From Mesorhizobium sp. (GTDB lineage Bacteria; Pseudomonadota; Alphaproteobacteria; Rhizobiales; Rhizobiaceae): a stretch of DNA of 64,000 nt. This document shows positions 1 through 64,000 of the stretch, one piece after another. The position numbers and the translations under genes are program-made. The DNA is taken from assembly GCA_004020545.1 (NCBI GenBank), contig SAQE01000001.1, forward strand, positions 1-64,000, in the 5' to 3' direction. Within the stretch, counting starts at the first letter, position 1, and each line of letters begins with the position of its first letter. The notes beneath the pieces were generated by a model that did no database searches, had not been told where the DNA came from, and saw nothing but the letters and a program-made list of their open reading frames with translations.

Positions 1-100
1 CCCCGCCGCGCGGCAAGGCCAGAACAACCGGATCCCGCAGATCGAGCGTAGCCAGCTCGGCAGCGAGTTTCTGTCCGGCCTCTTGGCGATCGCGAAACAT
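1..100 (-). CDS. Phosphoribosyltransferase-family protein, N-terminal fragment
   Basis: Only the first 33 codons lie in the window; the gene runs off the left edge. Translation from the ATG ending at 100 begins MFRDRQEAGQKLA and reaches LALPRGG, which matches the start of the phosphoribosyltransferase-like proteins often found beside Hsp20 and universal stress genes. A GGAGG-type ribosome site sits about 8 bases upstream of the start, inside the end of the DUF2267 gene. It lies 3 bases beyond the DUF2267 stop, so the two are probably co-transcribed. The catalytic PRPP loop is outside the window, so enzyme activity cannot be judged. Confidence 0.7.
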   Translation of the reverse strand, partial: MFRDRQEAGQKLAAELATLDLRDPVVLALPRGG

Positions 101-103
101 CGG

Positions 104-532
104 TCATCCCTCCGGCCATAAATGACGAAGCGATTTCTTCATCGAACTGCGGACCTGGACGATTTCGCCATGCGAGATATGGCGGTCGAGGAGCTTGAAC
201 ACCGCCGCGATCGCCTTGTCGATGTCGACCTCCGCCTCGTAGCCGAAGCCGTTCCTGACGCTGATGACGAAGTCGCGCTTCGTTCGCTCCCACGTCGGTT
301 CCGCCGGATTCCAGCCTTCGAAATAGATACCCCGTATGAGGGTAGGAAGCTGAGCGGAAAGATCGGCCATCTCCTCCGGCGAGAGCCAGTCGCGCAAAGT
401 GTGCAACACCGATTTCAACAACCGGAAAGCGCTCTGTTCGTTCCAGTCCAGATCTTTGGCGAGTTCGTTCACCCATTGCTGAGCCTGCTCGGCTGCATGC
501 GCGATCGAAGTGTGTGAAACAGAATGTGTCAT
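104..532 (-). CDS. DUF2267 domain protein
   Basis: The 142-residue protein consists almost entirely of a DUF2267 domain: a helical N-terminus with the AFRLLKSVLHTLRDWL segment, then SAQLPTLIRGIYFEGW, which is typical of the family. The molecular function is unknown. It has no signal peptide or membrane segment, so it is probably cytoplasmic. It is followed within 3 bases by the phosphoribosyltransferase gene and lies downstream of Hsp20 on the same strand, a grouping common in low-oxygen or stress gene clusters. The start at 532 was kept because the family domain begins about 15 residues later. Confidence 0.8.
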   Translation of the reverse strand: MTHSVSHTSIAHAAEQAQQWVNELAKDLDWNEQSAFRLLKSVLHTLRDWLSPEEMADLSAQLPTLIRGIYFEGWNPAEPTWERTKRDFVISVRNGFGYEAEVDIDKAIAAVFKLLDRHISHGEIVQVRSSMKKSLRHLWPEG

Positions 533-687
533 AGTCGCGATCCGTTGAACTTATTTCTTTGTTCGACGTTCTTTTTCGCTCATACCCCCGCGCGCATTGC
601 GCCGGGTCAAGGTTGGTGCTGCTGTGCGTTCGCACCGAAGTCTGCAAGCCCGGCGAACGCTAACAAGCGGGGGAGAAGAGCTCCCAT

Positions 688-713
688 CTCAGCGCGCCGT
701 CCGGCGCGCTGAG
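688..713. terminator. Perfect 11-bp hairpin between Hsp20 and DUF2267
   Basis: CTCAGCGCGCC and GGCGCGCTGAG form an 11-bp perfect inverted repeat with a 4-base loop, 20 bases past the Hsp20 stop. No clear U-tract follows on the minus strand. It could be a weak terminator, a transcript-stabilising stem, or a partial barrier between hsp20 and the downstream genes. Confidence 0.5.
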
Positions 714-732
714 AAAGTGATCGTTCGAGCCG

Positions 733-1272
733 TTATGCGGCCTTCACGGTGATCTTCTTCTCGGCCTTCCGGGCTTCTGCCGTCTTGGGCAGCTTGACCG
801 TCAGCACGCCCTTGGCGAAGCTGGCGTCGATCTTGTCGGCGTCGACCCCCTCAGGCAACTGGAAGGAGCGCTGGAAGGAGCCGTAGCGGCGTTCCGAGAG
901 GTAGTAGTCCTTCTCCTTTTCCTCCTTCTCTTCATTCTTCTCGCCCTTGATCGTCAGCACGTTGTTGGCGAGCTTGATCTCGATGTTCTTCTCATCGATG
1001 CCCGGCAGTTCGGCCGTGATCTCATACGCATTGGCCTTTTCCACCAGGTCCATTGCCGGCGCCACCGACCATGCGCTGTTCACCGCCGGCAAATCCCGGC
1101 CGAACAGCGAACGGGTGGAGGGCAGGCGAAAATCGAACGGATGGAAGTCATCGAAAAGCCGGTCGATTTCACGACGCAGGCTTTCGAACGGTCCCATCCA
1201 ATTGTCCGACCGAGCGGCGGCGGGAGCATTCTTCTCGGACTTCACGGGCAGTTTGGTAGGGGCTTCAGCCAT
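733..1272 (-). CDS. Hsp20/alpha-crystallin small heat shock protein
   Basis: This 179-residue ATP-independent holdase binds unfolding proteins. The alpha-crystallin domain spans about residues 65-165, with AYEITAELPGIDEKNIEI and the conserved GVLTV near the end, followed by a Lys-rich tail. The reading frame is open further upstream, but the start at 1272 (MAEAPTKLP) has a GGAGAG ribosome site 6 bases away and fits the usual length. It is divergent from the MgtA-type ATPase across a 565-base gap holding two FixK-type boxes. Low-oxygen induction is therefore likely, although the nearer box is about 230 bases upstream. Confidence 0.93.
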   Translation of the reverse strand: MAEAPTKLPVKSEKNAPAAARSDNWMGPFESLRREIDRLFDDFHPFDFRLPSTRSLFGRDLPAVNSAWSVAPAMDLVEKANAYEITAELPGIDEKNIEIKLANNVLTIKGEKNEEKEEKEKDYYLSERRYGSFQRSFQLPEGVDADKIDASFAKGVLTVKLPKTAEARKAEKKITVKAA

Positions 1273-1500
1273 GGTTCTCTCCATAAGACAGGTTGACCGG
1301 CAAGTGCCGCTGCCTCCGCTCTCCACCTTCCCAAGAGGCGCCAGAGCCGGAGGCCAGCGGACCCGCCCGACAGGCGTCTTCGCTGAACCGGTCCATTGCT
1401 TCGCGATTTCCGCGTTTGCCACGGATCGTCGCGCCCGCATCGCCAATTCATGCTCGGCCGATCGAGGCCGGCATCAAAGCACCGGCCTGAGCAGGCATCC

Positions 1501-1514
1501 TTGATCCGCATCAA
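1501..1514. promoter_or_regulatory. FixK/FNR-type box (perfect)
   Basis: TTGATCCGCATCAA fits TTGAT-N4-ATCAA, the palindrome bound by FNR/FixK regulators. It lies in the divergent gap between hsp20 (start 1272) and the ATPase. For hsp20 a class II position would imply a leader of about 190 bases, so the arrangement there is unusual. The rest of 1273-1698 shows no convincing gene. Confidence 0.65.
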
Positions 1515-1624
1515 ACAGGCGCGAAAAGAGAGCCGATCGCCACCGAAACGCACTGAAGGTTCCAGGCGGCTGCCAACGACGACGTCTAGCCCACATGCGT
1601 CCGCGCGCGCGCTGACCGACGAGT

Positions 1625-1638
1625 TTGATAGACATCAA
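1625..1638. promoter_or_regulatory. FixK/FNR-type box (perfect)
   Basis: TTGATAGACATCAA is a second perfect TTGAT-N4-ATCAA box in the hsp20/ATPase gap. If it acts from -41.5 on the plus strand, transcription would start near 1673, about 26 bases before the small ORF at 1699 and 165 bases before the ATPase start. Confidence 0.65.
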
Positions 1639-1698
1639 GGCACCGCGCGCCGGAAGGGCGCAATTGCAAGACGCTTGGCTGTTCCGCGAGGAGATCGC

Positions 1699-1827
1699 AT
1701 GTCCTGCAATACGATGGTCGTCACAGTGGCTGTGGACGCGGATCGGGCATCGGCCGCGCAGACCGCGGCGGCACCGGCCCAGCCTTTCGGCTGCCAGGCC
1801 AGCGTCAATCGCTTCCCGTCTAACTGA
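1699..1827 (+). CDS. Putative 42-residue leader ORF upstream of MgtA-type ATPase
   Basis: A 43-codon frame starts at ATG 1699 with a very good ribosome site (GAGGAG, 5 bases upstream). It ends with TGA at 1825-1827, 10 bases before the ATPase ATG at 1838. The product begins MSCNTMVVTVAVDADR and is Ala/Gln-rich with no recognised family. Its position just after the predicted FixK-dependent start and just before the ATPase suggests translational coupling or a leader peptide; leader ORFs are known before mgtA/mgtC in enterobacteria, but no homology is claimed. It may also be a chance ORF. Confidence 0.4.
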   Translation: MSCNTMVVTVAVDADRASAAQTAAAPAQPFGCQASVNRFPSN

Positions 1828-1837
1828 GGACTCGGGG

Positions 1838-4504
1838 ATGGCGACAGGCAGAGTCGATCAAGCCGAACGGCCGGCAAGCGAGCCGAACTCGATCGGGCAT
1901 TCCTTGGTTGTCGCCGAGCACGCCTACTGGTCCCTTGGAACGGATCAGTTGATCGGGCGACTGGAGACCTCGACCTCCGGTCTTTTGAGCGTCGACGCTG
2001 CGATCCGCGTCGCCAAATTCGGCCGAAACGCGCTGGTGCCGCGGTCCGGCGGATCCGCATTGGCTGTCTTCGCCCGCCAGTTTCGCAGTCCGCTGGTCCT
2101 GATCCTTATCTTTGCCGCCGCCGTTTCGGTGTTTGTCGGCGAGGGCCATGAAGCAGCGATCATCGGCGCGATCGTGCTTGCCAGTTGCGTCCTCAGCTTT
2201 ACCCAGGAATATGGGGCCTCTCGCGCGATGGAGGCGTTGCAGCAGCGTTTCTCCCGCAGAGCAACCGTCCTGCGGGACGGTTTCGAACGCACGATCGACG
2301 TCGAGGACATCGTTCCCGGCGACGTCGTCTGCCTGTCAGCCGGCAATCTCATTCCGGTCGACGGCGTGATCCTGGAATCGCGGGATTTCAATGTCAGCGA
2401 GTCCGTTCTGACCGGTGAGACCTTTCCCGTCGTGAAGTCGGCCGGCCGCTCCGCGCCGGACGCCGGTATCGCGGAGCGAACCAATGCGGTCTTCACCGGC
2501 ACTTCTGTTCGCAGCGGAACGGCAAAGGTGCTAGCGGTCGCCACGGGAACGAAGACCGAGTTCGCATCGATCGCCGAAGCCTTGGAGCGAAAGATTCCGG
2601 AGACCGAGTTCGCTCACGGCATCAGGATGTTCGGGTATCTGATGACCGAGATCATGCTTGCGATCGTCATCCTGGTGTTCTTCGCCAATGTGATGCTCGA
2701 CCGGCCGTTGATCGAATCGCTGCTGTTTTCGCTTGCCCTGGCGGTTGGCCTGACGCCCGAACTGCTGCCCGCGATCATCAGCGTCACCTTGGCCAAAGGC
2801 GCGCGGACAATGGCCGCCAGCGGTGTCATCGTGCGTCGTCTCGATGCGATCGAGAACCTGGGCAGCATGGACCTGCTCTGCACCGACAAGACCGGAACGC
2901 TGACAGAGGGTGTCATCCACCTCGATGGATCGTTCGACGTCGAGGGCAATGCCTCGAAGGATGTTCTGCTTTGGGCGCTGCTGAACGCCACTTTGCAGAC
3001 GGGGCTGAAGAATCCCTTGGACGAAGCAATAGCGAATACGCAACCCGGACAGGAGGATCTGTCCGGGTTCACCAAGATCGACGAGATCCCATACGATTTT
3101 GTCCGCAAGCGGCTGTCGGTCGCCGTGCAGCAGGGGGTGCGCGAACAGATCCTTATCACCAAGGGGGCCGTACAGAACGTTCTCGATGCGTGCGCCTTTG
3201 TGCAGGGTCCGCACGGCCTGAAATCCCTGGGCTCGGCGGAACGCCGGGCCATCGACGAGAAATTCAGGCATTGGAGCGCGCAAGGGTATCGCGTCCTCGG
3301 CGTGGCGATCCGGCGATTTCAGAACAATGCAAGCTTCAGCCGCGACCACGAAACCGCAATGGCGTTCGCGGGATTCCTGCTCTTTCTCGACCCGCCGAAG
3401 GAGGGCGTGCGGGAAACGCTTTCGGCACTTGCCTATCGCGGCATCGGAGTAAAGGTCATTTCAGGCGACAACCGCTATGTCGCCACGCATCTGGCTGAGG
3501 CCGTGGGCCTGCGCGCCGACGGGATCATGACCGGTGACGACCTGTCGAGACTGACGAAGAACGGGCTTCTGGCCAGCGTCCGCAGAACCGATCTGTTCGT
3601 CGAGATCGATCCGAACCAGAAAGAACGCATTGTCGAGGCGCTGCGCCGGAGCGGCCACGTCGTCGGCTACCTTGGGGATGGCATCAATGACGCGCCGGCG
3701 CTTCATGAAGCCGACATAGGCATTTCGGTCGATACGGCTGTCGACGTGGCCCGGGAGGCCGCGGACATCATCCTGCTCAAGCGCGATCTGGGCGTGCTGG
3801 TGCAGGGCGTCGATGATGGCCGAAAGACGTTCGCCAATACGATGAAATACATCTCCATCACGACCAGCGCCAACTTCGGCAACATGATCAGCATGGCCGC
3901 CGCTTCGCTCTATCTGCCGTTTCTGCCGCTACTGGCCAAGCAGATCCTGCTGAACAACTTCCTTTCGGACATTCCTGCCCTGGCTATCGCGGGTGACAAT
4001 GTCGATGCCGATCAGTTGCGCAGGCCGCGGCGCTGGGACATCCGCTTCGTCCGGCGCTTCATGGTGAGTTTCGGACTGGTGAGCTCGTTTTTCGACTTCG
4101 CGACCTTCGCATTCCTTCTCCTTGTCGTGCGCGCCACGCAGGCTACTTTTCAGACTGCCTGGTTCATTGAATCCCTGTTGACGGAACTCGCCATCGTGCT
4201 CGTCGTACGCACGCACAAGAGGCTATGGCGCAGCCGTCCCAGCCGTTTGCTTGCGGTTCTCACCCTGGGCATTGGCGCCATTGCCATCGCAATCCCGTTC
4301 GCTCCCTTCGCTGGTTGGTTCGGGTTCGTCCCGCTGCCGGGACCGGTGCTGGCTGGGCTGCTCGCGATCACGGCGCTGTATGTCATCGTGTCGGAGGTCA
4401 CCAAGACCTGGCTTTTCGAGCACGGCAGCCTGGGCAAACGCAGACGAACGGCGGGCAAACATGAGAGGCAAACGACAAGCAAATCGGCCCACGCCTCTGG
4501 ATGA
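1838..4504 (+). CDS. mgtA: P-type ATPase, MgtA-like (P3B) cation transporter
   Basis: This 888-residue inner-membrane ATPase most resembles Mg2+-importing MgtA/MgtB. It has the actuator TGE motif, the phosphorylated Asp350 in CTDKTGTLTEG, and the hinge GDGINDAPAL. The family-typical membrane segments read LAVGLTPELLPAIISVTLAKGA before the P-domain and LLNNFLSDIPALAIAGDNVD near the C-terminus. The start at 1838 has GAGGA 7 bases upstream and removes a spurious 71-residue extension. A small ORF and FixK boxes precede it. Cation specificity is inferred from the family only; P-type ATPases also occur in low-oxygen regulons without a known Mg2+ role. Confidence 0.88.
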   Translation: MATGRVDQAERPASEPNSIGHSLVVAEHAYWSLGTDQLIGRLETSTSGLLSVDAAIRVAKFGRNALVPRSGGSALAVFARQFRSPLVLILIFAAAVSVFVGEGHEAAIIGAIVLASCVLSFTQEYGASRAMEALQQRFSRRATVLRDGFERTIDVEDIVPGDVVCLSAGNLIPVDGVILESRDFNVSESVLTGETFPVVKSAGRSAPDAGIAERTNAVFTGTSVRSGTAKVLAVATGTKTEFASIAEALERKIPETEFAHGIRMFGYLMTEIMLAIVILVFFANVMLDRPLIESLLFSLALAVGLTPELLPAIISVTLAKGARTMAASGVIVRRLDAIENLGSMDLLCTDKTGTLTEGVIHLDGSFDVEGNASKDVLLWALLNATLQTGLKNPLDEAIANTQPGQEDLSGFTKIDEIPYDFVRKRLSVAVQQGVREQILITKGAVQNVLDACAFVQGPHGLKSLGSAERRAIDEKFRHWSAQGYRVLGVAIRRFQNNASFSRDHETAMAFAGFLLFLDPPKEGVRETLSALAYRGIGVKVISGDNRYVATHLAEAVGLRADGIMTGDDLSRLTKNGLLASVRRTDLFVEIDPNQKERIVEALRRSGHVVGYLGDGINDAPALHEADIGISVDTAVDVAREAADIILLKRDLGVLVQGVDDGRKTFANTMKYISITTSANFGNMISMAAASLYLPFLPLLAKQILLNNFLSDIPALAIAGDNVDADQLRRPRRWDIRFVRRFMVSFGLVSSFFDFATFAFLLLVVRATQATFQTAWFIESLLTELAIVLVVRTHKRLWRSRPSRLLAVLTLGIGAIAIAIPFAPFAGWFGFVPLPGPVLAGLLAITALYVIVSEVTKTWLFEHGSLGKRRRTAGKHERQTTSKSAHASG

Positions 4505-4714
4505 GAGGGAGGAAGCGGCTTGCAGACCAACCAGCCGAGCGCGACTGCCCGTACCGATCCAAAAGTCCATTCCATGGGCGGAGGGCGTGCGATTTGGAAC
4601 CGAGCTGAGGCCTGCTCGACCGGCGGGCTGCCAGGGGCTTGCATGCTTGAGCAGTGGCCGCCGCCGCCCGTGCGCTATGACGGCCACCACCCCGCCAGGC
4701 CGGTTGGTCCAGTG

Positions 4715-5182
4715 TCAGCCTCCGACCGCGGCCTTGGCGACGTTCACGCCAAGGTCGTAGACAAGCTGCCCCCCATAATAGCCTGTTACCGTGACAAGGG
4801 CCGCGCCGGCTATTTCAATAGTGGGTATGGCGAGGGTCAACGTCCCCAGTTCGCGATTTCGCACCCACAGCACGAGTCGGATGAGGCCCCAGCCCAGAAA
4901 GGTGAAGGCGCTGATTGTGCCCAAGCTCTCGTGGATCTCCGCGACCTCGCTGCTGAAGCCGGCGGCCTCGGCGTAGTCAAGGGCCATGCCGCCGAAGAAC
5001 CAGGTGACGACGGCGAACAATCCCGCGGTGACGGCAACAAAGGTGGAAATCGTCCCTACGCCCGAACGCATCGTTACGGCATTGCTTCTGGCAAGCGCGA
5101 CGAGATCGATGATCACAAGTGTGTAGATGAGCACAATAGGGAAGTGCACCAGAATGGGATGGACATGCTGAATTGCAGGCAT
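4715..5182 (-). CDS. DUF2231 four-helix membrane protein
   Basis: The 155-residue protein begins with the HPILVHFPIVL motif that defines DUF2231, and shows four hydrophobic segments (about residues 12-35, 45-67, 88-110, 118-142). Function is unknown. DUF2231 proteins often sit beside haem or redox proteins and may bind a cofactor through their conserved His residues; His7 and His12 are present here. It follows the small secreted protein gene (57-base gap, same strand), divergent from the PepSY/two-component genes. The 210 bases between it and the ATPase (4505-4714) hold nothing recognisable. Confidence 0.82.
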   Translation of the reverse strand: MPAIQHVHPILVHFPIVLIYTLVIIDLVALARSNAVTMRSGVGTISTFVAVTAGLFAVVTWFFGGMALDYAEAAGFSSEVAEIHESLGTISAFTFLGWGLIRLVLWVRNRELGTLTLAIPTIEIAGAALVTVTGYYGGQLVYDLGVNVAKAAVGG

Positions 5183-5239
5183 CGGAAATTCTTCTCCAGG
5201 AACAGTGAGGGTGGCAGCCGTTGGACGCTCGATCGCCTG

Positions 5240-5503
5240 TCAATCGTCGCTGTCGCCGAATTCTTCGTCTTGCTGATCGCTGCGGGCGCCGGACACGGAC
5301 TTGCCGCCGTCACACTCGTCGTCGCCGACACCTTTGACCGCCTTGGGACCGATGGTGTTCATCATGGGGATAGCCTCAAGGTCGATTGGGCCGGAAGCTG
5401 TCGGGGAGGGTGCACATGACCCGTGGTTGGATTCAGCGGCGGCGGGTATGACAAAAGCGGTGAGGCCTGCAAGGGCGACAAGCAAAACAGGGACATTGCG
5501 CAT
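5240..5503 (-). CDS. Small exported acidic protein, unknown function
   Basis: The 87-residue product starts MRNVPVLLVALAGLTAFV and has a clear signal peptide ending near AAAES. The mature part (about 65 residues) has two Cys and an acidic tail (DDECDG, DEEFGDSDD). No family was recognised. The start at 5503 has AAGGA about 8 bases upstream; the longer frame lacks a leader. It is divergent from the PepSY gene and upstream of DUF2231 on the same strand. The acidic tail could bind a metal, but that is inference. Confidence 0.65.
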   Translation of the reverse strand: MRNVPVLLVALAGLTAFVIPAAAESNHGSCAPSPTASGPIDLEAIPMMNTIGPKAVKGVGDDECDGGKSVSGARSDQQDEEFGDSDD

Positions 5504-5630
5504 GGTTTCGGATCCTTCTCTGCGCGCCCACGATCGAGCGCGATGGCCTTTGATAGAGACCCGGTCCTTGCCGCCGGCTGACGATGATTGACAGCGGTTT
5601 GACAGCTTCCGCATGCGACAGCTCACTTCC

Positions 5631-5957
5631 ATGAAAGTCGTACTGATGCGCTTGGCAGCTCTGAGCGTGGCCGGACTTGTCCTGGCCGCGCCATTTGCCG
5701 TTCGGGCGCAAGACGACGACGATGACCACGATCGGGCGCGCGATCTTTATGAACGCGGCGAGATCGAGGGCCTTGCCGGTATTCTGAGCATTGTCCACGC
5801 CAAGGCTCCCGGTGAGATTGTCGCGGTCGATCTCATTCGCTCAGGAGGTAAGTGGGTCTATCGGGTTCAGGTGGTCGCTGCCGACGGTCGCCGTAGGATC
5901 GTCGACGTCGATGCCAGGGCCGGCGCCGTTGTGGGCGGTGAAGGCGACGACAGATGA
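5631..5957 (+). CDS. PepSY-domain exported protein
   Basis: The 108-residue protein has a signal peptide (MKVVLMRLAALSVAGLVLAA, cleaved near VRAQ), an Asp-rich stretch (DDDDDHD), then one PepSY domain (GEIVAVDLIRSGGKWVYRVQVV and RRIVDVDARAGAVVG). PepSY proteins upstream of two-component genes are common and may modulate the sensor or chelate metal. An alternative ATG lies at 5613. The TGA overlaps the ATG of the response regulator (ATGA at 5954-5957), so the three genes form one operon. Confidence 0.82.
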   Translation: MKVVLMRLAALSVAGLVLAAPFAVRAQDDDDDHDRARDLYERGEIEGLAGILSIVHAKAPGEIVAVDLIRSGGKWVYRVQVVAADGRRRIVDVDARAGAVVGGEGDDR

Positions 5958-6619
5958 AAATCCTGGTGGCCGAAGACGAACCACGCATTGCGACCGACAT
6001 CGCGGCGGTCTTGAAGGCGTCGGGCATGGCCGTCGATATTGTGGGTGATGGTGAAGCGGCCTGGTTTGCAGGCGATGTCGAAAGTTATGATGCAGCGATC
6101 CTCGATCTGGGATTGCCGAAGCTCGACGGTCTTACGGTGCTGAAGCGCTGGCGCGCCAATGGCCGCCGCTTTCCAGTTCTGATCCTGACGGCGAGGGGCC
6201 TGTGGACCGAGCGCGTCGAAGGCATCAACGCCGGCGCCGACGACTACCTTCCAAAGCCTTTTGAAATGGAGGAACTGCTGGCGCGGCTGCGCGCCATTCT
6301 GCGCCGTTCAAGCGGACAGGCGGCGCCTGTGCTGCAATCGGGCCCCTTGCTGCTCGACACGCGCCAGATGCGCATTTCGCTCCGCGGCGCTCCAGTGGCA
6401 CTTTCGCCGCTGGAATACCGCTTGCTGGCGTTTCTGATGCATCATGCCGGCCGCGTGGTCCCGCCAACCGAACTTGCGGAACATCTGTATAGTTCAGGCA
6501 ATGAACGCGATCCGAACACGATCGAGGTCATCGTCGCGCGTCTGCGGCGCAAACTTGGCAATGACATCATAGAGACGCGACGCGGATTCGGATATCTCGT
6601 GCCTGACGGGCCAGGCTGA
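5954..6619 (+). CDS. OmpR/PhoP-family response regulator
   Basis: The 221-residue regulator has a receiver domain with the acidic pair at E7/D8, phosphoacceptor Asp51 (AILDLGLP), Thr79 and Lys101 (LPKPFEM), followed by a C-terminal winged-helix DNA-binding domain ending in RRGFGYLVP. It resembles the QseB/PhoP subgroup. It overlaps the PepSY gene upstream, and its TGA shares a base with the ATG of the kinase. Targets cannot be read from sequence; the flanking divergent genes (small secreted protein, DUF2231) and the convergent flavin module are reasonable candidates. Confidence 0.95.
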   Translation: MKILVAEDEPRIATDIAAVLKASGMAVDIVGDGEAAWFAGDVESYDAAILDLGLPKLDGLTVLKRWRANGRRFPVLILTARGLWTERVEGINAGADDYLPKPFEMEELLARLRAILRRSSGQAAPVLQSGPLLLDTRQMRISLRGAPVALSPLEYRLLAFLMHHAGRVVPPTELAEHLYSSGNERDPNTIEVIVARLRRKLGNDIIETRRGFGYLVPDGPG

Positions 6620-7959
6620 TGGGCAATTCGATCCGTTTCAGGCTGTGGTCGGCGGCGGCCGTATCGATTGTCATTGCTCTGGCCATCGCCGGCGTTGGCC
6701 TGCGTTATCTGTTTGAATTGAACGTCGAGCGGCGGGTCGTCAGTGAGTTGACTGTCGACCTCAATGAACTGATCGGCGCGACGAGTTTCGCAGCCGACGG
6801 CCGGCTGTCGGTCGAAGCGGCGCTGGCCGACCAGCGCTTCGCCAGCCCGTTGTCCGGCCACTACTGGCAGGTGGAAGATCTGGCCACGCATAGCCTCGTG
6901 CGATCGCGCTCCCTGTGGGATGCGACGCTGACCCTGCCGGAAAAGGTGGCCAATGGCGAGCTGAGAAAGGAAGAGCTCAAGGGGCCCGGCGGAGAGCTCA
7001 CCGTCGCCGTCGTGCGCACGATCACCGATGCCGACGGGCGGGCCTTTCGCGCCATCGTGGCGGAAGACCATCGCAACGTCGAAGTGTCGGTGGGCGAGTA
7101 TGTCCGCGATCTCGCGCCAGCGCTCACGGTGCTCGCCTTCGCGCTGATGGGAGCGTTCTTCATCCAGATCACCGTTGGTTTGGCGCCGCTGGAAAGCCTG
7201 AGGGTTGCCGTCAAAAACGTGATTGCGCAGCGGACGGCGCGGCTTGACGTGGCCGCGCCGAGCGAAGTGCAGCCACTCGCCGATGAAATCAACCGCCTGC
7301 TCGACGCCCAGGAGAAAGCCCTCGCGCGTGCCCGCTCGCGCGCCACCGATCTCGCGCATGGCCTCAAGACGCCCCTGCAGGTGCTGTCCGCCGATATCCG
7401 GACTTTACGCAAAAAGGGCGAGACCGGGCTTGCCGACGAAATCGAGAAGAGCGCAGGCGCAATTCGCCGCCACGTCGAGCGGGAGCTGGCACGCGCCCGT
7501 CTGGCGCCTGGTGTTTCCGGCAAGGCCGCGTGCCTTGTCCGGGAGGTGGCGGCCGGCGTGATTGCCGTCGTCAAACGCACGCCAAGGGGCAAGCAGCTCT
7601 CATTCGTGATCGATGCCGCCGAGGATTTCTTGGTGCCGGTCGACGAAGGCGACCTGTCGGAGATTCTCGGCAATCTGGTGGAAAACGCGACGCGCTTTGC
7701 GAAATCCCTGGTTCATGTGAGTGCATCCGCAAGAGCGGGCGAGGTCATAATCACCGTGGTCGATGATGGGCCGGGTATCCCCGAGGCCGCCCGGCATGCC
7801 GCCTTGTTGCGTGGCGTTCAGCTCGACAGCAAGGGCGGAGGCAGCGGCCTCGGCTTGGCAATCGTTTCGGATATCGTCGAAGCCTATGGAGGCCGCCTCG
7901 AAATGGCCAATGCCAACTCCGGTCTGGCGGTGACCATTTACCTGCCTCGGCATGGTTGA
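6619..7959 (+). CDS. Sensor histidine kinase
   Basis: The 446-residue inner-membrane kinase has an N-terminal helix (about 10-32), a periplasmic sensor of about 135 residues, a second helix (about 167-188), a HAMP-like linker, and a dimerisation helix with phosphoacceptor His247 in LAHGLKTPL. The ATP domain carries the N box (GNLVENATRF), DDGPGIP, and GSGLGLAIV. It is translationally coupled to the response regulator and has the QseC/PhoQ-like layout usual for kinases paired with PepSY proteins. Its stop is 7 bases from the stop of the convergent electron-transfer gene. Confidence 0.95.
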   Translation: MGNSIRFRLWSAAAVSIVIALAIAGVGLRYLFELNVERRVVSELTVDLNELIGATSFAADGRLSVEAALADQRFASPLSGHYWQVEDLATHSLVRSRSLWDATLTLPEKVANGELRKEELKGPGGELTVAVVRTITDADGRAFRAIVAEDHRNVEVSVGEYVRDLAPALTVLAFALMGAFFIQITVGLAPLESLRVAVKNVIAQRTARLDVAAPSEVQPLADEINRLLDAQEKALARARSRATDLAHGLKTPLQVLSADIRTLRKKGETGLADEIEKSAGAIRRHVERELARARLAPGVSGKAACLVREVAAGVIAVVKRTPRGKQLSFVIDAAEDFLVPVDEGDLSEILGNLVENATRFAKSLVHVSASARAGEVIITVVDDGPGIPEAARHAALLRGVQLDSKGGGSGLGLAIVSDIVEAYGGRLEMANANSGLAVTIYLPRHG

Positions 7960-7966
7960 ACGGTGC

Positions 7967-9478
7967 TCAGGCAAATCCCGGGAAGTAGTCGACCTTAATT
8001 CTGGAACGGCGAACGCCCATGGCCAGGAGCTTCTGCCGCAGAGCCTTGACCATGGCCTGCGGGCCGGAGATGTAGAAGGTGCGCTCGAAATAGTCGGGCA
8101 TGGTGAGGCGCACCAGGCGGGCGTCGATATAGCCGGGATACTGGCCGCGCCCAGCGCCCTTGGCCACGGCGTGGAACGTCCTTATGCCCAGCTCGCGCCT
8201 CGCCTCGCCGAGCACTTCTCGATAGGCGATGTCCTCCTGGCTCTCCGTTCCATAGAGAACGACGATTGGCCGCGCTTCCTTGCGATCGATGAGATAACGC
8301 AGCATCGAACGGAATGGCGTGATGCCGATGCCGCCGGCGAGGAACGCGATCTTGATGCTGGGATCGGACGGCAGCGTGAAATCGCCAGCCAACTGCGAGG
8401 CGTGGATCGTGCCGCCCAACTTCATGGTGCCCAGCGCCTGCTTGAAAGCGCTTGACCGCGGATAGAATTTGACGCCCAGCCGTACCGATTGCTCGGTAGG
8501 GGATGAAGCCACCGTGAAATAGCGCCGGTTGCCGCGGTTGTCGGATCTGTCGAGGCCAAGCGTCCACTCAAGGTACTGGCCCGCCTGGAAGGCGAGCTTT
8601 CGCTGCGACCTGAAGATGAAGTCGTAGCTATCGACGGCCGTTTGCTCGATGCGTTCCAAAGTCAGCACGAACCGGCCCTTCGGGCCCACGGCATAGGCAA
8701 AGAGGTTGCCCGCCAGAAGTGCGAGTTCGGGCGTGAAATAAAACGAGCCGATATGGATGTTGGGTGCGAACAGAAAGCCGACCATGCCGGCAAACGCGAT
8801 ACGCGGCCAGCGTGTTGTCGGAGCCGTCAGTGGCTCCGTCAGTATCGCGAAGGCGAAGAACAGCAGCGGCGACGAGCTGAAAGTCTCGCGAAGACCGCTG
8901 CCATACTGGGACGGGTCGGTCGTGGCCAGTATCGTGACCAGCGCCGTCCCGAAGAATGTGGCCACGAGATCGAGCCGGCGCAGCTTGCGGACCAGGAGAA
9001 CGCCGCCCACGAGCACAAAGGGAAGCAGCCAGGCATTGCCCCCGACCCACCATGTGGCCGGTCGATCGAGCAAGAGCGCGGTCAAAGCAACGCCCAGGGC
9101 GGCCGGATTGAACAGATGTTTCCTGCCGACCGCCAGGATGTATTTCGAGGAAATCGCCCAGACCGACGCGAATGCCGCAGCGCCGATGCCCTTGAAGTCG
9201 GTGGCGGCAACCGGATCGAGGATGAGCGCCAGGATCATCGCGGTGATGTAGACAGACTCGCTGTTGGCGGGAACTTCGAAGATGCGTGCAAAAACCCTGT
9301 TGGCGATCCAGCCGGCGGCCAGCACCAAACCGGTCGTAAAGGCGAGTTCGGCCGGATCATGCGGCACCAGCCCTGCGGCGCTCAACACGAAGGCGGCGCC
9401 CAGCAGCGCCATCAGGTAATAGAGAACCAGCCGATACATGGTCAGGTGGTCCAGAAGTCGATCCATGGTCTTGATCAT
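7967..9478 (-). CDS. NqrB/RnfD-like membrane domain fused to ferredoxin-NAD(P)+ reductase-type domain
   Basis: The 503-residue protein joins an NQR2/RnfD-type multi-helix membrane domain (about 1-265; conserved KHLFNPAALG at 120-129 and TEPLTAPTT near 214-222) to a cytoplasmic FNR-type module (about 270-503). The FAD-binding RYFTVAS is at 319-325 and the nucleotide-binding GGIGITP at 382-388. It would pass electrons from NAD(P)H through FAD into the membrane, probably to the FMN protein encoded upstream. It overlaps apbE by four bases (ATGA), and the FMN-binding gene precedes apbE, so the three form one operon. The membrane domain shows no obvious SGAT flavinylation site. Confidence 0.9.
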   Translation of the reverse strand: MIKTMDRLLDHLTMYRLVLYYLMALLGAAFVLSAAGLVPHDPAELAFTTGLVLAAGWIANRVFARIFEVPANSESVYITAMILALILDPVAATDFKGIGAAAFASVWAISSKYILAVGRKHLFNPAALGVALTALLLDRPATWWVGGNAWLLPFVLVGGVLLVRKLRRLDLVATFFGTALVTILATTDPSQYGSGLRETFSSSPLLFFAFAILTEPLTAPTTRWPRIAFAGMVGFLFAPNIHIGSFYFTPELALLAGNLFAYAVGPKGRFVLTLERIEQTAVDSYDFIFRSQRKLAFQAGQYLEWTLGLDRSDNRGNRRYFTVASSPTEQSVRLGVKFYPRSSAFKQALGTMKLGGTIHASQLAGDFTLPSDPSIKIAFLAGGIGITPFRSMLRYLIDRKEARPIVVLYGTESQEDIAYREVLGEARRELGIRTFHAVAKGAGRGQYPGYIDARLVRLTMPDYFERTFYISGPQAMVKALRQKLLAMGVRRSRIKVDYFPGFA

Positions 9479-10215
9479 GGTTGGCAGAATGCTCCAAAGC
9501 CGCTTGTTGGCGTGGCACGCCAGTTGCTGTCGACGAGATATCCCTCGAGGCCCTCGGCCTGCTCGAGAAAGAGGATGCCATTCCGGCCCATGGCAAAAGC
9601 GGCGGTGGCGAAGCGGTCGGCCTCGAGCACATCCAGGCCGATGACAGTAACGCTGACGATATCCGTGATCGGATCACGGCCCGCCCGTGGATTGTAGATA
9701 TGCTGACCCCGCGCATAGCTGCCGGAGGTAGCGACGCCGCGTCCTCGCGGATAGATCACCTTGATGATCTCATCCGTATGGAACGGATTGCGGATGCCAA
9801 CGCTCCAGTCCCGACCGGAAGCATTCCTGCCGCAAGACTGGATGTCGCCGCCCGCCTCGATGAAGAAGTCGCTCACGCCGGCCTGGCGGACGATTTCGGC
9901 CGCATTGCGGATGGCCCAGCCCTTGACGATGCCGGAGGGGTCGAGCGCGCCGTCGGGTCTATGGATGTCGAAATACCCGTCCGTCTCCCTTCTGGTCTGC
10001 TCTGCGATCTTCATCACGTCCAGCATTTGGCCGCTCCAGTCGCGGACCGGAATGTCGCCACGATTGATGGCTGAGATCTCGCTATCCGTCCGGTAGGTGC
10101 TGAAACGCCGGTCGACGTCGTCGAAATAGTCGAAGACCTTCTCGACAAGGCCGCCGGCCGAGCCGCCGATGTCGATGGTGATGGGCATGCCCATCAATAT
10201 TCTCGTTTCGCGCAT
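9475..10215 (-). CDS. apbE: ApbE-family FAD:protein FMN transferase
   Basis: The 246-residue enzyme transfers FMN from FAD to a Thr/Ser of flavoproteins. Family features include RRFSTYRTDSEISAIN near the N-terminus, DPSGIVKGWAI, EAGGDIQ, and the late GQHIYNPRAG and EADRFATAAFAMG. The likely substrate is the FMN-binding protein encoded 5 bases upstream, which has an SGAT motif. Unlike many ApbE lipoproteins, this one has no visible signal peptide or lipobox, so it should act in the cytoplasm even though its probable target looks exported. That mismatch deserves checking. Confidence 0.93.
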   Translation of the reverse strand: MRETRILMGMPITIDIGGSAGGLVEKVFDYFDDVDRRFSTYRTDSEISAINRGDIPVRDWSGQMLDVMKIAEQTRRETDGYFDIHRPDGALDPSGIVKGWAIRNAAEIVRQAGVSDFFIEAGGDIQSCGRNASGRDWSVGIRNPFHTDEIIKVIYPRGRGVATSGSYARGQHIYNPRAGRDPITDIVSVTVIGLDVLEADRFATAAFAMGRNGILFLEQAEGLEGYLVDSNWRATPTSGFGAFCQP

Positions 10216-10220
10216 GAAAT

Positions 10221-11006
10221 TTACGACGACGCCTTCTTGAGCGCGCCGCCAAGCGATTGGATGAAAGCCCTGCTGGTCAGCGTGGCGCCCGAAATGATGT
10301 CGACATCCGCACTTTGCGCGCTGATCGCCTCGTCGCGCAGCATCGGCAACGCCTGCCGGTTGATGTTGACGGAGGTGCGGCGGTCGTTCGGGTATCTCAA
10401 TATTTTGAGCGCCGTCAGGCGGCCTCCCTGAACAAGCGCCTGAAGCTGGATGATGCCGTAGTATGCGTCGGCCGCGGGACCGGTGTAGACCCCGTCGGCA
10501 TAGCCGTGGGCGGCGAGCTTCATACCTGTACGGATCACGTGCGCCGGCGCTCGCGGATCTGCCGGTCGCGGCTGCGGAATTGGAATATAGACGGCAGGCG
10601 TCACAGAGAACGACCGTGCTTCCGGCTGAGCGACACTTGCGGCTGCCGGCGCGGGGTTTCGTTTCGGTGGTGGAGGCGGCAGCTTCGAAACCTGCGGCGG
10701 GCTGGCGGCAACTGCCGGCTTCGGAGCTGCAGCCGATATCGTCGCCGCCGTGTCCGTTCCGACATCGACGGGACTGCGTGGGGCAGGCTCCCGCCGCATA
10801 TTCTGAGGAACCCTGGGCAGGCGCGTTGCCGGTGCAACCGGATCGGCTGGCGCCGGTTGGCCGACCGGCGGCAACATGCTCTGCTCCGTGGCATTGGCGG
10901 GACTCCCCAGATCGATCAGGTCGTCAGTGGGGAGCTTGCCCGCCTGGCTCCAGACATAGGCTCCGGACGACGCGATCACGAACAGCGACAAGGCGGTCTT
11001 TTTCAT
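10221..11006 (-). CDS. FMN-binding-domain protein with N-terminal signal anchor
   Basis: The 261-residue protein has a signal or anchor helix (MKKTALSLFVIASSGAYVW), a long Pro/Ala-rich linker (about 40-150), and a C-terminal FMN_bind domain like those of NqrC/RnfG. The flavinylation motif D236-IISGAT ends at Thr242, the expected FMN attachment residue. It should act on the periplasmic face as an electron carrier for the NqrB/RnfD-FNR fusion. A GTG at 11075 would add 23 residues without a signal-like start, so 11006 was preferred, although its ribosome site is weak. Confidence 0.85.
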   Translation of the reverse strand: MKKTALSLFVIASSGAYVWSQAGKLPTDDLIDLGSPANATEQSMLPPVGQPAPADPVAPATRLPRVPQNMRREPAPRSPVDVGTDTAATISAAAPKPAVAASPPQVSKLPPPPPKRNPAPAAASVAQPEARSFSVTPAVYIPIPQPRPADPRAPAHVIRTGMKLAAHGYADGVYTGPAADAYYGIIQLQALVQGGRLTALKILRYPNDRRTSVNINRQALPMLRDEAISAQSADVDIISGATLTSRAFIQSLGGALKKASS

Positions 11007-11147
11007 AGGCGGTGCATCCCAGATTGAGGCATGCAGCGGCCGAGCCGTTGCATGCGTGCCGGGGAAATATCTCACGAGTTGGCTGACAAACGGCTGTCAG
11101 CCGCCTTGGCATGCGAAATTGCCGGGTTGGCGAACAGGAGTGGCCAA

Positions 11148-11161
11148 TTGACGTGGATCAA
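11148..11161. promoter_or_regulatory. FixK/FNR-type box
   Basis: TTGACGTGGATCAA matches TTGAY-N4-ATCAA. Its centre is about 87 bases before the VIT-family start at 11242. A class II promoter would start near 11196 and give a 46-base leader. Confidence 0.6.
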
Positions 11162-11241
11162 GGCATTTGCTCGGATCGAAGGCAATGAGCGTCAGGGCCG
11201 CTTTTCTCAAGCTCGTCGATGTGGAACCCATCATCAGGATC

Positions 11242-11937
11242 ATGAGCCGTCTTCACGCTGAAAACCATTTGGTGTCACGCATTGGCTGGTTACGGGCTGC
11301 AGTGCTCGGCGCCAATGACGGTATTGTTTCGACCGCCAGCCTGATCATCGGGGTTGCAGCCGCCAACGCCACCTCGGCCGATGTCCTGCTGGCGGGCATC
11401 GCGGGTCTGGTTGCGGGCGCCATGTCGATGGCCGCCGGCGAATATGTGTCCGTCAGTTCCCAGGCCGATACCGAGCAGGCGGACCTCTCCCGCGAGCGAA
11501 AGGAACTTGCGAGCCAACCTGAGTTCGAGAGGCGGGAGCTTGCGCAAATCTATATCGATCGCGGGGTCGAGCCTCGACTGGCGTTGCAGGTGGCCGATCA
11601 ATTGATGGCCAAGGACGCGCTCGGCGCTCACGCCCGCGACGAGCTCGGTATTTCCGAGACAACCGCAGCACGGCCGATTCTGGCCGCGCTGGCTTCCGCT
11701 GCGGCATTTTCCGTCGGTGCGATCATGCCTTTGTCGATGGTTCTGCTTTCGCCGCCGTCAGGACTTGTCGCCGTTGTTTCGATTGCATCGCTGCTATTCC
11801 TGGCGCTGTTGGGCGCAATCGGCGCGAGGACCGGCGGCGCCAATGTGCTCAAGGCTACTGCTCGCGTTACCTTCTGGGGGGCGCTGGCAATGGCCCTGAC
11901 TGCCGGCATCGGCGCGATCTTCGGCACGGCCGTCTAA
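11242..11937 (+). CDS. VIT1/CCC1-family transporter
   Basis: The 231-residue membrane protein starts MSRLHAENHLVSRIGWLRAA, the usual beginning of bacterial VIT family members. It has the conserved VLGANDGIVSTASLI in helix 1 and GAMSMAAGEYVSV in helix 2, then a charged cytoplasmic domain (about 70-130) and three C-terminal helices. Relatives move Fe2+ or Mn2+. The frame is open 25 codons upstream, but AGGA before 11242 and family length favour this start. A FixK-type box lies upstream, so it is probably induced at low oxygen. Confidence 0.9.
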   Translation: MSRLHAENHLVSRIGWLRAAVLGANDGIVSTASLIIGVAAANATSADVLLAGIAGLVAGAMSMAAGEYVSVSSQADTEQADLSRERKELASQPEFERRELAQIYIDRGVEPRLALQVADQLMAKDALGAHARDELGISETTAARPILAALASAAAFSVGAIMPLSMVLLSPPSGLVAVVSIASLLFLALLGAIGARTGGANVLKATARVTFWGALAMALTAGIGAIFGTAV

Positions 11938-11992
11938 AGCGGTTCATCGTTATCGAGCCATGCCTCACTCGTGAGTCATTTGTTTCATGCGA

Positions 11993-12006
11993 TTGACCGT
12001 GATCAA
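11993..12006. promoter_or_regulatory. FixK/FNR-type box
   Basis: TTGACCGTGATCAA matches TTGAY-N4-ATCAA. From -41.5 it would place a start near 12041, about 31 bases before the small membrane protein at 12072. Confidence 0.6.
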
Positions 12007-12071
12007 GGCCCGCATGAATTGGCTCGGCAACTATTTGGTCGGAACCGACGTCCAACCAAGGGAATCCGACC

Positions 12072-12242
12072 ATGACTTCCGACATCATCGCCATCTGGGC
12101 TGGGATACTCGGCCTTGCCTATCTTGCCGGCGCGGGACTCTATTTCAAAACGGCTTCCAGCGCGAAGCGCAGGCGGGCTTCGGCAAGCTATGGCTTCGGT
12201 CGGCATCGGCTTCAGCCGGTGAAGGTCAGGCACTCGCGCTAG
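12072..12242 (+). CDS. Small single-helix membrane protein (56 aa)
   Basis: This is a short ORF with AAGGGA about 9 bases upstream of the ATG. The product begins MTSDIIAIWAGILGLAYLAG: a hydrophobic segment at about residues 5-25, then a very basic tail (AKRRRAS to RHSR) consistent with an N-out/C-in single-pass protein. No family was recognised. It sits 66 bases after a FixK-type box and 87 bases before the alcohol dehydrogenase gene, so the two may share a transcript. Confidence 0.6.
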   Translation: MTSDIIAIWAGILGLAYLAGAGLYFKTASSAKRRRASASYGFGRHRLQPVKVRHSR

Positions 12243-12329
12243 ACAGTCGGCATGCCAATTGGCGTTTCTTGTTGCCGGGCAGTCAGCTAGTCTGTTCCTG
12301 TTGCATTTTTTGGAGAAGCCGGGATTGCC

Positions 12330-13313
12330 ATGAAGGCAATGGTGCTGGAGAAGCGCGGCACGCCTTTGAAGCTTTTCGATTGCCCTGATCCCACGCCGGG
12401 ACCGGGCGAGATCAGGCTCAAGGTGGAGGCATGCGCGGTCTGTCGAACCGATCTGCATGTCGTGGACGGTGACTTGCCGAGACCAAAGCTGCCGCTTGTG
12501 CCGGGTCACGAAATCGTCGGTATCGTCGATCTTGTCGGTGAAGGCGTATCGCGGTCCCGGCTTGGGCAGAGGGTGGGTGTCCCGTGGCTCGGACATACAT
12601 GCGGGCACTGTCCCTATTGCACCTCCGGCGCCGAAAATCTCTGCGACGAGCCTCTCTTCACCGGCTATACGCGGGATGGCGGCTTCGCAAGCCATGTCGT
12701 TGCCGACGAGCGTTTCGCGTTCGAACTCGACGCCGCTGCCGATCCGGTCGCGTTGGCGCCGTTGCTGTGCGCGGGCCTGATCGGCTGGCGCTGCCTCAGG
12801 AAGGCGGGCGACGGCAGGCGGCTCGGCATCTATGGCTTCGGCGCCGCCGCTCACATCATCACCCAGGTTGCGATCTGGCAGGGACGCGAGATCTTCGCCT
12901 TCACGCGGCGAGGCGATATCCAGGCCCAGGAATTCGCGCGCTCGCTAGGCGTTGTCTGGGCAGGGGCGTCCGATGAACTGCCACCGGTCGAGCTTGACGC
13001 AGCGATCATCTTCGCGCCGGTCGGCGAACTGGTGCCGGCCGCGTTGCGGGCCGTGCGCAAGGGCGGTCGCGTGGTCTGCGGCGGCATCCACATGAGCGAC
13101 ATTCCAGCAATGCCTTACAAGCTTCTCTGGGAAGAGAGAGAACTGGTGTCGGTCGCGAACCTTACCCGCCGTGACGCGGAGGAGTTCTTCCCGATTGCGC
13201 AGCGCGCACGGGTGCGCACGCATACGAAGACATATCCGCTCGAGCAGGCCAACCAGGCGCTGGACGATTTGCGGATGGGCAGATTGAGCGGGGCCGCGGT
13301 CCTGCAGCCGTAG
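12330..13313 (+). CDS. Zinc-dependent alcohol dehydrogenase
   Basis: The 327-residue medium-chain dehydrogenase interconverts alcohols and aldehydes with NAD(P). The catalytic-zinc region has Cys38 and His60-Glu61 (GHE), and the structural zinc ligands are Cys91, Cys94, Cys97 and Cys105. The cofactor fold shows YGFGAAAH, a variant of GxGxxG. It resembles the Zn-binding ADH group found in FixK/Anr-controlled fermentation loci. A FixK box lies upstream of the small gene before it. It is convergent with the flavodoxin-fold oxidoreductase. Confidence 0.9.
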   Translation: MKAMVLEKRGTPLKLFDCPDPTPGPGEIRLKVEACAVCRTDLHVVDGDLPRPKLPLVPGHEIVGIVDLVGEGVSRSRLGQRVGVPWLGHTCGHCPYCTSGAENLCDEPLFTGYTRDGGFASHVVADERFAFELDAAADPVALAPLLCAGLIGWRCLRKAGDGRRLGIYGFGAAAHIITQVAIWQGREIFAFTRRGDIQAQEFARSLGVVWAGASDELPPVELDAAIIFAPVGELVPAALRAVRKGGRVVCGGIHMSDIPAMPYKLLWEERELVSVANLTRRDAEEFFPIAQRARVRTHTKTYPLEQANQALDDLRMGRLSGAAVLQP

Positions 13314-13325
13314 TCTCGTCAGCGA

Positions 13326-13916
13326 CTACACGGCGCGCTCGCCCAGGCTTTGCATTTGCTTCATCCAGCCCGCCCGCTTCGCGTCGCTGGCATTCGAGAT
13401 CATGCCGAACAAGGTCTCGCGCACCGGCTTGATGCCGGCGAAGTTGAGGATGCTTCGCCGCATGGCGGCCAAGCCGTGGCCGAGGAACCAAAGCCTATAG
13501 ACTGCCGCAGGCACTCCCATCGTCACCACCAGGCGCGCGGAGCGGCCGCGCAGCAAGGTTTTGGGGGAGCCGCCGCCTTTATCCGGATAGGCGAACGCGA
13601 CCCCCGGCCGCATCACCTGCTCGAGAAATGCCTTGAGCATGGCCGGCATGGTTCCGAGCCAAAGCGGGAAGACAAAGACGATGTGCTGTGCCCAAATGAC
13701 TGCCTCGGCAGCTTCCTTAAGGCTGTCGGGGACCATTCCATGCTCGAATTCCTGCGTTGTTCGAAGCAGCGGGAACTCCAGCGCGGCGAGGTCGATCTTG
13801 CGCACGACATGGCCAGCCCGTTGCGCGCCTTCGGCATAGGCCGAAGCCAGCCCGCGGCAGAGCCGCTCGGGAGACGGGTCGGGATGGCCGATGACAACGA
13901 GTATGCGGCGTGGCAT
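13326..13916 (-). CDS. NAD(P)H:quinone oxidoreductase-type flavodoxin-fold protein
   Basis: The 196-residue protein starts RRILVVIGHPDPSPERLC, the NQO1/MdaB-type flavin phosphate loop, and has the later FVFPLWLGTMPAMLKAFLEQV, characteristic of the family. It probably reduces quinones or other electrophiles with FMN/FAD. The frame is open 22 codons further up, but that would run into the neighbouring gene; 13916 leaves a 19-base gap to it. It is likely co-transcribed with the upstream conserved gene under the FixK box at 14370. Confidence 0.85.
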   Translation of the reverse strand: MPRRILVVIGHPDPSPERLCRGLASAYAEGAQRAGHVVRKIDLAALEFPLLRTTQEFEHGMVPDSLKEAAEAVIWAQHIVFVFPLWLGTMPAMLKAFLEQVMRPGVAFAYPDKGGGSPKTLLRGRSARLVVTMGVPAAVYRLWFLGHGLAAMRRSILNFAGIKPVRETLFGMISNASDAKRAGWMKQMQSLGERAV

Positions 13917-13935
13917 CGCCTGAGTCCGATCCGCT

Positions 13936-14322
13936 TTACGGCTGTTCGACGCGAGCGACCTGATAGGTGTGCATGGCCCCATTGCGCTTTATCGAGACAT
14001 ATTCGCCGGTCACGAAGCGTTCCTCGCCGAGATGAAACCCTATCTCGTCGTCACGGTCGCCCTCGGCATAGTCGAAGAACCACTGTCCGCCCGGCTTGCG
14101 GCGCAACCGGCCGACAAGGTCGTCTTCGCCGGTGCGAAAACGGCGGACACGACAGAAGGCTCGGTGTGTTTTCCACTCCTCGGCGTCGAGCCGCCCCTCG
14201 CTGGTGAGAGGCGCCAGCACGTCGTAGCCTTCTTCGTGGTCTCCTTCCGGATGGCCCTTCTCGCGCGCAAGAAGCAGTCGGATGTTCCTGAATTTCGGGG
14301 TGAGGTCGTGCAAAGTGGTCAT
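13936..14322 (-). CDS. Conserved hypothetical protein
   Basis: The 128-residue cytoplasmic protein was not recognised. It is charged (HPEGDHEEGYD, EGDRDDEIGFHLGEE), begins MTTLHDLTPKFRNIRL, and shows a likely beta-rich C-terminus (VTGEYVSIKRNGAMHTYQVARV). AAGGAG lies 7 bases before the ATG at 14322, better than for the ATG at 14343. A FixK-type box centred 54 bases upstream of the start fits class II activation with a short leader. It is probably the first gene of a two-gene unit with the quinone oxidoreductase. Confidence 0.7.
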   Translation of the reverse strand: MTTLHDLTPKFRNIRLLLAREKGHPEGDHEEGYDVLAPLTSEGRLDAEEWKTHRAFCRVRRFRTGEDDLVGRLRRKPGGQWFFDYAEGDRDDEIGFHLGEERFVTGEYVSIKRNGAMHTYQVARVEQP

Positions 14323-14369
14323 GGCGAGCTCCTTCGAAGCCATTCCTATCGCAGCGACCGCGTGTGACC

Positions 14370-14383
14370 TTGATCAGGGTCAA
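14370..14383. promoter_or_regulatory. FixK/FNR-type box
   Basis: TTGATCAGGGTCAA matches TTGAT-N4-RTCAA. Acting from -41.5 on the minus strand it would start transcription near 14335, 13 bases before the conserved gene at 14322. Confidence 0.65.
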
Positions 14384-14482
14384 TTTGACGGACGCGGATA
14401 GGTGGTGCTCGAGGGGCTACGCCTCCCCCGCACCATCTGTCGCGCGGCACGACATAATCCGCCGGATGCCAATCGCCTTACA

Positions 14483-15229
14483 TCACCGCGCCATCAGCGC
14501 GAACGCGCCCCAGCCCAGGTATTCGCGCGTGTACGCGGCGTAGCGTCCGGGTTCAGAGGTCAGTTGGGCTCGAACATCTTTCGCGAAATCGTCGTCGGGA
14601 TTCGCGTCGAGCCACCGGCGCATGGTGAGCCACTTGGCCGCCTCGTACCTGTCCCAGCCGTCCTGGTCCGCCAGAACCATTTCCACAACGTCATAGTCGA
14701 GGTTGCCGAAGGACGCGAGAAGTCCTGGAAGCATGAGAAAGTCGGAGATCGAACCGGCAAGGCATCCCTTGGCAACGTCTTCCGTGGGCGGCAACTGAAG
14801 CCAGTACGGCTCGCCGATGAGGATAATCCCTCCGGTGTGGAGGCTCTCCGCCAGAAGCTCGATGGTGCCGGCGACTCCCCCGCCGATCCACGTGGCGCCG
14901 AGACAGGCTGCTACGCCGACCTTTTCGTCGGCCACATAGCCGGCAGCGTCGCCGTGGATGAACTCGACTCGATCGGCGACCCCGAGTTCTTCGGCGCGCA
15001 GCTTCGCTTGCTCGGTGAACAACCGGCTCTTGTCGATACCGGTGCCGCTGATCCCGTAATCGCGTGCCCAAGTGCACAGCATCTCGCCTGAACCGCTGCC
15101 GAGGTCCAGCACACGGGTCTCTGGTTCCAGGCGCAACGCCGCGCCGAGAGTGGCGAGCTTTCCGGGCGTGAACGGGTTGTGGATGCGATGAGCGCTTTCG
15201 GTGACGTTGAAGATCCGGGGGATGTCCAC
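14483..15229 (-). CDS. SAM-dependent methyltransferase
   Basis: The 248-residue class I methyltransferase has motif I RVLDLGSGSGEML, an acidic partner in TGIDKS, and VEFIHGDAAGY. It resembles the group whose proteins begin with MDIPRIFNVTESAHRIHNPF. I chose the GTG at 15229 because it gives that N-terminus; an ATG at 15304 would overlap trxC and has no good ribosome site. The substrate is unknown. It follows trxC by 64 bases on the same strand and may be the last gene of that operon. Confidence 0.8.
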   Translation of the reverse strand: MDIPRIFNVTESAHRIHNPFTPGKLATLGAALRLEPETRVLDLGSGSGEMLCTWARDYGISGTGIDKSRLFTEQAKLRAEELGVADRVEFIHGDAAGYVADEKVGVAACLGATWIGGGVAGTIELLAESLHTGGIILIGEPYWLQLPPTEDVAKGCLAGSISDFLMLPGLLASFGNLDYDVVEMVLADQDGWDRYEAAKWLTMRRWLDANPDDDFAKDVRAQLTSEPGRYAAYTREYLGWGAFALMAR

Positions 15230-15293
15230 TGCAGAAACGCCTTCTCGTGTGTAAATGGATTCGGTGGCCACTAATGTACCCAAATTTACTGAC

Positions 15294-15743
15294 TCAGCTG
15301 GCATCTGTCGGCAGGTGGCTGCGAACCCAGTTGACGATCTGGCCGGTGCTCATCGCCCCCGATGTGCGCGCGATTTCCCGCTGATGGTGAAACAGGATCA
15401 TGGTCGGGATACCGCGAATGCCGAGCTTGGCCGCGGCCGACTGCTCCGCGTCGGAATTCAGCTTGATCAGGCGGATGTCAGGCTCAAGCTCCTTGGCGGC
15501 AGCTTCATAGGCTGGCGCCATCATCTTGCATGGACCGCACCATGGGGCCCAGACATCGACAAGAACAGGCAAACTGCCGCGACCGATCTGACGGTCGAAG
15601 TTCACCGCGTCAACGTCTTCCGGGTGCCCCGAAAAAAGCCTTGCGCCACACTTTCCGCATTTGGCGTCGCTGCCTTTTCGGGTGAGCGGCAGGCGATTGA
15701 TCGCACTGCATTTGGTGCAAACCACCAGGTTTTCCTGCGTCAT
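15294..15743 (-). CDS. trxC: Thioredoxin 2 with N-terminal zinc ribbon
   Basis: The 149-residue thiol reductase carries a zinc ribbon (Cys9, Cys12, Cys29, Cys32) before a thioredoxin domain with the active site WCGPC (Cys69/Cys72) and cis-Pro in GIPTM. TrxC proteins are cytoplasmic and help repair oxidised proteins. Its ATG overlaps the stop of the P1B ATPase gene (ATGA), so the two are translationally coupled. Together with DUF302 this makes a metal/oxidative-stress operon transcribed from about 18,040. Confidence 0.95.
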   Translation of the reverse strand: MTQENLVVCTKCSAINRLPLTRKGSDAKCGKCGARLFSGHPEDVDAVNFDRQIGRGSLPVLVDVWAPWCGPCKMMAPAYEAAAKELEPDIRLIKLNSDAEQSAAAKLGIRGIPTMILFHHQREIARTSGAMSTGQIVNWVRSHLPTDAS

Positions 15744-17629
15744 GGCCTTTCAGCTTTCCTAGCTCGGTCGTGTTCGAAATGCCCGTCGCCAAGCGCGCGC
15801 AATGCATTGAGGATGACGGCGACGTCTATGCCCTCCTGGAGCAAGGCTCCCACCACCGGCGTTATCTGCCCCATTGCGGCTGAGATCATCGCGGCGCCTG
15901 AGAGCGCCAGCCCGACAACGATACTCTGCAGGGCGATCCTGCGCGTACGCCTGGCGATCCGCAATGCTTCTGGAACAGGCCGCAGCCTGTCGGTCAGCAC
16001 GACGACATCCGCCGCTTCCGACGAGGCCGTTCCGCCGCGAGCCCCCATGGCAATGCCTACCGTCGCGGCGGCAAGGGCAGGGGCATCGTTGATGCCGTCG
16101 CCCACCATCATTGCCGGTGCCATCGCTTTCTCGGCCTCGACAGTCGCGACCTTGTCCGCCGGCGTGGCATCGGCAAAGACGGCATCGAGATCAAGCGAAG
16201 CGGAAACCCTTTCCGCCGCCAAGCCGTCGTCACCGGTGAGCATGATTATTCGGGTGACCCCAGCCGAACGCAAAGCGCCGATGGCGTCGCGGGCATCTTG
16301 GCGCAGGGCGTCTCCGAATGTGAAAATACCGGCAAGCCGGCCATCAAGAGCCAGAAACACCCTGAGCACCTGCGCGTTGCGATACCGTTCCTCGCCGGCC
16401 GTCGCCCACTGAGGCAGTGGCCCGTCCCCAAGGACGAGCGACCTCGACCCTGCCGCGACCGATGTTCGATCGATCCGACCCTTCAGGCCTTCTCCGCGAT
16501 GTTCGTGCACGTCATGAGGCTGGGAGAGCGCCAGGTTCCTATGGCGAGCGATACGGACAATCGAATCCGCGAGGACATGGTGCGAAGCCTGTTCCAGCGA
16601 GGCCAGCAGCCGCAGCAATTCATCGGCTTCCCGGTCCGGAGCGACGTCGATCTCGATGAGTTCGGCGCCGCCGATCGTCAAGGTGCCGGTCTTGTCGAAG
16701 ATCGCGGTTCGTATCTGAGCGAGTGCCTCCACCGCCGTGCTGCCCTTCATCAGGATGCCGGCGCGGGCCGCGCGCGATACGCCGCCGATGAACGCGACGG
16801 GTGCCGCGAGGATCAGCGGACAAGGGGTTGCGACCACCAGAACGGCGAGCGCACGGATCGGATCATTGGAAACGTACCAGGCGATGCCGGCGATCAGGAG
16901 CGTGAGCGGAAGGAGCAGCAGCGCGAAGCGATCGGCAATGCGTATGAATGGCGCCTTGGCGGTTTGCGCGGCCGCGACCATGCGCACGATCGCGGCATAG
17001 GTGCTCTTGTCGGCGATAGCCGATGCCCGCATGACAAAAGCCTCGCCGACGTTGACGGTGCCGCTGCGCAACGCGTCGCCGGCGCTGCGCCGTTCCGGCA
17101 ACGGCTCTCCGCTGACAGTTGATTCATCGAGCAGCGCCGACCTGTCGATCAGGATGCCGTCGACGGGCAGCAATTCGCCGGCCCGCACCAATAGATCGTC
17201 GCCAACCGCAACCTGCTCGACTGGAACGGTCTCCGTCCCATCGCAGGACTTTCGATGCGCAAACCGCGGCGCCCGGTCGGTCAAGGCCCTGAGGTTCCGC
17301 TCCGCCCGCCCGCGCGCAACGTCTTCGAGAACCGTGCCGCCGGCATACATGATGGCGACAACCACCGCCGCCAAGGCCTGCCCAAGCAGCAGCGCCGCCG
17401 ACATCGAAACCAGCGCGATCGCATCGACGCCGATCCGGCCGATCCAGAAATCCCGCAGGATGGAAATGGCGAGCGTCACAACGACGGGCAGGGTTGCCGC
17501 CGCCCAGATTGCGTTGGGTCCGACGGAGCCGATACCGCTGCGCCAGACACCCAGCCCAAGCGCCAGGCCCACAACGGCGACGGCCAGCAGCGCGCGCCGC
17601 AGCACGGACTCGTTCACGGCGGCAGCCAT
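15740..17629 (-). CDS. Heavy-metal P1B-type ATPase without N-terminal metal-binding domain
   Basis: The 629-residue efflux-type ATPase has the transmembrane metal motif ATPCPL (Cys270), actuator SGE at 173-175, phosphorylated Asp312 in FDKTGTLT, and GDGINDAPAL. The usual SxHP motif of the nucleotide domain reads SHHVLA here, so the Pro is replaced by Val. No CxxC or His-rich N-terminal domain is present, so the metal (Zn, Cd, Co or other) cannot be assigned. The start at 17629 shares a base with the DUF302 stop (TGATG); the frame upstream of it is only the DUF302 shadow. Confidence 0.92.
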   Translation of the reverse strand: MAAAVNESVLRRALLAVAVVGLALGLGVWRSGIGSVGPNAIWAAATLPVVVTLAISILRDFWIGRIGVDAIALVSMSAALLLGQALAAVVVAIMYAGGTVLEDVARGRAERNLRALTDRAPRFAHRKSCDGTETVPVEQVAVGDDLLVRAGELLPVDGILIDRSALLDESTVSGEPLPERRSAGDALRSGTVNVGEAFVMRASAIADKSTYAAIVRMVAAAQTAKAPFIRIADRFALLLLPLTLLIAGIAWYVSNDPIRALAVLVVATPCPLILAAPVAFIGGVSRAARAGILMKGSTAVEALAQIRTAIFDKTGTLTIGGAELIEIDVAPDREADELLRLLASLEQASHHVLADSIVRIARHRNLALSQPHDVHEHRGEGLKGRIDRTSVAAGSRSLVLGDGPLPQWATAGEERYRNAQVLRVFLALDGRLAGIFTFGDALRQDARDAIGALRSAGVTRIIMLTGDDGLAAERVSASLDLDAVFADATPADKVATVEAEKAMAPAMMVGDGINDAPALAAATVGIAMGARGGTASSEAADVVVLTDRLRPVPEALRIARRTRRIALQSIVVGLALSGAAMISAAMGQITPVVGALLQEGIDVAVILNALRALGDGHFEHDRARKAERP

Positions 17630-18015
17630 CAAAGTTCGCCGATCGTCTCCTGCAGCAACAGCCGAACGTCTTTTGCCGTCGCGGCAAGCTTCGGGTTGTC
17701 GATCGCACCCATCGCCGCCATGGGATCGATGGCCGCTACCTCGATCTTGCCGGGCGCGATCTCGGTCACGATCACATTGCAGGGCAGCATGGCGCCAATC
17801 TTGTCCTCGGCCTGCAGCGCACGCCACGCGAAATGCGGATTGCAGGCGCCCAGGATCATGTATGGCTTGAAGTCCACGCCCAGCTTGACCTTCATCGTGT
17901 GCTGGACATCGATCCTCGTCAGGATGCCGAAGCCCTTGCCCGCGAGCTTCCTGGTCACATGTTCGATACCCGCCGCGAACGGCATGTCGAGGGTTTTGCT
18001 GAAATAATAGCTCAT
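17629..18015 (-). CDS. DUF302 domain protein
   Basis: The 128-residue cytoplasmic protein is a single DUF302 domain, with MPFAAGIEHVTRKLAGKGFGILTRID at the start and the conserved YMILGACNPHFAWRAL and LPCNVIV. The Cys/His in GACNPH may bind metal or haem; this is inference. GAGGAG precedes the ATG by 7 bases. It leads a DUF302-ATPase-trxC operon. DUF302 genes beside P1B ATPases suggest a metal chaperone or sensor role. Confidence 0.9.
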   Translation of the reverse strand: MSYYFSKTLDMPFAAGIEHVTRKLAGKGFGILTRIDVQHTMKVKLGVDFKPYMILGACNPHFAWRALQAEDKIGAMLPCNVIVTEIAPGKIEVAAIDPMAAMGAIDNPKLAATAKDVRLLLQETIGEL

Positions 18016-18077
18016 CGGGTTCTCCTCGGATTGTGAGGGGTGTAGCGCCAGCTAGCCGCAAGAGGCTGGATGGCGCT

Positions 18078-18091
18078 TTGATCCAGCGCAA
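18078..18091. promoter_or_regulatory. FixK-like box, imperfect
   Basis: TTGATCCAGCGCAA keeps the left half-site and ends CGCAA rather than RTCAA. It lies between the divergent DUF302 and acyl-CoA synthetase genes, 47 bases before the latter and 62 before the former, so it could serve both. A near-identical 14-mer (TTGATTCAGCGCAA) sits upstream of the universal stress gene. Confidence 0.45.
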
Positions 18092-18138
18092 TGAATGCTT
18101 GGCGCCTTTGGTGAATGTGGCGGCAAGGAGCTTCCGGA

Positions 18139-20820
18139 ATGACGATACGAAATCTTGAATACGCCGTCTCACCGAGATCCGTCGCCGTCATCGGCGCGTC
18201 CACGCGCGTCGGCTCGGTCGGCCGCGTCATCTTTGACAACATCGTCAGCGGCGGCTTCGAGGGCGAGACCTGGCCACTCAACCCAAAATACTCAGAGGTG
18301 GCCGGTCACCGCTGTTATGCAAAACTTGCCGATCTTCCGGGCATTCCCGATCTGGCCGTGATCGTGACCCCGCCCGACACCGTTCCCGGCATCGTGCGCG
18401 ATCTGGCCGAGAAAGGTACGCGGGCAGCGGTCGTCATCACCGCGGGGCTGACGCGCGACAACGGGCTGCGCCAGGCGATGCTCGATGCGGCCAAACCCTC
18501 GCTCATGCGGATCATCGGGCCGAACACGGTCGGGCTGATGGTCCCCCCGGCAAAACTCAACGCCAGTTTCGCTCACATGCCGGCGAGGCCCGGCAACATC
18601 GCCCTGATCTCGCAATCCGGGGCGATCGCCACATCACTGGTCGACTGGGCGGCCGAAAACGATGTCGGCTTTTCCCGGATCATCTCGCTGGGGGACATGG
18701 CCGACGTCGATGTCGGCGACTGCCTCGACATGCTGGCGGGCGATTTTCACACGCGAGCGATCGTGATGTATCTCGAAACCATACCCAGTCCGCGCAAGTT
18801 CATGTCGGCCGCGAGGGCGGCGGCGCGGCTCAAGCCGGTCATTGCCATCAAACCCGGCCGACACGAACAGGCGGCCAAGGCGGCGGCGACGCACACCGGA
18901 GCGCTTTCGGGCGCGGACAGGGTCGTGGAAGCGGCTCTGCGAAGGGCAGGGGTGCTGCGGGTGAGAGATCTCGCCGAACTGCTCGATGCCGCCGAGACGA
19001 TCGCGCGCTATTCGCCGCTCGAGCGAACCCGCGTCGGCATCGTCACCAATGGCGGCGGCGCCGGGGTCCTTGCGATCGACAAGCTGATCGACCGCGGAGG
19101 CGAATTGGCCGCGCTTTCACCGCTGACGATCGAGCGGCTGAACGGGGTTCTGCCGCCGACCTGGTCGCATGCAAACCCCGTCGACATCGTGGGCGATGCG
19201 GCACCGGAACGCTATCAAGCGGCGCTCGAAGCCTTGTCGGCGGACCCGGGAACGGACGTCATCCTGGTCATGAACTGTCCGACCGGGCTCGGTTCCTCGC
19301 CCGACGCGGCCAGGAAGGTGGCCGAGCTTGGCGATGAGGGCGAGATCGGAGGAAAGCCGCTCCTCGGCTGCTGGCTCGGCGAGCATACCGCGCGCGAAGG
19401 CCGGCGCATCCTGACGGAAGCCGGCATTGCGAGCTTCGAAACACCGGAGGATGCGGCGATCGCGGCGTCCTATCTCGGCGAATGGTCACGAGCCCAGCGG
19501 GCGCTGCTGCGAACTCCCTCGAGCCAGGACGGAGGCGCCGCCGAGGGCAAGGCGACGGTGCATGCCATCTTCCGGCAAGTGGCAAGCGAAGGGCGGCGCA
19601 TGCTGACCGAACCGGAAGCAAAGGCCGCGATTGCCGCCTACGGCATTCCGGTGCCCCGAACCGTTGTTGCCAACTCGGCCCCGGAGGTGGCGCAGGCAGC
19701 CGGCCAGCTTCTCGAAAGCGCGGAACGGGTGGTCGTCAAGCTGCTGTCGAAGGTGGTCTCGCACAAGTCGGACGTCGGCGGCGTGGTCCTCGACATTGCG
19801 ACCGCCGCGGAGGCTGGAGAGGCCGCGAAGTCGATCGAAACACGCCTGCGCGCACAGGCGCCGGGGACGAAGGCGGACGGATACACCGTGCAAACCATGG
19901 TCGTGCGCAAGCACGCGCAGGAGCTCATTTTGGGCATGAACCTTGACCCGATGTTCGGCCCGGTCCTGCTTTTTGGCGCCGGCGGCACGGCGGTCGAGGT
20001 TCTGAACGATACCGCCATTGCGCTGCCGCCGCTCGACGACGTGCTGGCCGGAGATCTGATCGACGCGACGCGAATAGGCCGCCTGCTCGCCGGCTATCGC
20101 GACCGTAAGCCGGCAGATCGAGCGGCGATCATTGCCGCACTGAACGGCTTGTCGCGGATGATTGTCGACTTCCCTTGCCTGGTCTCGCTGGATATCAATC
20201 CACTGCTGGCCGATGCCACGGGCGTGATTGCGCTGGACGCCCGCATCGAAATCGACCCGCGACGGGTGGATGAACCGGCGCCGAACCCGGCTCTGGCCAT
20301 AAGACCCTATCCGTCAGGATGGAGCCGGGATTTTCTGTCGGACGGCATGTCCTTCCACATCCGGCCGATCTTGCCGGCGGACGTGGCGCTTTATCCCGCG
20401 TTCCTGGCCAGGATTTCTCCCGACGACCTGCGGCTGCGTTTCCTCTCGCCGCGCAGGAATTTTCCGGACCAGATGCTGAAACGGCTCACGCAGCTCGACT
20501 ATGACCGCGACATCGCCTTCGTCGCACTCGAAAAGGACACGGGAGCGCTCGCCGGTATAGGCAGGCTCTCCTGCGACCCGGATCACAGGACCGGCGAATA
20601 TGCCCTGCTCGTGCGATCGGATCTGCAGGGGCATGGCTTGGGATGGAACCTGCTGAAACAGATCATCGACTATGCGAGGGCCGAACGCATCGGCCGGATC
20701 GAGGGCATAATCCTCAACGAAAATCGCAAGATGCTCACAATGTGCGGGGAGTTCGGCTTCTCGGTTGCGCATCACCCCAGCGAGCCCGGCCTGTCGGTGG
20801 CGACGCTGGAGATCGGGTGA
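18139..20820 (+). CDS. ADP-forming acyl-CoA synthetase/GNAT acetyltransferase fusion (Pat-like)
   Basis: The 893-residue protein joins an NDP-forming acyl-CoA synthetase region to a C-terminal GNAT domain (from about 737). The former has a CoA-binding domain 1-135, a ligase-CoA domain with ISQSGAIATS, and an ATP-grasp domain around 470-700. Pat/YfiQ proteins of this architecture acetylate lysines such as that of acetyl-CoA synthetase. Here the phosphorylatable His252 of THTGAL is present, whereas it is lost in enteric Pat, so synthetase activity may remain. AAGGAG precedes the start by 8 bases, and a FixK-like box lies just upstream. Confidence 0.9.
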   Translation: MTIRNLEYAVSPRSVAVIGASTRVGSVGRVIFDNIVSGGFEGETWPLNPKYSEVAGHRCYAKLADLPGIPDLAVIVTPPDTVPGIVRDLAEKGTRAAVVITAGLTRDNGLRQAMLDAAKPSLMRIIGPNTVGLMVPPAKLNASFAHMPARPGNIALISQSGAIATSLVDWAAENDVGFSRIISLGDMADVDVGDCLDMLAGDFHTRAIVMYLETIPSPRKFMSAARAAARLKPVIAIKPGRHEQAAKAAATHTGALSGADRVVEAALRRAGVLRVRDLAELLDAAETIARYSPLERTRVGIVTNGGGAGVLAIDKLIDRGGELAALSPLTIERLNGVLPPTWSHANPVDIVGDAAPERYQAALEALSADPGTDVILVMNCPTGLGSSPDAARKVAELGDEGEIGGKPLLGCWLGEHTAREGRRILTEAGIASFETPEDAAIAASYLGEWSRAQRALLRTPSSQDGGAAEGKATVHAIFRQVASEGRRMLTEPEAKAAIAAYGIPVPRTVVANSAPEVAQAAGQLLESAERVVVKLLSKVVSHKSDVGGVVLDIATAAEAGEAAKSIETRLRAQAPGTKADGYTVQTMVVRKHAQELILGMNLDPMFGPVLLFGAGGTAVEVLNDTAIALPPLDDVLAGDLIDATRIGRLLAGYRDRKPADRAAIIAALNGLSRMIVDFPCLVSLDINPLLADATGVIALDARIEIDPRRVDEPAPNPALAIRPYPSGWSRDFLSDGMSFHIRPILPADVALYPAFLARISPDDLRLRFLSPRRNFPDQMLKRLTQLDYDRDIAFVALEKDTGALAGIGRLSCDPDHRTGEYALLVRSDLQGHGLGWNLLKQIIDYARAERIGRIEGIILNENRKMLTMCGEFGFSVAHHPSEPGLSVATLEIG

Positions 20821-20831
20821 GCGGCGGCTTC

Positions 20832-22373
20832 CTATGCCGCCGCGGCCGCGGTTGCGCTCTCGACGAGAACCAGCATCTCCGCGACGATTTCAGCGATGCT
20901 GCGATCGGCTTCGATCCTGCGCCAACTCAACGATCCGGCATCGCGCTGCAATTGTCGCGACAGGATGTCGATCGTGGCATCGGAGGGGCCACCCTTGCGC
21001 TCGCTGACCCGACGCCACAGTACCGACGGATTGGCCGACAGCCAAAATCCTGCAAACGGAACCTTTATCTCCCTTGCGGCGCGCTCGATCCTGTCGCGAT
21101 CGTCAGGGTTGTCGAAAACGGCGTCGGCGACGACTGAGCCGCCTTCGGCGAGGATCAGCTCCGCGCGCCACGCAATCTGGCGATAGACGCGTTCCGACAC
21201 ACCAGGCCGGTAGGCCTTGTCCGGCAGCCTTGTCTCCGCGGCCACCCCGTGCATAGCCTTGCGGATGCGGTCGCTCTCGACGACCCGGGCGCCTGGGGCG
21301 GCGCCGATGTGGGGAGCGAGCGCCTCGGCGACCGTCGTCTTGCCTGAGCCGCTCAGTCCGCCGATCGCAATGAGCCGGGGCGGCGTTTCGTTCAGCAAGG
21401 CTCGGGCGAGCTCGAAATAGGATCGCGCTTCGGCGATCAGCTCCGTGGCGTTGGAGCTGCCTTCCTCGACCTGCGTTGCCGTGACATGCGCGCGCACCGC
21501 CGCCCGCACCGCCATGAAGAACGGCAGCAGGACAAAGCCGTCTTCGTCGTCGGCGTCGTCGAGATATCGGTTCATCACCAGATTGGCGAATTGAGGAAAA
21601 CCGCGATGCCACAGATCCATCAACAGAAATGCGAGGTCGTAGAGCACATCGATGGTGGCGATCTGGTCGTTGAATTCGATGCAATCGAACAGGCGAGGCT
21701 CGCCATCGAAGAGGCAGATGTTGCGCAGGTGGAGATCGCCGTGGCAGCGGCGGACACGGCCCGAGGCCTCACGCCGGTCAAGCAGGCCGGCATGGCGGGC
21801 GAGGGCGGCGCGAAACGCCGCGTCGAGCGTTTCGGTTTCCCCGCGATCGAACACGTGGCTTGTCGCAAATCCGGCCGAGTTGATCTCGAGCACCCCGCCG
21901 ATGTTCGCCGATCCGCTGCCGGCGTGCATTTCCTCCGCGCCACGATGATATTGCGCGATCACGCGCGCGGCTTCCGTCATCAGCGCGGGTGTCAATTCGC
22001 CCGCGGTCGCCATTCGGTCGAGAAGTTGCGACTGATCGAAACGGACCATCTCGATGACGGCATCGACCAGTTCTCCCGGTCCGTCCATGGCGAGCCGGTC
22101 TCCGTCCCGCGTTATGCGCCGCACCTGAAGGTAAAGGCCGGGCGCCGTCCTGGAGTTGAGCTCCACCTCCTTTTCGCACGCGCCGAGCCGAAGCTCCGGT
22201 GTCGAAAAATCGACATAGGGCAGCTTCACCGCCCGCTTCAGTTTGAAGGCGCGCCGCCCGACAAGGAAAATCCGGGAAATGTGAGTTTCGATCGCCTCAA
22301 CGGCTCCTGCCTCGCCATAGGCGGCGGGATCCTTCAGCATTTCCACCACGGCATCCTGGTTCTCAACGATCAT
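20832..22373 (-). CDS. Aminoglycoside-phosphotransferase-like/AAA kinase fusion protein
   Basis: The 513-residue protein has an APH-type kinase-like N-terminal half with the catalytic-loop-like CHGDLHLRNI and LFDCIEFN, followed by a P-loop kinase domain with Walker A GLSGSGKTT and the partner ESDRIRK. This bifunctional architecture is widespread, but its substrate is not known. It is unlikely to be an antibiotic resistance gene. The gene lies 63 bases downstream of the cytochrome c gene on the same strand and converges with the acyl-CoA synthetase gene. Confidence 0.85.
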   Translation of the reverse strand: MIVENQDAVVEMLKDPAAYGEAGAVEAIETHISRIFLVGRRAFKLKRAVKLPYVDFSTPELRLGACEKEVELNSRTAPGLYLQVRRITRDGDRLAMDGPGELVDAVIEMVRFDQSQLLDRMATAGELTPALMTEAARVIAQYHRGAEEMHAGSGSANIGGVLEINSAGFATSHVFDRGETETLDAAFRAALARHAGLLDRREASGRVRRCHGDLHLRNICLFDGEPRLFDCIEFNDQIATIDVLYDLAFLLMDLWHRGFPQFANLVMNRYLDDADDEDGFVLLPFFMAVRAAVRAHVTATQVEEGSSNATELIAEARSYFELARALLNETPPRLIAIGGLSGSGKTTVAEALAPHIGAAPGARVVESDRIRKAMHGVAAETRLPDKAYRPGVSERVYRQIAWRAELILAEGGSVVADAVFDNPDDRDRIERAAREIKVPFAGFWLSANPSVLWRRVSERKGGPSDATIDILSRQLQRDAGSLSWRRIEADRSIAEIVAEMLVLVESATAAAAA

Positions 22374-22436
22374 AGCCCGCGTTCCCGGCCTTGGTTTGCA
22401 ACATCGTTCGATCCTGCCGGCTGAAACCCATGAGTT

Positions 22437-22838
22437 TTACTGGCGTTGGAGCGTTTGGACATAACCGGCCAGGTTATGGATGCGTTCCGTGGTGACGGCC
22501 TGCCCACCGTAGGGTCCGTAGCGCTTCACGTCGTCAGGCAGGAACTGGTCGCCCCAGACCGGCATCTCGCGCTCGCCGTGCTCCGGTATCATGCCGCGGC
22601 CGTCGATCGTCGCGTAGACCCGCCAGTATGGAAATTCCCCGCCATTGCGGCTCGTCAGCGTCGTCAGGTCCGCGGGACGCTTCCGCAACGCGTCGGCCAA
22701 GGGTCCGTCGCCCTTGCCGTCCACACCGTGGCAGACCGCGCAGGAGTTCAGATACTCCTGCTCTCCATTGCTCATCTGCTGTGCCGCAGCGGCGCTCAGG
22801 GTCAGCGCCGCGAAACTCACCGCGATCCAGAATCTCAT
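22437..22838 (-). CDS. Exported mono-haem cytochrome c
   Basis: The 133-residue periplasmic protein has a signal peptide (cleavage near AAAAQQ) and one haem site Cys33-x2-Cys36-His37 (CAVCHG), typical of class I cytochromes (VDGKGDGPLADAL). GMIPEH and MPVWGD supply candidate distal Met ligands. GGAGG lies before the ATG. It is probably an electron carrier for a respiratory or oxidative enzyme. A FixK-type box centred about 60 bases upstream fits low-oxygen activation. Confidence 0.9.
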   Translation of the reverse strand: MRFWIAVSFAALTLSAAAAQQMSNGEQEYLNSCAVCHGVDGKGDGPLADALRKRPADLTTLTSRNGGEFPYWRVYATIDGRGMIPEHGEREMPVWGDQFLPDDVKRYGPYGGQAVTTERIHNLAGYVQTLQRQ

Positions 22839-22891
22839 TGCTCCGCCTCCAGTTATCGGTGTCAGACTAAAGCGTGCGGCGCGCGCGCACG

Positions 22892-22905
22892 TTGACCGGG
22901 ATCAA
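22892..22905. promoter_or_regulatory. FixK/FNR-type box
   Basis: TTGACCGGGATCAA matches TTGAY-N4-ATCAA and lies between the divergent cytochrome c and universal stress genes. Read toward the cytochrome, a class II start would fall near 22857, 19 bases before its ATG. Confidence 0.6.
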
Positions 22906-22923
22906 TCCTGCGAAGGGGTCAGT

Positions 22924-22937
22924 TTGATTCAGCGCAA
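22924..22937. promoter_or_regulatory. FixK-like box, imperfect
   Basis: TTGATTCAGCGCAA differs at one spacer base from the 14-mer at 18078. From -41.5 it would start transcription near 22972, 35 bases before the universal stress gene. Confidence 0.45.
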
Positions 22938-23006
22938 GGAAGGATTGCGGCCGGCTCGCTACGTCTACGTCCTTAGTGAACCTCTTTCGGAGAAGGAGCC
23001 GTCGCC

Positions 23007-23843
23007 ATGGCATTCAAGACATTGCTCACGGTCACAGGACCGGATCACGGAGACGATGATCTGAGGCTCGCCGCCGGTCTGTGCGAAGAACTCAACGCAC
23101 ATCTCTCCGTGCTTGTCCTGCTCATCGCCGCGCCTCCTTCGGGCGGAGAATATGCAGCGGTCGTCTCGCCGGCCTGGCTCGCGGAGCGCGAAGCCGAAAT
23201 GGAAAGGCTGGAGAGACGCGGCTCGGCGGTTTCCAAGTTGCTGTCGGAAAGCCGCGTATCGGCTGACCTCAGCACCGACTATCCAGAGCAGTCCTGGGCG
23301 GATGAAGTCATCGGCCGGCGCGCCCGCTACGCCGATCTGACCATTGTCGGGCCGGAAATGCTCGCAAGCCACCTGCTCAAGGAGAAGGTCATTGCAGGCG
23401 GACTTTTCTCGTCCGGAAAGCCTGTCCTGCTGGCCCCCCGAGGCGCGCGCACGACGTTGAAACCGAAACGCGTCCTTGTCGCGTGGGACGCCAGCCTGGA
23501 AGCGTCGCGCGCCGTGCGGGAGTCGCTCGACATGCTGTCGGGCACCGACGAGGTGCGTGTCGTCATGATCGACCCGGTCGAGGACGAACGGCATCATGGA
23601 GATGAGCCCGGCGCGGACGTGGCTGCCTATCTCGCCCGCCATGGCGTGAAGGTTACGGTCGACCGTCTGCCGAGTGCAGACCATTCGATCGCCGGAGTCC
23701 TTCGCCAGCATGCGGTCGACACCGGCGCCGAACTCATGGTTATGGGAGCCTACGGTCATTCCAGGCTGCGCGAGCGGATCTTTGGAGGCGTGACCAAGTC
23801 GATGATCGAGGACCCTGGCCTGCCGATCCTCATGGCTCGTTGA
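23007..23843 (+). CDS. Universal stress protein, tandem UspA domains
   Basis: The 278-residue cytoplasmic protein has two Usp folds (about 1-145 and 155-278). The second carries a clear nucleotide-binding signature, VMGAYGHSRLRERIFGGVTKSM; the first is degenerate. Such proteins support survival in oxygen limitation and stasis. It is divergent from cytochrome c with two FixK-type boxes between. The following 196 bases (23844-24039) hold no convincing gene. Confidence 0.92.
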   Translation: MAFKTLLTVTGPDHGDDDLRLAAGLCEELNAHLSVLVLLIAAPPSGGEYAAVVSPAWLAEREAEMERLERRGSAVSKLLSESRVSADLSTDYPEQSWADEVIGRRARYADLTIVGPEMLASHLLKEKVIAGGLFSSGKPVLLAPRGARTTLKPKRVLVAWDASLEASRAVRESLDMLSGTDEVRVVMIDPVEDERHHGDEPGADVAAYLARHGVKVTVDRLPSADHSIAGVLRQHAVDTGAELMVMGAYGHSRLRERIFGGVTKSMIEDPGLPILMAR

Positions 23844-24039
23844 AGGGCAGCACGGAAAGACGCGGCCGGTGGATTGTCGCAGTCACCGGCCGCGAACCCG
23901 GGACGGCCTCAACTGCGACAGCTTGCCACTGGCCTGCATATCGGCGCGACAAGTCCCTATACTCGGCCACGGTTAGGATCGTGATGCCGCCGAAGCCGCG
24001 CTCGTCGAGATTGCCGGCAGAGACGTGATGCACCCTTGA

Positions 24040-27000
24040 TTACGCCACGTCCGCCGCGATGAACCAATCGTTGATCTCCCGCAATTCCGCACGGGCCTCT
24101 TCGAACCTACCCTGTGACCGCAATAGCTTCGCCAGACTATTGGTCGCCTGCAACTCCCAACTCCTGGCGCTCTGCTGCCGCGCAAAGGCAATCGCCTCGC
24201 GGAAAGAAGCCTCCGCCGCTCGGTCTCCTGCTCCATTTGCAAGTTCGATCTCACCGCGAATGCGAAGCAAGGCAGCGGTAAAGTAATGCTCGCCGATCTT
24301 TTCGGCCTCGCGCAGACCTTTCTCAACGGTCTCCGCCGCTATATCGAATTGCCCGGAGTTCATGAAAGCCTTGGCGAGCAATCCTAAATAACATGACTTG
24401 TCGACCTCCTGATCTTCAAGATCACTTTCGGTCAGCGCCATCATGTGGCTTCCCCCCAGACTGTCGTCGAGGCCAGATGCAGCCAGGCCGCCAAAAAAGC
24501 GCGCCACCCTTGCCCAGAGATTGAAGCCATTTTCCTGCGCCAGCGGCAGGAGTTCATCCGCCAGCCGAGCGATCAACCTGCTCTCTTCGCGGAAGGCGAA
24601 CAACACGCACCCGTTTCCCAGGCAGGCGGCCAAGCGATATGCGGACTGCTGCCGAACGGTCGCTTCCGCCTCGCGGTAGAGTTTCAGCGCTTGATGGCGA
24701 TAGCCCAGAATATGCAAGGTCCAGGAAAGGTAGATCATGGCCATGCTCGGAAAGTCGCTGCCGACCTTGTCTGCGCTGGCCTTGTGGCTGAGAGCGTGCT
24801 CAAGATATTGCCGGGCCGCCACCAACTCGCCCTGACAAAACAGTGTCATCCCCTTGAACTGCAAACCTATGACGAGCGCGTTCAGGTAGCCGCCCTGCTC
24901 GCCGACCCGAATTAACTCATCGCTGGCCGCAAGGGCCTTGCCAAACTGGCCCGAGTTGAAATGGGTGCCGAAAAGCCCGTCGAGCGCCCTGATCGTCGCT
25001 TCCGGTTCGCCAAGCTTCCCGCTCAGAGCTATGGCCCGCTGATATGCGGCGCTGCCTTCGCCCGTCACATAGCCTTGCGCGGCGTAGAGCACGTCGCCCA
25101 GCTCCAGTTCGAAGCGAAGCAGCCTGCGGCTGCGATCGTCGGATTCGGGCAGGAGCTTTGCGGCTTCAAGCCCCTTCCTGAAGATACGCACTGCGTCAGC
25201 TTTTGCCCAAGTCTTAGCCGCCTTCAGTCCTGCCAGCAGCCAGTAGTCAGCGGCGCGATCGAACAGACCTGCGTCGGCGAAATGCTCGGCGAGCACTTCG
25301 GGATAGGCTGCGTTGTGGTCGCGCAGTTCGAGACATTCGGCGATCGATTGGTGAATCTGCTGCGCGCGTTCGTGCAGCATGGTGCCTCTCGCGGCCTGCT
25401 GCAGGAGCACGTGGGTGAACGAAAAGCCCGCGCCGGCCGTCCCCCGCTCGGCTACGATCAGCCCCGTGCGCATCAGGTCGCCAACTGCGGCGCGCAACTC
25501 CGCTTCGGGCCAATCGCAAATCTCGCGCAGTACGTCGAAATCGAATTTGCGGCCGATCGCCGCCGCGATCTGCGCAACTTCCTTGGCGCGCCCCAGCCTG
25601 TCGAGGCGGGCAAGCAGCGAGAACTGCAGGGAGTTTGGAATGTTGTTCGTAAGAGACGAACGCTTCGGCTGAGACGCGTCCAGCCGCAACCCGGTTTCGA
25701 CCACGCTCCGAGCAAGCTCTTCGATATAGAGCGGGACGCCTTCACTGCGATCGAGCACCACTGAAACATCGGCGGCGAGCGCATTCGGACTGATGTCATG
25801 GACAATCGCCTCGGCATCCTCGCGGCCGAGCGCTTCAAGCCTGACGTGATGCACATCCGGCCTGTCGAACCATGGAACGGTTGCGTTGTTCCTGCTCGAT
25901 ACAAGCAGCAGCGCAGGCGTCGAAGCCAGGCTGGCGACGATTTTGTCGAGCAGCTCGCGCGAGGTCGCGTCGGCCCATTGCTCATCTTCGAACAGGATCA
26001 GGATCGGGGTGGTACGCGCCAGGTAACCGACCAGATCCATGAGCGCGTGCTCGGCGATGTTTCGCTGTCGTTCGGCGCTTACCCCGTCGAGCCTGTCCGG
26101 CCTGGTCGTCGGTATGCCGAGCAGGCTCGAGAAGATCGCCAGCGCGACGTCGCTGGACACCGAACCCATCGACAATGCGTTGCGGAGCTTTCGCAGCTTT
26201 TCTTCCGTGGAGTCACCGTCCTCGATCGTTGCGATCCTCTGCAACTCTGCGAGGAATGGATAAAGGGTGCTGTTCTCAAAGGTCGGAGAACATTGCATGG
26301 TCAGTTGCGGAAAGCTGCGCAGGCGCTGCTGGACTTCGTTGAGCAACCGGGATTTGCCGATTCCCGACTCTCCCGAAACCCACACCGCATTGCCGCGCCT
26401 GTCGCGCACGACGGTCTCCCAGCGCTCCATCAGCAGCCGCAATTCGGCATTGCGCCCGCACAGCTTGGTCATATGCGCGCGCTTTGCAAAGCGGGTCGGC
26501 ACCATGCGCTGCCGTTGCACCTGCCAGACCTGGACTGGCTCGGCGAATCCCTTCAGCTCATGTTTGCCGAACGTGGTGAAATCAATCGCGCCGCTCGCGG
26601 CCTCGAAGGTCGCCGCGTCGACAAGGATCGTGTTCGGCTTGGCCAGTACCTGCAGACGCGCCGCCAGATGCGCGACGTGGCCGAAGGCGACGGTGGACAC
26701 GCCGCTCGGCGCGCCGACGAACTCGCCCACCACGACCTGGCCGCTGGCGATGCCCAACCTCACTTGCAACGGATATCCCTGTTTTGCCGAGATGGCGGCC
26801 ACCGCATCGACGATCTCGAGTGCCGCCAGCACCGCGAACTCGCTGTCGTCCTCGCCGGCTATCGGATAACCGAAATAGGCCTGGATGGCGTCGCCGATGT
26901 AACTGGCCGTCACACCCTTGCGGCGTTGGATGACGCTGCTGCAGGTCTGCAGAAAGCTCTCGATCAGGCGCTGGAAATCCTCGGGATCCAGGCGGTCGGC

Positions 27001-27117
27001 ATATTCGGTTGACCCCACCATGTCGCAAAAAAGGATGGTGAGATAACGCCGCTCCGCAACAGACTTCGCCGGACTGCTGGGCAAAATCGGGCTAGCCAAT
27101 GGAACCGGCGTGGTCAA
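24040..27117 (-). CDS. Class III adenylate/guanylate cyclase - AAA ATPase - TPR regulator
   Basis: The 1025-residue protein has a class III cyclase domain (about 20-200), an AAA/NACHT-like ATPase (Walker A SGESGIGKS near 248-256) and C-terminal TPR-like helices (about 600-1020). Metal-binding Asp32 (FCDMVGST) and Asp76 (YIGDAIQAY) are present, as is Arg154. The usual transition-state Asn is His150 (GHVAHLAARL), which may lower or alter activity. This architecture is expanded in rhizobia. The start is TTG at 27117, with AGGAGG about 10 bases upstream and no alternative ATG before the catalytic motif. Confidence 0.9.
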   Translation of the reverse strand: MTTPVPLASPILPSSPAKSVAERRYLTILFCDMVGSTEYADRLDPEDFQRLIESFLQTCSSVIQRRKGVTASYIGDAIQAYFGYPIAGEDDSEFAVLAALEIVDAVAAISAKQGYPLQVRLGIASGQVVVGEFVGAPSGVSTVAFGHVAHLAARLQVLAKPNTILVDAATFEAASGAIDFTTFGKHELKGFAEPVQVWQVQRQRMVPTRFAKRAHMTKLCGRNAELRLLMERWETVVRDRRGNAVWVSGESGIGKSRLLNEVQQRLRSFPQLTMQCSPTFENSTLYPFLAELQRIATIEDGDSTEEKLRKLRNALSMGSVSSDVALAIFSSLLGIPTTRPDRLDGVSAERQRNIAEHALMDLVGYLARTTPILILFEDEQWADATSRELLDKIVASLASTPALLLVSSRNNATVPWFDRPDVHHVRLEALGREDAEAIVHDISPNALAADVSVVLDRSEGVPLYIEELARSVVETGLRLDASQPKRSSLTNNIPNSLQFSLLARLDRLGRAKEVAQIAAAIGRKFDFDVLREICDWPEAELRAAVGDLMRTGLIVAERGTAGAGFSFTHVLLQQAARGTMLHERAQQIHQSIAECLELRDHNAAYPEVLAEHFADAGLFDRAADYWLLAGLKAAKTWAKADAVRIFRKGLEAAKLLPESDDRSRRLLRFELELGDVLYAAQGYVTGEGSAAYQRAIALSGKLGEPEATIRALDGLFGTHFNSGQFGKALAASDELIRVGEQGGYLNALVIGLQFKGMTLFCQGELVAARQYLEHALSHKASADKVGSDFPSMAMIYLSWTLHILGYRHQALKLYREAEATVRQQSAYRLAACLGNGCVLFAFREESRLIARLADELLPLAQENGFNLWARVARFFGGLAASGLDDSLGGSHMMALTESDLEDQEVDKSCYLGLLAKAFMNSGQFDIAAETVEKGLREAEKIGEHYFTAALLRIRGEIELANGAGDRAAEASFREAIAFARQQSARSWELQATNSLAKLLRSQGRFEEARAELREINDWFIAADVA

Positions 27118-27215
27118 GCTCCGGGACCCTCCTTGGTGTGGCGACCATGTAGCGCCCGGTCATGTTATCGCAAATCCCGACGCTCACCAGCCGCTTTCGA
27201 TCGCGTCAAGGTGGA

Positions 27216-29078
27216 TCATCGAAGCTCGCCGCACTGAACATCGGCGTAGATCAAATGGTCTGCCTCGCTGAATGCCGCTTGGCTCTGGTCGAAGCAGAAC
27301 CGTTTGGGCACCAAGCGGATCAAGGTGCGTCGGTTGCATTCACCAGGCAGGTCGATTTGGAAGGTGCGCGGCAACATCGACGGCGTCGGATCGCTCCATT
27401 TCGTGTGACCGGCAAACGAAACGTTCTGGATCAGCAAGCTGGAGCCGGATGAACCGACCGGACCGGAGACGGCCTCGACGTCGTCACCCTTTGCCTGCTC
27501 GATGCTCGGATATTCGCCGCTTTGCGGCGGATCCCCGGTTGCCGGAATGGCGCCCGCGCTGACTGCCACATTGATCCTGATGTCGTCGCGCTCCGGAACA
27601 CCGCCGTAGCTGTTGCGGAAGGTCCAGCTTACGCGAAGGACGCGCGTCTTCATCTCCGCTCCGGGCTGTGGAGGCAGAACGTGAATCTCGGCGTCGGCGA
27701 GCGAAGAGCCTTCATCCTCCGCCTCTGGAGCCGGGCAGCGCGTGTAGAGCGGGCGGTAGCCACACTCTGCGCCGCCGGCTCCCCATAAACAGTCGCTCAG
27801 CTTCCGCCAGTCTTCCAGGCTCAGCCGCGGCGCGCTGGAGGACAGGTCATTGCCGGACCCCGGCAACATCCAGGGATGGATGCCGCCGCCGCCGGCCGCC
27901 CAGTCCGTCCGGTGTGCGGCTATCTCGGCGTAGACGATCTGTTCCTCGTGCAGCTCGAGCAATTGGACCCAGGTTGGCAACGTGACCGTCGGTTCATGCC
28001 CCGCTGCGTCTGCGGCAAAACGGCGGCCCGTGACTTGTGTGGTAAGCGTGTGGCAGCTTGTGCAGTTGCCCGTCGGATCTTCGACCGTCCTGGCTTGGCC
28101 GAGTTCATTGCGGTAGGTGCCCGTGTAGCCGGAGCCGACCACGCGAAACGGCGCGCCCGGCAACCGCTGTCGATACGGTAGAAAATCGCCCAGGCTGAAG
28201 GCGGTCGATCTGGAATCGCCGGCTGAACGGAAACCGACTCTGCTCTGCTCAATGTGCGGATCGATCACATAGGGGCTTTTGTTGTCATGGCATGCATGGC
28301 ACGAGATCTGGAACGTCGGATCATAGATTTTCTCCGCCGCGGCCCTTCCGACTTCATCGGAATAGCTGCGCCCGCCTGGCGGGACAAAGGGCTTTGACCA
28401 ATCGAACTCGCTCCGGTCCTTGCGGCCGTCGAAGAAGATGATTTCTCCGGATTTCCGATTGAACCCGATGGTGCCGAAGACAGAAAACCTCGGATCCGCC
28501 CGCGTCCAGTAGGGATCGGTGCTGACCTCCTGGCTGATATTGGATTTTCTGCAGAGGAACAGCCATTCAACGTTGCCGCGCACGACCCTTACGACACGTG
28601 AGTTCAGCCCACAGTAGGTCGTGCTGCCAGTCAGCGAAGGCTTGTCGCACTTGGGTAATGTCGCCGTCCATTTGACCACGTTTCCGCTTTCATTCCTGTG
28701 CTCGAACTCCAGCGGATGGCCCGGTTTTATCGGATTGGGCTTGAGGTCGACGACATTGCCGTCAACTTCCAGTGGGATGACCTTCATTTGTGGGCTGTCG
28801 CAATCGCCGTCGGGAATGGGACCGAACACCGCCCGCGCTTCATCGCCAGACCTGGTTATGACGTCGGTGCTCTTTGAGGCTGGCGCCCAAAAGATGTCAG
28901 GGTTCCATCGCGTAACGGCGTCGGCGAACGACTTCGAATCCACGTCGTCCTGATCGGAGTCATGCCTCTCACCGGCTTGCGGCGTCGATACGAAAGCTAA
29001 ATGTCGAAGCCCGATCGTCCCGGACAACAGGAGAAACGCAACGCCGAGGACAGCAGCGATCAGCGCGACGGCACGCAT
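27216..29078 (-). CDS. Exported di-haem cytochrome-like protein, unknown function
   Basis: The 620-residue protein has one N-terminal hydrophobic helix (about 5-25; signal or anchor) and a large periplasmic part with two haem-binding motifs, C260-HAC-H264 and C339-TSC-H343. It contains several extra Cys and the segments DPTFQISCHACHD and DPTGNCTSCHTLT. No family was recognised, but the length and spaced CxxCH motifs recall large periplasmic di-haem oxidases. A short gap (98 bases) separates it from the cyclase gene downstream. Partner proteins are not evident. Confidence 0.65.
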   Translation of the reverse strand: MRAVALIAAVLGVAFLLLSGTIGLRHLAFVSTPQAGERHDSDQDDVDSKSFADAVTRWNPDIFWAPASKSTDVITRSGDEARAVFGPIPDGDCDSPQMKVIPLEVDGNVVDLKPNPIKPGHPLEFEHRNESGNVVKWTATLPKCDKPSLTGSTTYCGLNSRVVRVVRGNVEWLFLCRKSNISQEVSTDPYWTRADPRFSVFGTIGFNRKSGEIIFFDGRKDRSEFDWSKPFVPPGGRSYSDEVGRAAAEKIYDPTFQISCHACHDNKSPYVIDPHIEQSRVGFRSAGDSRSTAFSLGDFLPYRQRLPGAPFRVVGSGYTGTYRNELGQARTVEDPTGNCTSCHTLTTQVTGRRFAADAAGHEPTVTLPTWVQLLELHEEQIVYAEIAAHRTDWAAGGGGIHPWMLPGSGNDLSSSAPRLSLEDWRKLSDCLWGAGGAECGYRPLYTRCPAPEAEDEGSSLADAEIHVLPPQPGAEMKTRVLRVSWTFRNSYGGVPERDDIRINVAVSAGAIPATGDPPQSGEYPSIEQAKGDDVEAVSGPVGSSGSSLLIQNVSFAGHTKWSDPTPSMLPRTFQIDLPGECNRRTLIRLVPKRFCFDQSQAAFSEADHLIYADVQCGELR

Positions 29079-29126
29079 TTCAGCCCACTGGAGCGTGCCA
29101 GTGAACCCATAGCCGATCTTTGGGCG

Positions 29127-29750
29127 TCATCTCTTCTTGGCTGCGACAGAGCCGGCAGCATAGTCGGCGTGGATTGTAAGCGATTGAAATCGCCAGATGT
29201 CGTCGTCGCCCTTTACAAAAGAGGCCCGGGCATCCGCCGAATAGTCAAGAACCGGTGCCGGAGAGTGGGAGTCCTGTAGAGTGACCAGGACTATCGATTT
29301 GGTATTCACGGTTTTACCGTCAACCACATCGAACAAGGTGTTGGTCACGAGATGCCGGGTCTGGAGGTGATCGGTCTCCAGTTTCTTAACTATTATTTTC
29401 ATCTGCTCAAGAAGATCGTCTGGAGACTCCGGACCAAGGTCGAGTGTCAACTTGAGGATACTGCTGCTTGTACTGCAAATCTCATAGTAAGACGATTTCG
29501 GTTCCGCAAAGAGGGCAGCGAAGGCGGCTGCATTTCTTTCGTCGATCGTCCAGGCATAGCGGGACAAAAGATCTTGAATTGCCTGGCGATCTTCGGCCGG
29601 AGGATTCTCGAGATTCCAACCGCGAGTAGCATCTGTTCCGCATGAATCAGCTAAAGCAGTGCCGCTGAAAGCAAAACAGAACCCACAAACCAGGGCAAAA
29701 TGCCTCAAAATCGCGCAGTTAGTGATGATGCCTTTCCAACGCTCGCTCAT
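29127..29750 (-). CDS. Exported NTF2/SnoaL-like protein
   Basis: The 207-residue protein has an N-terminal hydrophobic signal (about 12-34, ending near ALADS) and an NTF2/SnoaL-like fold suggested by DRQAIQDLLSRYAWTIDERNAAAFAALFAE and the later TRHLVTNTLFDVVDG. SnoaL-like proteins range from isomerases to binding proteins, so no reaction is assigned. GC content is lower than in most neighbours. It lies 48 bases upstream of the di-haem gene on the same strand. Confidence 0.65.
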   Translation of the reverse strand: MSERWKGIITNCAILRHFALVCGFCFAFSGTALADSCGTDATRGWNLENPPAEDRQAIQDLLSRYAWTIDERNAAAFAALFAEPKSSYYEICSTSSSILKLTLDLGPESPDDLLEQMKIIVKKLETDHLQTRHLVTNTLFDVVDGKTVNTKSIVLVTLQDSHSPAPVLDYSADARASFVKGDDDIWRFQSLTIHADYAAGSVAAKKR

Positions 29751-30023
29751 GGTGGCCCCCTCAAATGGAGCTTGATGGGAAAGTACCCATTCATCTTATA
29801 CCACCGCGAAAAAGGTGCCAGTCGAAATCGGTGTCATCCGCGGCTGCGGACATAATTCCGTGTTCCTGAATTTCTGAATTTGCGGTAAGTTTGAATCCCC
29901 GGCCTGCAGCAATTCATACCCAATTGCCAGGTGGGCTGCGGGCGATTCTGGTATGTTATGGCAAACTAAAAACTCGCGTAGACGCAGCAATACCGTCTAA
30001 TCGTGGTTGTATGGGAGCGTAAA

Positions 30024-31088
30024 ATGCCAAGTATTGTTCGGAATGTGGCACTTATACTTTTGTATTTTTTTAGCGTTATTCCCTTGGCTTTTGCGCAGCA
30101 GAATCAGGAAATCGAGATAGTTCTGCAATCGCGCCTGCCTTCTTATGGAAACGATACCCCCCTAATTATTGACTTTACTCTCACGAACCGATCACGCAGC
30201 TCGATCAGGGTGCTCAGCTGGACCACGCCAATCAACGGCGTCTCCGCGGACATATTCTCAGTGACGAGAGGGTCGCAGCCAATTCAGTATATAGGTCGTT
30301 TGGCGAAGCGAGGAGAGCCCACTGAGGCTGACTTTATCAATATCGAACCCGGACAATCGATTGCCGTGCCGGTCGATCTGTCACTGTATTACGCCATCTA
30401 TGAAGCAGGGAACTATGCAGTTACCTATGATACCGAGGGAGCGGATCTGCTGATCGGCCGTCCAGGTGCCCTGAGACGGGCGGCAGTTGTGAGCAGCGCC
30501 GCCACGTTCAGGCTTCTATCCGGTCGAATTCCTCCGCAACGGATACCGCTCTCGGCGCCCAAATTCGACCAGTGTGACAGCTCTCAACAGGATGATCTTG
30601 GCGCTGCGCTGGCGGAAGCAAGCAACATAGCCTCGGCTGCCCTGCAGGTTTTGCAGGACACGCCTCCAGCCCAGCAACCCAATTCCCAAAGATATCTGAC
30701 GTGGTTCGGGGCGCATACCGTAGGGCTGTACGCAAAGGTCACCGGAAATTTCTCGAAGATTTCGGATGCTCTTGGAAAAAAAGCGATATCGTTTGGATGC
30801 CACGGCAGCGATTGCGAACCAATCGACTACGCGTATGTATACGCGGACCAGCCTTACAATATTTTTGTCTGTAGCAAGTTCTGGTACGCCGCTCTGAAAG
30901 GAACGGATTCGAGATCCGGAACCATCATACACGAAATGAGTCACTTTGGCATCGTCGCCGCGACAAGGGATTTTGCCTATGGCCAGAACGGCGCCAAGGC
31001 ACTCGCGGCCGAAAATCCGCCTAGAGCCACATCCAACGCTGACAGTCATGAATACTTTGCGGAGAACAACCCGGATCTTCCGATGTGA
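30024..31088 (+). CDS. M35-type (aspzincin) exported metallopeptidase
   Basis: The 354-residue protein has a signal peptide (cleavage near AFAQQ), an Ig-like N-terminal domain (about 30-160) and a C-terminal zinc peptidase domain. His303-Glu304-x2-His307 (IIHEMSHF) is the HExxH site, and Asp316 in TRDFAYG supplies the third ligand expected for the deuterolysin/peptidyl-Lys endopeptidase group. The late NADSHEYFAENNP also fits. GGGAG lies 6 bases before the ATG at 30024. Base composition is clearly more AT-rich than the rest of the window, suggesting acquisition. The gap before it (29751-30023) is AT-rich with no gene seen. Confidence 0.82.
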   Translation: MPSIVRNVALILLYFFSVIPLAFAQQNQEIEIVLQSRLPSYGNDTPLIIDFTLTNRSRSSIRVLSWTTPINGVSADIFSVTRGSQPIQYIGRLAKRGEPTEADFINIEPGQSIAVPVDLSLYYAIYEAGNYAVTYDTEGADLLIGRPGALRRAAVVSSAATFRLLSGRIPPQRIPLSAPKFDQCDSSQQDDLGAALAEASNIASAALQVLQDTPPAQQPNSQRYLTWFGAHTVGLYAKVTGNFSKISDALGKKAISFGCHGSDCEPIDYAYVYADQPYNIFVCSKFWYAALKGTDSRSGTIIHEMSHFGIVAATRDFAYGQNGAKALAAENPPRATSNADSHEYFAENNPDLPM

Positions 31089-31282
31089 AGAACACCATAC
31101 GCAACTGAGCTGGCATGGATGCGGGTGCGGTATTGCCATTGTGTGGCGGAAAGAACGTCTTTCGATTCAAAGCTTATGGCACTGAAAAGATTGAGCTTTT
31201 TTGTTGCAGCCCTTCATGCCCCAGGGACGGTGCGGCCTGCGCTCAGATGTCGGGTTATTGCGCGCTTGGGCGGCGAGCGACA

Positions 31283-32194
31283 CTATTGTTCGAAAGGCTC
31301 TCCCAGCGAAGCCACGCCGTTGAGCTTAAGCAGACGCCGGTTCGAAGAAATGATGCCCAGCACGACGATTGTCACGATATAGGGCAGGCTCGATAGAAGT
31401 TGCGAAGAGACGTCCAGTCCGGTCGCCTGGGCCGCCAGGCTTGCCAGGGAGACGGCGCCGAAGAGGCAGGCGCCGAGGAAGATACGGCTGGTGAGCCAGG
31501 TGCCGAAGACGACGAGCGCGATCGCGATCCAGCCGCGCCCGGCAATCATGCCATCGGCCCACAGGGGCGTGTAGACCACGGCCGCGTAGGCGCCGGCGAA
31601 ACCCGCCAACACGCCTCCGAAGGCGACAGCGGCGAAGCGCATGGCGATCACCGGATAGCCGAGCGCATGGGCCGCCTTGGGATTCTCGCCGACGGCGCGA
31701 ACGACAAGGCCGGTCTTGGTGTAGGCGAATATTCCCCAGATGGCGACGGTCGCAGCAAGCGAGAGCCACACGACGACGTCCTGAGCGAACAGGCCGCCGA
31801 TGACCGGGATATCTGAAAGCCAGGGCAATGAAAGCTTCGGAAGGCCTTTGACCGTGAGGCTCTCATAGGTCTTGCCGAACAGTGCCGAGAGGCCCTGGCC
31901 GAGTATGCCTATGGCGAGTCCCACCGCGACCTGGTTCGCGCGGAACCCCAGCGCGATAACGGCAAAGACAAGGGAAAGAGCAGCACTTGCGAGGCCCGCG
32001 GCGAGGAAACCCAGGAGGTGGCCGCCGCCGTGATAGACGATGATGAAGGCGGTGACCGCCCCCAAGGCCATCAGTCCCTCCACGCCGAGATTGAGGACGC
32101 CGGCCCGCTCGGCCACCATTTCGCCGAGCGCCGCCAAAAGGAACGGCGTGGCCGCCGCCAGCATTCCGGCGACGATGAACTCGATGGCATTCAT
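31283..32194 (-). CDS. BMP-type ABC transporter permease (YufQ-like)
   Basis: The 303-residue inner-membrane permease is the second of a pair for a purine/nucleoside importer. It has about nine hydrophobic segments, the family start GEMVAERAGVLNLGVEGLM, and the ATPase-contact loop VVRAVGENPKAAHALG. The frame runs open upstream, but the ATG at 32194 overlaps the stop of the first permease (ATGA). It is the last gene of the modified-purine operon; the 194 bases beyond it (31089-31282) show nothing. Confidence 0.93.
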   Translation of the reverse strand: MNAIEFIVAGMLAAATPFLLAALGEMVAERAGVLNLGVEGLMALGAVTAFIIVYHGGGHLLGFLAAGLASAALSLVFAVIALGFRANQVAVGLAIGILGQGLSALFGKTYESLTVKGLPKLSLPWLSDIPVIGGLFAQDVVVWLSLAATVAIWGIFAYTKTGLVVRAVGENPKAAHALGYPVIAMRFAAVAFGGVLAGFAGAYAAVVYTPLWADGMIAGRGWIAIALVVFGTWLTSRIFLGACLFGAVSLASLAAQATGLDVSSQLLSSLPYIVTIVVLGIISSNRRLLKLNGVASLGEPFEQ

Positions 32195-33291
32195 GGAGCG
32201 CTTCCGTGGGCGGCATGGCGCCATTCGAGCCGGTAGCGGACGAAGGCGATGGCGACGAGATAGGCGAGCAGCAGGCTGCCCTGGAAGACCCGGACCGCGG
32301 CGACCGGCAGATTTGCCGAGACCATGGCGTTGTCGCCGCCGATATAGAGGGCCGCCATGAGCAGCGCGGAAAAAACGATGCCTATCGGGTGAAGGCCACC
32401 GAGATAAGCAACGATGATGGCCGCATAGCCGTAGCCGGTCGAGATGGAGCGCTGCAGCTGGCCGAGCGGCCCGGCCACCTCGGCCGCCCCGGCGAGGCCG
32501 GCCGCGAAGCCGCCGATGAGGAGGGAAATCCAGATTGCGCGGCCTTCGTTGAAGCCGGCGTATCCGGCCGCGCGCGGCGCGAGGCCGCCGACCTGCAGCT
32601 TGAACCCGGCGAAACTCCTCTGCATGAACAGCCAGGCCGCGAGGGACAGCGCGCAGGCGATAAGCAGCGAGACGTTGACGCGGGTGCCGGGGATCAGGGT
32701 CGGCACCATCGCGTCGTACTGGAACATCACCGACTGCGGGAAGTTGAAGCCGGCCGGGTCCTTCCAGGGGCCGAGAAGCAGGTAGTTGAGCAGTTGCGCG
32801 GCAACGAGCGCCAGCATCAGCGATACGAGAATCTCGTTCGCGTTGAGCCGCACGCGCCAGAACGCCGTGAGCGAAGCCCAAAGCGCGCCGCCCAGCGCGC
32901 CGAGGACGAGCATGGAGGGCCAAATCCACTGCCCCGTCGCCTGCGGGAGCCAGATGGGAATGGCCGACGCGAAGATTGCGCCGAGGATGAACTGCCCCTC
33001 CGCGCCGATGTTGAAGACCTTGGCGCGAAAGCCGATCGCAAGCCCCTGCGCGATGAGCAGCAGCGGCCCCATCTTCAGCAGGACTTCCGAGAACGAAGCC
33101 CAGGACAGGAAAGGTTCCAGGAGCATTGCGTGGAAAACAGCCACCGGATCGCGGCCCATCAGGAGGTAGAGCCCGAGATTGAGCAGTGTCGCAAGGCCCA
33201 GCGCCACGGGCGGGGCGAGCAGCTTGATTGCAAGCGAGGCATGTTCGCGGCGAACCAGAACGGGAAGGAACCGCAGGGACAGAGCACTCAT
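32191..33291 (-). CDS. BMP-type ABC transporter permease (YufP-like)
   Basis: The 366-residue permease has the family segment IGFRAKVFNIGAEGQFILGA and the conserved late stretch GYGYAAIIVAYLGGLHPIGIV. It pairs with the permease encoded immediately downstream, with ATGA overlaps at both ends to its neighbours. Related systems import nucleosides or purines (for example the YufNOPQ/RnsBACD type). The substrate here is inferred from the linked deaminase. Confidence 0.93.
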   Translation of the reverse strand: MSALSLRFLPVLVRREHASLAIKLLAPPVALGLATLLNLGLYLLMGRDPVAVFHAMLLEPFLSWASFSEVLLKMGPLLLIAQGLAIGFRAKVFNIGAEGQFILGAIFASAIPIWLPQATGQWIWPSMLVLGALGGALWASLTAFWRVRLNANEILVSLMLALVAAQLLNYLLLGPWKDPAGFNFPQSVMFQYDAMVPTLIPGTRVNVSLLIACALSLAAWLFMQRSFAGFKLQVGGLAPRAAGYAGFNEGRAIWISLLIGGFAAGLAGAAEVAGPLGQLQRSISTGYGYAAIIVAYLGGLHPIGIVFSALLMAALYIGGDNAMVSANLPVAAVRVFQGSLLLAYLVAIAFVRYRLEWRHAAHGSAP

Positions 33292-34811
33292 GCGGGGACC
33301 TTTTCGGCGGTCGTATGCGCACCGATCATATAGCGGCCGATCTCCTCGGGTCTGGTGTCGCGCGTCACCAGCGGCGGGCTCAGCCGGCCCTGATGGATCA
33401 CCTGGATGGAATCGCAGAGCTCGAACAGTTCCTCCAGTTCCTCCGAGATGACGAGGATGCCCATGCCTTCGTTGCGCAGGGCGACGAGGCGCCGGCGGAT
33501 GGCGGCCGCGGCGCCGATGTCCACGCCCCAGGTGGGCTGCGCCACAAACAGCAATTTCGGCGACAGCATGATCTCGCGGCCGACGATGAACTTTTGCAGA
33601 TTGCCGCCCGAAAGCGCCCCAGCCTCCGTTTCGGAGCCCGGCGTGCGTACGTCATACTGCCGGATGCAGTCTTCGGTGAAAGCTTTCGCCCGGGGCGTGT
33701 CGACCAGGCCGCGTTTCAGGAGGCCGGAGGGATGGGCGGTCAGAAGGCTGTTGAGGACGAGCGACATTTCCGGCACCGCGCCGCGGCCCAGCCGTTCCTC
33801 GGGAACGAAGGCGAAACCCAGCCGGCGGCGGGCGGCCGCATCGAGCACGCCGACGTCCTTGCCCATCATGAAGATACGCTCGGACTTTTCGCGCGGCAGC
33901 ACTGTCTCGCCCGAGATCAGCGCCGCGAGTTCGCTCTGGCCGTTGCCCGATATGCCGGCGATACCGAGGATCTCGCCTGCCCGGACCGTCAGGCTGACGT
34001 CGCAAAGCGTCACGGCGAAGGGATCGTCGGGCCGATGGTCGAGGCCGACGATTTCAAGGCGCTTTTCCCCGCGGGAATGGGCAACCGCCGGCATGGGCTG
34101 CGGCATGTCGCGGCCGATCATCATGCGGGCGAGGTCGTGCGCGTCGTGGTCGCGCGGATCCACGTGGCCGGTGATGCGCCCGCCGCGCAGGATGGTCGCA
34201 CGGTCGCAGACCGCGCGGATCTCCTCCAGCTTGTGCGAGATGAACAGGATGGAGACGCCGCCGTCGCGCAGCCGCCGCAACGTCTCGAACAGCTTGTCCA
34301 CCGATTGCGGCGGCAGGACGGAAGTCGGCTCGTCAAGGATCAGGAGTTGCGGTTCGGTCATCAGGCAGCGGATGATTTCCACCCGCTGCCGCTCACCGAC
34401 CGAAAGCGCGTGCACATGGGCGAGCGGATCGACCTCTAGACCGAAGTCGCGGCCGAGCTTGCGGATGCCTTGCGCAATATCCGATTTGGCACCGGGCACG
34501 ACCAACCGGATGTTCTCGACGACCGTCAGCGTCTCGAACAAGGAGAAATGCTGGAAGACCATGCCGATCCCCTTGCGCCTCGCATCCGCCGGGGACGCGA
34601 GGGCCAGGGGTTCTCCTTTCCAGGTCGCCGATCCAGCGTCGGCCTGCTCGACGCCGTAGATCAGCTTCATCAGCGTCGACTTGCCCGCCCCGTTCTCTCC
34701 GAGGATCGCATGGATCGAGCGCGGAGCCACGTCCAGATCGATGTCTCGATTGGCATGGATCTGGCCGTAGCTCTTGCAGACGCCGCGCAGCGACAGAAGC
34801 GGGGCGGTCAT
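33288..34811 (-). CDS. BMP-type ABC transporter ATP-binding protein (two ATPase domains)
   Basis: The 507-residue protein has two fused ATPase domains. The first has Walker A GENGAGKST, signature LSVGERQRVEI and Walker B LILDEPTS. The second has the degenerate P-loop GISGNGQSEL and signature LSGGNLQKFIVGRE that are normal in this family. It powers the two permeases downstream and overlaps the first by four bases. It starts 2 bases after the BMP gene. Confidence 0.95.
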   Translation of the reverse strand: MTAPLLSLRGVCKSYGQIHANRDIDLDVAPRSIHAILGENGAGKSTLMKLIYGVEQADAGSATWKGEPLALASPADARRKGIGMVFQHFSLFETLTVVENIRLVVPGAKSDIAQGIRKLGRDFGLEVDPLAHVHALSVGERQRVEIIRCLMTEPQLLILDEPTSVLPPQSVDKLFETLRRLRDGGVSILFISHKLEEIRAVCDRATILRGGRITGHVDPRDHDAHDLARMMIGRDMPQPMPAVAHSRGEKRLEIVGLDHRPDDPFAVTLCDVSLTVRAGEILGIAGISGNGQSELAALISGETVLPREKSERIFMMGKDVGVLDAAARRRLGFAFVPEERLGRGAVPEMSLVLNSLLTAHPSGLLKRGLVDTPRAKAFTEDCIRQYDVRTPGSETEAGALSGGNLQKFIVGREIMLSPKLLFVAQPTWGVDIGAAAAIRRRLVALRNEGMGILVISEELEELFELCDSIQVIHQGRLSPPLVTRDTRPEEIGRYMIGAHTTAEKVPA

Positions 34812-34813
34812 GG

Positions 34814-35911
34814 TTACTTGGGCAGCGGCGTGGTGACACCCTTGACGTGCCAGTCCATGGCGACGATCTCGGCCTCGGTCATCGTCTTGCCGGCGGGGAC
34901 GCCCTCCCTGCCGTCGGCCTTGGCGATCGGACCGGTAAAGGGCGAGAAGCTGCCGTCGGCGATCTTGGCTTCAACCTCCTTGATCCTGGCCATCATGCCG
35001 GCCGGGATGCCCGGGTTCCAGTCAGCGACCTCGACAACCTTGTCGCCGACACCCAGGAAAGCGCTGGCGCCCTTGAAGGTGCCGGCGAGGTGGGCGTCGA
35101 CCGAGGCCTTGAAGAAGGGCGACCAGTCGGTCGCCACGCAGCCGAGATAGGCCTTGGGCGCGTATTTCTTCATTGACGAGTTGAGGTTGAAGGCGGGGAC
35201 GCCGGCCTCCTCGCAGGCCGAGACGACGGACGGCGTATCCTGCGCGTTGGAGAAGATCACGTCGCATTTCTGCGCCAGCAGCGCCTTGGCGGCTTCCTGC
35301 TCCTTGGCCGGGTCGAACCAAGAATTCACCCATACGACCGAAACCTCGACATCGGGCTTCACCGCCTGCGCGCCCAAGGTGAAGGCGTTGATGGAGGTGA
35401 TCAGCTCAGGGATGGCGAAGGCGGAGACGGAACCGAGCTTGCCGGTCTTCGAAAGCGCGGCTGCCGCCATGCCCATCAGATAGGTGCCCTGCGAATATTG
35501 GGCCGCGAAGGGCGAGAAGTTCGGCGCCACCTGGAAACCGGAAGCATGCAGCACGGTGACGTCGGGATTGCGCCGCGCGATCTGCAGGGCGCCGTTCTGG
35601 TATCCGAAGGAGCCGGCGATGAGGAACTTGTTCCCGTCGGCGACCGCCTTGTTCATGATGCGGTCGGCGTCGGGTCCCTCCTGTATGTTCTCGATGATGG
35701 TGACCTTCACCTTGTCGCCATAGGCTGCCTTCACCGGCTCGAGCCCGTCGGCGAGCGCGCGGCCCCAGCCGACATCGCCGACCGGCGACGGGACCACCAG
35801 CGCGATGCCCAGCGGTTCGTCGGCAGCAAGCGCGCGGCTGCCCACCGCGGCAACGAGGCCGGAAGCGGCGGCGCCCTTCATCAATGTTCTGCGGGTAAGA
35901 TTTATCAGCAT
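34814..35911 (-). CDS. BMP-family solute-binding protein with Tat-like signal
   Basis: The 365-residue periplasmic binding protein has an N-terminal TRRTLMKG twin-arginine-like signal cleaved near ALAADE. The mature BMP domain has IALVVPSPVGDVGWGRA and the family segment SNAQDTPSVVSACEEAGVP. BMP proteins bind nucleosides or purines. It lies 30 bases downstream of the deaminase gene and immediately upstream of its ATPase gene, so binding protein, ATPase and permeases are in one unit. Ligand identity is inferred. Confidence 0.92.
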   Translation of the reverse strand: MLINLTRRTLMKGAAASGLVAAVGSRALAADEPLGIALVVPSPVGDVGWGRALADGLEPVKAAYGDKVKVTIIENIQEGPDADRIMNKAVADGNKFLIAGSFGYQNGALQIARRNPDVTVLHASGFQVAPNFSPFAAQYSQGTYLMGMAAAALSKTGKLGSVSAFAIPELITSINAFTLGAQAVKPDVEVSVVWVNSWFDPAKEQEAAKALLAQKCDVIFSNAQDTPSVVSACEEAGVPAFNLNSSMKKYAPKAYLGCVATDWSPFFKASVDAHLAGTFKGASAFLGVGDKVVEVADWNPGIPAGMMARIKEVEAKIADGSFSPFTGPIAKADGREGVPAGKTMTEAEIVAMDWHVKGVTTPLPK

Positions 35912-35941
35912 GTCGGTTCCCCTTGCTTTTGGTTTTGGTTG

Positions 35942-37321
35942 CTAGAATTGCACGGTCGCGAGCGCCGCCTCGGCTTGCGCGAACATCCTGGCCTCGTCGA
36001 GCCCCGGGAATTCTCCCTTGGCCCAAACGACACGGCCGTTGATCATGGTCATGTCGGTCGGCGCGCCGATGCCCACCTTGGCCAGCAGGCTCAGCGGATC
36101 ATGCCGCGTGCCGACATAGTCCATGCGTCGGGTGTCGATGGCGAAGAGGTCGGCGGCCATGCCGGGCGCCAGCCTGCCGATGTCGCCGCGCCCGAGCAGC
36201 GCCGCCCCCCCGGTCGTCGCATAGCCGAGAAAATCGGCCGGCGGCGGCACCGGATGGTCGCGCGTAGACGCCGCCAGACATTGCAGCATGTAGGCGGAAT
36301 GGATGCAGTGCATCAGATTGGAATTGTCGTTCGAGGCGGCGCCGTCGCAGCCCAGTCCGACACTGAGCCCGAGGGCCGACATCGCCGGTATGTCGGTGAT
36401 CTCGGCGCCGACGAGATAGACCGGCTCAGGGCAATGCGAGACGCCGGCGCCGCTCGCCGCCATCTTGCGCAGCTCGTCATGGGTCAGCTCCCAGCAATGG
36501 GCATAGAAGGCATCCGGCCCGCAGAAGCCGATCTCGGCGCAATAGTCGACCGTGCGCAGGCCGTGACGGGCCTGCATGACCGGGCTTTCGCCCTCGCCGA
36601 CATGGGTGTGCATGCGCACGTTGCGGTCGCGCGCCAACGCCACCGATTCCACGAACGTGTCGCGATAGCAGTTGACCGGCTGGCAGGGCGCGACGACGAC
36701 CTGGCGCATGCCGAAGCGACCGGCATCATGGTAGGCGTCGATCAGCCGGGCGCAGTCGGCGATGAACTCGTCCGTCGTTTCCAGCATGGCGTCGGGGATG
36801 GTCGAGCCTTCCGATTTCGGCAGCGTGTTGCCGCCCCGTCCGGCATGGAAGCGCATGCCGAGCAGTTCGGCCGCTTCGAACTGCCGGTCGATCAGCCGTT
36901 TGCCGGCGTGCCGCGGAAAACAGTATTGATGGTCGAAAGCCGTCGTGCAGCCGTGCTTTATCAACTCCGCCATCGCCGTGACCGACGCGTGGTAGAAGCA
37001 TTCCTCGGTCAGCCGCGAGAAAATGGGGTAGATGCGGTCGAGCCATTCGATGACCGACAGCTTCGTCCAGTCCAGGTCGGCGCGGTTGCGCACGAAGCAT
37101 TGAAAGAAGTGATGATGGGTGTTGACGAGGCCGGGATAGACGAACCAGCCGGCGGCGTCCTGCGCGACGGTGCCGACAGGCAGTTCCCCCTTGTCGAGGC
37201 CTTCGCCGATGGCCCGTATCGCCGGGCCGTCGGTCAAGACATCGACATTGCGACGGACGCTCGGACCGTCGCCATCGTCGACGATGACCGCAGCGCAGTT
37301 CTTCAATAGATAACCCGTCAT
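35942..37321 (-). CDS. 8-oxoguanine/guanine deaminase-type amidohydrolase
   Basis: The 459-residue metal-dependent hydrolase belongs to the TRZ/ATZ-8-oxoguanine deaminase group. Metal ligands are visible in LVNTHHHFFQ, RMHTHVGEGE, YAHCWEL and LGCDGAASND. The product of such enzymes is urate (from 8-oxoguanine) or xanthine (from guanine). A frame 98 codons longer exists, but the ATG at 37321 gives the family start (MTGYLLKNCAAVIVDD) and follows the GST stop by one base. It is the only gene in the cluster with a direct purine link. Confidence 0.85.
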   Translation of the reverse strand: MTGYLLKNCAAVIVDDGDGPSVRRNVDVLTDGPAIRAIGEGLDKGELPVGTVAQDAAGWFVYPGLVNTHHHFFQCFVRNRADLDWTKLSVIEWLDRIYPIFSRLTEECFYHASVTAMAELIKHGCTTAFDHQYCFPRHAGKRLIDRQFEAAELLGMRFHAGRGGNTLPKSEGSTIPDAMLETTDEFIADCARLIDAYHDAGRFGMRQVVVAPCQPVNCYRDTFVESVALARDRNVRMHTHVGEGESPVMQARHGLRTVDYCAEIGFCGPDAFYAHCWELTHDELRKMAASGAGVSHCPEPVYLVGAEITDIPAMSALGLSVGLGCDGAASNDNSNLMHCIHSAYMLQCLAASTRDHPVPPPADFLGYATTGGAALLGRGDIGRLAPGMAADLFAIDTRRMDYVGTRHDPLSLLAKVGIGAPTDMTMINGRVVWAKGEFPGLDEARMFAQAEAALATVQF

Positions 37322-37322
37322 G

Positions 37323-37982
37323 TCAGGCCTCACCGCCTCCAAGGACGGGCTCGGGTTTGAGCTCGTGCAGCCGGTGGATGCCGGGCATCTCGATGAAGCC
37401 GTCGATGGCGCGGATCGCCCGCGACCATAGCCGGATCGCGGGATAGGGATCGAGCAAAACGCCGCCGTCCGGCGCCAGCGCGACATAGGGAAAGCAGGCG
37501 ATATCGGCGACCGTCGGCCGGTCCGACGCAAGGAAGCGCTGGCCGCGGATGCGCTGTTCGACGAGGCCGGCTTCCAGTTCCCGCAGGGCCGCCGTGCCCT
37601 GCCCGCGAAGCGCATCGATATTGCCCGGACGCAGCAGCATCTCGTGCAGGCGCGCCGCTCCCAGGCTGGCGGTCAGCCGATGCGAGAAGGAAAGCCATTG
37701 CTGGACGCGTGCCGCCGGTCCGGCCGCATCGTTGCCCAGCCATTGCGGCGCCGCCTTCGCGGCGAGGTAGACCAGCATGGCCGAGGATTCGGTCAGGACG
37801 AGGTCGCCATCCTCCAGAATCGGGATCGAGCCCGCCGGGTTGAGCGCCAGGAGTTCGGGGCCGCGATGCTCACCGCCGGGATGGAAGTCGACGGGGCGGA
37901 TGTCGAGCGCCACACCGGTCAGCGCCGCCATCAGGCGCACCTTGTAGCAGCTCGGAGACAGCACGTAGTCGTAGAGCTTCAT
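37323..37982 (-). CDS. Glutathione S-transferase-family protein (possibly NdmE-like)
   Basis: The 219-residue protein has an N-terminal thioredoxin-fold domain (YVLSPSCYKVRLMAALTG; glutathione-binding NPAGSIPIL and LTESSAMLVYLA) and a helical C-terminal domain with RPTVADIACFPYVALAPDGG. It overlaps the oxygenase catalytic gene by four bases. In the caffeine N7-demethylase NdmCDE, a GST-like subunit (NdmE) holds the oxygenase complex together, so a structural role is as plausible as glutathione conjugation. Confidence 0.88.
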   Translation of the reverse strand: MKLYDYVLSPSCYKVRLMAALTGVALDIRPVDFHPGGEHRGPELLALNPAGSIPILEDGDLVLTESSAMLVYLAAKAAPQWLGNDAAGPAARVQQWLSFSHRLTASLGAARLHEMLLRPGNIDALRGQGTAALRELEAGLVEQRIRGQRFLASDRPTVADIACFPYVALAPDGGVLLDPYPAIRLWSRAIRAIDGFIEMPGIHRLHELKPEPVLGGGEA

Positions 37983-38824
37983 TGTGCCACCAGTTGCGCG
38001 CCGTAGGTGTAGCCATGGCGTTTCAGCCAGCGCCGGTAGGCAACCGAGGTCAGGTCGGCCCGCGTGGGTATCTCCATGCCGGGATCGAGCGGCAGCAGCC
38101 CCGGGATCTGGTTTTCAAGAATCGACCGGTCCTGGACGAAGATCGTCTGCTGGAAATGAATCAGGTCCGTCATCGGCGTTTCGTCGTCGAACAGCGCCAT
38201 CCATGGCCAGACGTCGCATAGATCTTCGGCAAGCGGCTGCACGAAAAGGGTGATGACGTCCCATTCACCCGGGCGCGGCGGGCAGGTCTTGTAGAGGATC
38301 GAGCAGGTCGGCGCGGGCACGCGATACATGTATTGCGTGGTGATGCCGCCTTCCGCCGACTTGGCGGCCTGCGGCTGGTAGAACTGCACCTGGGTCGCCC
38401 ATACCTCGTCTTCGTCCTCGCGGATCTCGACCTTGTAGTTCTGCACCTCCGTATGCGGCTCGGCTCCCAATATGTCGGTATGCACGAACGGAAAATGCGC
38501 AATGTCCAGGAAGTTCTCCACCGCGCGCAGCGGCGAGCAGCGCACGCGCACCACCCCGACATCGACGAGCCGGCGGCCGGGCTGATCGGCCTCGGGGATC
38601 GCAAACAGCGGCTTTTGCGGATCACCGAGCGACGCCCAGACATGGCCATAGCGGATACAGGCTCGCAGAACACGTCCGTTGCCGCCGGTGACCTTGGCGT
38701 TCCCGTCCTCGCCGAGCCTCACCTCGATCGGCTCGCCCATGAGGGCGGTCTTGCGTCCATGCGCATCGAGCTGGCTGGCAAGGCCGACCGGATACCATTC
38801 GTCGATCATCGCGTTGCGGGTCAT
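37979..38824 (-). CDS. Rieske oxygenase catalytic subunit lacking its [2Fe-2S] ligands (NdmC-like)
   Basis: The 281-residue protein starts like a Rieske oxygenase (DEWYPVGLASQLD, LMGEPIEVRLGEDG) but jumps at about residue 48 to the end of that domain (RYGHVWASLGDP), so the CxH and CxxH cluster ligands are gone. The mononuclear iron site is intact: bridging Asp107 and His110, His115 in LDIAHFPFVH, with Asp232 a likely carboxylate ligand. The ATG at 38824 overlaps the stop of the separate Rieske gene. It would oxidise, probably N- or O-demethylate, a purine-like substrate, taking electrons from the Rieske protein encoded upstream. Confidence 0.85.
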   Translation of the reverse strand: MTRNAMIDEWYPVGLASQLDAHGRKTALMGEPIEVRLGEDGNAKVTGGNGRVLRACIRYGHVWASLGDPQKPLFAIPEADQPGRRLVDVGVVRVRCSPLRAVENFLDIAHFPFVHTDILGAEPHTEVQNYKVEIREDEDEVWATQVQFYQPQAAKSAEGGITTQYMYRVPAPTCSILYKTCPPRPGEWDVITLFVQPLAEDLCDVWPWMALFDDETPMTDLIHFQQTIFVQDRSILENQIPGLLPLDPGMEIPTRADLTSVAYRRWLKRHGYTYGAQLVAQ

Positions 38825-39471
38825 CGGGCGGTCCCGCTGGCCGCAACATGCTCGGCCGCCCGCCGCAGCGCCTCGGCGGCCCTCGACGCGGCGATACGCT
38901 CGGTCGGATTGCTGTCCTGGTCCACCAGAACATGCATCAGCGTCCGCGCTTTTCCTTCGAGAGTAAGCAGCAGCCGCACCGTCCGGCCAGCATGCGTGTA
39001 GTCGAGCAGGCCTTCGGCGGCCTTCGTCCCGGCGGCCGTCTCCAGCGCGGCGATGCCCGCTTCGACCATCATGGAGCGCAGGGGAGCAAGGCCGTCGAAC
39101 CGTGGCGGCCCGGCGGCGGGTTCGCCAGCCGGAATCCAGATGATGCCGCCGCCATCCTCGACGGGCTGTGTCACGACACGAATCGTGTCCGGCGGCGTCA
39201 GTGCCGGATGGGCCGGAATGCGCAGGCAGTTTCCCGCCTGGGCATAGCTCCAACCGTGATAGATGCAGGACAGGGTCTCACCGCGCACGAAGCCGTGGGA
39301 GAGGCGCATGCCGCGATGAGGGCATCTGTCGGCAAAGGCCGCCGCACGGCCGGAGCGGCTTCGCCAAAGGGCAATCGGCCCGGCTGGGGATTGCGCTGGC
39401 ATCACGGTTCCCGCCGGCAAGTCCGCGGAGAGGGCAACAGGCATCCAAGAGCCGGTCGGATAGGGCGGCAT
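38821..39471 (-). CDS. Stand-alone Rieske [2Fe-2S] oxygenase subunit
   Basis: The 216-residue protein has a complete Rieske domain (about 5-115) with Cys50-x-His52 (RCPHRG) and Cys69-x2-His72 (CIYHGW), then a C-terminal part (about 120-216) with no iron site motif. It most resembles the N-terminus of vanillate-demethylase-type oxygenases detached from its catalytic half. The matching catalytic half is the next gene (four-base overlap). No reductase gene is present nearby, so electrons must come from a general or distant reductase. Confidence 0.87.
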   Translation of the reverse strand: MPPYPTGSWMPVALSADLPAGTVMPAQSPAGPIALWRSRSGRAAAFADRCPHRGMRLSHGFVRGETLSCIYHGWSYAQAGNCLRIPAHPALTPPDTIRVVTQPVEDGGGIIWIPAGEPAAGPPRFDGLAPLRSMMVEAGIAALETAAGTKAAEGLLDYTHAGRTVRLLLTLEGKARTLMHVLVDQDSNPTERIAASRAAEALRRAAEHVAASGTAR

Positions 39472-39631
39472 ACATCAACTTTCAAACGACACCAGCATGT
39501 TTCCGAGCGCGGCTTCGCGGTCAAGGATATGCTAATAGACCCGGTTACGTTTGCACAACATTTCCTCACTGGCAATAATGCCCAAAAAAGGTGCATGGCG
39601 CCTTTCGCAGGGAGAGGCCGCAGGCCGGAAA

Positions 39632-39901
39632 CTAGCCCGATTCGCCTTCTATCGGCGCCCGCCGGATGGCCTCGACCCAGACATCGATTGGTCCAAGAGA
39701 GCACCCCATCTCCATCATGTCGATGAGCTCGACCGGACCGGCAATGTCGAGTTCGATGCGGTCGGGACCGGCAACGCATATTGCCTGCGCGAGCCCGAGC
39801 TTGGCGGCATGACGCTCGATCCACGGAAGGAAGGATGCCGCCTCGACATCGCCGAGGATCGTCATGCGCTCCCGCCAGGAATGGCGATTTTGCTCGCTCA
39901 T
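39632..39901 (-). CDS. Acylphosphatase-like small protein without catalytic residues
   Basis: The 89-residue protein follows the acylphosphatase pattern: MTILGDVEAASFLPWIERHAAKLGL, then VAGPDRIELDIAGPVELIDMME and CSLGPIDVWVEAI. The catalytic Arg (usual VQGVGFR loop, here VEAASFL) and Asn (usual WVRN, here ICVAG) are not seen, so it may bind rather than hydrolyse. GAGG lies about 6 bases before the ATG. It is upstream of the Rieske gene (160-base gap, same strand) and may be the first gene of the purine operon. Confidence 0.6.
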   Translation of the reverse strand: MSEQNRHSWRERMTILGDVEAASFLPWIERHAAKLGLAQAICVAGPDRIELDIAGPVELIDMMEMGCSLGPIDVWVEAIRRAPIEGESG

Positions 39902-39921
39902 AGAAGCCTCGGCAACGAAAC

Positions 39922-39935
39922 AGATATATATATCT
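39922..39935. promoter_or_regulatory. AT-rich 14-bp palindrome, candidate operator
   Basis: AGATATATATATCT is a perfect 14-base palindrome 20 bases upstream of the acylphosphatase-like start, in otherwise GC-rich DNA. Its position suits an operator or a -10 region of the purine operon. No regulator gene lies in this operon, so the binding protein is unknown. Confidence 0.4.
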
Positions 39936-39965
39936 ATCTACATTTTGCTCAATCGCTGAAGCACC

Positions 39966-40314
39966 TTTGGGAGCGAGCTCTTGCGACGTTACAGCGACCG
40001 TTCCCGGGCAGCGCCATGTCAACGGCGGGAAGTGGCCGCACCGGCCCCTACAGGGCAATCAAGATGTGGGAAGCTGCCGTCAATGAGGCTGGCACGGTTG
40101 AACGCGACGCCGTTATCCGGGCGCTCGATCACGCTCGGACCAGCGAGGGACCGGGCGGTCTGCCGAAATGGTTCCCGGCCAGCCTCCTGTGCGGATGAAC
40201 ATGTACATCGCACCGGCACAAGGTGGTCGATTTCGGGTGGTGAAGAACCTGAGACCGATCGAACCCAATAAGCGCGTGCTTACAGAAGAATTCCAACTCA
40301 GGAACGTAGGGTAA
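39966..40314 (+). pseudogene. Remnant of ABC solute-binding protein (urea/amide/branched-chain type), frameshifted
   Basis: One frame encodes YRAIKMWEAAVNEAGT and ALDHARTSEGPGG. After about 40160 the match continues in another frame as PAEMVPGQPPVRMNMYIA and GRFRVVKNLRPIEPNK, ending with TAA at 40312. Together these look like the last 110 or so residues of a periplasmic binding protein of the UrtA/AmiC type. A single missing base near 40160 explains the shift, and the N-terminal two-thirds are absent. The rest of 39902-40632 is AT-rich and holds no gene. Confidence 0.6.
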
Positions 40315-40632
40315 TCGGCCGACCCGATTGCTGTTCTTCCGATCCGGCGGGGCGGCCAGGTGGTGCCCTCGCCATCTACCTAACGGCAACGGCCGGCGAC
40401 GTCGTTTCGCGATGGCGGGATCGCAGCGGAATGACAGCATTTGTCCTCTCGTATCCGAATAAGACCATCCGCTACCGGCCATAACAGGACGCTGACCACC
40501 TCGACGTTAGGCGACGCCATGGCGGACCAAGTGGATTCCTGACAGTTTGTTACACAGATTAAGGACGTTTCGACTTTTGAGTGCTCTATGAATTTCTAAA
40601 CATTTGAAATCATTGATTTATTAGAAAAATTC

Positions 40633-40722
40633 TGGCGGAGAGAGCGGGATTCGAACCCGCGTTACGGTTTCCCGTAAACACACTTTCCAGGCGTGCGCCT
40701 TCAACCACTCGGCCACCTCTCC
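40633..40722 (-). tRNA. tRNA-Ser (GGA)
   Basis: The 90-base sequence folds as a class II tRNA. The acceptor stem pairs GGAGAGG with the CTCTCC region, followed by discriminator G and an encoded CCA. The T arm contains GGTTCGAATCC, there is a long variable arm (TTACGGGAAACCGTAA), and the anticodon loop CTGGAAA carries GGA, decoding UCC/UCU serine codons. Serine tRNA genes are common integration targets in rhizobia, but no integrase or duplicated 3' end was found here. Confidence 0.95.
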
Positions 40723-41068
40723 GTCCTTGCATTCTCGCGTCGGCCGGTTTCGCCGCGCGGATTGGGGAGATGCATCTCCCTCGGGAAGGCCTCATCGGAC
40801 AATTTGGGGAGCCTTCAACCGGCGGGCAACCCCTTCCCAGCACCTCTAGCCGTCTAGGCAAACAGGCGCGGGGCTCATCTAGTCGATCCTAAAGCGAATG
40901 CCAAGCCATAATGGCATTGCAAATGGCATTTGCCGTCTGTCGCCGATACAGCTCCGGCAGCCGCCGGGACGGGAGGCCTTGCCGCGGTTCGTGCACAGCC
41001 ATTGAGCCGGATCAAATCCTTTGCGGCTGCCGGCTTGCTATCTTGTGCCGGTTTCGGGACAAGGTTGA
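40723..41068. other. Intergenic region with palindrome, no gene seen
   Basis: No coding frame looks real here. It should contain the tRNA-Ser promoter on one side and the metallophosphoesterase promoter on the other. GCAAATGGCATTTGC at 40919-40933 is a 7-bp inverted repeat around one base and could be an operator. TTGAGCCGGATCAA at 41002-41015 resembles a FixK-type box with a mismatch in the left half, 54 bases before the next gene. Confidence 0.5.
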
Positions 41069-41809
41069 ATGCGCATCGCGATCCTGTCTGACATCCATGC
41101 CAACCGCGAGGCGTTCGACGCAGTCCTGGAGGCCGTTCAGAATCTGGCACCGGACCAGCTGGTTCTGCTTGGCGATCTGGTCGGCTATGGGCCCGATCCT
41201 GTCTACGTGGTCGAGAAGGCGGCCGGTCTGGTAGGGAGCGGCGCGTTCTGCATCATGGGCAACCACGACGAGGCGGCGGCGTTTGGCCGGGCCGACATGA
41301 CCGAGAACGCGCGGGTCTCCATCGAGTGGACCCGCAAGCAGGTCGGCCGGGAGCATCTCGATTTCCTGGCGCGGCTGCCGCTTTCGCTGCGGTCCGAAGA
41401 CCGGCTCTATGTCCACGCCAGCGCGGATCGACCGGAAAAATGGGTCTATATACGCGACGTCGACGCGGCGGGACGCTGCTTGTCCTCCAGCGACGCCCGC
41501 TTCATCTTCTGTGGCCACACCCACATTCCGGCCATCTACTACGCCTTGCCCGGTGCGCGGCCCATCCATTTTTCGCCGCGGAACAATGTGGCGGCGCCTT
41601 TGTCCGGACTGCGGCGGCATCTGATCGTCGTTGGGGCGGTCGGCCAGCCGCGCGACGGCAACCCGGCCGCCTGCTTTGCGCTTCTCAACACCGAACGGCG
41701 TGAGGTGACAATGGTTCGCGTTCCTTACGATCATGAGGCGACCGCCCGCAAGATCGAGGCGTCCGGCCTGCCCGCGTGGCTTGGCATGCGCTTGAAAATT
41801 GGCCGCTAG
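41069..41809 (+). CDS. Calcineurin-type metallophosphoesterase (YfcE-like)
   Basis: The 246-residue cytoplasmic phosphoesterase shows the family motifs in order: SDIHAN (7-12), LGDLVGYGPDP, GNHDEAA, and late CGHTHIP. These bind a di-metal centre. Relatives cleave phosphodiesters or phosphoproteins. It is encoded 17 bases upstream of a Ser/Thr kinase-UspA fusion on the same strand, so a paired kinase/phosphatase role is possible. A weak FixK-like sequence lies upstream. Confidence 0.92.
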   Translation: MRIAILSDIHANREAFDAVLEAVQNLAPDQLVLLGDLVGYGPDPVYVVEKAAGLVGSGAFCIMGNHDEAAAFGRADMTENARVSIEWTRKQVGREHLDFLARLPLSLRSEDRLYVHASADRPEKWVYIRDVDAAGRCLSSSDARFIFCGHTHIPAIYYALPGARPIHFSPRNNVAAPLSGLRRHLIVVGAVGQPRDGNPAACFALLNTERREVTMVRVPYDHEATARKIEASGLPAWLGMRLKIGR

Positions 41810-41826
41810 TTTCCCGGAGACGATCG

Positions 41827-43239
41827 ATGGACAGGTTGGAGGCAGGGGCAAGCATCGACGGTTTCGAACTCGTCGAAAGACTTCAGTCCGGCGGCATGGC
41901 GGCGCTGTGGCGCGCGAAAAATTCGAAGTTCGATTTTCCGCTTCTGCTGAAGCTCCCTTTTCTCGACCCAGGCGGGGACGTCTCCGTCATTCTTGGCTTC
42001 GAAGCCGAGGAACTGATCCTCAAACGCCTGTCGGGCCCGCATGTGCCGCGCTATGCCGCATCCGGCGGCCTGGCGAAGGTGCCCTATATCGCAATGGAGT
42101 TCGTTGCCGGGGTCGGCCTGGCGGAAGCGGCCGGCCGCGCGCCGTTGCCGCCGGAGGAGGTGGCAAGGATCGGCGCCGAAATCGCGAAGGCGCTCGCCGC
42201 CCTGCACCGCCAGAAGGTCGTTCATCTCGATCTCAAGCCCGAGAACATCATTCTGGCCGAGCGCGGCGCCGTGCTTCTGGACTTCGGCCTCGCCCGCCAC
42301 GCCGAGCTTCCGGACCTTCTCGGCGAGGAGAGCTCCGTGCCGATGGGCACCGCTGCCTATATTTCGCCGGAACAGATTCTGGGCGAGAGGTCCGATCCCG
42401 CAAGCGACCTGTTTGCGCTGGGCTGCATTCTCTATCAGCTCGTCACCGGCGAGGAGCCATTCGGACGTCCGGCCACGCTCGCCGGAATGAAGCGCAGGCT
42501 CTATCATGCGCCCAAGCCGCCGCGAGATATCGACAAGGCCATTCCGAGGTGGCTGGAAGCCGTCATCCTGCGATGCATGGAAGTTGACAGGTCCAAGCGG
42601 TATGCCGAGGCGGCGCATGTGCTTTCAGACCTCAGAAACCCCGACCAGGTCGTGGTTGCCAGGCCGCGCGCGCCATCGAACGCAAGAAGCTGGGACGGCA
42701 TCAGGAATCTCTTCCGCAGAACAGATGAGAAGGCGCTGGTGGGGAAGCCGGCCGGCTCCAGGGTGCAGGCCGGACCGCCGATCGTTCTGGCCGCGGTCGA
42801 CCTCGCCAACGGAAGCGATGCGCTGGCAGCCGAGGTTCTCAACGAAACCGCGCGTGTGCTTGCCGCGCGGGAGGATTCCTGGCTGGCCTGTGTTACGGTG
42901 CTGAAGACCGAGATCATCGGCGACACGCCGGCCGCCGATGAATCAGGACAACTGACCTACCTGAAGCGGCTGGTGGCGCTCAAAGACTGGGCGCATCCGC
43001 TGCATCTGCCGGAGGATCGCATAAGCTATCATGTGCTCGAGGCCGTCAGTCCGGCCGACGCCATCCTCAACTACGCCGAGCACAATGACGTCGGACATAT
43101 CGTTGTCGGTGCCCGATCGTCTTCGGCACTTCGCCGGCACCTCGGCAGTGTCTCGACCAAAGTCGTGGCGCGCGCCCTTTGCTCGGTATCGGTCGTCCGG
43201 TTGAAGGCGATGGAGGAGCTAAGGCGACGACAGCCGTGA
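41827..43239 (+). CDS. Ser/Thr protein kinase fused to UspA domain
   Basis: The 470-residue protein has a Hanks-type kinase domain (about 10-285) and a C-terminal universal-stress domain (about 320-465). Kinase residues: a Gly-rich loop in LQSGGMAALW, Lys42, catalytic Asp135 in HLDLKPEN (a non-RD loop), and Asp152 in LDFGLA. The Usp part ends with GARSSSALRRHLGSVS, a nucleotide-binding loop. The ATG at 41827 has GGAG upstream; the longer frame overlaps the phosphoesterase gene. No transmembrane segment is visible, so it is likely a soluble stress-signalling kinase. Confidence 0.92.
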   Translation: MDRLEAGASIDGFELVERLQSGGMAALWRAKNSKFDFPLLLKLPFLDPGGDVSVILGFEAEELILKRLSGPHVPRYAASGGLAKVPYIAMEFVAGVGLAEAAGRAPLPPEEVARIGAEIAKALAALHRQKVVHLDLKPENIILAERGAVLLDFGLARHAELPDLLGEESSVPMGTAAYISPEQILGERSDPASDLFALGCILYQLVTGEEPFGRPATLAGMKRRLYHAPKPPRDIDKAIPRWLEAVILRCMEVDRSKRYAEAAHVLSDLRNPDQVVVARPRAPSNARSWDGIRNLFRRTDEKALVGKPAGSRVQAGPPIVLAAVDLANGSDALAAEVLNETARVLAAREDSWLACVTVLKTEIIGDTPAADESGQLTYLKRLVALKDWAHPLHLPEDRISYHVLEAVSPADAILNYAEHNDVGHIVVGARSSSALRRHLGSVSTKVVARALCSVSVVRLKAMEELRRRQP

Positions 43240-43425
43240 TGTCGTCGGTGCCCCGCAGAGCCCGTCCGCGCTTGACTTCGGCCCTGGTTGCCTGTCGACT
43301 CCCCTGGAGCGCTTCGGTCGTCGGTAGAATCTCTGGATCGCTCCAACTGTTGGTTTCCTGCAAATTCGCATGGGAGCGGCTGCTCCTGGAATTGCATTGG
43401 GCTTTGCGAGGGGCATTGTCCTGAC

Positions 43426-44151
43426 ATGGCATCGATCAACCAGCGTCCCGCGGGCCGGCCGGACAGCGGGCTCTCCTTTATCCCGGTGGCGTGGCTGATC
43501 ATCGTCATGGGGCTGTCGGCCTACGGCCTGATCTCGAGCTGGCGGCTGATCGGCGACTTCAACCTGCCGGAAAGCGTATTCTTCCTGATCTATGGCGGCC
43601 TCGCCGGCGGCCTTGTCACGATCCTGTGGGGGCTTTATCTGCTCGGCCTTGCCTTCAACCGGTCGGCGCGCTTCCCCCGCCACTACACCATCTGGCAGGT
43701 GGCCATCATCCTGTGGCTCGTGGTGCGCCAGGCCTATACGCTTCTGGTGCCCGACTTCGTCTTCTCCGCCGAAGCGCTGGGCTTCACCCTAGCCGAGATC
43801 GCCATCGGCCTGCTCTGCATCTACCTCCTGCGGCGAGGCGCCGGCGCCGAGGCGGTTTACGCCAATCCCGAGACCGAACGCCCGCCGCTCCTGGTCTCGC
43901 TCGTTGCAGCGCTGCTCGGGATCATCCTTGGCGGCGCCATCGGCGCCGGCGCCGGATTTCTCGCTGGGTCGCTGATCGCGGACGCCACCCATATGAGCTG
44001 CTTCGAGGGCGCCTGCGGGTTTTTCGCCGCCTTCGTCGGCCTCGCAGGCCTGATCGTCGGCGCGATCGCCGGCGGAATCTTCGCCATCTGGCGGATCAAC
44101 CGGCGAAAGCAGGCGCCATCGGCTAAGAGCAATTCCGGGAAAAATGCGTAG
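43426..44151 (+). CDS. Multi-pass membrane protein (DUF2569-like)
   Basis: The 241-residue protein has four hydrophobic helices in the first 150 residues (from WLIIVMGLSAYGLIS to IAIGLLCIYLL), which resemble DUF2569 proteins. Two further Gly-rich helices follow (LLGIILGGAIGAGAGFLAGSL and FVGLAGLIVGAIAGGIFAIW). The function is unknown. The start at 43426 (MASINQRPAG) avoids a 46-codon non-hydrophobic extension. Confidence 0.65.
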   Translation: MASINQRPAGRPDSGLSFIPVAWLIIVMGLSAYGLISSWRLIGDFNLPESVFFLIYGGLAGGLVTILWGLYLLGLAFNRSARFPRHYTIWQVAIILWLVVRQAYTLLVPDFVFSAEALGFTLAEIAIGLLCIYLLRRGAGAEAVYANPETERPPLLVSLVAALLGIILGGAIGAGAGFLAGSLIADATHMSCFEGACGFFAAFVGLAGLIVGAIAGGIFAIWRINRRKQAPSAKSNSGKNA

Positions 44152-44200
44152 CGGTTTGCCGTTCGGAATTGCGTCAAAACAAATAGACAGAGCCGCTCAA

Positions 44201-44217
44201 AATCGCGTGTCGCGATT
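44201..44217. terminator. Short hairpin after membrane protein gene
   Basis: AATCGCG-TGT-CGCGATT forms a perfect 7-bp stem 50 bases past the stop at 44151. There is no U-tract, so termination is uncertain; it could also be a short dispersed repeat. Confidence 0.3.
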
Positions 44218-44286
44218 GCGTGGCGGTTGCGCACGCTCTATGTCGATTGCGGGGCAGACGGGAGCTTTTCCCGGGGAGAGCGTTGG

Positions 44287-44607
44287 ATGTTGCGTTTCAT
44301 CTTTCGGCTGGCGGCGATGATTGCATTGGCGGTTTCCGTCATCATGGCGGTGATCGACACGACGCGTTCGGTGGCGGCGTCGGCGCTCGTCATGACGCCG
44401 CTCAACGCAAGCTGGCTGGCGGTATCGCCAGACACCCGCGCGGCCTTCGAGACCTATATGCGCGCCAAGGCCAATCCGCTGGTCTGGGACGTCGCTGTCG
44501 CCTGGGTGCTCAGCCAGCCAGGGTTCGCGGTGTTCGCGGTATTGGCGTTCCTGCTCTACGCCGTCGGCTACCGGCGGCGGCGCCACGAATTCGCTCCGAC
44601 CAACTGA
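44287..44607 (+). CDS. Conserved two-helix membrane protein
   Basis: The 106-residue protein has a hydrophobic helix near the N-terminus (FIFRLAAMIALAVSVIMAV), a periplasmic stretch of about 45 residues, and a second helix (GFAVFAVLAFLLYAVGY) followed by the basic RRRRHE. GGGGAG precedes the ATG at 44287; the 20-codon upstream extension has no signal character. No functional family was recognised. Confidence 0.65.
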   Translation: MLRFIFRLAAMIALAVSVIMAVIDTTRSVAASALVMTPLNASWLAVSPDTRAAFETYMRAKANPLVWDVAVAWVLSQPGFAVFAVLAFLLYAVGYRRRRHEFAPTN

Positions 44608-44629
44608 CGCGGAGGTTTCGTTGCGCCCG

Positions 44630-44691
44630 AAACGGTCGGCCCGAGCGCTTTTTCCAAGAGGTCAAAATTCCACGTGAATTTTGTTTCGGGC
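44630..44691. repeat. Nested inverted repeats upstream of BMP gene
   Basis: Outer arms GCCCGAAAC (44630-44638) and GTTTCGGGC (44683-44691) enclose a second inverted repeat, AAAATTC-CACGT-GAATTTT (44664-44682). The structure lies 120 bases before the BMP start. It may be a transcript hairpin, an operator, or a dispersed intergenic repeat. Confidence 0.45.
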
Positions 44692-44810
44692 CGTGCCAGA
44701 TTGGCCGCGAGCGGGAGGGGAAAACACTTCCTGCCTGACGTCGCATGCCTGCCGGAGAACCGGGCAGGGATGCGGTGCAAACGGAAAATAACCGACAGGG
44801 TGTGGATCAC

Positions 44811-45800
44811 ATGAAACGTATCGTTCTCGGCCTCCTGGCCGCAACTGCAATGGTTCTTCCGGCTTTCGCCGCGGATGTCCAGCCGGCCATCCTCTACGAT
44901 CTCGGCGGAAAGTTCGACAAATCCTTCAACGAGGCCGCCTTTCACGGCGCCGAGAAGTTCAAGGCCGAGACCGGCGTCGCTTACGTCGAATTCGAGGTTT
45001 CCAACGCCTCGCAGCGCGAGCAGGCGCTGCGCCGCTTCGCCGAGGACGGCCGCAACCCGATCGTCATGGCCGGCTTTGCCTGGGAGGATGCGCTGAAGAA
45101 GGTCGCGGCCGAATATACCGACCTCAACTTCGCCATCATCGACGATGCCGTCGACCTGCCCAATGTCCGCTCGCTGGTATTCAAGGAAAACGAGGGCTCA
45201 TACCTCGTCGGCATCCTGGCCGCGATGGCGTCGAAGTCGAAGAAGGTCGGCTTCGTCGGCGGCATGGACATTCCGCTGATCCGCAAGTTCGAATGCGGCT
45301 ATGTCGGCGGCGCCAAGTCGGCGGGCGCCACCGACGTCATCCAGAACATGACCGGCGACACGCCGGCCGCCTGGAACGACCCGGCCAAGGGCGGCGAGAT
45401 CGCCAAGACGCAGATCGACCAGGGCGCGGACGTCGTCTATGCCGCCGCGGGCGGCACCGGCGTCGGCGTGCTGCAGGCGGCTGCGGATGCCGGCAAGCTC
45501 GGCATCGGCGTCGATTCCAACCAGAACGGCCTGCAGCCCGGCAAGGTGCTGACCTCGATGATGAAGCGCGTCGACGTCGCCGTCTACAACGCCTTCATGG
45601 ACGGCAAGAACGGCACCTTCAAGGGCGGCGTCCAGAATCTCGGCCTCAAGGAAGGCGGCGTCGACTACGCCATGGACGACAACAACAAGGCGCTGGTGAC
45701 CGACGAGATGAAGGCGGCCGTCGAAAAGGCCAAGGCCGACATCATCGCCGGCAAGGTCCAGGTGCACGACTACACCGCGGACAACAATTGCCCGTATTGA
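44811..45800 (+). CDS. BMP-family nucleoside-binding lipoprotein-like protein
   Basis: The 329-residue periplasmic protein has a Sec signal (MKRIVLGLLAATAMVLPAFA) and a BMP domain with ILYDLGGKFDKSFNEAAFHGA, GFVGGMDIPLIRKFECGY and VVYAAAGGTGVGVLQAA. No lipobox Cys is visible despite the family name. The start at 44811 gives the clean signal peptide. It should feed the ABC ATPase and permeases at 46734-50375, from which it is separated by a strong terminator and two opposite-strand genes. Confidence 0.93.
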   Translation: MKRIVLGLLAATAMVLPAFAADVQPAILYDLGGKFDKSFNEAAFHGAEKFKAETGVAYVEFEVSNASQREQALRRFAEDGRNPIVMAGFAWEDALKKVAAEYTDLNFAIIDDAVDLPNVRSLVFKENEGSYLVGILAAMASKSKKVGFVGGMDIPLIRKFECGYVGGAKSAGATDVIQNMTGDTPAAWNDPAKGGEIAKTQIDQGADVVYAAAGGTGVGVLQAAADAGKLGIGVDSNQNGLQPGKVLTSMMKRVDVAVYNAFMDGKNGTFKGGVQNLGLKEGGVDYAMDDNNKALVTDEMKAAVEKAKADIIAGKVQVHDYTADNNCPY

Positions 45801-45825
45801 TCAGCCGCTGAACTGAGGTTTCTGG

Positions 45826-45857
45826 ACCGCCGGGCCATGGCCCGGCGGTTTCCTTTT
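45826..45857 (+). terminator. Rho-independent terminator after BMP gene
   Basis: A 24-base perfect palindrome (ACCGCCGGGCCA and its complement, 45826-45849) is followed by TTCCTTTT, 25 bases past the BMP stop. This should cut or attenuate transcription before the downstream transporter genes, favouring excess binding protein. Confidence 0.85.
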
Positions 45858-45925
45858 GGGAAAACATGGTTGGGACGGCAATCGAGGCCATGGCGGAGTG
45901 TTACGTCGAGGCCGTCGCCAGGCTG

Positions 45926-46333
45926 CTATAGCGTGCCCGCCAGATAGCCAAGCGCGAAGGCCGCAAGAAGCGCCAGCGCGATGACAAGTCCGAGCCGGCC
46001 GCCCAGGGAATGTACGCCGACGCCGTAGGGCTTGCGCTCGAGTCGATGGATCATGATCGGTTGCGGCTGCGCTTCGCTGCTACTCGGGCCGGCAAGCCGC
46101 ATCTGCGGCAATTCGCCAAGCCGGCGCTGGACAAGATTCCAGCGTTCGTTCGGGGCGGCGTTCGACGGCCCCGCCGGATCCAGGGCACGCATGCGCTCGG
46201 CAAGCCGCAGCACCGCGTCGCGAAAGGCGGGATCGATCTCGAGGTCGCGCTCGGCGCGGGCGCGTTCCCTTTCGTCCATCAGGCCGAAAACATAGTCGCC
46301 GGCCCTTGCGATGCGGTCTCCTTCACTGGCCAT
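45926..46333 (-). CDS. Anti-sigma-like protein with C-terminal membrane helix
   Basis: The 135-residue protein begins with a segment like the N-terminus of RskA-type anti-sigma factors (AGDYVFGLMDERERARAERDL) and ends with one helix (LGLVIALALLAAFALGYLAG). No sigma-factor gene is adjacent, and no zinc-binding HxxxCxxC is present. GGGGGAG lies upstream of the ATG at 46333; the longer frame overlaps slyX. The role is uncertain. Confidence 0.6.
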   Translation of the reverse strand: MASEGDRIARAGDYVFGLMDERERARAERDLEIDPAFRDAVLRLAERMRALDPAGPSNAAPNERWNLVQRRLGELPQMRLAGPSSSEAQPQPIMIHRLERKPYGVGVHSLGGRLGLVIALALLAAFALGYLAGTL

Positions 46334-46359
46334 GACCGTTCTCCCCCAAAAATGCCCGC

Positions 46360-46569
46360 TCACCAATGCGGCGGCTTGGTCACCGGCACGTCGGGAGCAG
46401 CCTGCTCCTCCAGGGCCAGGAACCGGTCGGCAAGGGCGGCGAGCTTGCGTTCCATGCGTTCGATCACCTTCCACTGCTCGGCGATCTGGCCGGACAGTTC
46501 CTCGATCGTCTTTTCCTGCTCGGCGGCACGGATTTCCAGCGTCGTCAGCCGGTCGTCAGATTTGGTCAT
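46360..46569 (-). CDS. slyX: SlyX-family protein
   Basis: The 69-residue protein has the SlyX pattern: an N-terminal coiled coil (RLTTLEIRAAEQEKTIEELS) with the repeat continuing through QWKVIERMERKLAAL, and the C-terminal PPHW typical of the family. The function is unknown. It lies 26 bases upstream of the anti-sigma-like gene on the same strand. Confidence 0.9.
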   Translation of the reverse strand: MTKSDDRLTTLEIRAAEQEKTIEELSGQIAEQWKVIERMERKLAALADRFLALEEQAAPDVPVTKPPHW

Positions 46570-46733
46570 TCAAAACCCGGGTCCTGTGAATGTGAAGCTC
46601 TCGGCCACGTTCGAAATTGACAAGCGCGCGGGGTTTTGTCGAGAGTGAATGGCGTTCCGGCCAATTGGCACGGGCGGGGCGTCATGCTAGGCATTTTGAC
46701 CAAGCGATAAAAAATAAGAGTGGGACAGGCTGC

Positions 46734-48266
46734 ATGGCGCAAGCCGCAATCGAGCTCATAGGCATCAACAAGAGTTTTGGCGCAGTACGCGCCAACCGCG
46801 ACATCAACCTGGAAGTGGCGCGCGGCACCATCCACGGCATCGTCGGCGAGAACGGCGCCGGCAAGTCGACGCTGATGTCGATCCTCTATGGCTTCTACCA
46901 GGCCGACAGCGGTGAAATCCGCGTCGGCGGCAAGCCGGTGTCCATCAGCACCTCCAACGACGCGATCGCGCTCGGCATCGGCATGGTGCACCAGCATTTC
47001 ATGCTGGTCGACAATTTCACGGTGCTGGAAAACGTCATCCTCGGCGCCGAGAATGACGCGCTTTTGAAGAGCAGCATCGCCAAGGCGCGCTCGGAGCTCG
47101 AACGGCTCGAGCGCGAATACGGCCTCGAGGTCGAGCCCGATGCCGTCATCGAGGAACTGCCGGTCGGCCTGCAGCAGCGCGTCGAAATCCTCAAGGCGCT
47201 CTATCGCGGCGCCGAGATCCTGATCCTCGACGAGCCGACCGGGGTTCTGACGCCGGCCGAGGCCGACCACCTTTTCCGCATCCTCAAGCAATTGAAGGAG
47301 CAGGGAAAAACGGTGGTGCTGATCACCCATAAGCTGCGCGAGATCATGGCCATCACCGACACGGTCTCGGTCATGCGCCAGGGGACCATGGTGGCCACCA
47401 GGGTGACGAAGGAAACCACGGTCGGCGAACTGGCCGAACTGATGGTTGGCCGGCGCGTGCTCTTGCGGGTCGAGAAGGGCCAGTCGGAAGCCGGCGCGAT
47501 AAAGCTCTCGGTCAAGAACCTGACGGTCAAGGACCAGCGCGGCGTCACCATGGTCGACGACGTCTCCTTCGACGTGCGCGGCGGTGAGATCGTCGGCATC
47601 GCCGGCGTGGCCGGCAACGGCCAGTCGGAACTGCTCGAGGCGATCTCCGGTATCCGGCATGCCGTCTCGGGCGAGGTCATGCTCGAAGGCAAACCGGTCG
47701 ATCTCACCGGCAAGGCCGATCCCGGCGAATTGCGCGACCGCGGTCTCGCGCATGTGCCGGAGGATCGCCATCATGTCGGGCTGGTGCTCGCCTTCGAGGA
47801 GAACGAGAATTCCATTCTCGGCTATCACGACGACGAGCGCTATTTGAAGGGACCGTTTCTCAACGTCGATGCCATCATGGCTGACGCGAAGGACAAGATC
47901 GAGAAATACGACATCCGTCCCGGCAATCCGCGGCTGAGGACTGCCAATTTCTCGGGCGGCAACCAGCAGAAGATCGTGCTCGCGCGGGAAATGGAACAAG
48001 ACCCCGGCGTGCTGATCGTCGGCCAGCCGACGCGTGGCGTCGATGTCGGCGCCATCGAATTCATCCACAAACGGCTGATCGCCATGCGCGACCAGGGCAA
48101 GGCGGTGCTGGTGGTGTCGGTGGAGCTCGACGAGATCCGCTCGCTGTCGGACCGCATCCTGGTGATGTTCGCCGGCCGCATCGTCGGCGAGCGCGGGCCG
48201 GACGCAACCGAAGGCGAGCTTGGCCTCCTGATGGCCGGTGTCGAGCACCAGGAGGCCGCCGAATGA
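46734..48266 (+). CDS. BMP-type ABC transporter ATP-binding protein
   Basis: The 510-residue protein has two ATPase domains: Walker A GENGAGKST, signature LPVGLQQRVEI and Walker B LILDEPTG in the first; GVAGNGQSEL and FSGGNQQKIVLARE in the second. It powers nucleoside import with the two permeases that follow. The start at 46734 gives the family N-terminus; upstream sequence in frame lacks domain character. Its stop overlaps the next ATG (ATGA). Confidence 0.95.
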   Translation: MAQAAIELIGINKSFGAVRANRDINLEVARGTIHGIVGENGAGKSTLMSILYGFYQADSGEIRVGGKPVSISTSNDAIALGIGMVHQHFMLVDNFTVLENVILGAENDALLKSSIAKARSELERLEREYGLEVEPDAVIEELPVGLQQRVEILKALYRGAEILILDEPTGVLTPAEADHLFRILKQLKEQGKTVVLITHKLREIMAITDTVSVMRQGTMVATRVTKETTVGELAELMVGRRVLLRVEKGQSEAGAIKLSVKNLTVKDQRGVTMVDDVSFDVRGGEIVGIAGVAGNGQSELLEAISGIRHAVSGEVMLEGKPVDLTGKADPGELRDRGLAHVPEDRHHVGLVLAFEENENSILGYHDDERYLKGPFLNVDAIMADAKDKIEKYDIRPGNPRLRTANFSGGNQQKIVLAREMEQDPGVLIVGQPTRGVDVGAIEFIHKRLIAMRDQGKAVLVVSVELDEIRSLSDRILVMFAGRIVGERGPDATEGELGLLMAGVEHQEAAE

Positions 48267-49402
48267 GCACGCCTTACGCCAAGCTGCCGGCCTGGGCCGA
48301 CTATGGGCTGATCCCGCTGATCAATCTCTCGGTGGCCTTCATCGTCGCCGGCTTCGTCGTCATGCTGGTCGGCGAAAATCCGTTCCGCGCCGCCGTCATC
48401 CTGGTCGAAGGCGCCTTCGGCAAAGGCACCGGCATCGCCTTCACCCTGTTCTATGCCACCACCTTCATCTTCACCGGGCTGTCGGTGGCGGTGGCGGCGC
48501 ATTGCAGCCTGTTCAACATCGGCACCGAGGGCCAGGCCTATATCGGCGGCCTCGGCATCGCGCTCGTCTGCCTCAGCTTCGACAGCGTGCTGCCCTGGTG
48601 GGTGATCTTTCCGATAGCGATCGTCGCCGCGGCGGTGTTCGGCGCGCTCTGGGGTTTCATCCCCGCCTATCTGCAGGCCAAGCGCGGCTCGCACATCGTC
48701 ATCACCACCATCATGTTCAACTTCATCGCCGCCTCGGTGATGGTCTATCTGCTGGTCGGTCCGCTGAAGCCGGCCGGATCGCAGGCGCCGCAGACACGCA
48801 ATTTCCTCGCCGGCGCGGAATTGCCGAAGCTCAACTGGATCATCGAATTGTTCGGCGCCAAGATCCGCTCGGCGCCGCTCAACATCTGCTTCCTGCTGGC
48901 GCTGGTGATGGCGTTCCTGGTCTGGCTGCTGATCTGGCGCACCAAGCTCGGTTACGAGATGCGCACCTATGGCCATAGCCCGAAGGCCGCGCGCTATGCC
49001 GGTATTTCGGAAACCCGCATCATCCTCACCGCGATGATGATCTCGGGCGCGCTGGCCGGCATGATGGCGCTCAATCCGGTGATGGGCGACCAGCACAATG
49101 TCGCCATCGATTTCGTCTCGGGCGCCGGCTATGTCGGCATCGCCGTGGCGCTGATGGGCAGGCTGCATCCGGTCGGGATCGTGCTGGCGGCGATCCTGTT
49201 CGGCATGCTTTACCAGGGCGGTGCCGAACTTGCCTTCGAGATGCCAGCGATCAGCCGCGACATGATCGTCATCATTCAAGGGTTGGTCATCCTCTTTGCC
49301 GGGGCGCTGGAGCATATGTTCAGGCCGTATATCCAGGCGGTGTTCGCCTCGTTCAGCCCGAAAGCTGTCGGCATCGAAGCGGTCAAGGGGAAGGGGGCCT
49401 GA
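48263..49402 (+). CDS. BMP-type ABC transporter permease 1 (YufP-like)
   Basis: The 379-residue membrane protein has about ten helices and the family signature AAHCSLFNIGTEGQAYIGG, with YGHSPKAARYAGIS as the ATPase-contact loop. It overlaps the ATPase gene upstream and is followed after one base by the second permease. Together they import nucleosides that cdd, the purine phosphorylase and deoA then break down. Confidence 0.94.
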   Translation: MSTPYAKLPAWADYGLIPLINLSVAFIVAGFVVMLVGENPFRAAVILVEGAFGKGTGIAFTLFYATTFIFTGLSVAVAAHCSLFNIGTEGQAYIGGLGIALVCLSFDSVLPWWVIFPIAIVAAAVFGALWGFIPAYLQAKRGSHIVITTIMFNFIAASVMVYLLVGPLKPAGSQAPQTRNFLAGAELPKLNWIIELFGAKIRSAPLNICFLLALVMAFLVWLLIWRTKLGYEMRTYGHSPKAARYAGISETRIILTAMMISGALAGMMALNPVMGDQHNVAIDFVSGAGYVGIAVALMGRLHPVGIVLAAILFGMLYQGGAELAFEMPAISRDMIVIIQGLVILFAGALEHMFRPYIQAVFASFSPKAVGIEAVKGKGA

Positions 49403-49403
49403 G

Positions 49404-50375
49404 ATGGATAGTTTCAACGCCATCGTCCAGGTGCTGGACTCGACCATCCGCCTGTCGGTGCCGCTGCTGCTTGCCTGCCTGGCGGGCCTCTATTCCGAGC
49501 GTGCCGGCATTTTCGACATCGGCCTCGAAGGCAAGATGCTGGTCGGCGCCTTTGCCGGCGCCGCCGCGGCTTCCGTCTTCCATTCCGGCTTCATTGGCCT
49601 CGGCATGGCCATCCTGATCTCGGTTGCCTTCGCCATGGTGCACGGCTTTGCCTCGATCACCCATCGCGGCAACCAGATCGTCTCCGGCGTCGCCATCAAC
49701 TTCGTCGCCGCCGGGTCGACCATCATCCTCGGCCAGGCCTGGTTCCAGCAAGGCGGCCGCACGCCGGCGCTGCAGCCCGACGAGCGGTTCGAGGCGATCG
49801 TCTGGCCGGGCGCAGATGTGTTGAGGGGCGTGCCGATCCTTGGGCCGATCTATTCCGAGCTGATCTCCGGCCATTCGATCCTGGTCTATTTCGCCTTTGC
49901 GATGGTGCCGTTCACCTGGTGGGTGCTGTTCCGCACCCGCTTCGGCCTCAGGATGCGCGCTGTCGGCGAGAACCCGGCCGCCGTCGACACCGCCGGCATC
50001 TCGGTCGCCTGGCTGCGCTACCGGGCGCTGATCTGCACCGGCGTGCTTACCGGCGTTGCCGGCGCCTATCTGTCGATGGTGCAGAACGGCGGCTTCGTGA
50101 AGGACATGACGGCGGGCAAGGGCTACATCGCGCTCGCCGCGCTGATCTTCGCCAAATGGAAGCCGGTCAACGCCATGTTCGCCTGCCTGTTGTTCGGCTT
50201 CCTCGACGCGCTGTCGATCCGCCTGCAAGGCACGCCGCTGCCGGTCATCGGCAAGGTGCCGGTGCAGTTCATGCAGGCATTGCCCTATGTGCTAACCGTC
50301 ATCCTGCTCGCCGGCTTCATCGGCAAGGCGATCCCGCCGCGCGCCGGCGGCGTGCCCTATGTCAAGGAACGCTGA
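49404..50375 (+). CDS. BMP-type ABC transporter permease 2 (YufQ-like)
   Basis: The 323-residue permease has the family start LYSERAGIFDIGLEGKMLVGA, several helices, and MRAVGENPAAVDTAGI as coupling loop. The ATG at 49404 lies one base after the first permease stop; the open frame upstream is the shadow of that gene. A 74-base gap separates it from cdd, so the transporter and salvage genes are probably one operon. Confidence 0.94.
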   Translation: MDSFNAIVQVLDSTIRLSVPLLLACLAGLYSERAGIFDIGLEGKMLVGAFAGAAAASVFHSGFIGLGMAILISVAFAMVHGFASITHRGNQIVSGVAINFVAAGSTIILGQAWFQQGGRTPALQPDERFEAIVWPGADVLRGVPILGPIYSELISGHSILVYFAFAMVPFTWWVLFRTRFGLRMRAVGENPAAVDTAGISVAWLRYRALICTGVLTGVAGAYLSMVQNGGFVKDMTAGKGYIALAALIFAKWKPVNAMFACLLFGFLDALSIRLQGTPLPVIGKVPVQFMQALPYVLTVILLAGFIGKAIPPRAGGVPYVKER

Positions 50376-50449
50376 GATCGAGACGGCACGAACGGCCCGG
50401 CCTCGACGGCAACCGGCTTTTGGACAAGATCGTGGGAGAGAAGACCTGA

Positions 50450-50842
50450 ATGTCGCATGATCTGTTCGAGGCGGCGAAGGCCGCGATGGCGAAGGCCTAT
50501 GCGCCCTATTCCAAGTTTCCGGTGGGTGCGGCGCTGCGCACCGAGGACGGGCGCGTCTTTGCCGGCGCCAACATCGAGGTGGCGTCCTATCCCGAAGGCT
50601 GGTGCGCTGAGACCACGGCGCTCGGCCACTACATTATGGGCGGCGGCGGCAAGATCACCGAGATCGCGGTGATTGCCGAGCGCATGGCCAGATGCACACC
50701 CTGCGGCGGCTGCCGGCAGCGGCTGGCGGAGTTCTGCCGGCCGGAGACCAAGCTCTATCTCTGCGACAATGCCGGCGTGGTCGAAACAGTCACCATGGGC
50801 GACATGCTGCCTTACGGCTTCAGGGGCGATATTTTGAAATGA
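50450..50842 (+). CDS. cdd: Cytidine deaminase
   Basis: The 130-residue zinc enzyme converts cytidine and deoxycytidine to uridine forms. Cys52-Ala-Glu54 (WCAETTAL) provides one zinc ligand and the catalytic Glu; Cys85 and Cys88 in TPCGGCRQ complete the site. The length fits the small tetrameric class. It overlaps the purine nucleoside phosphorylase gene by four bases (ATGA). Confidence 0.96.
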   Translation: MSHDLFEAAKAAMAKAYAPYSKFPVGAALRTEDGRVFAGANIEVASYPEGWCAETTALGHYIMGGGGKITEIAVIAERMARCTPCGGCRQRLAEFCRPETKLYLCDNAGVVETVTMGDMLPYGFRGDILK

Positions 50843-51645
50843 AGGAAGCGCTGGATCATCTGGTCGAGAAACTCGACGGGCTGGCGCCGGCCGCGGCCCT
50901 TGTCTTGGGTTCCGGTCTCGGCGGACTGGTCGACCAGGTCGAGGATGCGCGGCGTATCTCCTATGCCGAGCTGCCCGGCTTCCCGCGCAGCGGTGTCTCC
51001 GGCCATGCCGGCGAGGTGGTGGCCGGATATTTCGCCGGCACGCCCGTGCTGATGCTGTCCGGCCGCGCGCATTACTACGAGCACGGCAATGCCGCCGCGA
51101 TGCGCCCGGCGCTGGAGGCGCTTGCCGGCATCGGCATCTCGCATCTCATTCTCACCAACGCCGCCGGCTCCGTCGAACCCGACATGGGGCCGGGTTCGGT
51201 GATGCTGATCACCGACCACATCAATTTTTCCGGCTCCAATCCGCTGATCGGCGAGCCGAGCGACCGCCGCTTCGTCGGCCTCACCGAGGCCTATGATGCC
51301 GGTTTGCGCAAGGCGATCGAGAAGGCGGCCAAGGCAACCGGCACCGCACTGCACCAGGGCGTCTATATGTGGTTCTCGGGACCATGTTTCGAGACGCCGG
51401 CCGAAATCCGCATGGCGCGCATCATGGGCGCCAACGCCGTCGGCATGTCGACCGTGCCGGAAGTCATCCTCGCCCGCTTCCTCGGTCTCAAGGTCGCCGC
51501 CTGCTCGGTCATCACCAACCTGGCGGCCGGCATGACCGGAGCCGAGCTCTCGCACCAGGAAACCAAGGACATGGCGCCGATCGGCGGTGCGCGGCTGGCG
51601 ACGATCCTGCGGCGTGTCTTCCAGGAAGGTTTACCGGAAAGCTGA
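50839..51645 (+). CDS. punA: Purine nucleoside phosphorylase (trimeric type)
   Basis: The 268-residue enzyme splits purine nucleosides with phosphate. Family motifs: [11 protein letters not shown], phosphate-binding [18 protein letters not shown], and [14 protein letters not shown]. The ATG overlaps the cdd stop, and its own TGA shares a base with the deoA ATG (TGATG), so three salvage genes are translationally coupled. Confidence 0.94.
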
Positions 51646-52961
51646 TGCTCCCCCAGGAAATCATCCGCCGCAAGCGCGACGGCCACAGGCTCTCGGCGTC
51701 CGAGATCGCGGCCTTCATCGAGGGGATAACGGCCGGCACGCTGTCGGAGGGCCAGATCGGCGCTTTCGCCATGGCTGTGTTCCTCAAAGGCATGAGCCGC
51801 GAGGAAGCGGTGGCGCTGACCATCGCCATGCGCGATTCCGGCGACGTGCTCGACTGGTCCGACCTGCCGGGCCCGGTCACCGACAAGCATTCGACCGGCG
51901 GCGTCGGCGACAATGTCTCGCTGATGCTGGCGCCGATCGTCGCCGCCTGCGGCGCCTATGTGCCGATGATCTCCGGCCGCGGCCTTGGCCATACCGGCGG
52001 CACGCTCGACAAGATGGACGCCATTCCCGGCTATACCAGCCAGCCGGATGTGGCGCGCTTCCGCAAGACGGTGCTGGAAACTGGCTGTGCCATTATCGGC
52101 CAGACCGCCGATCTCGCGCCCGCCGACCGGCGGCTCTATGCGATCCGCGACGTGACCGGCACGGTCGAGTCGGTGCCGTTGATCACCGCCTCGATCCTGT
52201 CGAAAAAGCTCGCCGCCGGGCTCGGCTCGCTGGTGCTCGACGTCAAGGTCGGCAACGGCGCCTTCATGGAGAAATCGCGCGATGCGGTCGCGTTGGCGAA
52301 CAGCCTGGTCGAAGTCGCCAATGGCGCGGGCCTGAAGGCCTCGGCGCTGGTGACCGGCATGAACGAGCCGCTGGCCTCGGCCGCCGGCAATGCGGTCGAG
52401 GTGCGCAACGCGGTCGATTTCCTCACCGGCCGGGTCCGCGACCGCCGGCTGGAGGACGTGACGCTGGCGCTGGCCGCCGAAATGCTGCAGTCGGCGGGGA
52501 TTGTGTCGTCGAACCAGGACGGGATCAGGCGCGCCGCCGAGACGCTTGCCGGCGGCCGCGCGGCGTCGGTCTTCGCGCGTATGGTGACGGCGCTCGGCGG
52601 TCCCGCCGACTTCGTCGAGAACCCGGAAAAATATCTCCCCAAAGCGGCGGTGGAATTGGCGGTTGAAGCGGCGGAGGACGGCTTCGTCACCGGCATCGCG
52701 ACGCGCGACATCGGGCTCGCCGTCGTCGCGCTGGGCGGCGGGCGCACCCGTCCGGACGACAGGATCGATCACGCCGTCGGCCTCACCAGGCTGTTGCCGG
52801 TGGGCGGGGAAGTGCGGGCGGGCGAGGCGCTGGCACTGGTTCATGCGCGGACCGAGGCGGATGCCGAGGCTGCCGCCGCAGCGGTGCGTTCCGCTTATAC
52901 GATCGGCGTCTCGAAGCCGTCCGCCGAAAAGACGGTGCTCAGGCGGATCCTGCCGCTGTAA
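51645..52961 (+). CDS. deoA: Thymidine phosphorylase
   Basis: The 438-residue enzyme converts thymidine and phosphate to thymine and deoxyribose 1-phosphate. It has the usual length and motifs: [15 protein letters not shown] at the N-terminus, the family signature in [24 protein letters not shown] for phosphate binding, and [11 protein letters not shown]. It is the last gene of the nucleoside uptake and salvage operon, converging with a retropepsin-like gene 8 bases away. Confidence 0.96.
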
Positions 52962-52969
52962 GAGCGCGC

Positions 52970-53536
52970 CTACTGGACGAGCAGCAGCGCGCCGTTCTGG
53001 ACCTCGTATTTCTGCAGCCGCTGCAGGAAGCTCATGCCGATCAGGTTGGTTTGCAGCGCCCGGTCGTCGAGAACGATCGCCTGGATGTTGTCGACGGAGA
53101 TCTTGCCGATCTGCAGATGGTCGACGGTGACCACGGCCGCCTTGATGGCTCCGTTCGCGGTGTTCACCTGATGGCTGAAATCCGACTGGTTGAGCGAAAT
53201 GCCGATCCTGCGCGCCGTCGATGTGTTGATGGCGACCAGCGTCGCGCCGGTGTCGATCAAGCCGTCGATCTGACGGCCATTGAACTTGAAGGCGGAGGTG
53301 AAATGACCACGTTCATCCGCATTGACCAGCACCTGGCGGCCGAGCGGCATCGGCGCCGCCGGCTTGGCTGGAACCGAGGCGAGATTGACGTCGGGCTGAG
53401 CCTCCGGCGCCGCCGGTTTGGGGGCGACCGCCGATTTCAGCAGGCTTTCGATCGCTTGCGGGTTCGATTGGTAGAGGATCGGGATCGATGCCGAGGTTCC
53501 GGCAAAGACGCCAAGGATGACAAGCTTGCGCAGCAT
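52970..53536 (-). CDS. TIGR02281-type retropepsin-like aspartic protease
   Basis: The 188-residue protein has an N-terminal hydrophobic anchor (LVILGVFAGTSASIPIL), a Pro/Ala-rich linker, and a clan AA protease domain (about 85-188) with active-site DTGAT in IDGLIDTGATLVAI. The later NLIGMSFLQRL is characteristic of this family. One catalytic Asp per chain implies a dimer. It probably faces the periplasm; substrates are unknown. Confidence 0.9.
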   Translation of the reverse strand: MLRKLVILGVFAGTSASIPILYQSNPQAIESLLKSAVAPKPAAPEAQPDVNLASVPAKPAAPMPLGRQVLVNADERGHFTSAFKFNGRQIDGLIDTGATLVAINTSTARRIGISLNQSDFSHQVNTANGAIKAAVVTVDHLQIGKISVDNIQAIVLDDRALQTNLIGMSFLQRLQKYEVQNGALLLVQ

Positions 53537-53643
53537 GGATCGACCTTCGTGAAGGCCGCATCCTTAAGCCGGCATGGTGTTTTCAGGTTTAACGCGCGAT
53601 GGAACCGTGATCTTTGCGTAAACGAGCGGTTAAGAAAAGGCGC

Positions 53644-54273
53644 TCACTTGGTTCCGTACATACGGTCGCCGGCATCGCCGAGGCCCGGCATGATGTAGCC
53701 CTTGTCGTTCAATTGGCGGTCGATCGAAGCGGTGAAGATCGGGACGTCCGGATGCGCCTTGGTGAAGCGCTCGATGCCCTCCGGCGCTGCCAGCAGGCAG
53801 AGAAAGCGGATATTGGTGGCGCCGCGCCCCTTCAGCTTGTCGATCGCCGCAATCGCGGAATTGGCGGTCGCCAGCATCGGATCGACGACGATCACCAGAC
53901 GGTCGGCAAGGTCGCTCGGCGCCTTGAAGAAATATTCGATCGCCTCCAGCGTCTCATGATCGCGATAGAGGCCGATATGGGCGACGCGTGCCGCCGGCAC
54001 CAGGTCGAGCAGGCCTTCGAGCAGGCCATTGCCGGCACGCAGCACGGAGGCGAAGACCAGCTTCTTGCCTTCCAGCGTCGGCGCTTCCATCTCCTCGATC
54101 GGGGTCTCGATGGTGGTGGTGGTCAGTTCGAGGTTGCGCGTGACCTCGTAGCCCAGAAGCAGCGAGATCTCGCGCAGCAGCCGCCGGAAACCGGCCGTCG
54201 AGGTTTCCTTTTTGCGCATGATGGTCAGCTTGTGCTGGACAAGGGGATGGTCGACGACGGTGACGCCCTGCAT
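53644..54273 (-). CDS. upp: Uracil phosphoribosyltransferase
   Basis: The 209-residue enzyme makes UMP from uracil and PRPP. It has the family N-terminus ([15 protein letters not shown]), the PRPP loop [11 protein letters not shown], and the uracil-binding C-terminal [13 protein letters not shown]. The start at 54273 gives the normal length; the frame upstream reads through a short tandem repeat. It uses the uracil that cytidine deaminase and nucleoside phosphorolysis can generate. Confidence 0.97.
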
Positions 54274-54283
54274 GGTCTGCTCC

Positions 54284-54317
54284 AGTGAATGGTGAATAGT
54301 GAATAGTGAATAGTGAG
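54284..54317. repeat. Short tandem repeat in the upp leader
   Basis: AGTGAAT-GGTGAAT-AGTGAAT-AGTGAAT-AGTGAG is five near-identical heptamers ending 11 bases from the upp ATG. It sits between add and upp, exactly where the upp ribosome site should be, so unit number could affect expression. Confidence 0.75.
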
Positions 54318-54385
54318 CGGGTTTGCGAGTCCTGATGGGTCGATGATTGCCGTTGACAGGGCCGAAACGCCGGCGAACCAACCAT

Positions 54386-55360
54386 TCACCGGCCTTTGGC
54401 GTCGAGCCGGCTCAGCAGCATTGCCTTGGTCTTCCGGTCGACGAAGGCCGCCTCTATGGCCATCCTGGTCACGGCGGTGAGCGCCTTGTCGTCCATCGCG
54501 AAATGCTCGGCGGCGATATCGTATTCGCGCTTCAGCGAGGTCCAGAAATAGGGCGGGTCGTCGGAGTTGAGCGTCACCTTGCAGCCGGCCGCGCGCAACG
54601 CCGGGAAGGGATGCTCGGCGAAGCTTGCGAAAACCTTGAGCGCGATGTTGGAGCCGGGGCAGCATTCCAGCACCACGCCCTGATCGGCGATACGGCGAAC
54701 GAGGTCGGGGTTTTCGATGGCGCGCACGCCGTGGCCGATGCGGGAGGGGCGGATGTGGTCGAGCGCTGCCTTCACACTTTCCCAGCCCATCAGCTCGCCG
54801 GCATGGACGGTGATGCCGAGGCCTGCTTCGCGCGCGATCTCGAAGGCCCGCACATAGTCCTCGAAATCGCCGACGCGTTCGTCGCCGGAGACGCCGAAGC
54901 CGGTCAACAGCGGATGGCCGCAGCGGGCCGCGAAGCGCGCCGCCTGCTCGATCGCCTCGACGCCGACATGACGCACGCCGGTGACGATCATGCGCCCCTC
55001 GATCCCGGTCCTGGCCTTGGCGCGGGTCATGCCTTCGCCCAGCGCGTCCGTGTAGGCCTTGGGCGAGAGGCCGGCCTTCCTGGCGTGATCCGGCGAGGTG
55101 AAGACCTCGGAATAGATCGCGCCGTCGCGGGCGAGGCTGGTGAGATAGTGATCGGTCAGACGGGCGTAGTCCTCCTCCGTGCGAAACAGGTCGGAGGCGA
55201 AGTCGTAGGCCGCGAGGAAGGAGGTGAAATCATGCCAGACGAAGGCGCCATTCTGGATATAGGGCGAGGGGTCCTTGCCGTATTTGCGGGCCTGGCTGAC
55301 GACAAGGTCGGGCGCCGCTGCCCCTTCGATGTGACAGTGCAGTTCGGCTTTCAAAATCAT
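54386..55360 (-). CDS. add: Adenosine deaminase
   Basis: The 324-residue zinc hydrolase converts adenosine to inosine. Metal and catalytic motifs: LHCHIEGA near the N-terminus, [14 protein letters not shown] and LNSDDPPYF. The start at 55360 gives the family beginning ([13 protein letters not shown]); the 42 codons upstream are GC-rich non-domain sequence. It lies upstream of upp, 112 bases apart on the same strand, and belongs functionally with the salvage operon. Confidence 0.96.
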
Positions 55361-55528
55361 GCGGCCATCCCGTCGCGTATTCTGTCCCCGCGCCGATTCT
55401 GGGCGGAAAACCATGCAAGATCCTGCCCGAACCCGTCTCGAAGGCGCGGCCGAAAACCGCGCTTCGGACAATAGCGCCGGCCCCATCGATCGGCTATGGT
55501 CCCGCCGGTTTTATGGCGGATCAAAATA

Positions 55529-56305
55529 ATGTCAGTTGAGAGAACCACGGCCGCGGGCGGCATGGAAACCTCCTATGGGTTCAGGAGGGTGGGCGCAGGC
55601 GACAAGCAGTCCCTCGTCAACGACGTCTTCCATAAGGTGGCCAATCGGTACGACCTCATGAACGATCTGATGTCGGGCGGGTTGCACCGGCTGTGGAAGG
55701 ACGCGATGGTCGCGTGGCTCAATCCGCCCAAGCGTCCGGGCTGGAAGGTGCTCGACGTCGCCGGCGGCACGGGCGACATCGCCTTCCGCATCATCGAGGC
55801 CAGCCACCGCAAAGCGCATGCCACGGTGCTCGACATCAACGGCTCGATGCTCGAAGTCGGCCGCGACAGGGCCGACAAGAAAGGCCTCTCGGAAAATACC
55901 GTTTTCGTCGAGGCCAATGCCGAGGCGCTGCCCTTCGAGGACGAAACGTTCGACGCCTATACGATCGCGTTCGGCATCCGCAACGTGCCGCGCATCAATG
56001 TGGCGCTGAGCGAAGCCTTCCGCGTGCTGAAGCGCGGCGGGCGCTTCCTTTGCCTGGAGTTTTCCGAGGTCGACATGCCGTTGCTCGACAAGGCCTACGA
56101 GGCCTGGTCCTTCAACGCCATCCCTAGGATCGGCAAGGCGGTGACCGGCGACGGCGAACCCTATTCCTACCTGGTCGAATCGATCCGCAAATTCCCCAAC
56201 CAGGCGAATTTTGCCGCCATGATCACGCGGGCAGGGTTCGATCGCGTCACTTTCCGCAACTATTCCGGCGGCATCGCCGCGCTTCATTCGGGCTGGAAGC
56301 TTTGA
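55529..56305 (+). CDS. ubiE: Demethylmenaquinone/2-methoxy-6-polyprenyl-1,4-benzoquinol methyltransferase
   Basis: The 258-residue C-methyltransferase of ubiquinone synthesis shows [23 protein letters not shown] motif [14 protein letters not shown], and the signature [10 protein letters not shown] with the late [11 protein letters not shown]. The ATG at 55529 was chosen over 55496 because the family starts there. ubiB follows after 13 bases, so the two form an operon for ubiquinone synthesis. Confidence 0.96.
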
Positions 56306-56318
56306 GGCAAGCGCAGCG

Positions 56319-57893
56319 ATGACTACCGTCGGTGCTGGTTTCAGGCTCGTGAGGGCCGGCTGGGTGCTGGTCCGCGAAGGCGTCGTCGCGGCGCTGCCCG
56401 GCGAAGAGCTTTCCGGCATGCCGAAGCTCGGCTGGCGGCTCGCACGTGTGCTCACCCGCCGCCGCGCGCTCGCCCACCAGCGCGGCGACCGGCTGGCGCA
56501 GGCGGTGGTGCGGCTGGGGCCATCCTACGTCAAGCTCGGGCAGTTCCTGGCGACGCGGCCGGACGTCGTCGGCAACGACATGGCGCTCGATCTCGCCCTG
56601 CTGCAGGACAAGATGCACACCTTTCCGAAGGTGGAGGCGATCGCTGCGATCGAGGCCTCGCTCGGCCGCAAGATCGACGATCTCTATGCCAGCCTCGGCG
56701 AGCCGGTTGCGGCCGCTTCGATCGCCCAGGTGCACGGCGCCGAGGTCGTTCGCGACGGGAAGGCTTCACGGGTGGCGGTGAAGGTCATCCGGCCCGGCGT
56801 GCGCCATCGCTTCTTCCAGGATCTCGAGAGCTACTTCCTCGCCGCTCGCCTGCAGGAAAAATACATTCCCTCGTCGCGCCGACTGCGGCCGATCGAGGTG
56901 ACCCAAACGCTGGCGCAGACCACCAAGGTCGAAATGGATATGCGGCTCGAGGCGGCCGCGTTTTCAGAGCTCGGTGAGAACACGAAAGACGATCCGGGCT
57001 TCCGCGTGCCCGCGGTCGATTGGGAGCGGACCGGCCGCGACGTGATCACCATGGAGTGGATCGACGGCATCAAGATGAACGATCTGGTCGGCCTTGCCGC
57101 CGCCGGTCACGATCTCAAGGCGATCGCCGCCAATCTCATCCAGTCGTTCCTCAGGCACACGCTGCGCGACGGCTTCTTCCATGCCGACATGCATCCGGGC
57201 AATCTGTTCGTCGAGGCAGACGGCACCATCGTCGCCGTCGATCTCGGCATTGCCGGGCGTCTCGGCAAGAAAGAGCGGCGCTTCCTCGCTGAGATCCTCT
57301 ACGGCTTTATCGTGCGTGACTACCGGCGCGTCGCGGAGGTGCATTTCGAGGCGGGCTACGTGCCGCGCCAGCACAATGTCGAGGCTTTCGCGCAGGCGAT
57401 TCGCGCCATCGGCGAGCCGATCCATGGCCAATCGGCCGACACCATTTCGATGGCCAAGCTCTTGACCCTTCTGTTCGAGGTCACCGAACTCTTCGACATG
57501 GCGACACGACCGGAACTGATCCTGCTGCAAAAGACGATGGTCGTCGTCGAAGGCGTCGCCCGTACGCTCGACCCGGCCTTCAACATGTGGAAGACGTCGG
57601 AACCCGTGGTCACCGACTGGATCGCCGGCAATCTCGGTCCGCGCGGCTTGCTCTCCGACGCGCGCGACGCCGGCAAGGCGCTGGTGGCGCTGGCAAGGCA
57701 AGCGCCGGATATCGCCGCCCGCACCGAGCGGCTGTCGCGCGAGATCGACCTGATGGCCGAACATGGACTGCGCTTCGACGAGGCGACCGCGCGCGCCATC
57801 GGCAAGGCCGAGGCCCGCCACACCCGCTCCGGCCGTGTGGCGCTGTGGATGATCGCGCTGACGCTGATCTATATCGCCTGGCGGATCTTCTGA
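56319..57893 (+). CDS. ubiB: UbiB ubiquinone biosynthesis kinase-like ATPase
   Basis: The 524-residue member of the ABC1/ADCK family has the family loop LGPSYVKLGQFLATRPD (KxGQ), the Ala-rich nucleotide loop AAASIAQVH, HADMHPGNLF and VDLGIAGR. A C-terminal hydrophobic helix (VALWMIALTLIYIAW) anchors it to the membrane. It supports ubiquinone synthesis, probably through ATPase activity that makes membrane-bound intermediates accessible. Confidence 0.96.
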   Translation: MTTVGAGFRLVRAGWVLVREGVVAALPGEELSGMPKLGWRLARVLTRRRALAHQRGDRLAQAVVRLGPSYVKLGQFLATRPDVVGNDMALDLALLQDKMHTFPKVEAIAAIEASLGRKIDDLYASLGEPVAAASIAQVHGAEVVRDGKASRVAVKVIRPGVRHRFFQDLESYFLAARLQEKYIPSSRRLRPIEVTQTLAQTTKVEMDMRLEAAAFSELGENTKDDPGFRVPAVDWERTGRDVITMEWIDGIKMNDLVGLAAAGHDLKAIAANLIQSFLRHTLRDGFFHADMHPGNLFVEADGTIVAVDLGIAGRLGKKERRFLAEILYGFIVRDYRRVAEVHFEAGYVPRQHNVEAFAQAIRAIGEPIHGQSADTISMAKLLTLLFEVTELFDMATRPELILLQKTMVVVEGVARTLDPAFNMWKTSEPVVTDWIAGNLGPRGLLSDARDAGKALVALARQAPDIAARTERLSREIDLMAEHGLRFDEATARAIGKAEARHTRSGRVALWMIALTLIYIAWRIF

Positions 57894-57916
57894 ACGCCGC
57901 CCGCCTTGCCGTGATT

Positions 57917-57966
57917 TGATTGCATTGCTATCATTGCTGGCGCCAGTTTTGAAGCGGATGCAATCA
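57917..57966. promoter_or_regulatory. Inverted repeat before coaBC, candidate operator
   Basis: TGATTGCAT (57917-57925) and its exact complement ATGCAATCA (57958-57966) flank 32 bases just before the ATG at 57968. Ribbon-helix-helix antitoxins bind paired sites upstream of their own genes, and the following protein begins with such a domain, so self-regulation is plausible. Confidence 0.45.
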
Positions 57967-57967
57967 C

Positions 57968-59440
57968 ATGGCCAGCATCACGATCCGCAACCTTGACGAC
58001 GAGGTCAAGGATCTGCTCCGGCAACTGGCGGCCGAAAATGGCTGCTCGATGGAGGAGCAGGCGCGGGCGATGATCCGCGCGGCGGTCGAAGGCCGGGCAG
58101 GGCAGGCCGACCGCATCGACCAGATCGAGAAGACGCTGCGCGCGCTGACAGGCTCCGGCCAGCAAGCGACGCCTGCCTCTGCCGGATCCGGCAAACTATC
58201 GGTTCGGGGAACGCTCTCAGACAGGCGCATCCTGCTCATCATCGGCGGCGGCATCGCCGCCTACAAGGCGCTCGATCTGATCAGGCGCTTGCGCGAGCGG
58301 GGTGCTTCCGTCCGCGTTGTCATGACGGGCGCGGCGCAGGAATTCGTCACCACGCTCTCGGTCGGCGCGCTTTCGTCCGATCACGTCTTCACCGATCTGT
58401 TCGACCGCAATGACGAGCATGATGTCGGTCATATCCGGCTGTCGCGAGAGGCCGACCTGCTGGTCGTGGCGCCGGCCACCGCCGACCTGATGGCCAAGCT
58501 CGCCAACGGCCATGCCAACGACCTCGCCTCGACGGTGCTCTTGGCCACCAACAAGAAGGTTCTGATGGCGCCGGCGATGAACCCGAAAATGTGGTCGCAT
58601 CCGGCGACGCGCCGCAACCGGGCAGCGCTGCAGAAGGACGGCATCGCCTTTGTCGGTCCCGCCAGGGGCGAGATGGCGGAAAGCAACGAGGCCGGCGAGG
58701 GCCGCATGGCCGAGCCGCTGGAGATCGTGGCGGCGATCGAGGCCATGCTCGACGAAAAGCCGAAGCCGCTTTCGGGCCGCAGGATCATCGTCACCTCGGG
58801 GCCGACGCATGAGCCGATCGACCCGGTGCGCTACATCACCAACCGCTCGTCCGGCAAGCAGGGCCATGCGATCGCGGCCGCACTGGCGAAGCTCGGGGCC
58901 GATGTCCGGCTCGTGTCCGGTCCGGTCAACATCGCCGACCCGGCCGGGGTCACGACCACGCATGTCGAAACCGCGGCCGAGATGAAGGATGCGGTCGAAA
59001 ACCTTTTGCCGGCGGACGCGGCGGTTTTCGTCGCCGCGGTCGCCGACTGGCGCACGGCCAGTGCCGCGGGCGAGAAGATCAAGAAGGTGGCGGGCGAGGG
59101 GCCGCCCTCGCTCAAGATGGTCGAGAATCCCGACATCTTGGCCGGCGTCGGCCATCACATCAAGCGGCCGGGCCTCGTCGTCGGCTTCGCCGCCGAGACG
59201 CAGGACCTGATCAGCAACGCCGAGGCCAAGCTCAGGAAGAAGGGCGCAGATTTCATCGTCGCCAACGACGTCTCGCATGAGAGCGGGATCGGCCCGTCCG
59301 GCGTGATGGGCGGCGACCGCAACAAGGTGCGCATCGTCTCCAGGACCGGCGTCGAAGAATGGCCGGAGATGGGCAAGGACGAGGTGGCGGCGCGGCTCGC
59401 TGAGCTCATTGCCGAGCGGCTGCAGACGGTTGTCGTTTAA
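57968..59440 (+). CDS. coaBC: CoaBC with N-terminal ribbon-helix-helix (FitA-like) domain
   Basis: The 490-residue protein starts with a 40-residue ribbon-helix-helix segment (MASITIRNLDDEVKDLL, GCSMEEQARAMIRAA) like FitA/VapB antitoxins, a linker to about 80, then bifunctional CoaBC: GGGIAAYKALDLIRRL, PAMNPKMW, and the ligase part SGPTHEPIDPVRYITNRSS and ANDVSHESGIG. CoaBC makes 4'-phosphopantetheine precursors of coenzyme A. No start codon exists in frame between the two parts, so the fusion is real in this sequence. The Cys usual in the decarboxylase clamp (ACG) is not seen; the region reads AESNEAGEGRM. Confidence 0.93.
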   Translation: MASITIRNLDDEVKDLLRQLAAENGCSMEEQARAMIRAAVEGRAGQADRIDQIEKTLRALTGSGQQATPASAGSGKLSVRGTLSDRRILLIIGGGIAAYKALDLIRRLRERGASVRVVMTGAAQEFVTTLSVGALSSDHVFTDLFDRNDEHDVGHIRLSREADLLVVAPATADLMAKLANGHANDLASTVLLATNKKVLMAPAMNPKMWSHPATRRNRAALQKDGIAFVGPARGEMAESNEAGEGRMAEPLEIVAAIEAMLDEKPKPLSGRRIIVTSGPTHEPIDPVRYITNRSSGKQGHAIAAALAKLGADVRLVSGPVNIADPAGVTTTHVETAAEMKDAVENLLPADAAVFVAAVADWRTASAAGEKIKKVAGEGPPSLKMVENPDILAGVGHHIKRPGLVVGFAAETQDLISNAEAKLRKKGADFIVANDVSHESGIGPSGVMGGDRNKVRIVSRTGVEEWPEMGKDEVAARLAELIAERLQTVVV

Positions 59441-59474
59441 CGCTTATGAGTCAGTTGACTGACCCATAATCCGT

Positions 59475-60926
59475 TTAACCAGTCGCTTGCTGTAACCGAG
59501 CGGTCGGCACGGCGATCCTCAGCGCGGCAACGCAACCCAGAATGCCAAGCGGCACGAAGGCGAGGAACAGCCAGCCGGCGACGCCCGCGGCGGCTTCGCG
59601 ACTCAGGCCTTCCGAAAAACCGCTGGCGTTGGCGACGATGCCGGCAAGTGCCGCGCCCACCGCATAGCCGATGCGCTGCATGGTCGGCACAGCGGCCGAG
59701 GTGATCGTCTGCTCGCCGTCGCGGGCCGAAGCGACGATGACGCGCGTCAGGAACGGCCAGCAAACGCCGAAGCCGCCGCCCTGCAGCAGGGCGCAGAGCA
59801 GGATCAGCGGGATCGAGCCAGCCGGAATGGTGTAGGCGAAGCCGGCGAGGCCAGAGGCGATCATCAGCGCGCCGATGACGATGATCATGCGTTCACGCTC
59901 GAGCGGCGCGTTGGCGACGACGATCGACAGGATCGACCAGGCGATCGATTCGGCGGCGATGATGTAGCCGGTGGTGAGCAACGGAATGCCGTGAAGCGTG
60001 GTCAGAAGCAGCGGCCCGTAGATGGCGAAGGTGCAGGTGGCCACGGAAAATGCCGCAACCACGGTCATGCCGCTGCCGAGTGGCGAGCGCCACGAGAACA
60101 AGGGCGAGGGGAAGAGCCGCGAGCGGGGCCTCAGAGCATCGATGCGGAAGAACAGCGCCAGGCCAATCAGGCCGAGGACCAGCAGCAGCGACGAGCGCAA
60201 CAGGGCAATGTCGACGCCGGCACTGGCGATCAGCACCACGCTGATGGCGAGACAGCCAAGTGCCAAATAGGGGAAGGGTGGTGCCTTGCCGCTGCTCGCC
60301 TGCGGCTTGGTCGCCTCAGGCGTGTCGAGCACGATGAAGCTCGCGAGCGCCATCGCCGCGCCGCCGAAAGTGAAGACGCCGAAGGCCCAGCGCCACGACA
60401 GGAACTCGGTCATGATCGCCCCGAGCATCGGTCCGCTGAAGGCGGCAACGCCCCAGATCGCCGATATGATGCCGAAGAGCTGCGGCCAGATATTGCGTGG
60501 AAACAGCCGCTCGACCGAGACGAAGGCCAGCGACACAAGCGCGCCGCCGCCGAGTCCCTCGACGAGGCGTCCGGCGAGGAACAGCGGCATCGACGGTGCC
60601 GTAGCGCAGATCAACGCGCCAGCCGCGTAGAGCAAGGCGGCGACCATCATGTTGGAGCGCAGCGCGACATAGCTCACAAGTCGCCCGGCCGCGGCACCCG
60701 CGACAATGGCGCCGAGCTCGTAGATCGCCAGCGACCAGCCGACCAGTTGCACGCCCGCCAGTTCACCGACCATGGCCGGCATCACGGTCGCCACCATCGT
60801 CTCGTTGGTGGCATGCAGCAGGATGCCCAGGCTGATGAAACAGAAGCGCGCCAGGTCGCCGCTCGCCCACAGCGCCCGCCAATCCACCTTGTTGACGCCT
60901 ACCTTGTTGCCGCTTGCCGCCGTCAC
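59475..60926 (-). CDS. MFS transporter
   Basis: The 483-residue protein has about 14 hydrophobic segments. It carries the early MVATVMPAMVGELAG characteristic of drug:H+ antiporter families and the GRLVEGLGGGALVSLAFV segment. It is probably an exporter of small molecules; the substrate is not predictable. It converges with coaBC, 34 bases apart. Confidence 0.88.
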   Translation of the reverse strand: MTAASGNKVGVNKVDWRALWASGDLARFCFISLGILLHATNETMVATVMPAMVGELAGVQLVGWSLAIYELGAIVAGAAAGRLVSYVALRSNMMVAALLYAAGALICATAPSMPLFLAGRLVEGLGGGALVSLAFVSVERLFPRNIWPQLFGIISAIWGVAAFSGPMLGAIMTEFLSWRWAFGVFTFGGAAMALASFIVLDTPEATKPQASSGKAPPFPYLALGCLAISVVLIASAGVDIALLRSSLLLVLGLIGLALFFRIDALRPRSRLFPSPLFSWRSPLGSGMTVVAAFSVATCTFAIYGPLLLTTLHGIPLLTTGYIIAAESIAWSILSIVVANAPLERERMIIVIGALMIASGLAGFAYTIPAGSIPLILLCALLQGGGFGVCWPFLTRVIVASARDGEQTITSAAVPTMQRIGYAVGAALAGIVANASGFSEGLSREAAAGVAGWLFLAFVPLGILGCVAALRIAVPTARLQQATG

Positions 60927-61080
60927 GTCGATCTCCTGCTTGCCACGTGCAGCCTCATTCGCGAATCGAACGGGCGCCAGATCCAGTTTCGGCAGGGTTG
61001 TAGAACCTCAAGCGCAGTTGAGCTCAAGAGGCCTTTTCACGGATTTCGAGTTGTGGGCAGAGCCATGCTTGCAAAAGCAA

Positions 61081-61108
61081 TCGGCCCGGAACAGGTGTTC
61101 CGGGCCGA
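61081..61108 (-). terminator. Strong terminator after DUF992 gene
   Basis: CGGCCCGGAACA and TGTTCCGGGCCG form a 12-bp perfect stem (13 with the flanking T:A), followed on the minus strand by TTGCTTTTGC. It lies about 33 bases past the DUF992 stop. Confidence 0.8.
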
Positions 61109-61140
61109 GCGTATCGCGAGAGGGTTCCGAACCCGAAGCT

Positions 61141-61614
61141 TCACTTGTAGGAGTGGACGAGGTCCAGGGAGGCAACCGCAACGGCCAGGTTGACGCCGGT
61201 CTGCGCCTGGACGCTGAGCGGCTCCAGCATGAAGGCGCCGTTCAGCCCGCCGACCAGGAGATTGGCGCCGCCACCGGTCACCACGCTCGCCTCGGCGTTG
61301 ACGCCGTAATAGCTGCCGGCGAGATCGCCTGCATCATGGCTGCGCGTGGCGGCAAGCACCGCCCAGACGAGCTGGCCCTGATGCGTCTGGCCGAGATCGA
61401 CGCCGAGCTTGGAGATCATGCCGGTGTACTGCTCGGACGGTCCATGATGATAAGGACGGAAGGTGCAGGCCACGCCCTTGTTCGACGTGATGACATAGCC
61501 GACGCCGCCGTCGATGGTGCAATCGAGCGTGCCGAGCCGGAGCACGCCGGCGCTGACGGGGGAGGCGAGGACCGTGGTGGCGAGTGCCGCGGCACAAACA
61601 AGCTTCTTGATCAT
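61141..61614 (-). CDS. DUF992 exported protein
   Basis: The 157-residue protein has a signal peptide (ending near PVSAG) and the DUF992 pattern: GTLDCTIDGGVGYVITSNKGVACTF at the start, then SEQYTGMISKLGVDLG and GANLLVGGLNGAFMLEPLSVQ. Two Cys in the N-terminal part could form a disulphide. DUF992 is common in Rhizobiales; function unknown. A strong terminator follows, and its own promoter is expected in 61615-61770. Confidence 0.93.
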   Translation of the reverse strand: MIKKLVCAAALATTVLASPVSAGVLRLGTLDCTIDGGVGYVITSNKGVACTFRPYHHGPSEQYTGMISKLGVDLGQTHQGQLVWAVLAATRSHDAGDLAGSYYGVNAEASVVTGGGANLLVGGLNGAFMLEPLSVQAQTGVNLAVAVASLDLVHSYK

Positions 61615-61770
61615 CGGGGAAGTCCCTTTCGCAAAATTCGAAAACTAGCCCCGATTTAACGATCGAGGTGCGCGGAGCGTTCCGCCCAAAACTTGGCGCG
61701 AACATGGCAAGAGTTAACGCATTGCCGCCGGCAGTTAACGGATCGCTATCGGGGGCGGTGCCGCTTCGAA

Positions 61771-62622
61771 TCAGCTGGCGCCGGCGGAGGTGCGGGAAAG
61801 GCCGTCCTTGGCCGGTTGGTAGTTCGGATTGAGGTGGATCGCCTCGCGATACGACTTGGCGGCCCTTACCTTGTCGCCGCGGCGCTCGTAGATCAGCGCC
61901 TGGTTGGCCCAGGCCTCGGCATTCTTGCCGTCGAGCTTGATGGCCATGTTGAAGTCGGCGAAGGCGTTGTCCTCGTCGCCCGTCGCCAGATAGGAGAGGC
62001 CGCGGCCGTTATAGGGCTCGGCGGCATCCGGCGCGAGCGAGATCGCGGTCGAGAAATCCTCGATGGCGAACTTGTGCTGGCCCTGGCTTTGATAGATCAG
62101 GCCACGATTGTGGTAGGCGCGGGCGTCGGTCGTGTCGAGTTGGATCGCCTTCTGGAAGTCGTTGAAGGCATCCTGGGTGCGACCCGCCTTTCGATAAAGA
62201 TTGCCACGGCCGATATAGGCGGCGTCGTAGTTGGCATTGATCTGGATCGAGCGGTTGTAGTCGGCAAGCGCTGCTTCCTGGTTGCCGAGGAAGCGCTGGA
62301 TGAGCGCCCGGTTCGAATAGGCCTGGTAGAAATTCGGATTGAGCTGGATGGCTTGGTTGAAGTCCTTCAGGGCCGCCTGATACTGACCGCCGCGGCCATA
62401 GGCCGAGCCGCGCACATTGTAGCCCTCGGGATCCTGCGGGTTGCGCTGGATCACGGCCGACAGCGAGGAGATGTTCTCGGTCGACCCTTGCGCCTTGTCG
62501 ATATTGTTGAACTCACCCGTTGGGGCTGTCTGGCATGCTGCAAGCGTCAGGCCCGAAAGCAGGGCCGCCGTCAGGGCGAAGCCGCGAAAAGCGGCTCTGC
62601 GCTCCACGGAAATTGCGTTCAT
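61771..62622 (-). CDS. TPR-repeat lipoprotein
   Basis: The 283-residue protein has a lipoprotein signal with lipobox LTLAAC (Cys about residue 30) and about six tetratricopeptide repeats (about 70-270), such as AYSNRALIQRFLGNQEAALADY and AYHNRGLIYQSQGQHKFAIEDF. It is an outer- or inner-membrane-attached scaffold of the NlpI-like kind. GAGG before the ATG at 62622 favours this start over the GTG at 62634. Confidence 0.9.
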   Translation of the reverse strand: MNAISVERRAAFRGFALTAALLSGLTLAACQTAPTGEFNNIDKAQGSTENISSLSAVIQRNPQDPEGYNVRGSAYGRGGQYQAALKDFNQAIQLNPNFYQAYSNRALIQRFLGNQEAALADYNRSIQINANYDAAYIGRGNLYRKAGRTQDAFNDFQKAIQLDTTDARAYHNRGLIYQSQGQHKFAIEDFSTAISLAPDAAEPYNGRGLSYLATGDEDNAFADFNMAIKLDGKNAEAWANQALIYERRGDKVRAAKSYREAIHLNPNYQPAKDGLSRTSAGAS

Positions 62623-62682
62623 CTTTGTCCTCACTGCCGCGGCGCCGTCAGTCCGTTCCCTCTCCGAACCGGCTCGAATGCA

Positions 62683-62720
62683 TAAACAAAAAGGTGGCGG
62701 CGATTCCGCATCGCGCCACC
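62683..62720 (-). terminator. Terminator after rpsU
   Basis: On the minus strand GGTGGCGCGAT pairs with ATCGCCGCCACC (one bulged base) and is followed by TTTTTGTTTATG, 35 bases past the rpsU stop. It should end the rpsU transcript before the TPR gene. Confidence 0.75.
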
Positions 62721-62754
62721 CTCGGTATCCTTCGAAAAGGACGAAAAATTGGCG

Positions 62755-63021
62755 TTATGAGCGCGGCGAGCGCGATGCGCCGGCAGCACCGGCCGGGGCC
62801 GGGCGCGGGGTCATCGGCAGCAGGCCTTCGCGCTGCGCGCGCTTGCGGGCCAGCTTGCGGGCGCGGCGCACGGCTTCAGCCTTCTCGCGGGCACGCTTCT
62901 CGGACGGCTTCTCGTAATGACCGCGCATCTTCATTTCGCGGAAAATACCTTCGCGCTGCATCTTCTTCTTCAGCGCGCGAAGCGCCTGATCAACGTTGTT
63001 GTCGCGGACGAGTACCTGCAC
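62755..63021 (-). CDS. rpsU: Ribosomal protein bS21
   Basis: The 88-residue small-subunit protein has [30 protein letters not shown] and the basic [26 protein letters not shown]. The start is the GTG at 63021 (with AGGA upstream), since upstream sequence does not belong to the family. Its C-terminus carries an Ala/Pro extension ([12 protein letters not shown]) beyond the usual 70 or so residues, common in alphaproteobacteria. Confidence 0.95.
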
Positions 63022-63198
63022 GTGCAATCCTGTCTTCGGGTTTGAAATCATCAGGCAAACGGCCATAGCCGCTAACCTCCGCAGTGACCTGCACCGCGAA
63101 TTGTGCCGGCTGATAGCAGAATCAGGCTGTGCTGTCCACCGTTGATTGCAGGAAACCGCGATCAAAGACCGGAACGGCTGCGCTTGCCGATCCCGCGC

Positions 63199-63585
63199 TC
63201 AGGCGGTCGCCAAATGGAGGCGGGCGAAATCCTCGAAAAACTCGCCGTAATCGCAGGTGATTTCCTCGCCGGCGGCGATGTCGCGGATGGCGGTGGCGCC
63301 GCCATATTGCGAAAAATCCGTGTTCGGCCGTTCGGCATGGTTCATGAACCGGCCATTGTCGACCTCATAGACCATGAAACCCGGCTTGTCCGGGCTCGGA
63401 TAGGCGTAGCGGTCGAGCAGTTCGCGCAGATGCGGCGGCGCCGCCTCGTATTTCTCCATCGGGATCAGCCGGTCGAAATCCGGGTCGAGCCGCCAGATCG
63501 AGGCGCCCTTCCTGATCGGCTCGGCGGCGAAAACACCGACGCCTTCGATGGCGCTCTGGGCGACATAGGTTCTGATCAGCAGCAT
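63199..63585 (-). CDS. SET-domain protein
   Basis: The 128-residue protein is a compact SET domain: VGVFAAEPIRKGASIWRL at the start, then GRFMNHAERPNTDF and the late ITCDYGEFF, which correspond to the NHS/NHx and ExxxDY motifs of SET methyltransferases. Its target is unknown. The start at 63585 (MLLIRTYVA) gives the common family N-terminus; the open frame 22 codons longer lacks domain residues. Confidence 0.88.
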   Translation of the reverse strand: MLLIRTYVAQSAIEGVGVFAAEPIRKGASIWRLDPDFDRLIPMEKYEAAPPHLRELLDRYAYPSPDKPGFMVYEVDNGRFMNHAERPNTDFSQYGGATAIRDIAAGEEITCDYGEFFEDFARLHLATA

Positions 63586-63693
63586 CGGTCCGGTCCGATT
63601 TCGACGGGAAACCAAATCTCGAAATCGAACCGGAATGCAAGGCCGTATCACGAGATTTCAACGGATGAGCATATTTGCTGTCCGCCTTGCGGA

Positions 63694-64000
63694 TCACGTC
63701 CGGTTGATCGAGACGCCGCCGTCGGCGAACAGCGCCGTGCCGGTGGTGAAGCTCGATGCGTCGGAAGCCAGATAAAGCGCCGAGCGGGCGATCTCTTCCG
63801 GCTGCGCCATGCGCTTCAAGGCATGGATGCCTTCGACGAAAGCGCGCGCCTCTGGCGTGGTGGTCGTGGCGCCGGGCGTGTCGGTGCCGCCGGGCAGCAG
63901 CGCGTTGACGCGCAGACCTCTCGGACCATATTCGGCGGCCAGCACCTGCGTCAGCCCGATCAGCCCGGCCTTGGCGGCGGCATAGGCCGCCATACCTGGC
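63694..64000 (-). CDS. Short-chain dehydrogenase/reductase, 3' part
   Basis: About 102 residues of the C-terminal half lie in the window; the gene continues past the right edge. The catalytic YxxxK is visible (MAAYAAAKAGLIGLTQ), followed by RVNALLPGGTDTP and the C-terminal YLASDASSFTTGTALFADGG that marks classical SDRs. The substrate cannot be assigned, and the Gly-rich cofactor motif is outside the window. Confidence 0.92.
   Translation of the reverse strand, partial: PGMAAYAAAKAGLIGLTQVLAAEYGPRGLRVNALLPGGTDTPGATTTTPEARAFVEGIHALKRMAQPEEIARSALYLASDASSFTTGTALFADGGVSINRT

Follow-up and report, generated by a model that had tools for sequence, protein, structure and literature searches.

A split Rieske oxygenase in a conserved operon with an NdmH-type hydrolase and a BMP-type importer: a candidate route for the breakdown of N-methylated guanines

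Results

Gene organization of the locus

Nine genes lie clustered on the minus strand of the window, as we call the whole 64,000-nucleotide stretch of a Mesorhizobium-like genome that was analysed. They encode a small acylphosphatase-like protein (39632..39901), a Rieske protein (38821..39471), a catalytic oxygenase protein of the NdmC type (37979..38824), a GST-like protein of the NdmE type (37323..37982; PF02798 and PF13410), an amidohydrolase (35942..37321) and a BMP-type ABC importer. Eight of them follow one another with 4-base overlaps or gaps of 1–30 bases; the ninth, the acylphosphatase-like gene, lies upstream of the Rieske gene behind a gap of 160 bases. The set of genes and coordinates given in the initial annotation was confirmed, with the acylphosphatase-like gene as an addition. 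The stop codon of the Rieske gene and the start codon of the catalytic gene overlap in the sequence ATGA (38821..38824), from which we infer that the two genes are probably translationally coupled.

Profile searches showed that the importer is a complete set of the BMP/PnrA type. It consists of a substrate-binding protein (34814..35911; PF02608, E 5.3e-38), an ATPase with two ABC domains (33288..34811; two stretches matching PF00005) and two permeases of the BPD_transp_2 family, PF02653 (permease 1, 32191..33291, E 3.6e-36; permease 2, 31283..32194, E 2e-30). The acylphosphatase-like protein scored 17.1 bits against PF00708, below the gathering cut-off of 22.5 bits. The catalytic Arg was absent in 79 of 79 aligned sequences from the column that we presume to be its place in the acylphosphatase motif, so the protein is apparently a small acylphosphatase-like one without this residue.

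Conservation and distribution

Relatives of the locus were collected and the best 80 of at least 529 were kept, one of them fragmentary. The Rieske and catalytic genes were separate in all of these 80 best loci, and in 72 of them the spacing was the same (−4). The GST was present in every one of the 80, the acylphosphatase-like gene in 78 (it was not found in L052 and L081) and the hydrolase in 71. In the remaining nine the hydrolase was not found; eight have room for the gene and one (L092) stops at a contig edge. The hydrolase and the oxygenase are therefore separable. The operon is widespread and conserved, and since it is conserved in records of Mesorhizobium, Rhizobium and Rhodobacteraceae, a chance arrangement is excluded. 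In Rhizobium johnstonii 3841 (L031) the operon is carried on pRL10.

When genomes of the order were selected by the hydrolase, 12 were found among 397, the window's own included, and all 12 had the catalytic protein, GST, hydrolase, binding protein and ATPase together; the three that were read over 19.5 kb contained all nine genes. The 12 matches were all 80–100% identical, more distant NdmH proteins (e.g. that of Haliea) lying outside this sample. The samples of the phylum and the class gave five of 398 and one of 385 genomes, respectively, again with the window's own included and with no match outside its family. Sampling in these two sets is thin, because Rhodobacteraceae, which were among the relatives listed, do have the oxygenase. 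Close homologues of both oxygenase and hydrolase occurred in 17 of 150 relatives; these represent one inherited operon and are not independent evidence.

The two centres of the oxygenase are on separate proteins

The [2Fe-2S] ligands of the Rieske protein are C50, H52, C69 and H72; the first two were found in 80 of 81 aligned sequences (the remaining one has a gap there) and the last two in 81 of 81. The residues D107, H110, H115 and D232 of the mononuclear iron site of the catalytic protein were each present in 81 of 81. The motif DxxHxxxxH was found in 80 of 80 catalytic proteins and the cluster motif CxH..CxxH in none of the 80, the gene fragments of L117 having been dropped from this count. 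It is clear that the cluster and the catalytic iron reside on different proteins and that the catalytic protein lacks the Rieske cluster motif, both as first annotated. The iron set proposed at that time, Asp107, His110 and His115, stood as far as conservation is concerned and needed revision in its roles: by analogy with naphthalene dioxygenase we take D107 to be the bridging Asp and D232 to be the third iron ligand.

For each structure alignment, 34 of 67 candidate relatives were taken. In the structure models, the N-terminal domain of the catalytic protein is Rieske-like, shrunken and devoid of the cluster motif; the Rieske protein carries a small second domain at its C-terminus, which lacks the iron motif and is positioned like a catalytic domain. 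The models thus suggest that both are two-domain alpha-subunit folds, one of which keeps the iron site and the other the cluster. The description of the Rieske protein as stand-alone is correct in that it has 216 amino acids and is unfused, although with its second domain it is not a bare Rieske domain. The closest structural matches of the two proteins were the alpha subunits SxtT/GxtA, dicamba monooxygenase and NdmA. These carry both centres on one chain, whereas here they are divided between two proteins; a canonical alpha subunit with the Rieske cluster and mononuclear iron on one chain was not found, as two genes were present in all of the 80 best loci. Comparison of the C-terminal part of the Rieske protein with the catalytic family by hhalign gave probabilities of 0.1 and 0.0, that is, no link at the level of sequence, and their relationship is proposed because of the modelled fold. 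From the models we infer a common origin, the two proteins probably being copies of one alpha subunit that have degenerated in opposite halves.

Relation to NdmCDE

NdmCDE of Pseudomonas putida CBB5 is a 7-methylxanthine N7-demethylase in which NdmC is N7-specific (PMC4408171). According to the same source, it too has a catalytic protein without a Rieske cluster, a Rieske centre on another protein and a required GST-like partner. Caffeine-type clusters contain homologues of each of these parts that match the proteins of the window, which bears out the resemblance to NdmC and NdmE noted earlier. The catalytic protein is 44.9% and 46.4% identical to the homologues, used in place of CBB5 NdmC itself, in the clusters of P. 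putida pTmex-577K and P. caffeinilytica and 21–33% identical to ten full-length alpha subunits, and the catalytic-only clade had a support of 100/99 in the tree. The GST is 42% identical over 205 residues to that of the pTmex-577K cluster (E 1e-55). Both clusters also contain full-length alpha subunits, a GST, fghA and a formaldehyde dehydrogenase. The reductase of P. caffeinilytica is annotated with 464 amino acids.

The Rieske family matched only residues 2–244 of NdmD in a profile comparison. Comparison of the C-terminal domain alone with the corresponding segment of NdmD gave a weak signal (probability 27.6, E 0.00065), so the match of the full-length protein is mainly due to the Rieske half. 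For the order in which the fused form (NdmD) and the stand-alone form of the Rieske protein arose, the tree had weak deep support and long branches. The Rieske domain of NdmD is fused to a reductase, whereas that of the window is unfused and has no linked reductase. The operon differs further in having the importer, the NdmH-type hydrolase and the acylphosphatase-like protein, and in having no NdmA/NdmB-type gene. In addition, position 206 of the catalytic protein, a His in the caffeine-type homologues, is Trp in 79 of 80 sequences and Tyr in the other; the substrate may therefore differ from 7-methylxanthine.

The amidohydrolase is of the NdmH type

The amidohydrolase had been annotated as an 8-oxoguanine/guanine deaminase. 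It reached 366.9 bits against NF006055 (8-oxoguanine deaminase; cut-off 532), for which four proteins of related clusters scored 600–703, and 113.3 bits against TIGR02967 (guanine deaminase; cut-off 375.4). It has all 13 residues of poNdmH at identical numbers: C213, Q214, N217, N165, Q74, W85, W93, Y98, Y133, E243, H275, P300 and D326. These were unchanged in 72 of 72 sequences of the window's type (the short L059, L109 and L117 were dropped), and the four 8-oxoguanine deaminases lack W85, N165, Q214, N217 and P300. The deaminase assignment thus had to be abandoned, an 8-oxoguanine deaminase being ruled out by both cut-off and residue set.

NdmH is the N2,N2-dimethylguanine hydrolase described by Drexler et al. 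(2026), poNdmH being that of Pleomorphomonas oryzae (PMC13054789). Alone, it converts N2,N2-dimethylguanine to xanthine by taking off the whole dimethylamine in one step, with a kcat/KM of 10^5–10^6 (PMC13054789), so that the oxygenase is not required for this compound. We predict the same reaction for the amidohydrolase of the window. The main text of that paper mentions no Rieske protein, gene cluster or transporter, and its conclusions describe the physiological context of NdmH as under investigation (PMC13054789). A Pleomorphomonas sp. protein encoded in the operon (L084) is in register with poNdmH at an offset of 0. Judging from the sequences, it seems likely that the operon is a home for NdmH.

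In other NdmC-type clusters, BMP importers occur nearby, as do proteins that score above their own cut-offs for guanine deaminase (L132, L133, L121) or 8-oxoguanine deaminase (L037, L121, L126, L127); a formaldehyde dehydrogenase is found near L036 and L129. In the genome of the window, guaD and xdhA are located on a different contig.

The binding protein of the importer resembles AtzT

Among solved structures, that of the guanine-binding AtzT is closest to the binding protein (6pi5, E 2e-77). Residues W49, S101, F102, E169 and W198 were found in 75 of 75 sequences. Matched with the guanine contacts of AtzT by counting along the 6pi5 alignment, Ser, Phe, Glu and Trp194 are identical and Tyr45 is replaced by Trp in all 75; Asn218 is kept in 72, Asn220 is Asp in all 75 and Asn169 is not kept (PMC6834077). 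The binding protein, as aligned, appears to keep most of the AtzT guanine pocket. The pocket Glu recurs in importers encoded next to caffeine-type genes, and those next to guanine deaminase genes lack it; being shared with the former, it is not in itself proof that the ligand is guanine. The importer and the amidohydrolase point to a guanine-type base, so the proposal of purine import and catabolism was upheld in this part, whereas 8-oxopurines lose their basis and nothing was found in support of O-alkylpurines.

Electron donor and formaldehyde

As first annotated, no reductase is near the oxygenase: no VanB-type reductase was linked to the locus, and the sole match in the 80 best loci was a weak one (L093, 24%), the flanks reaching at most 10 kb and some contigs being shorter. 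A search of the window's genome gave one VanB-type match with E ≤ 1e-10 (38%), which lies inside a dimethylamine cluster; a dedicated VanB-type reductase elsewhere in the genome was rejected for this reason. Among the relatives, Paracoccus alcaliphilus (L037) has a VanB-type reductase. We also considered dimethylamine use as support by co-occurrence, and it was uninformative, as PF11927 occurs in 103 of 150 relatives and in all but one (G013) of 89 genomes of the same genus. The operon contains no formaldehyde dehydrogenase, and the three matches across the 80 best loci were weak (26–28%).

Discussion

With moderate confidence, we favour the reading that the operon imports N-methylated guanines and breaks them down to xanthine by way of the split oxygenase and the NdmH-type hydrolase. 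The substrate and the order of the steps are predicted from homologies, residue conservation, operon structure and model folds. The BMP-type importer would take up the methylated base, and the oxygenase would strip a methyl group from a ring nitrogen, most likely N7, the position attacked by NdmC, with release of formaldehyde. With the iron site on the catalytic protein, the Rieske protein would pass electrons across the subunit boundary at the bridging Asp107, in a complex whose interaction and stoichiometry are postulated and which the NdmE-like GST, in its putative role, would keep together. The hydrolase would then take off the N2 amine or dimethylamine, and the xanthine formed would feed normal purine breakdown. 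Against this reading speak the nine loci in which the hydrolase was not found, the want of a reductase and a formaldehyde dehydrogenase in the operon, the Trp at position 206, the ability of NdmH to act on N2,N2-dimethylguanine by itself, and the pocket Glu shared with caffeine-type clusters.

A role of the oxygenase at the N2-methyl groups of guanine, side by side with NdmH and instead of at a ring nitrogen, is rather unlikely. The hydrolase accompanies the oxygenase in 71 of the 80 best loci and N2,N2-dimethylguanine is the substrate reported for NdmH, but the one-step reaction of NdmH would make an N2-demethylase redundant and NdmC, the nearest characterised relative, is N7-specific. An oxidation of the NdmH product xanthine by the oxygenase, as a molybdenum-free, HpxDE-like hydroxylase, would fit distant HpxD-annotated relatives of 26–29% identity. 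We consider it improbable, because the NdmC-type proteins are far closer, identity to the alpha subunit adjoining hpxO in L138 is only 31%, and the genome has an XdhA of its own (690 bits; cut-off 467).

Ordinary N7-demethylation of methylxanthines such as caffeine or theobromine, with the hydrolase adjoining by happenstance, is equally improbable: the homology to NdmC and NdmE and the importer Glu speak for it, but the operon has no full-length NdmA/NdmB-type gene, 71 of the 80 best loci encode the hydrolase with the NdmH residues, and His is replaced by Trp at position 206.

The closest hydrolases outside the operon, 56–57% identical, are encoded by three plasmids from soil bacteria, one of them from an atrazine factory; they are annotated only as 'amidohydrolase' and are presumably AtzB-like. 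Together with the AtzT-like binding protein, they could indicate an operon for a different N-alkylated heterocycle (a triazine, pterin or cytokinin) in which purines are incidental. This seems very improbable, as the residues CQNN of the window are SSII in AtzB (PMC13054789) and C, G, I and I in the plasmid hydrolase L146, around which no Rieske gene was found among the annotated features; AtzT binds guanine 20-fold tighter than 2-hydroxyatrazine (PMC6834077), and the operon is widespread and conserved. Finally, a single oxygenase gene split by a frameshift, suggested by the four-base overlap, can practically be dismissed, since the genes are separate in all of the 80 best loci, 72 of them with the same overlap, and the catalytic protein is modelled with a shrunken N-terminal domain of its own, so that the pair cannot be read as the halves of a single chain.

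Returning to the breakdown of N-methylated guanines, in the open-access literature searched we found no paper tying methylated guanines to a Rieske enzyme or describing such catabolism. Methylated guanines arise from RNA turnover and DNA alkylation. A wider and more tentative possibility is a dedicated pathway for guanines that carry several methyl groups and stem from RNA turnover, in which the oxygenase, composed of two reciprocally degenerate alpha subunits and supplied by a general electron donor, would remove the N7-methyl group, the N2-dimethylamine being left to NdmH. NdmH would then have its physiological role in this pathway, which would also be a likely ancestral setting of AtzB and AtzT. 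Candidate sources would be such as N2,N2,7-trimethylguanine of eukaryotic snRNA caps and 7-methylguanine of mRNA caps and tRNA, the hosts being plant-associated and aquatic bacteria.

NdmH thus gains a concrete, testable operon context. The oxygenase shows one way of dividing a Rieske enzyme: both proteins were modelled as two-domain folds resembling an alpha subunit, the Rieske protein lacking the iron motif and the catalytic protein the cluster motif, so that the transfer of electrons from one subunit to the other could be tested by combining parts. For soil and aquatic bacteria, the operon suggests a specific route for methylated guanines.

Organization of the operon and the split oxygenase

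Nine minus-strand genes extend from 39901 down to 31283 in the order acylphosphatase-like protein, Rieske protein, catalytic protein, GST, amidohydrolase, BMP-type binding protein, ABC ATPase and two permeases, and an ATGA is common to the Rieske stop and the catalytic start. Relatives of this Mesorhizobium operon (genome of 7 Mb in 188 contigs) were obtained by a scan of genome contigs and the best 80 of 529, hereafter the 80 best loci, were read; the nearest titled ones are from Mesorhizobium. The full gene set is also present on Rhizobium johnstonii 3841 pRL10, on R. etli CFN 42 p42c, where the small upstream gene is annotated as hypothetical, and in Qingshengfaniella alkalisoli.

The initial annotation had placed the Rieske and catalytic domains on separate proteins, and this was borne out in the relatives: the Rieske, catalytic and GST genes were separate in 80/80 best loci (one, L117, is fragmentary), which rules out a single frameshifted oxygenase gene. 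The spacing between the Rieske and catalytic genes was -4 in 72 loci, -1 in five, and 1, 71 and 277 once each, the last in L117. The binding protein was found in 75 and the hydrolase in 71 of the 80 best loci. The small acylphosphatase-like protein (39632-39901), in which the catalytic Arg is apparently absent, accompanied the Rieske gene in 78 of them. The iron-site residues named earlier also held: in the alignment of the 80 best loci, D107, H110 and H115 of the catalytic protein, together with D232, were present in 81/81 rows, and the Rieske ligands (Cys50, His52, Cys69, His72) were kept in 80 or 81 of 81 rows, the sole exception being a gap. By analogy with naphthalene dioxygenase, we assign the bridging position to D107 and that of third iron ligand to D232.

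A full-length oxygenase with both motifs, encoded beside a BMP importer in another genome (L130:8880-9890, genome G126), is 36% identical to each of the two window oxygenase proteins; it is possibly an unsplit relative of their ancestor.

Elsewhere in the window, we also noticed a CoaBC-like protein (57968-59440) whose DFP and Flavoprotein domains are preceded, in the same frame, by an N-terminal match to FitA-like ribbon-helix-helix proteins, one protein with a protein kinase and a universal stress protein domain (41776-43239), and a large protein (24040-27117) that combines adenylate/guanylate cyclase domains, AAA ATPase domains and, as a weak match, a MalT-like TPR.

Relationship to NdmC, NdmD and NdmE

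On the P. putida plasmid pTmex-577K, a relative of the catalytic protein is encoded together with fghA, formaldehyde dehydrogenase, a GST, a 588-residue Rieske-reductase, a nucleobase symporter and two full-length alpha subunits; a comparable gene set is present in Paraburkholderia caffeinilytica CF1, an isolate from tea plantation soil. We call these relatives NdmC-like because the gene sets match the ndmABCDE-frmAB cluster in the available text of PMC4408171; the likeness is drawn from cluster make-up. The window catalytic protein shares 44.9% and 46.4% identity with the two relatives, respectively, and 21-33% with ten full-length alpha subunits. The window GST is 42% identical to that of pTmex-577K, and the Rieske family aligned with NdmD residues 2-244 (hhalign probability 100, E 1.8e-40), so that the proposed likeness to NdmCDE extends to all three proteins. 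Since the reductase match begins at residue 263-291 in six fused NdmD-type proteins, NdmD looks like a fusion of such a Rieske protein with a VanB-type reductase.

In the tree, the catalytic-only proteins formed one clade (support 100/99). Those with a stand-alone Rieske protein nearby formed one clade (98/89), apart from an aberrant, long-branched Komagataeibacter copy immediately outside it; for Lichenihabitans and Roseicitreum, inside this clade, no separate Rieske gene was found among the annotated features of the stretch viewed. A Komagataeibacter nataicola plasmid from kombucha (L035:3905-10456) carries a VanB reductase and two NdmC-type sets in tandem; in one Rieske-like protein there (5784-6317) the second motif is missing its first Cys, and the catalytic protein next to it (4966-5787) shares just 31% identity with the window protein. 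One of these sets may be degenerate or have a different role.

Homologues of ndmCDE of unknown function, mostly from Sinorhizobium and Mesorhizobium, were already reported in PMC4408171, whose available account of them makes no mention of the stand-alone Rieske form. In three examples from these genera (L036, L129, L132) NdmD is fused.

The hydrolase carries the NdmH residue set

The amidohydrolase had been read as an 8-oxoguanine/guanine deaminase, which did not hold: it scored 366.9 bits against 8-oxoguanine deaminase (cut-off 532) and 113.3 bits against guanine deaminase (cut-off 375.4). It carries instead the residue set of NdmH, which the available text of PMC13054789 describes for Pleomorphomonas, for Haliea and for a bacterium of the Rhodobacteraceae. 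The residues named there (C213, Q214, N217, N165 and nine others) are present 13/13 at identical numbers, and they are unchanged in 72/72 window-type rows from the 80 best loci; eight other deaminases of related clusters did not match the set when aligned. A Pleomorphomonas sp. hydrolase from the same operon (L084) is 80% identical and in register at offset 0.

A direct hydrolase search of 397 genomes of the order (E <= 1e-120) gave matches in 12, counting the genome of the window itself, with identities of 80-100% throughout. In 12/12 the catalytic protein, GST, hydrolase, binding protein and ATPase lie side by side and each hydrolase has 13/13 NdmH residues; the nine genes were complete in 3/3 of these genomes read over 19.5 kb. 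The conclusions of PMC13054789, in the text available, describe the physiological context of NdmH as under investigation, and in the open-access literature searched we found no paper combining dimethylguanine and Rieske.

Hydrolases on three soil-bacterium plasmids are 56-57% identical to the window enzyme. In the one that was read, Ile occupies both Asn positions and the remaining two hold C and G; it therefore appears AtzB-like yet other than the SSII form.

Importer and binding-protein pocket

The closest solved relatives of the binding protein are AtzT (6pi5) and Brucella 3s99. For AtzT, the available text of PMC6834077 gives guanine binding at about 110 nM via Tyr45, Ser97, Phe98, Glu165, Trp194, Asn218 and Asn220. 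By counting along the alignment to 6pi5, the corresponding residues of the window protein are Trp, Ser, Phe, Glu, Trp, Asn and Asp; all are identical in 75/75 rows from the 80 best loci except the Asn (72/75), and AtzT Asn169 is not conserved. Among nine importers of related clusters, in more distant alignments, the pocket Glu occurs in four, among them those next to the P. caffeinilytica and KF715 clusters; in the other five, which include those next to guanine deaminase genes, the position is Asp or Ser. This distribution speaks against a simple reading of the pocket.

The stretch 34814-37321 thus combines a binding protein nearest to solved AtzT with a hydrolase related to AtzB-like plasmid enzymes, and both atrazine proteins may therefore have a natural source in an operon of this kind.

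Related clusters and proposed pathway

In Mesorhizobium sp. AR02, NdmC-type genes share their cluster with a BMP importer, a guanine deaminase and a molybdopterin hydroxylase-like gene. Rhizobium tumorigenes also combines them with guanine deaminase, one further genome (G081) with both guanine and 8-oxoguanine deaminases, and Paracoccus alcaliphilus with 8-oxoguanine deaminase plus a VanB reductase; on S. meliloti 1021 pSymA and in another genome (G038) they occur with formaldehyde dehydrogenase. These recurring links lend support to the demethylation of bases of the guanine and xanthine types. The pSymA cluster (L036:11812-23539), unannotated in the record copy used, holds three NdmC-type genes, a BMP importer, a fused NdmD-like protein, a GST-like stretch and formaldehyde dehydrogenase.

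As noted initially, no reductase was found linked to the operon; the sole VanB-type match in the window's genome lies within a dimethylamine oxidation cluster. Contig C104 of the same genome encodes both a guanine deaminase (563 bits) and an XdhA (690 bits). Position 206 of the catalytic protein is Trp in 79/80 rows of the 80 best loci (Tyr in one) and His in both caffeine-type homologues, a difference that may mark a changed substrate. In three loci (L103, L116, L118) the hydrolase is absent and the oxygenase and importer are still together; the oxygenase is therefore not dependent on NdmH.

We conclude that the operon is real and widespread, a variation on NdmCDE combined with a hydrolase of the NdmH type. 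In the simplest scheme, which is independent of the pocket and AtzB claims, the importer would take up an N-methylated guanine, the split oxygenase would demethylate a ring N of this predicted substrate, N7 being a candidate that we infer solely from NdmC, and NdmH would take off the N2 amine to yield xanthine, the last two steps in either order.
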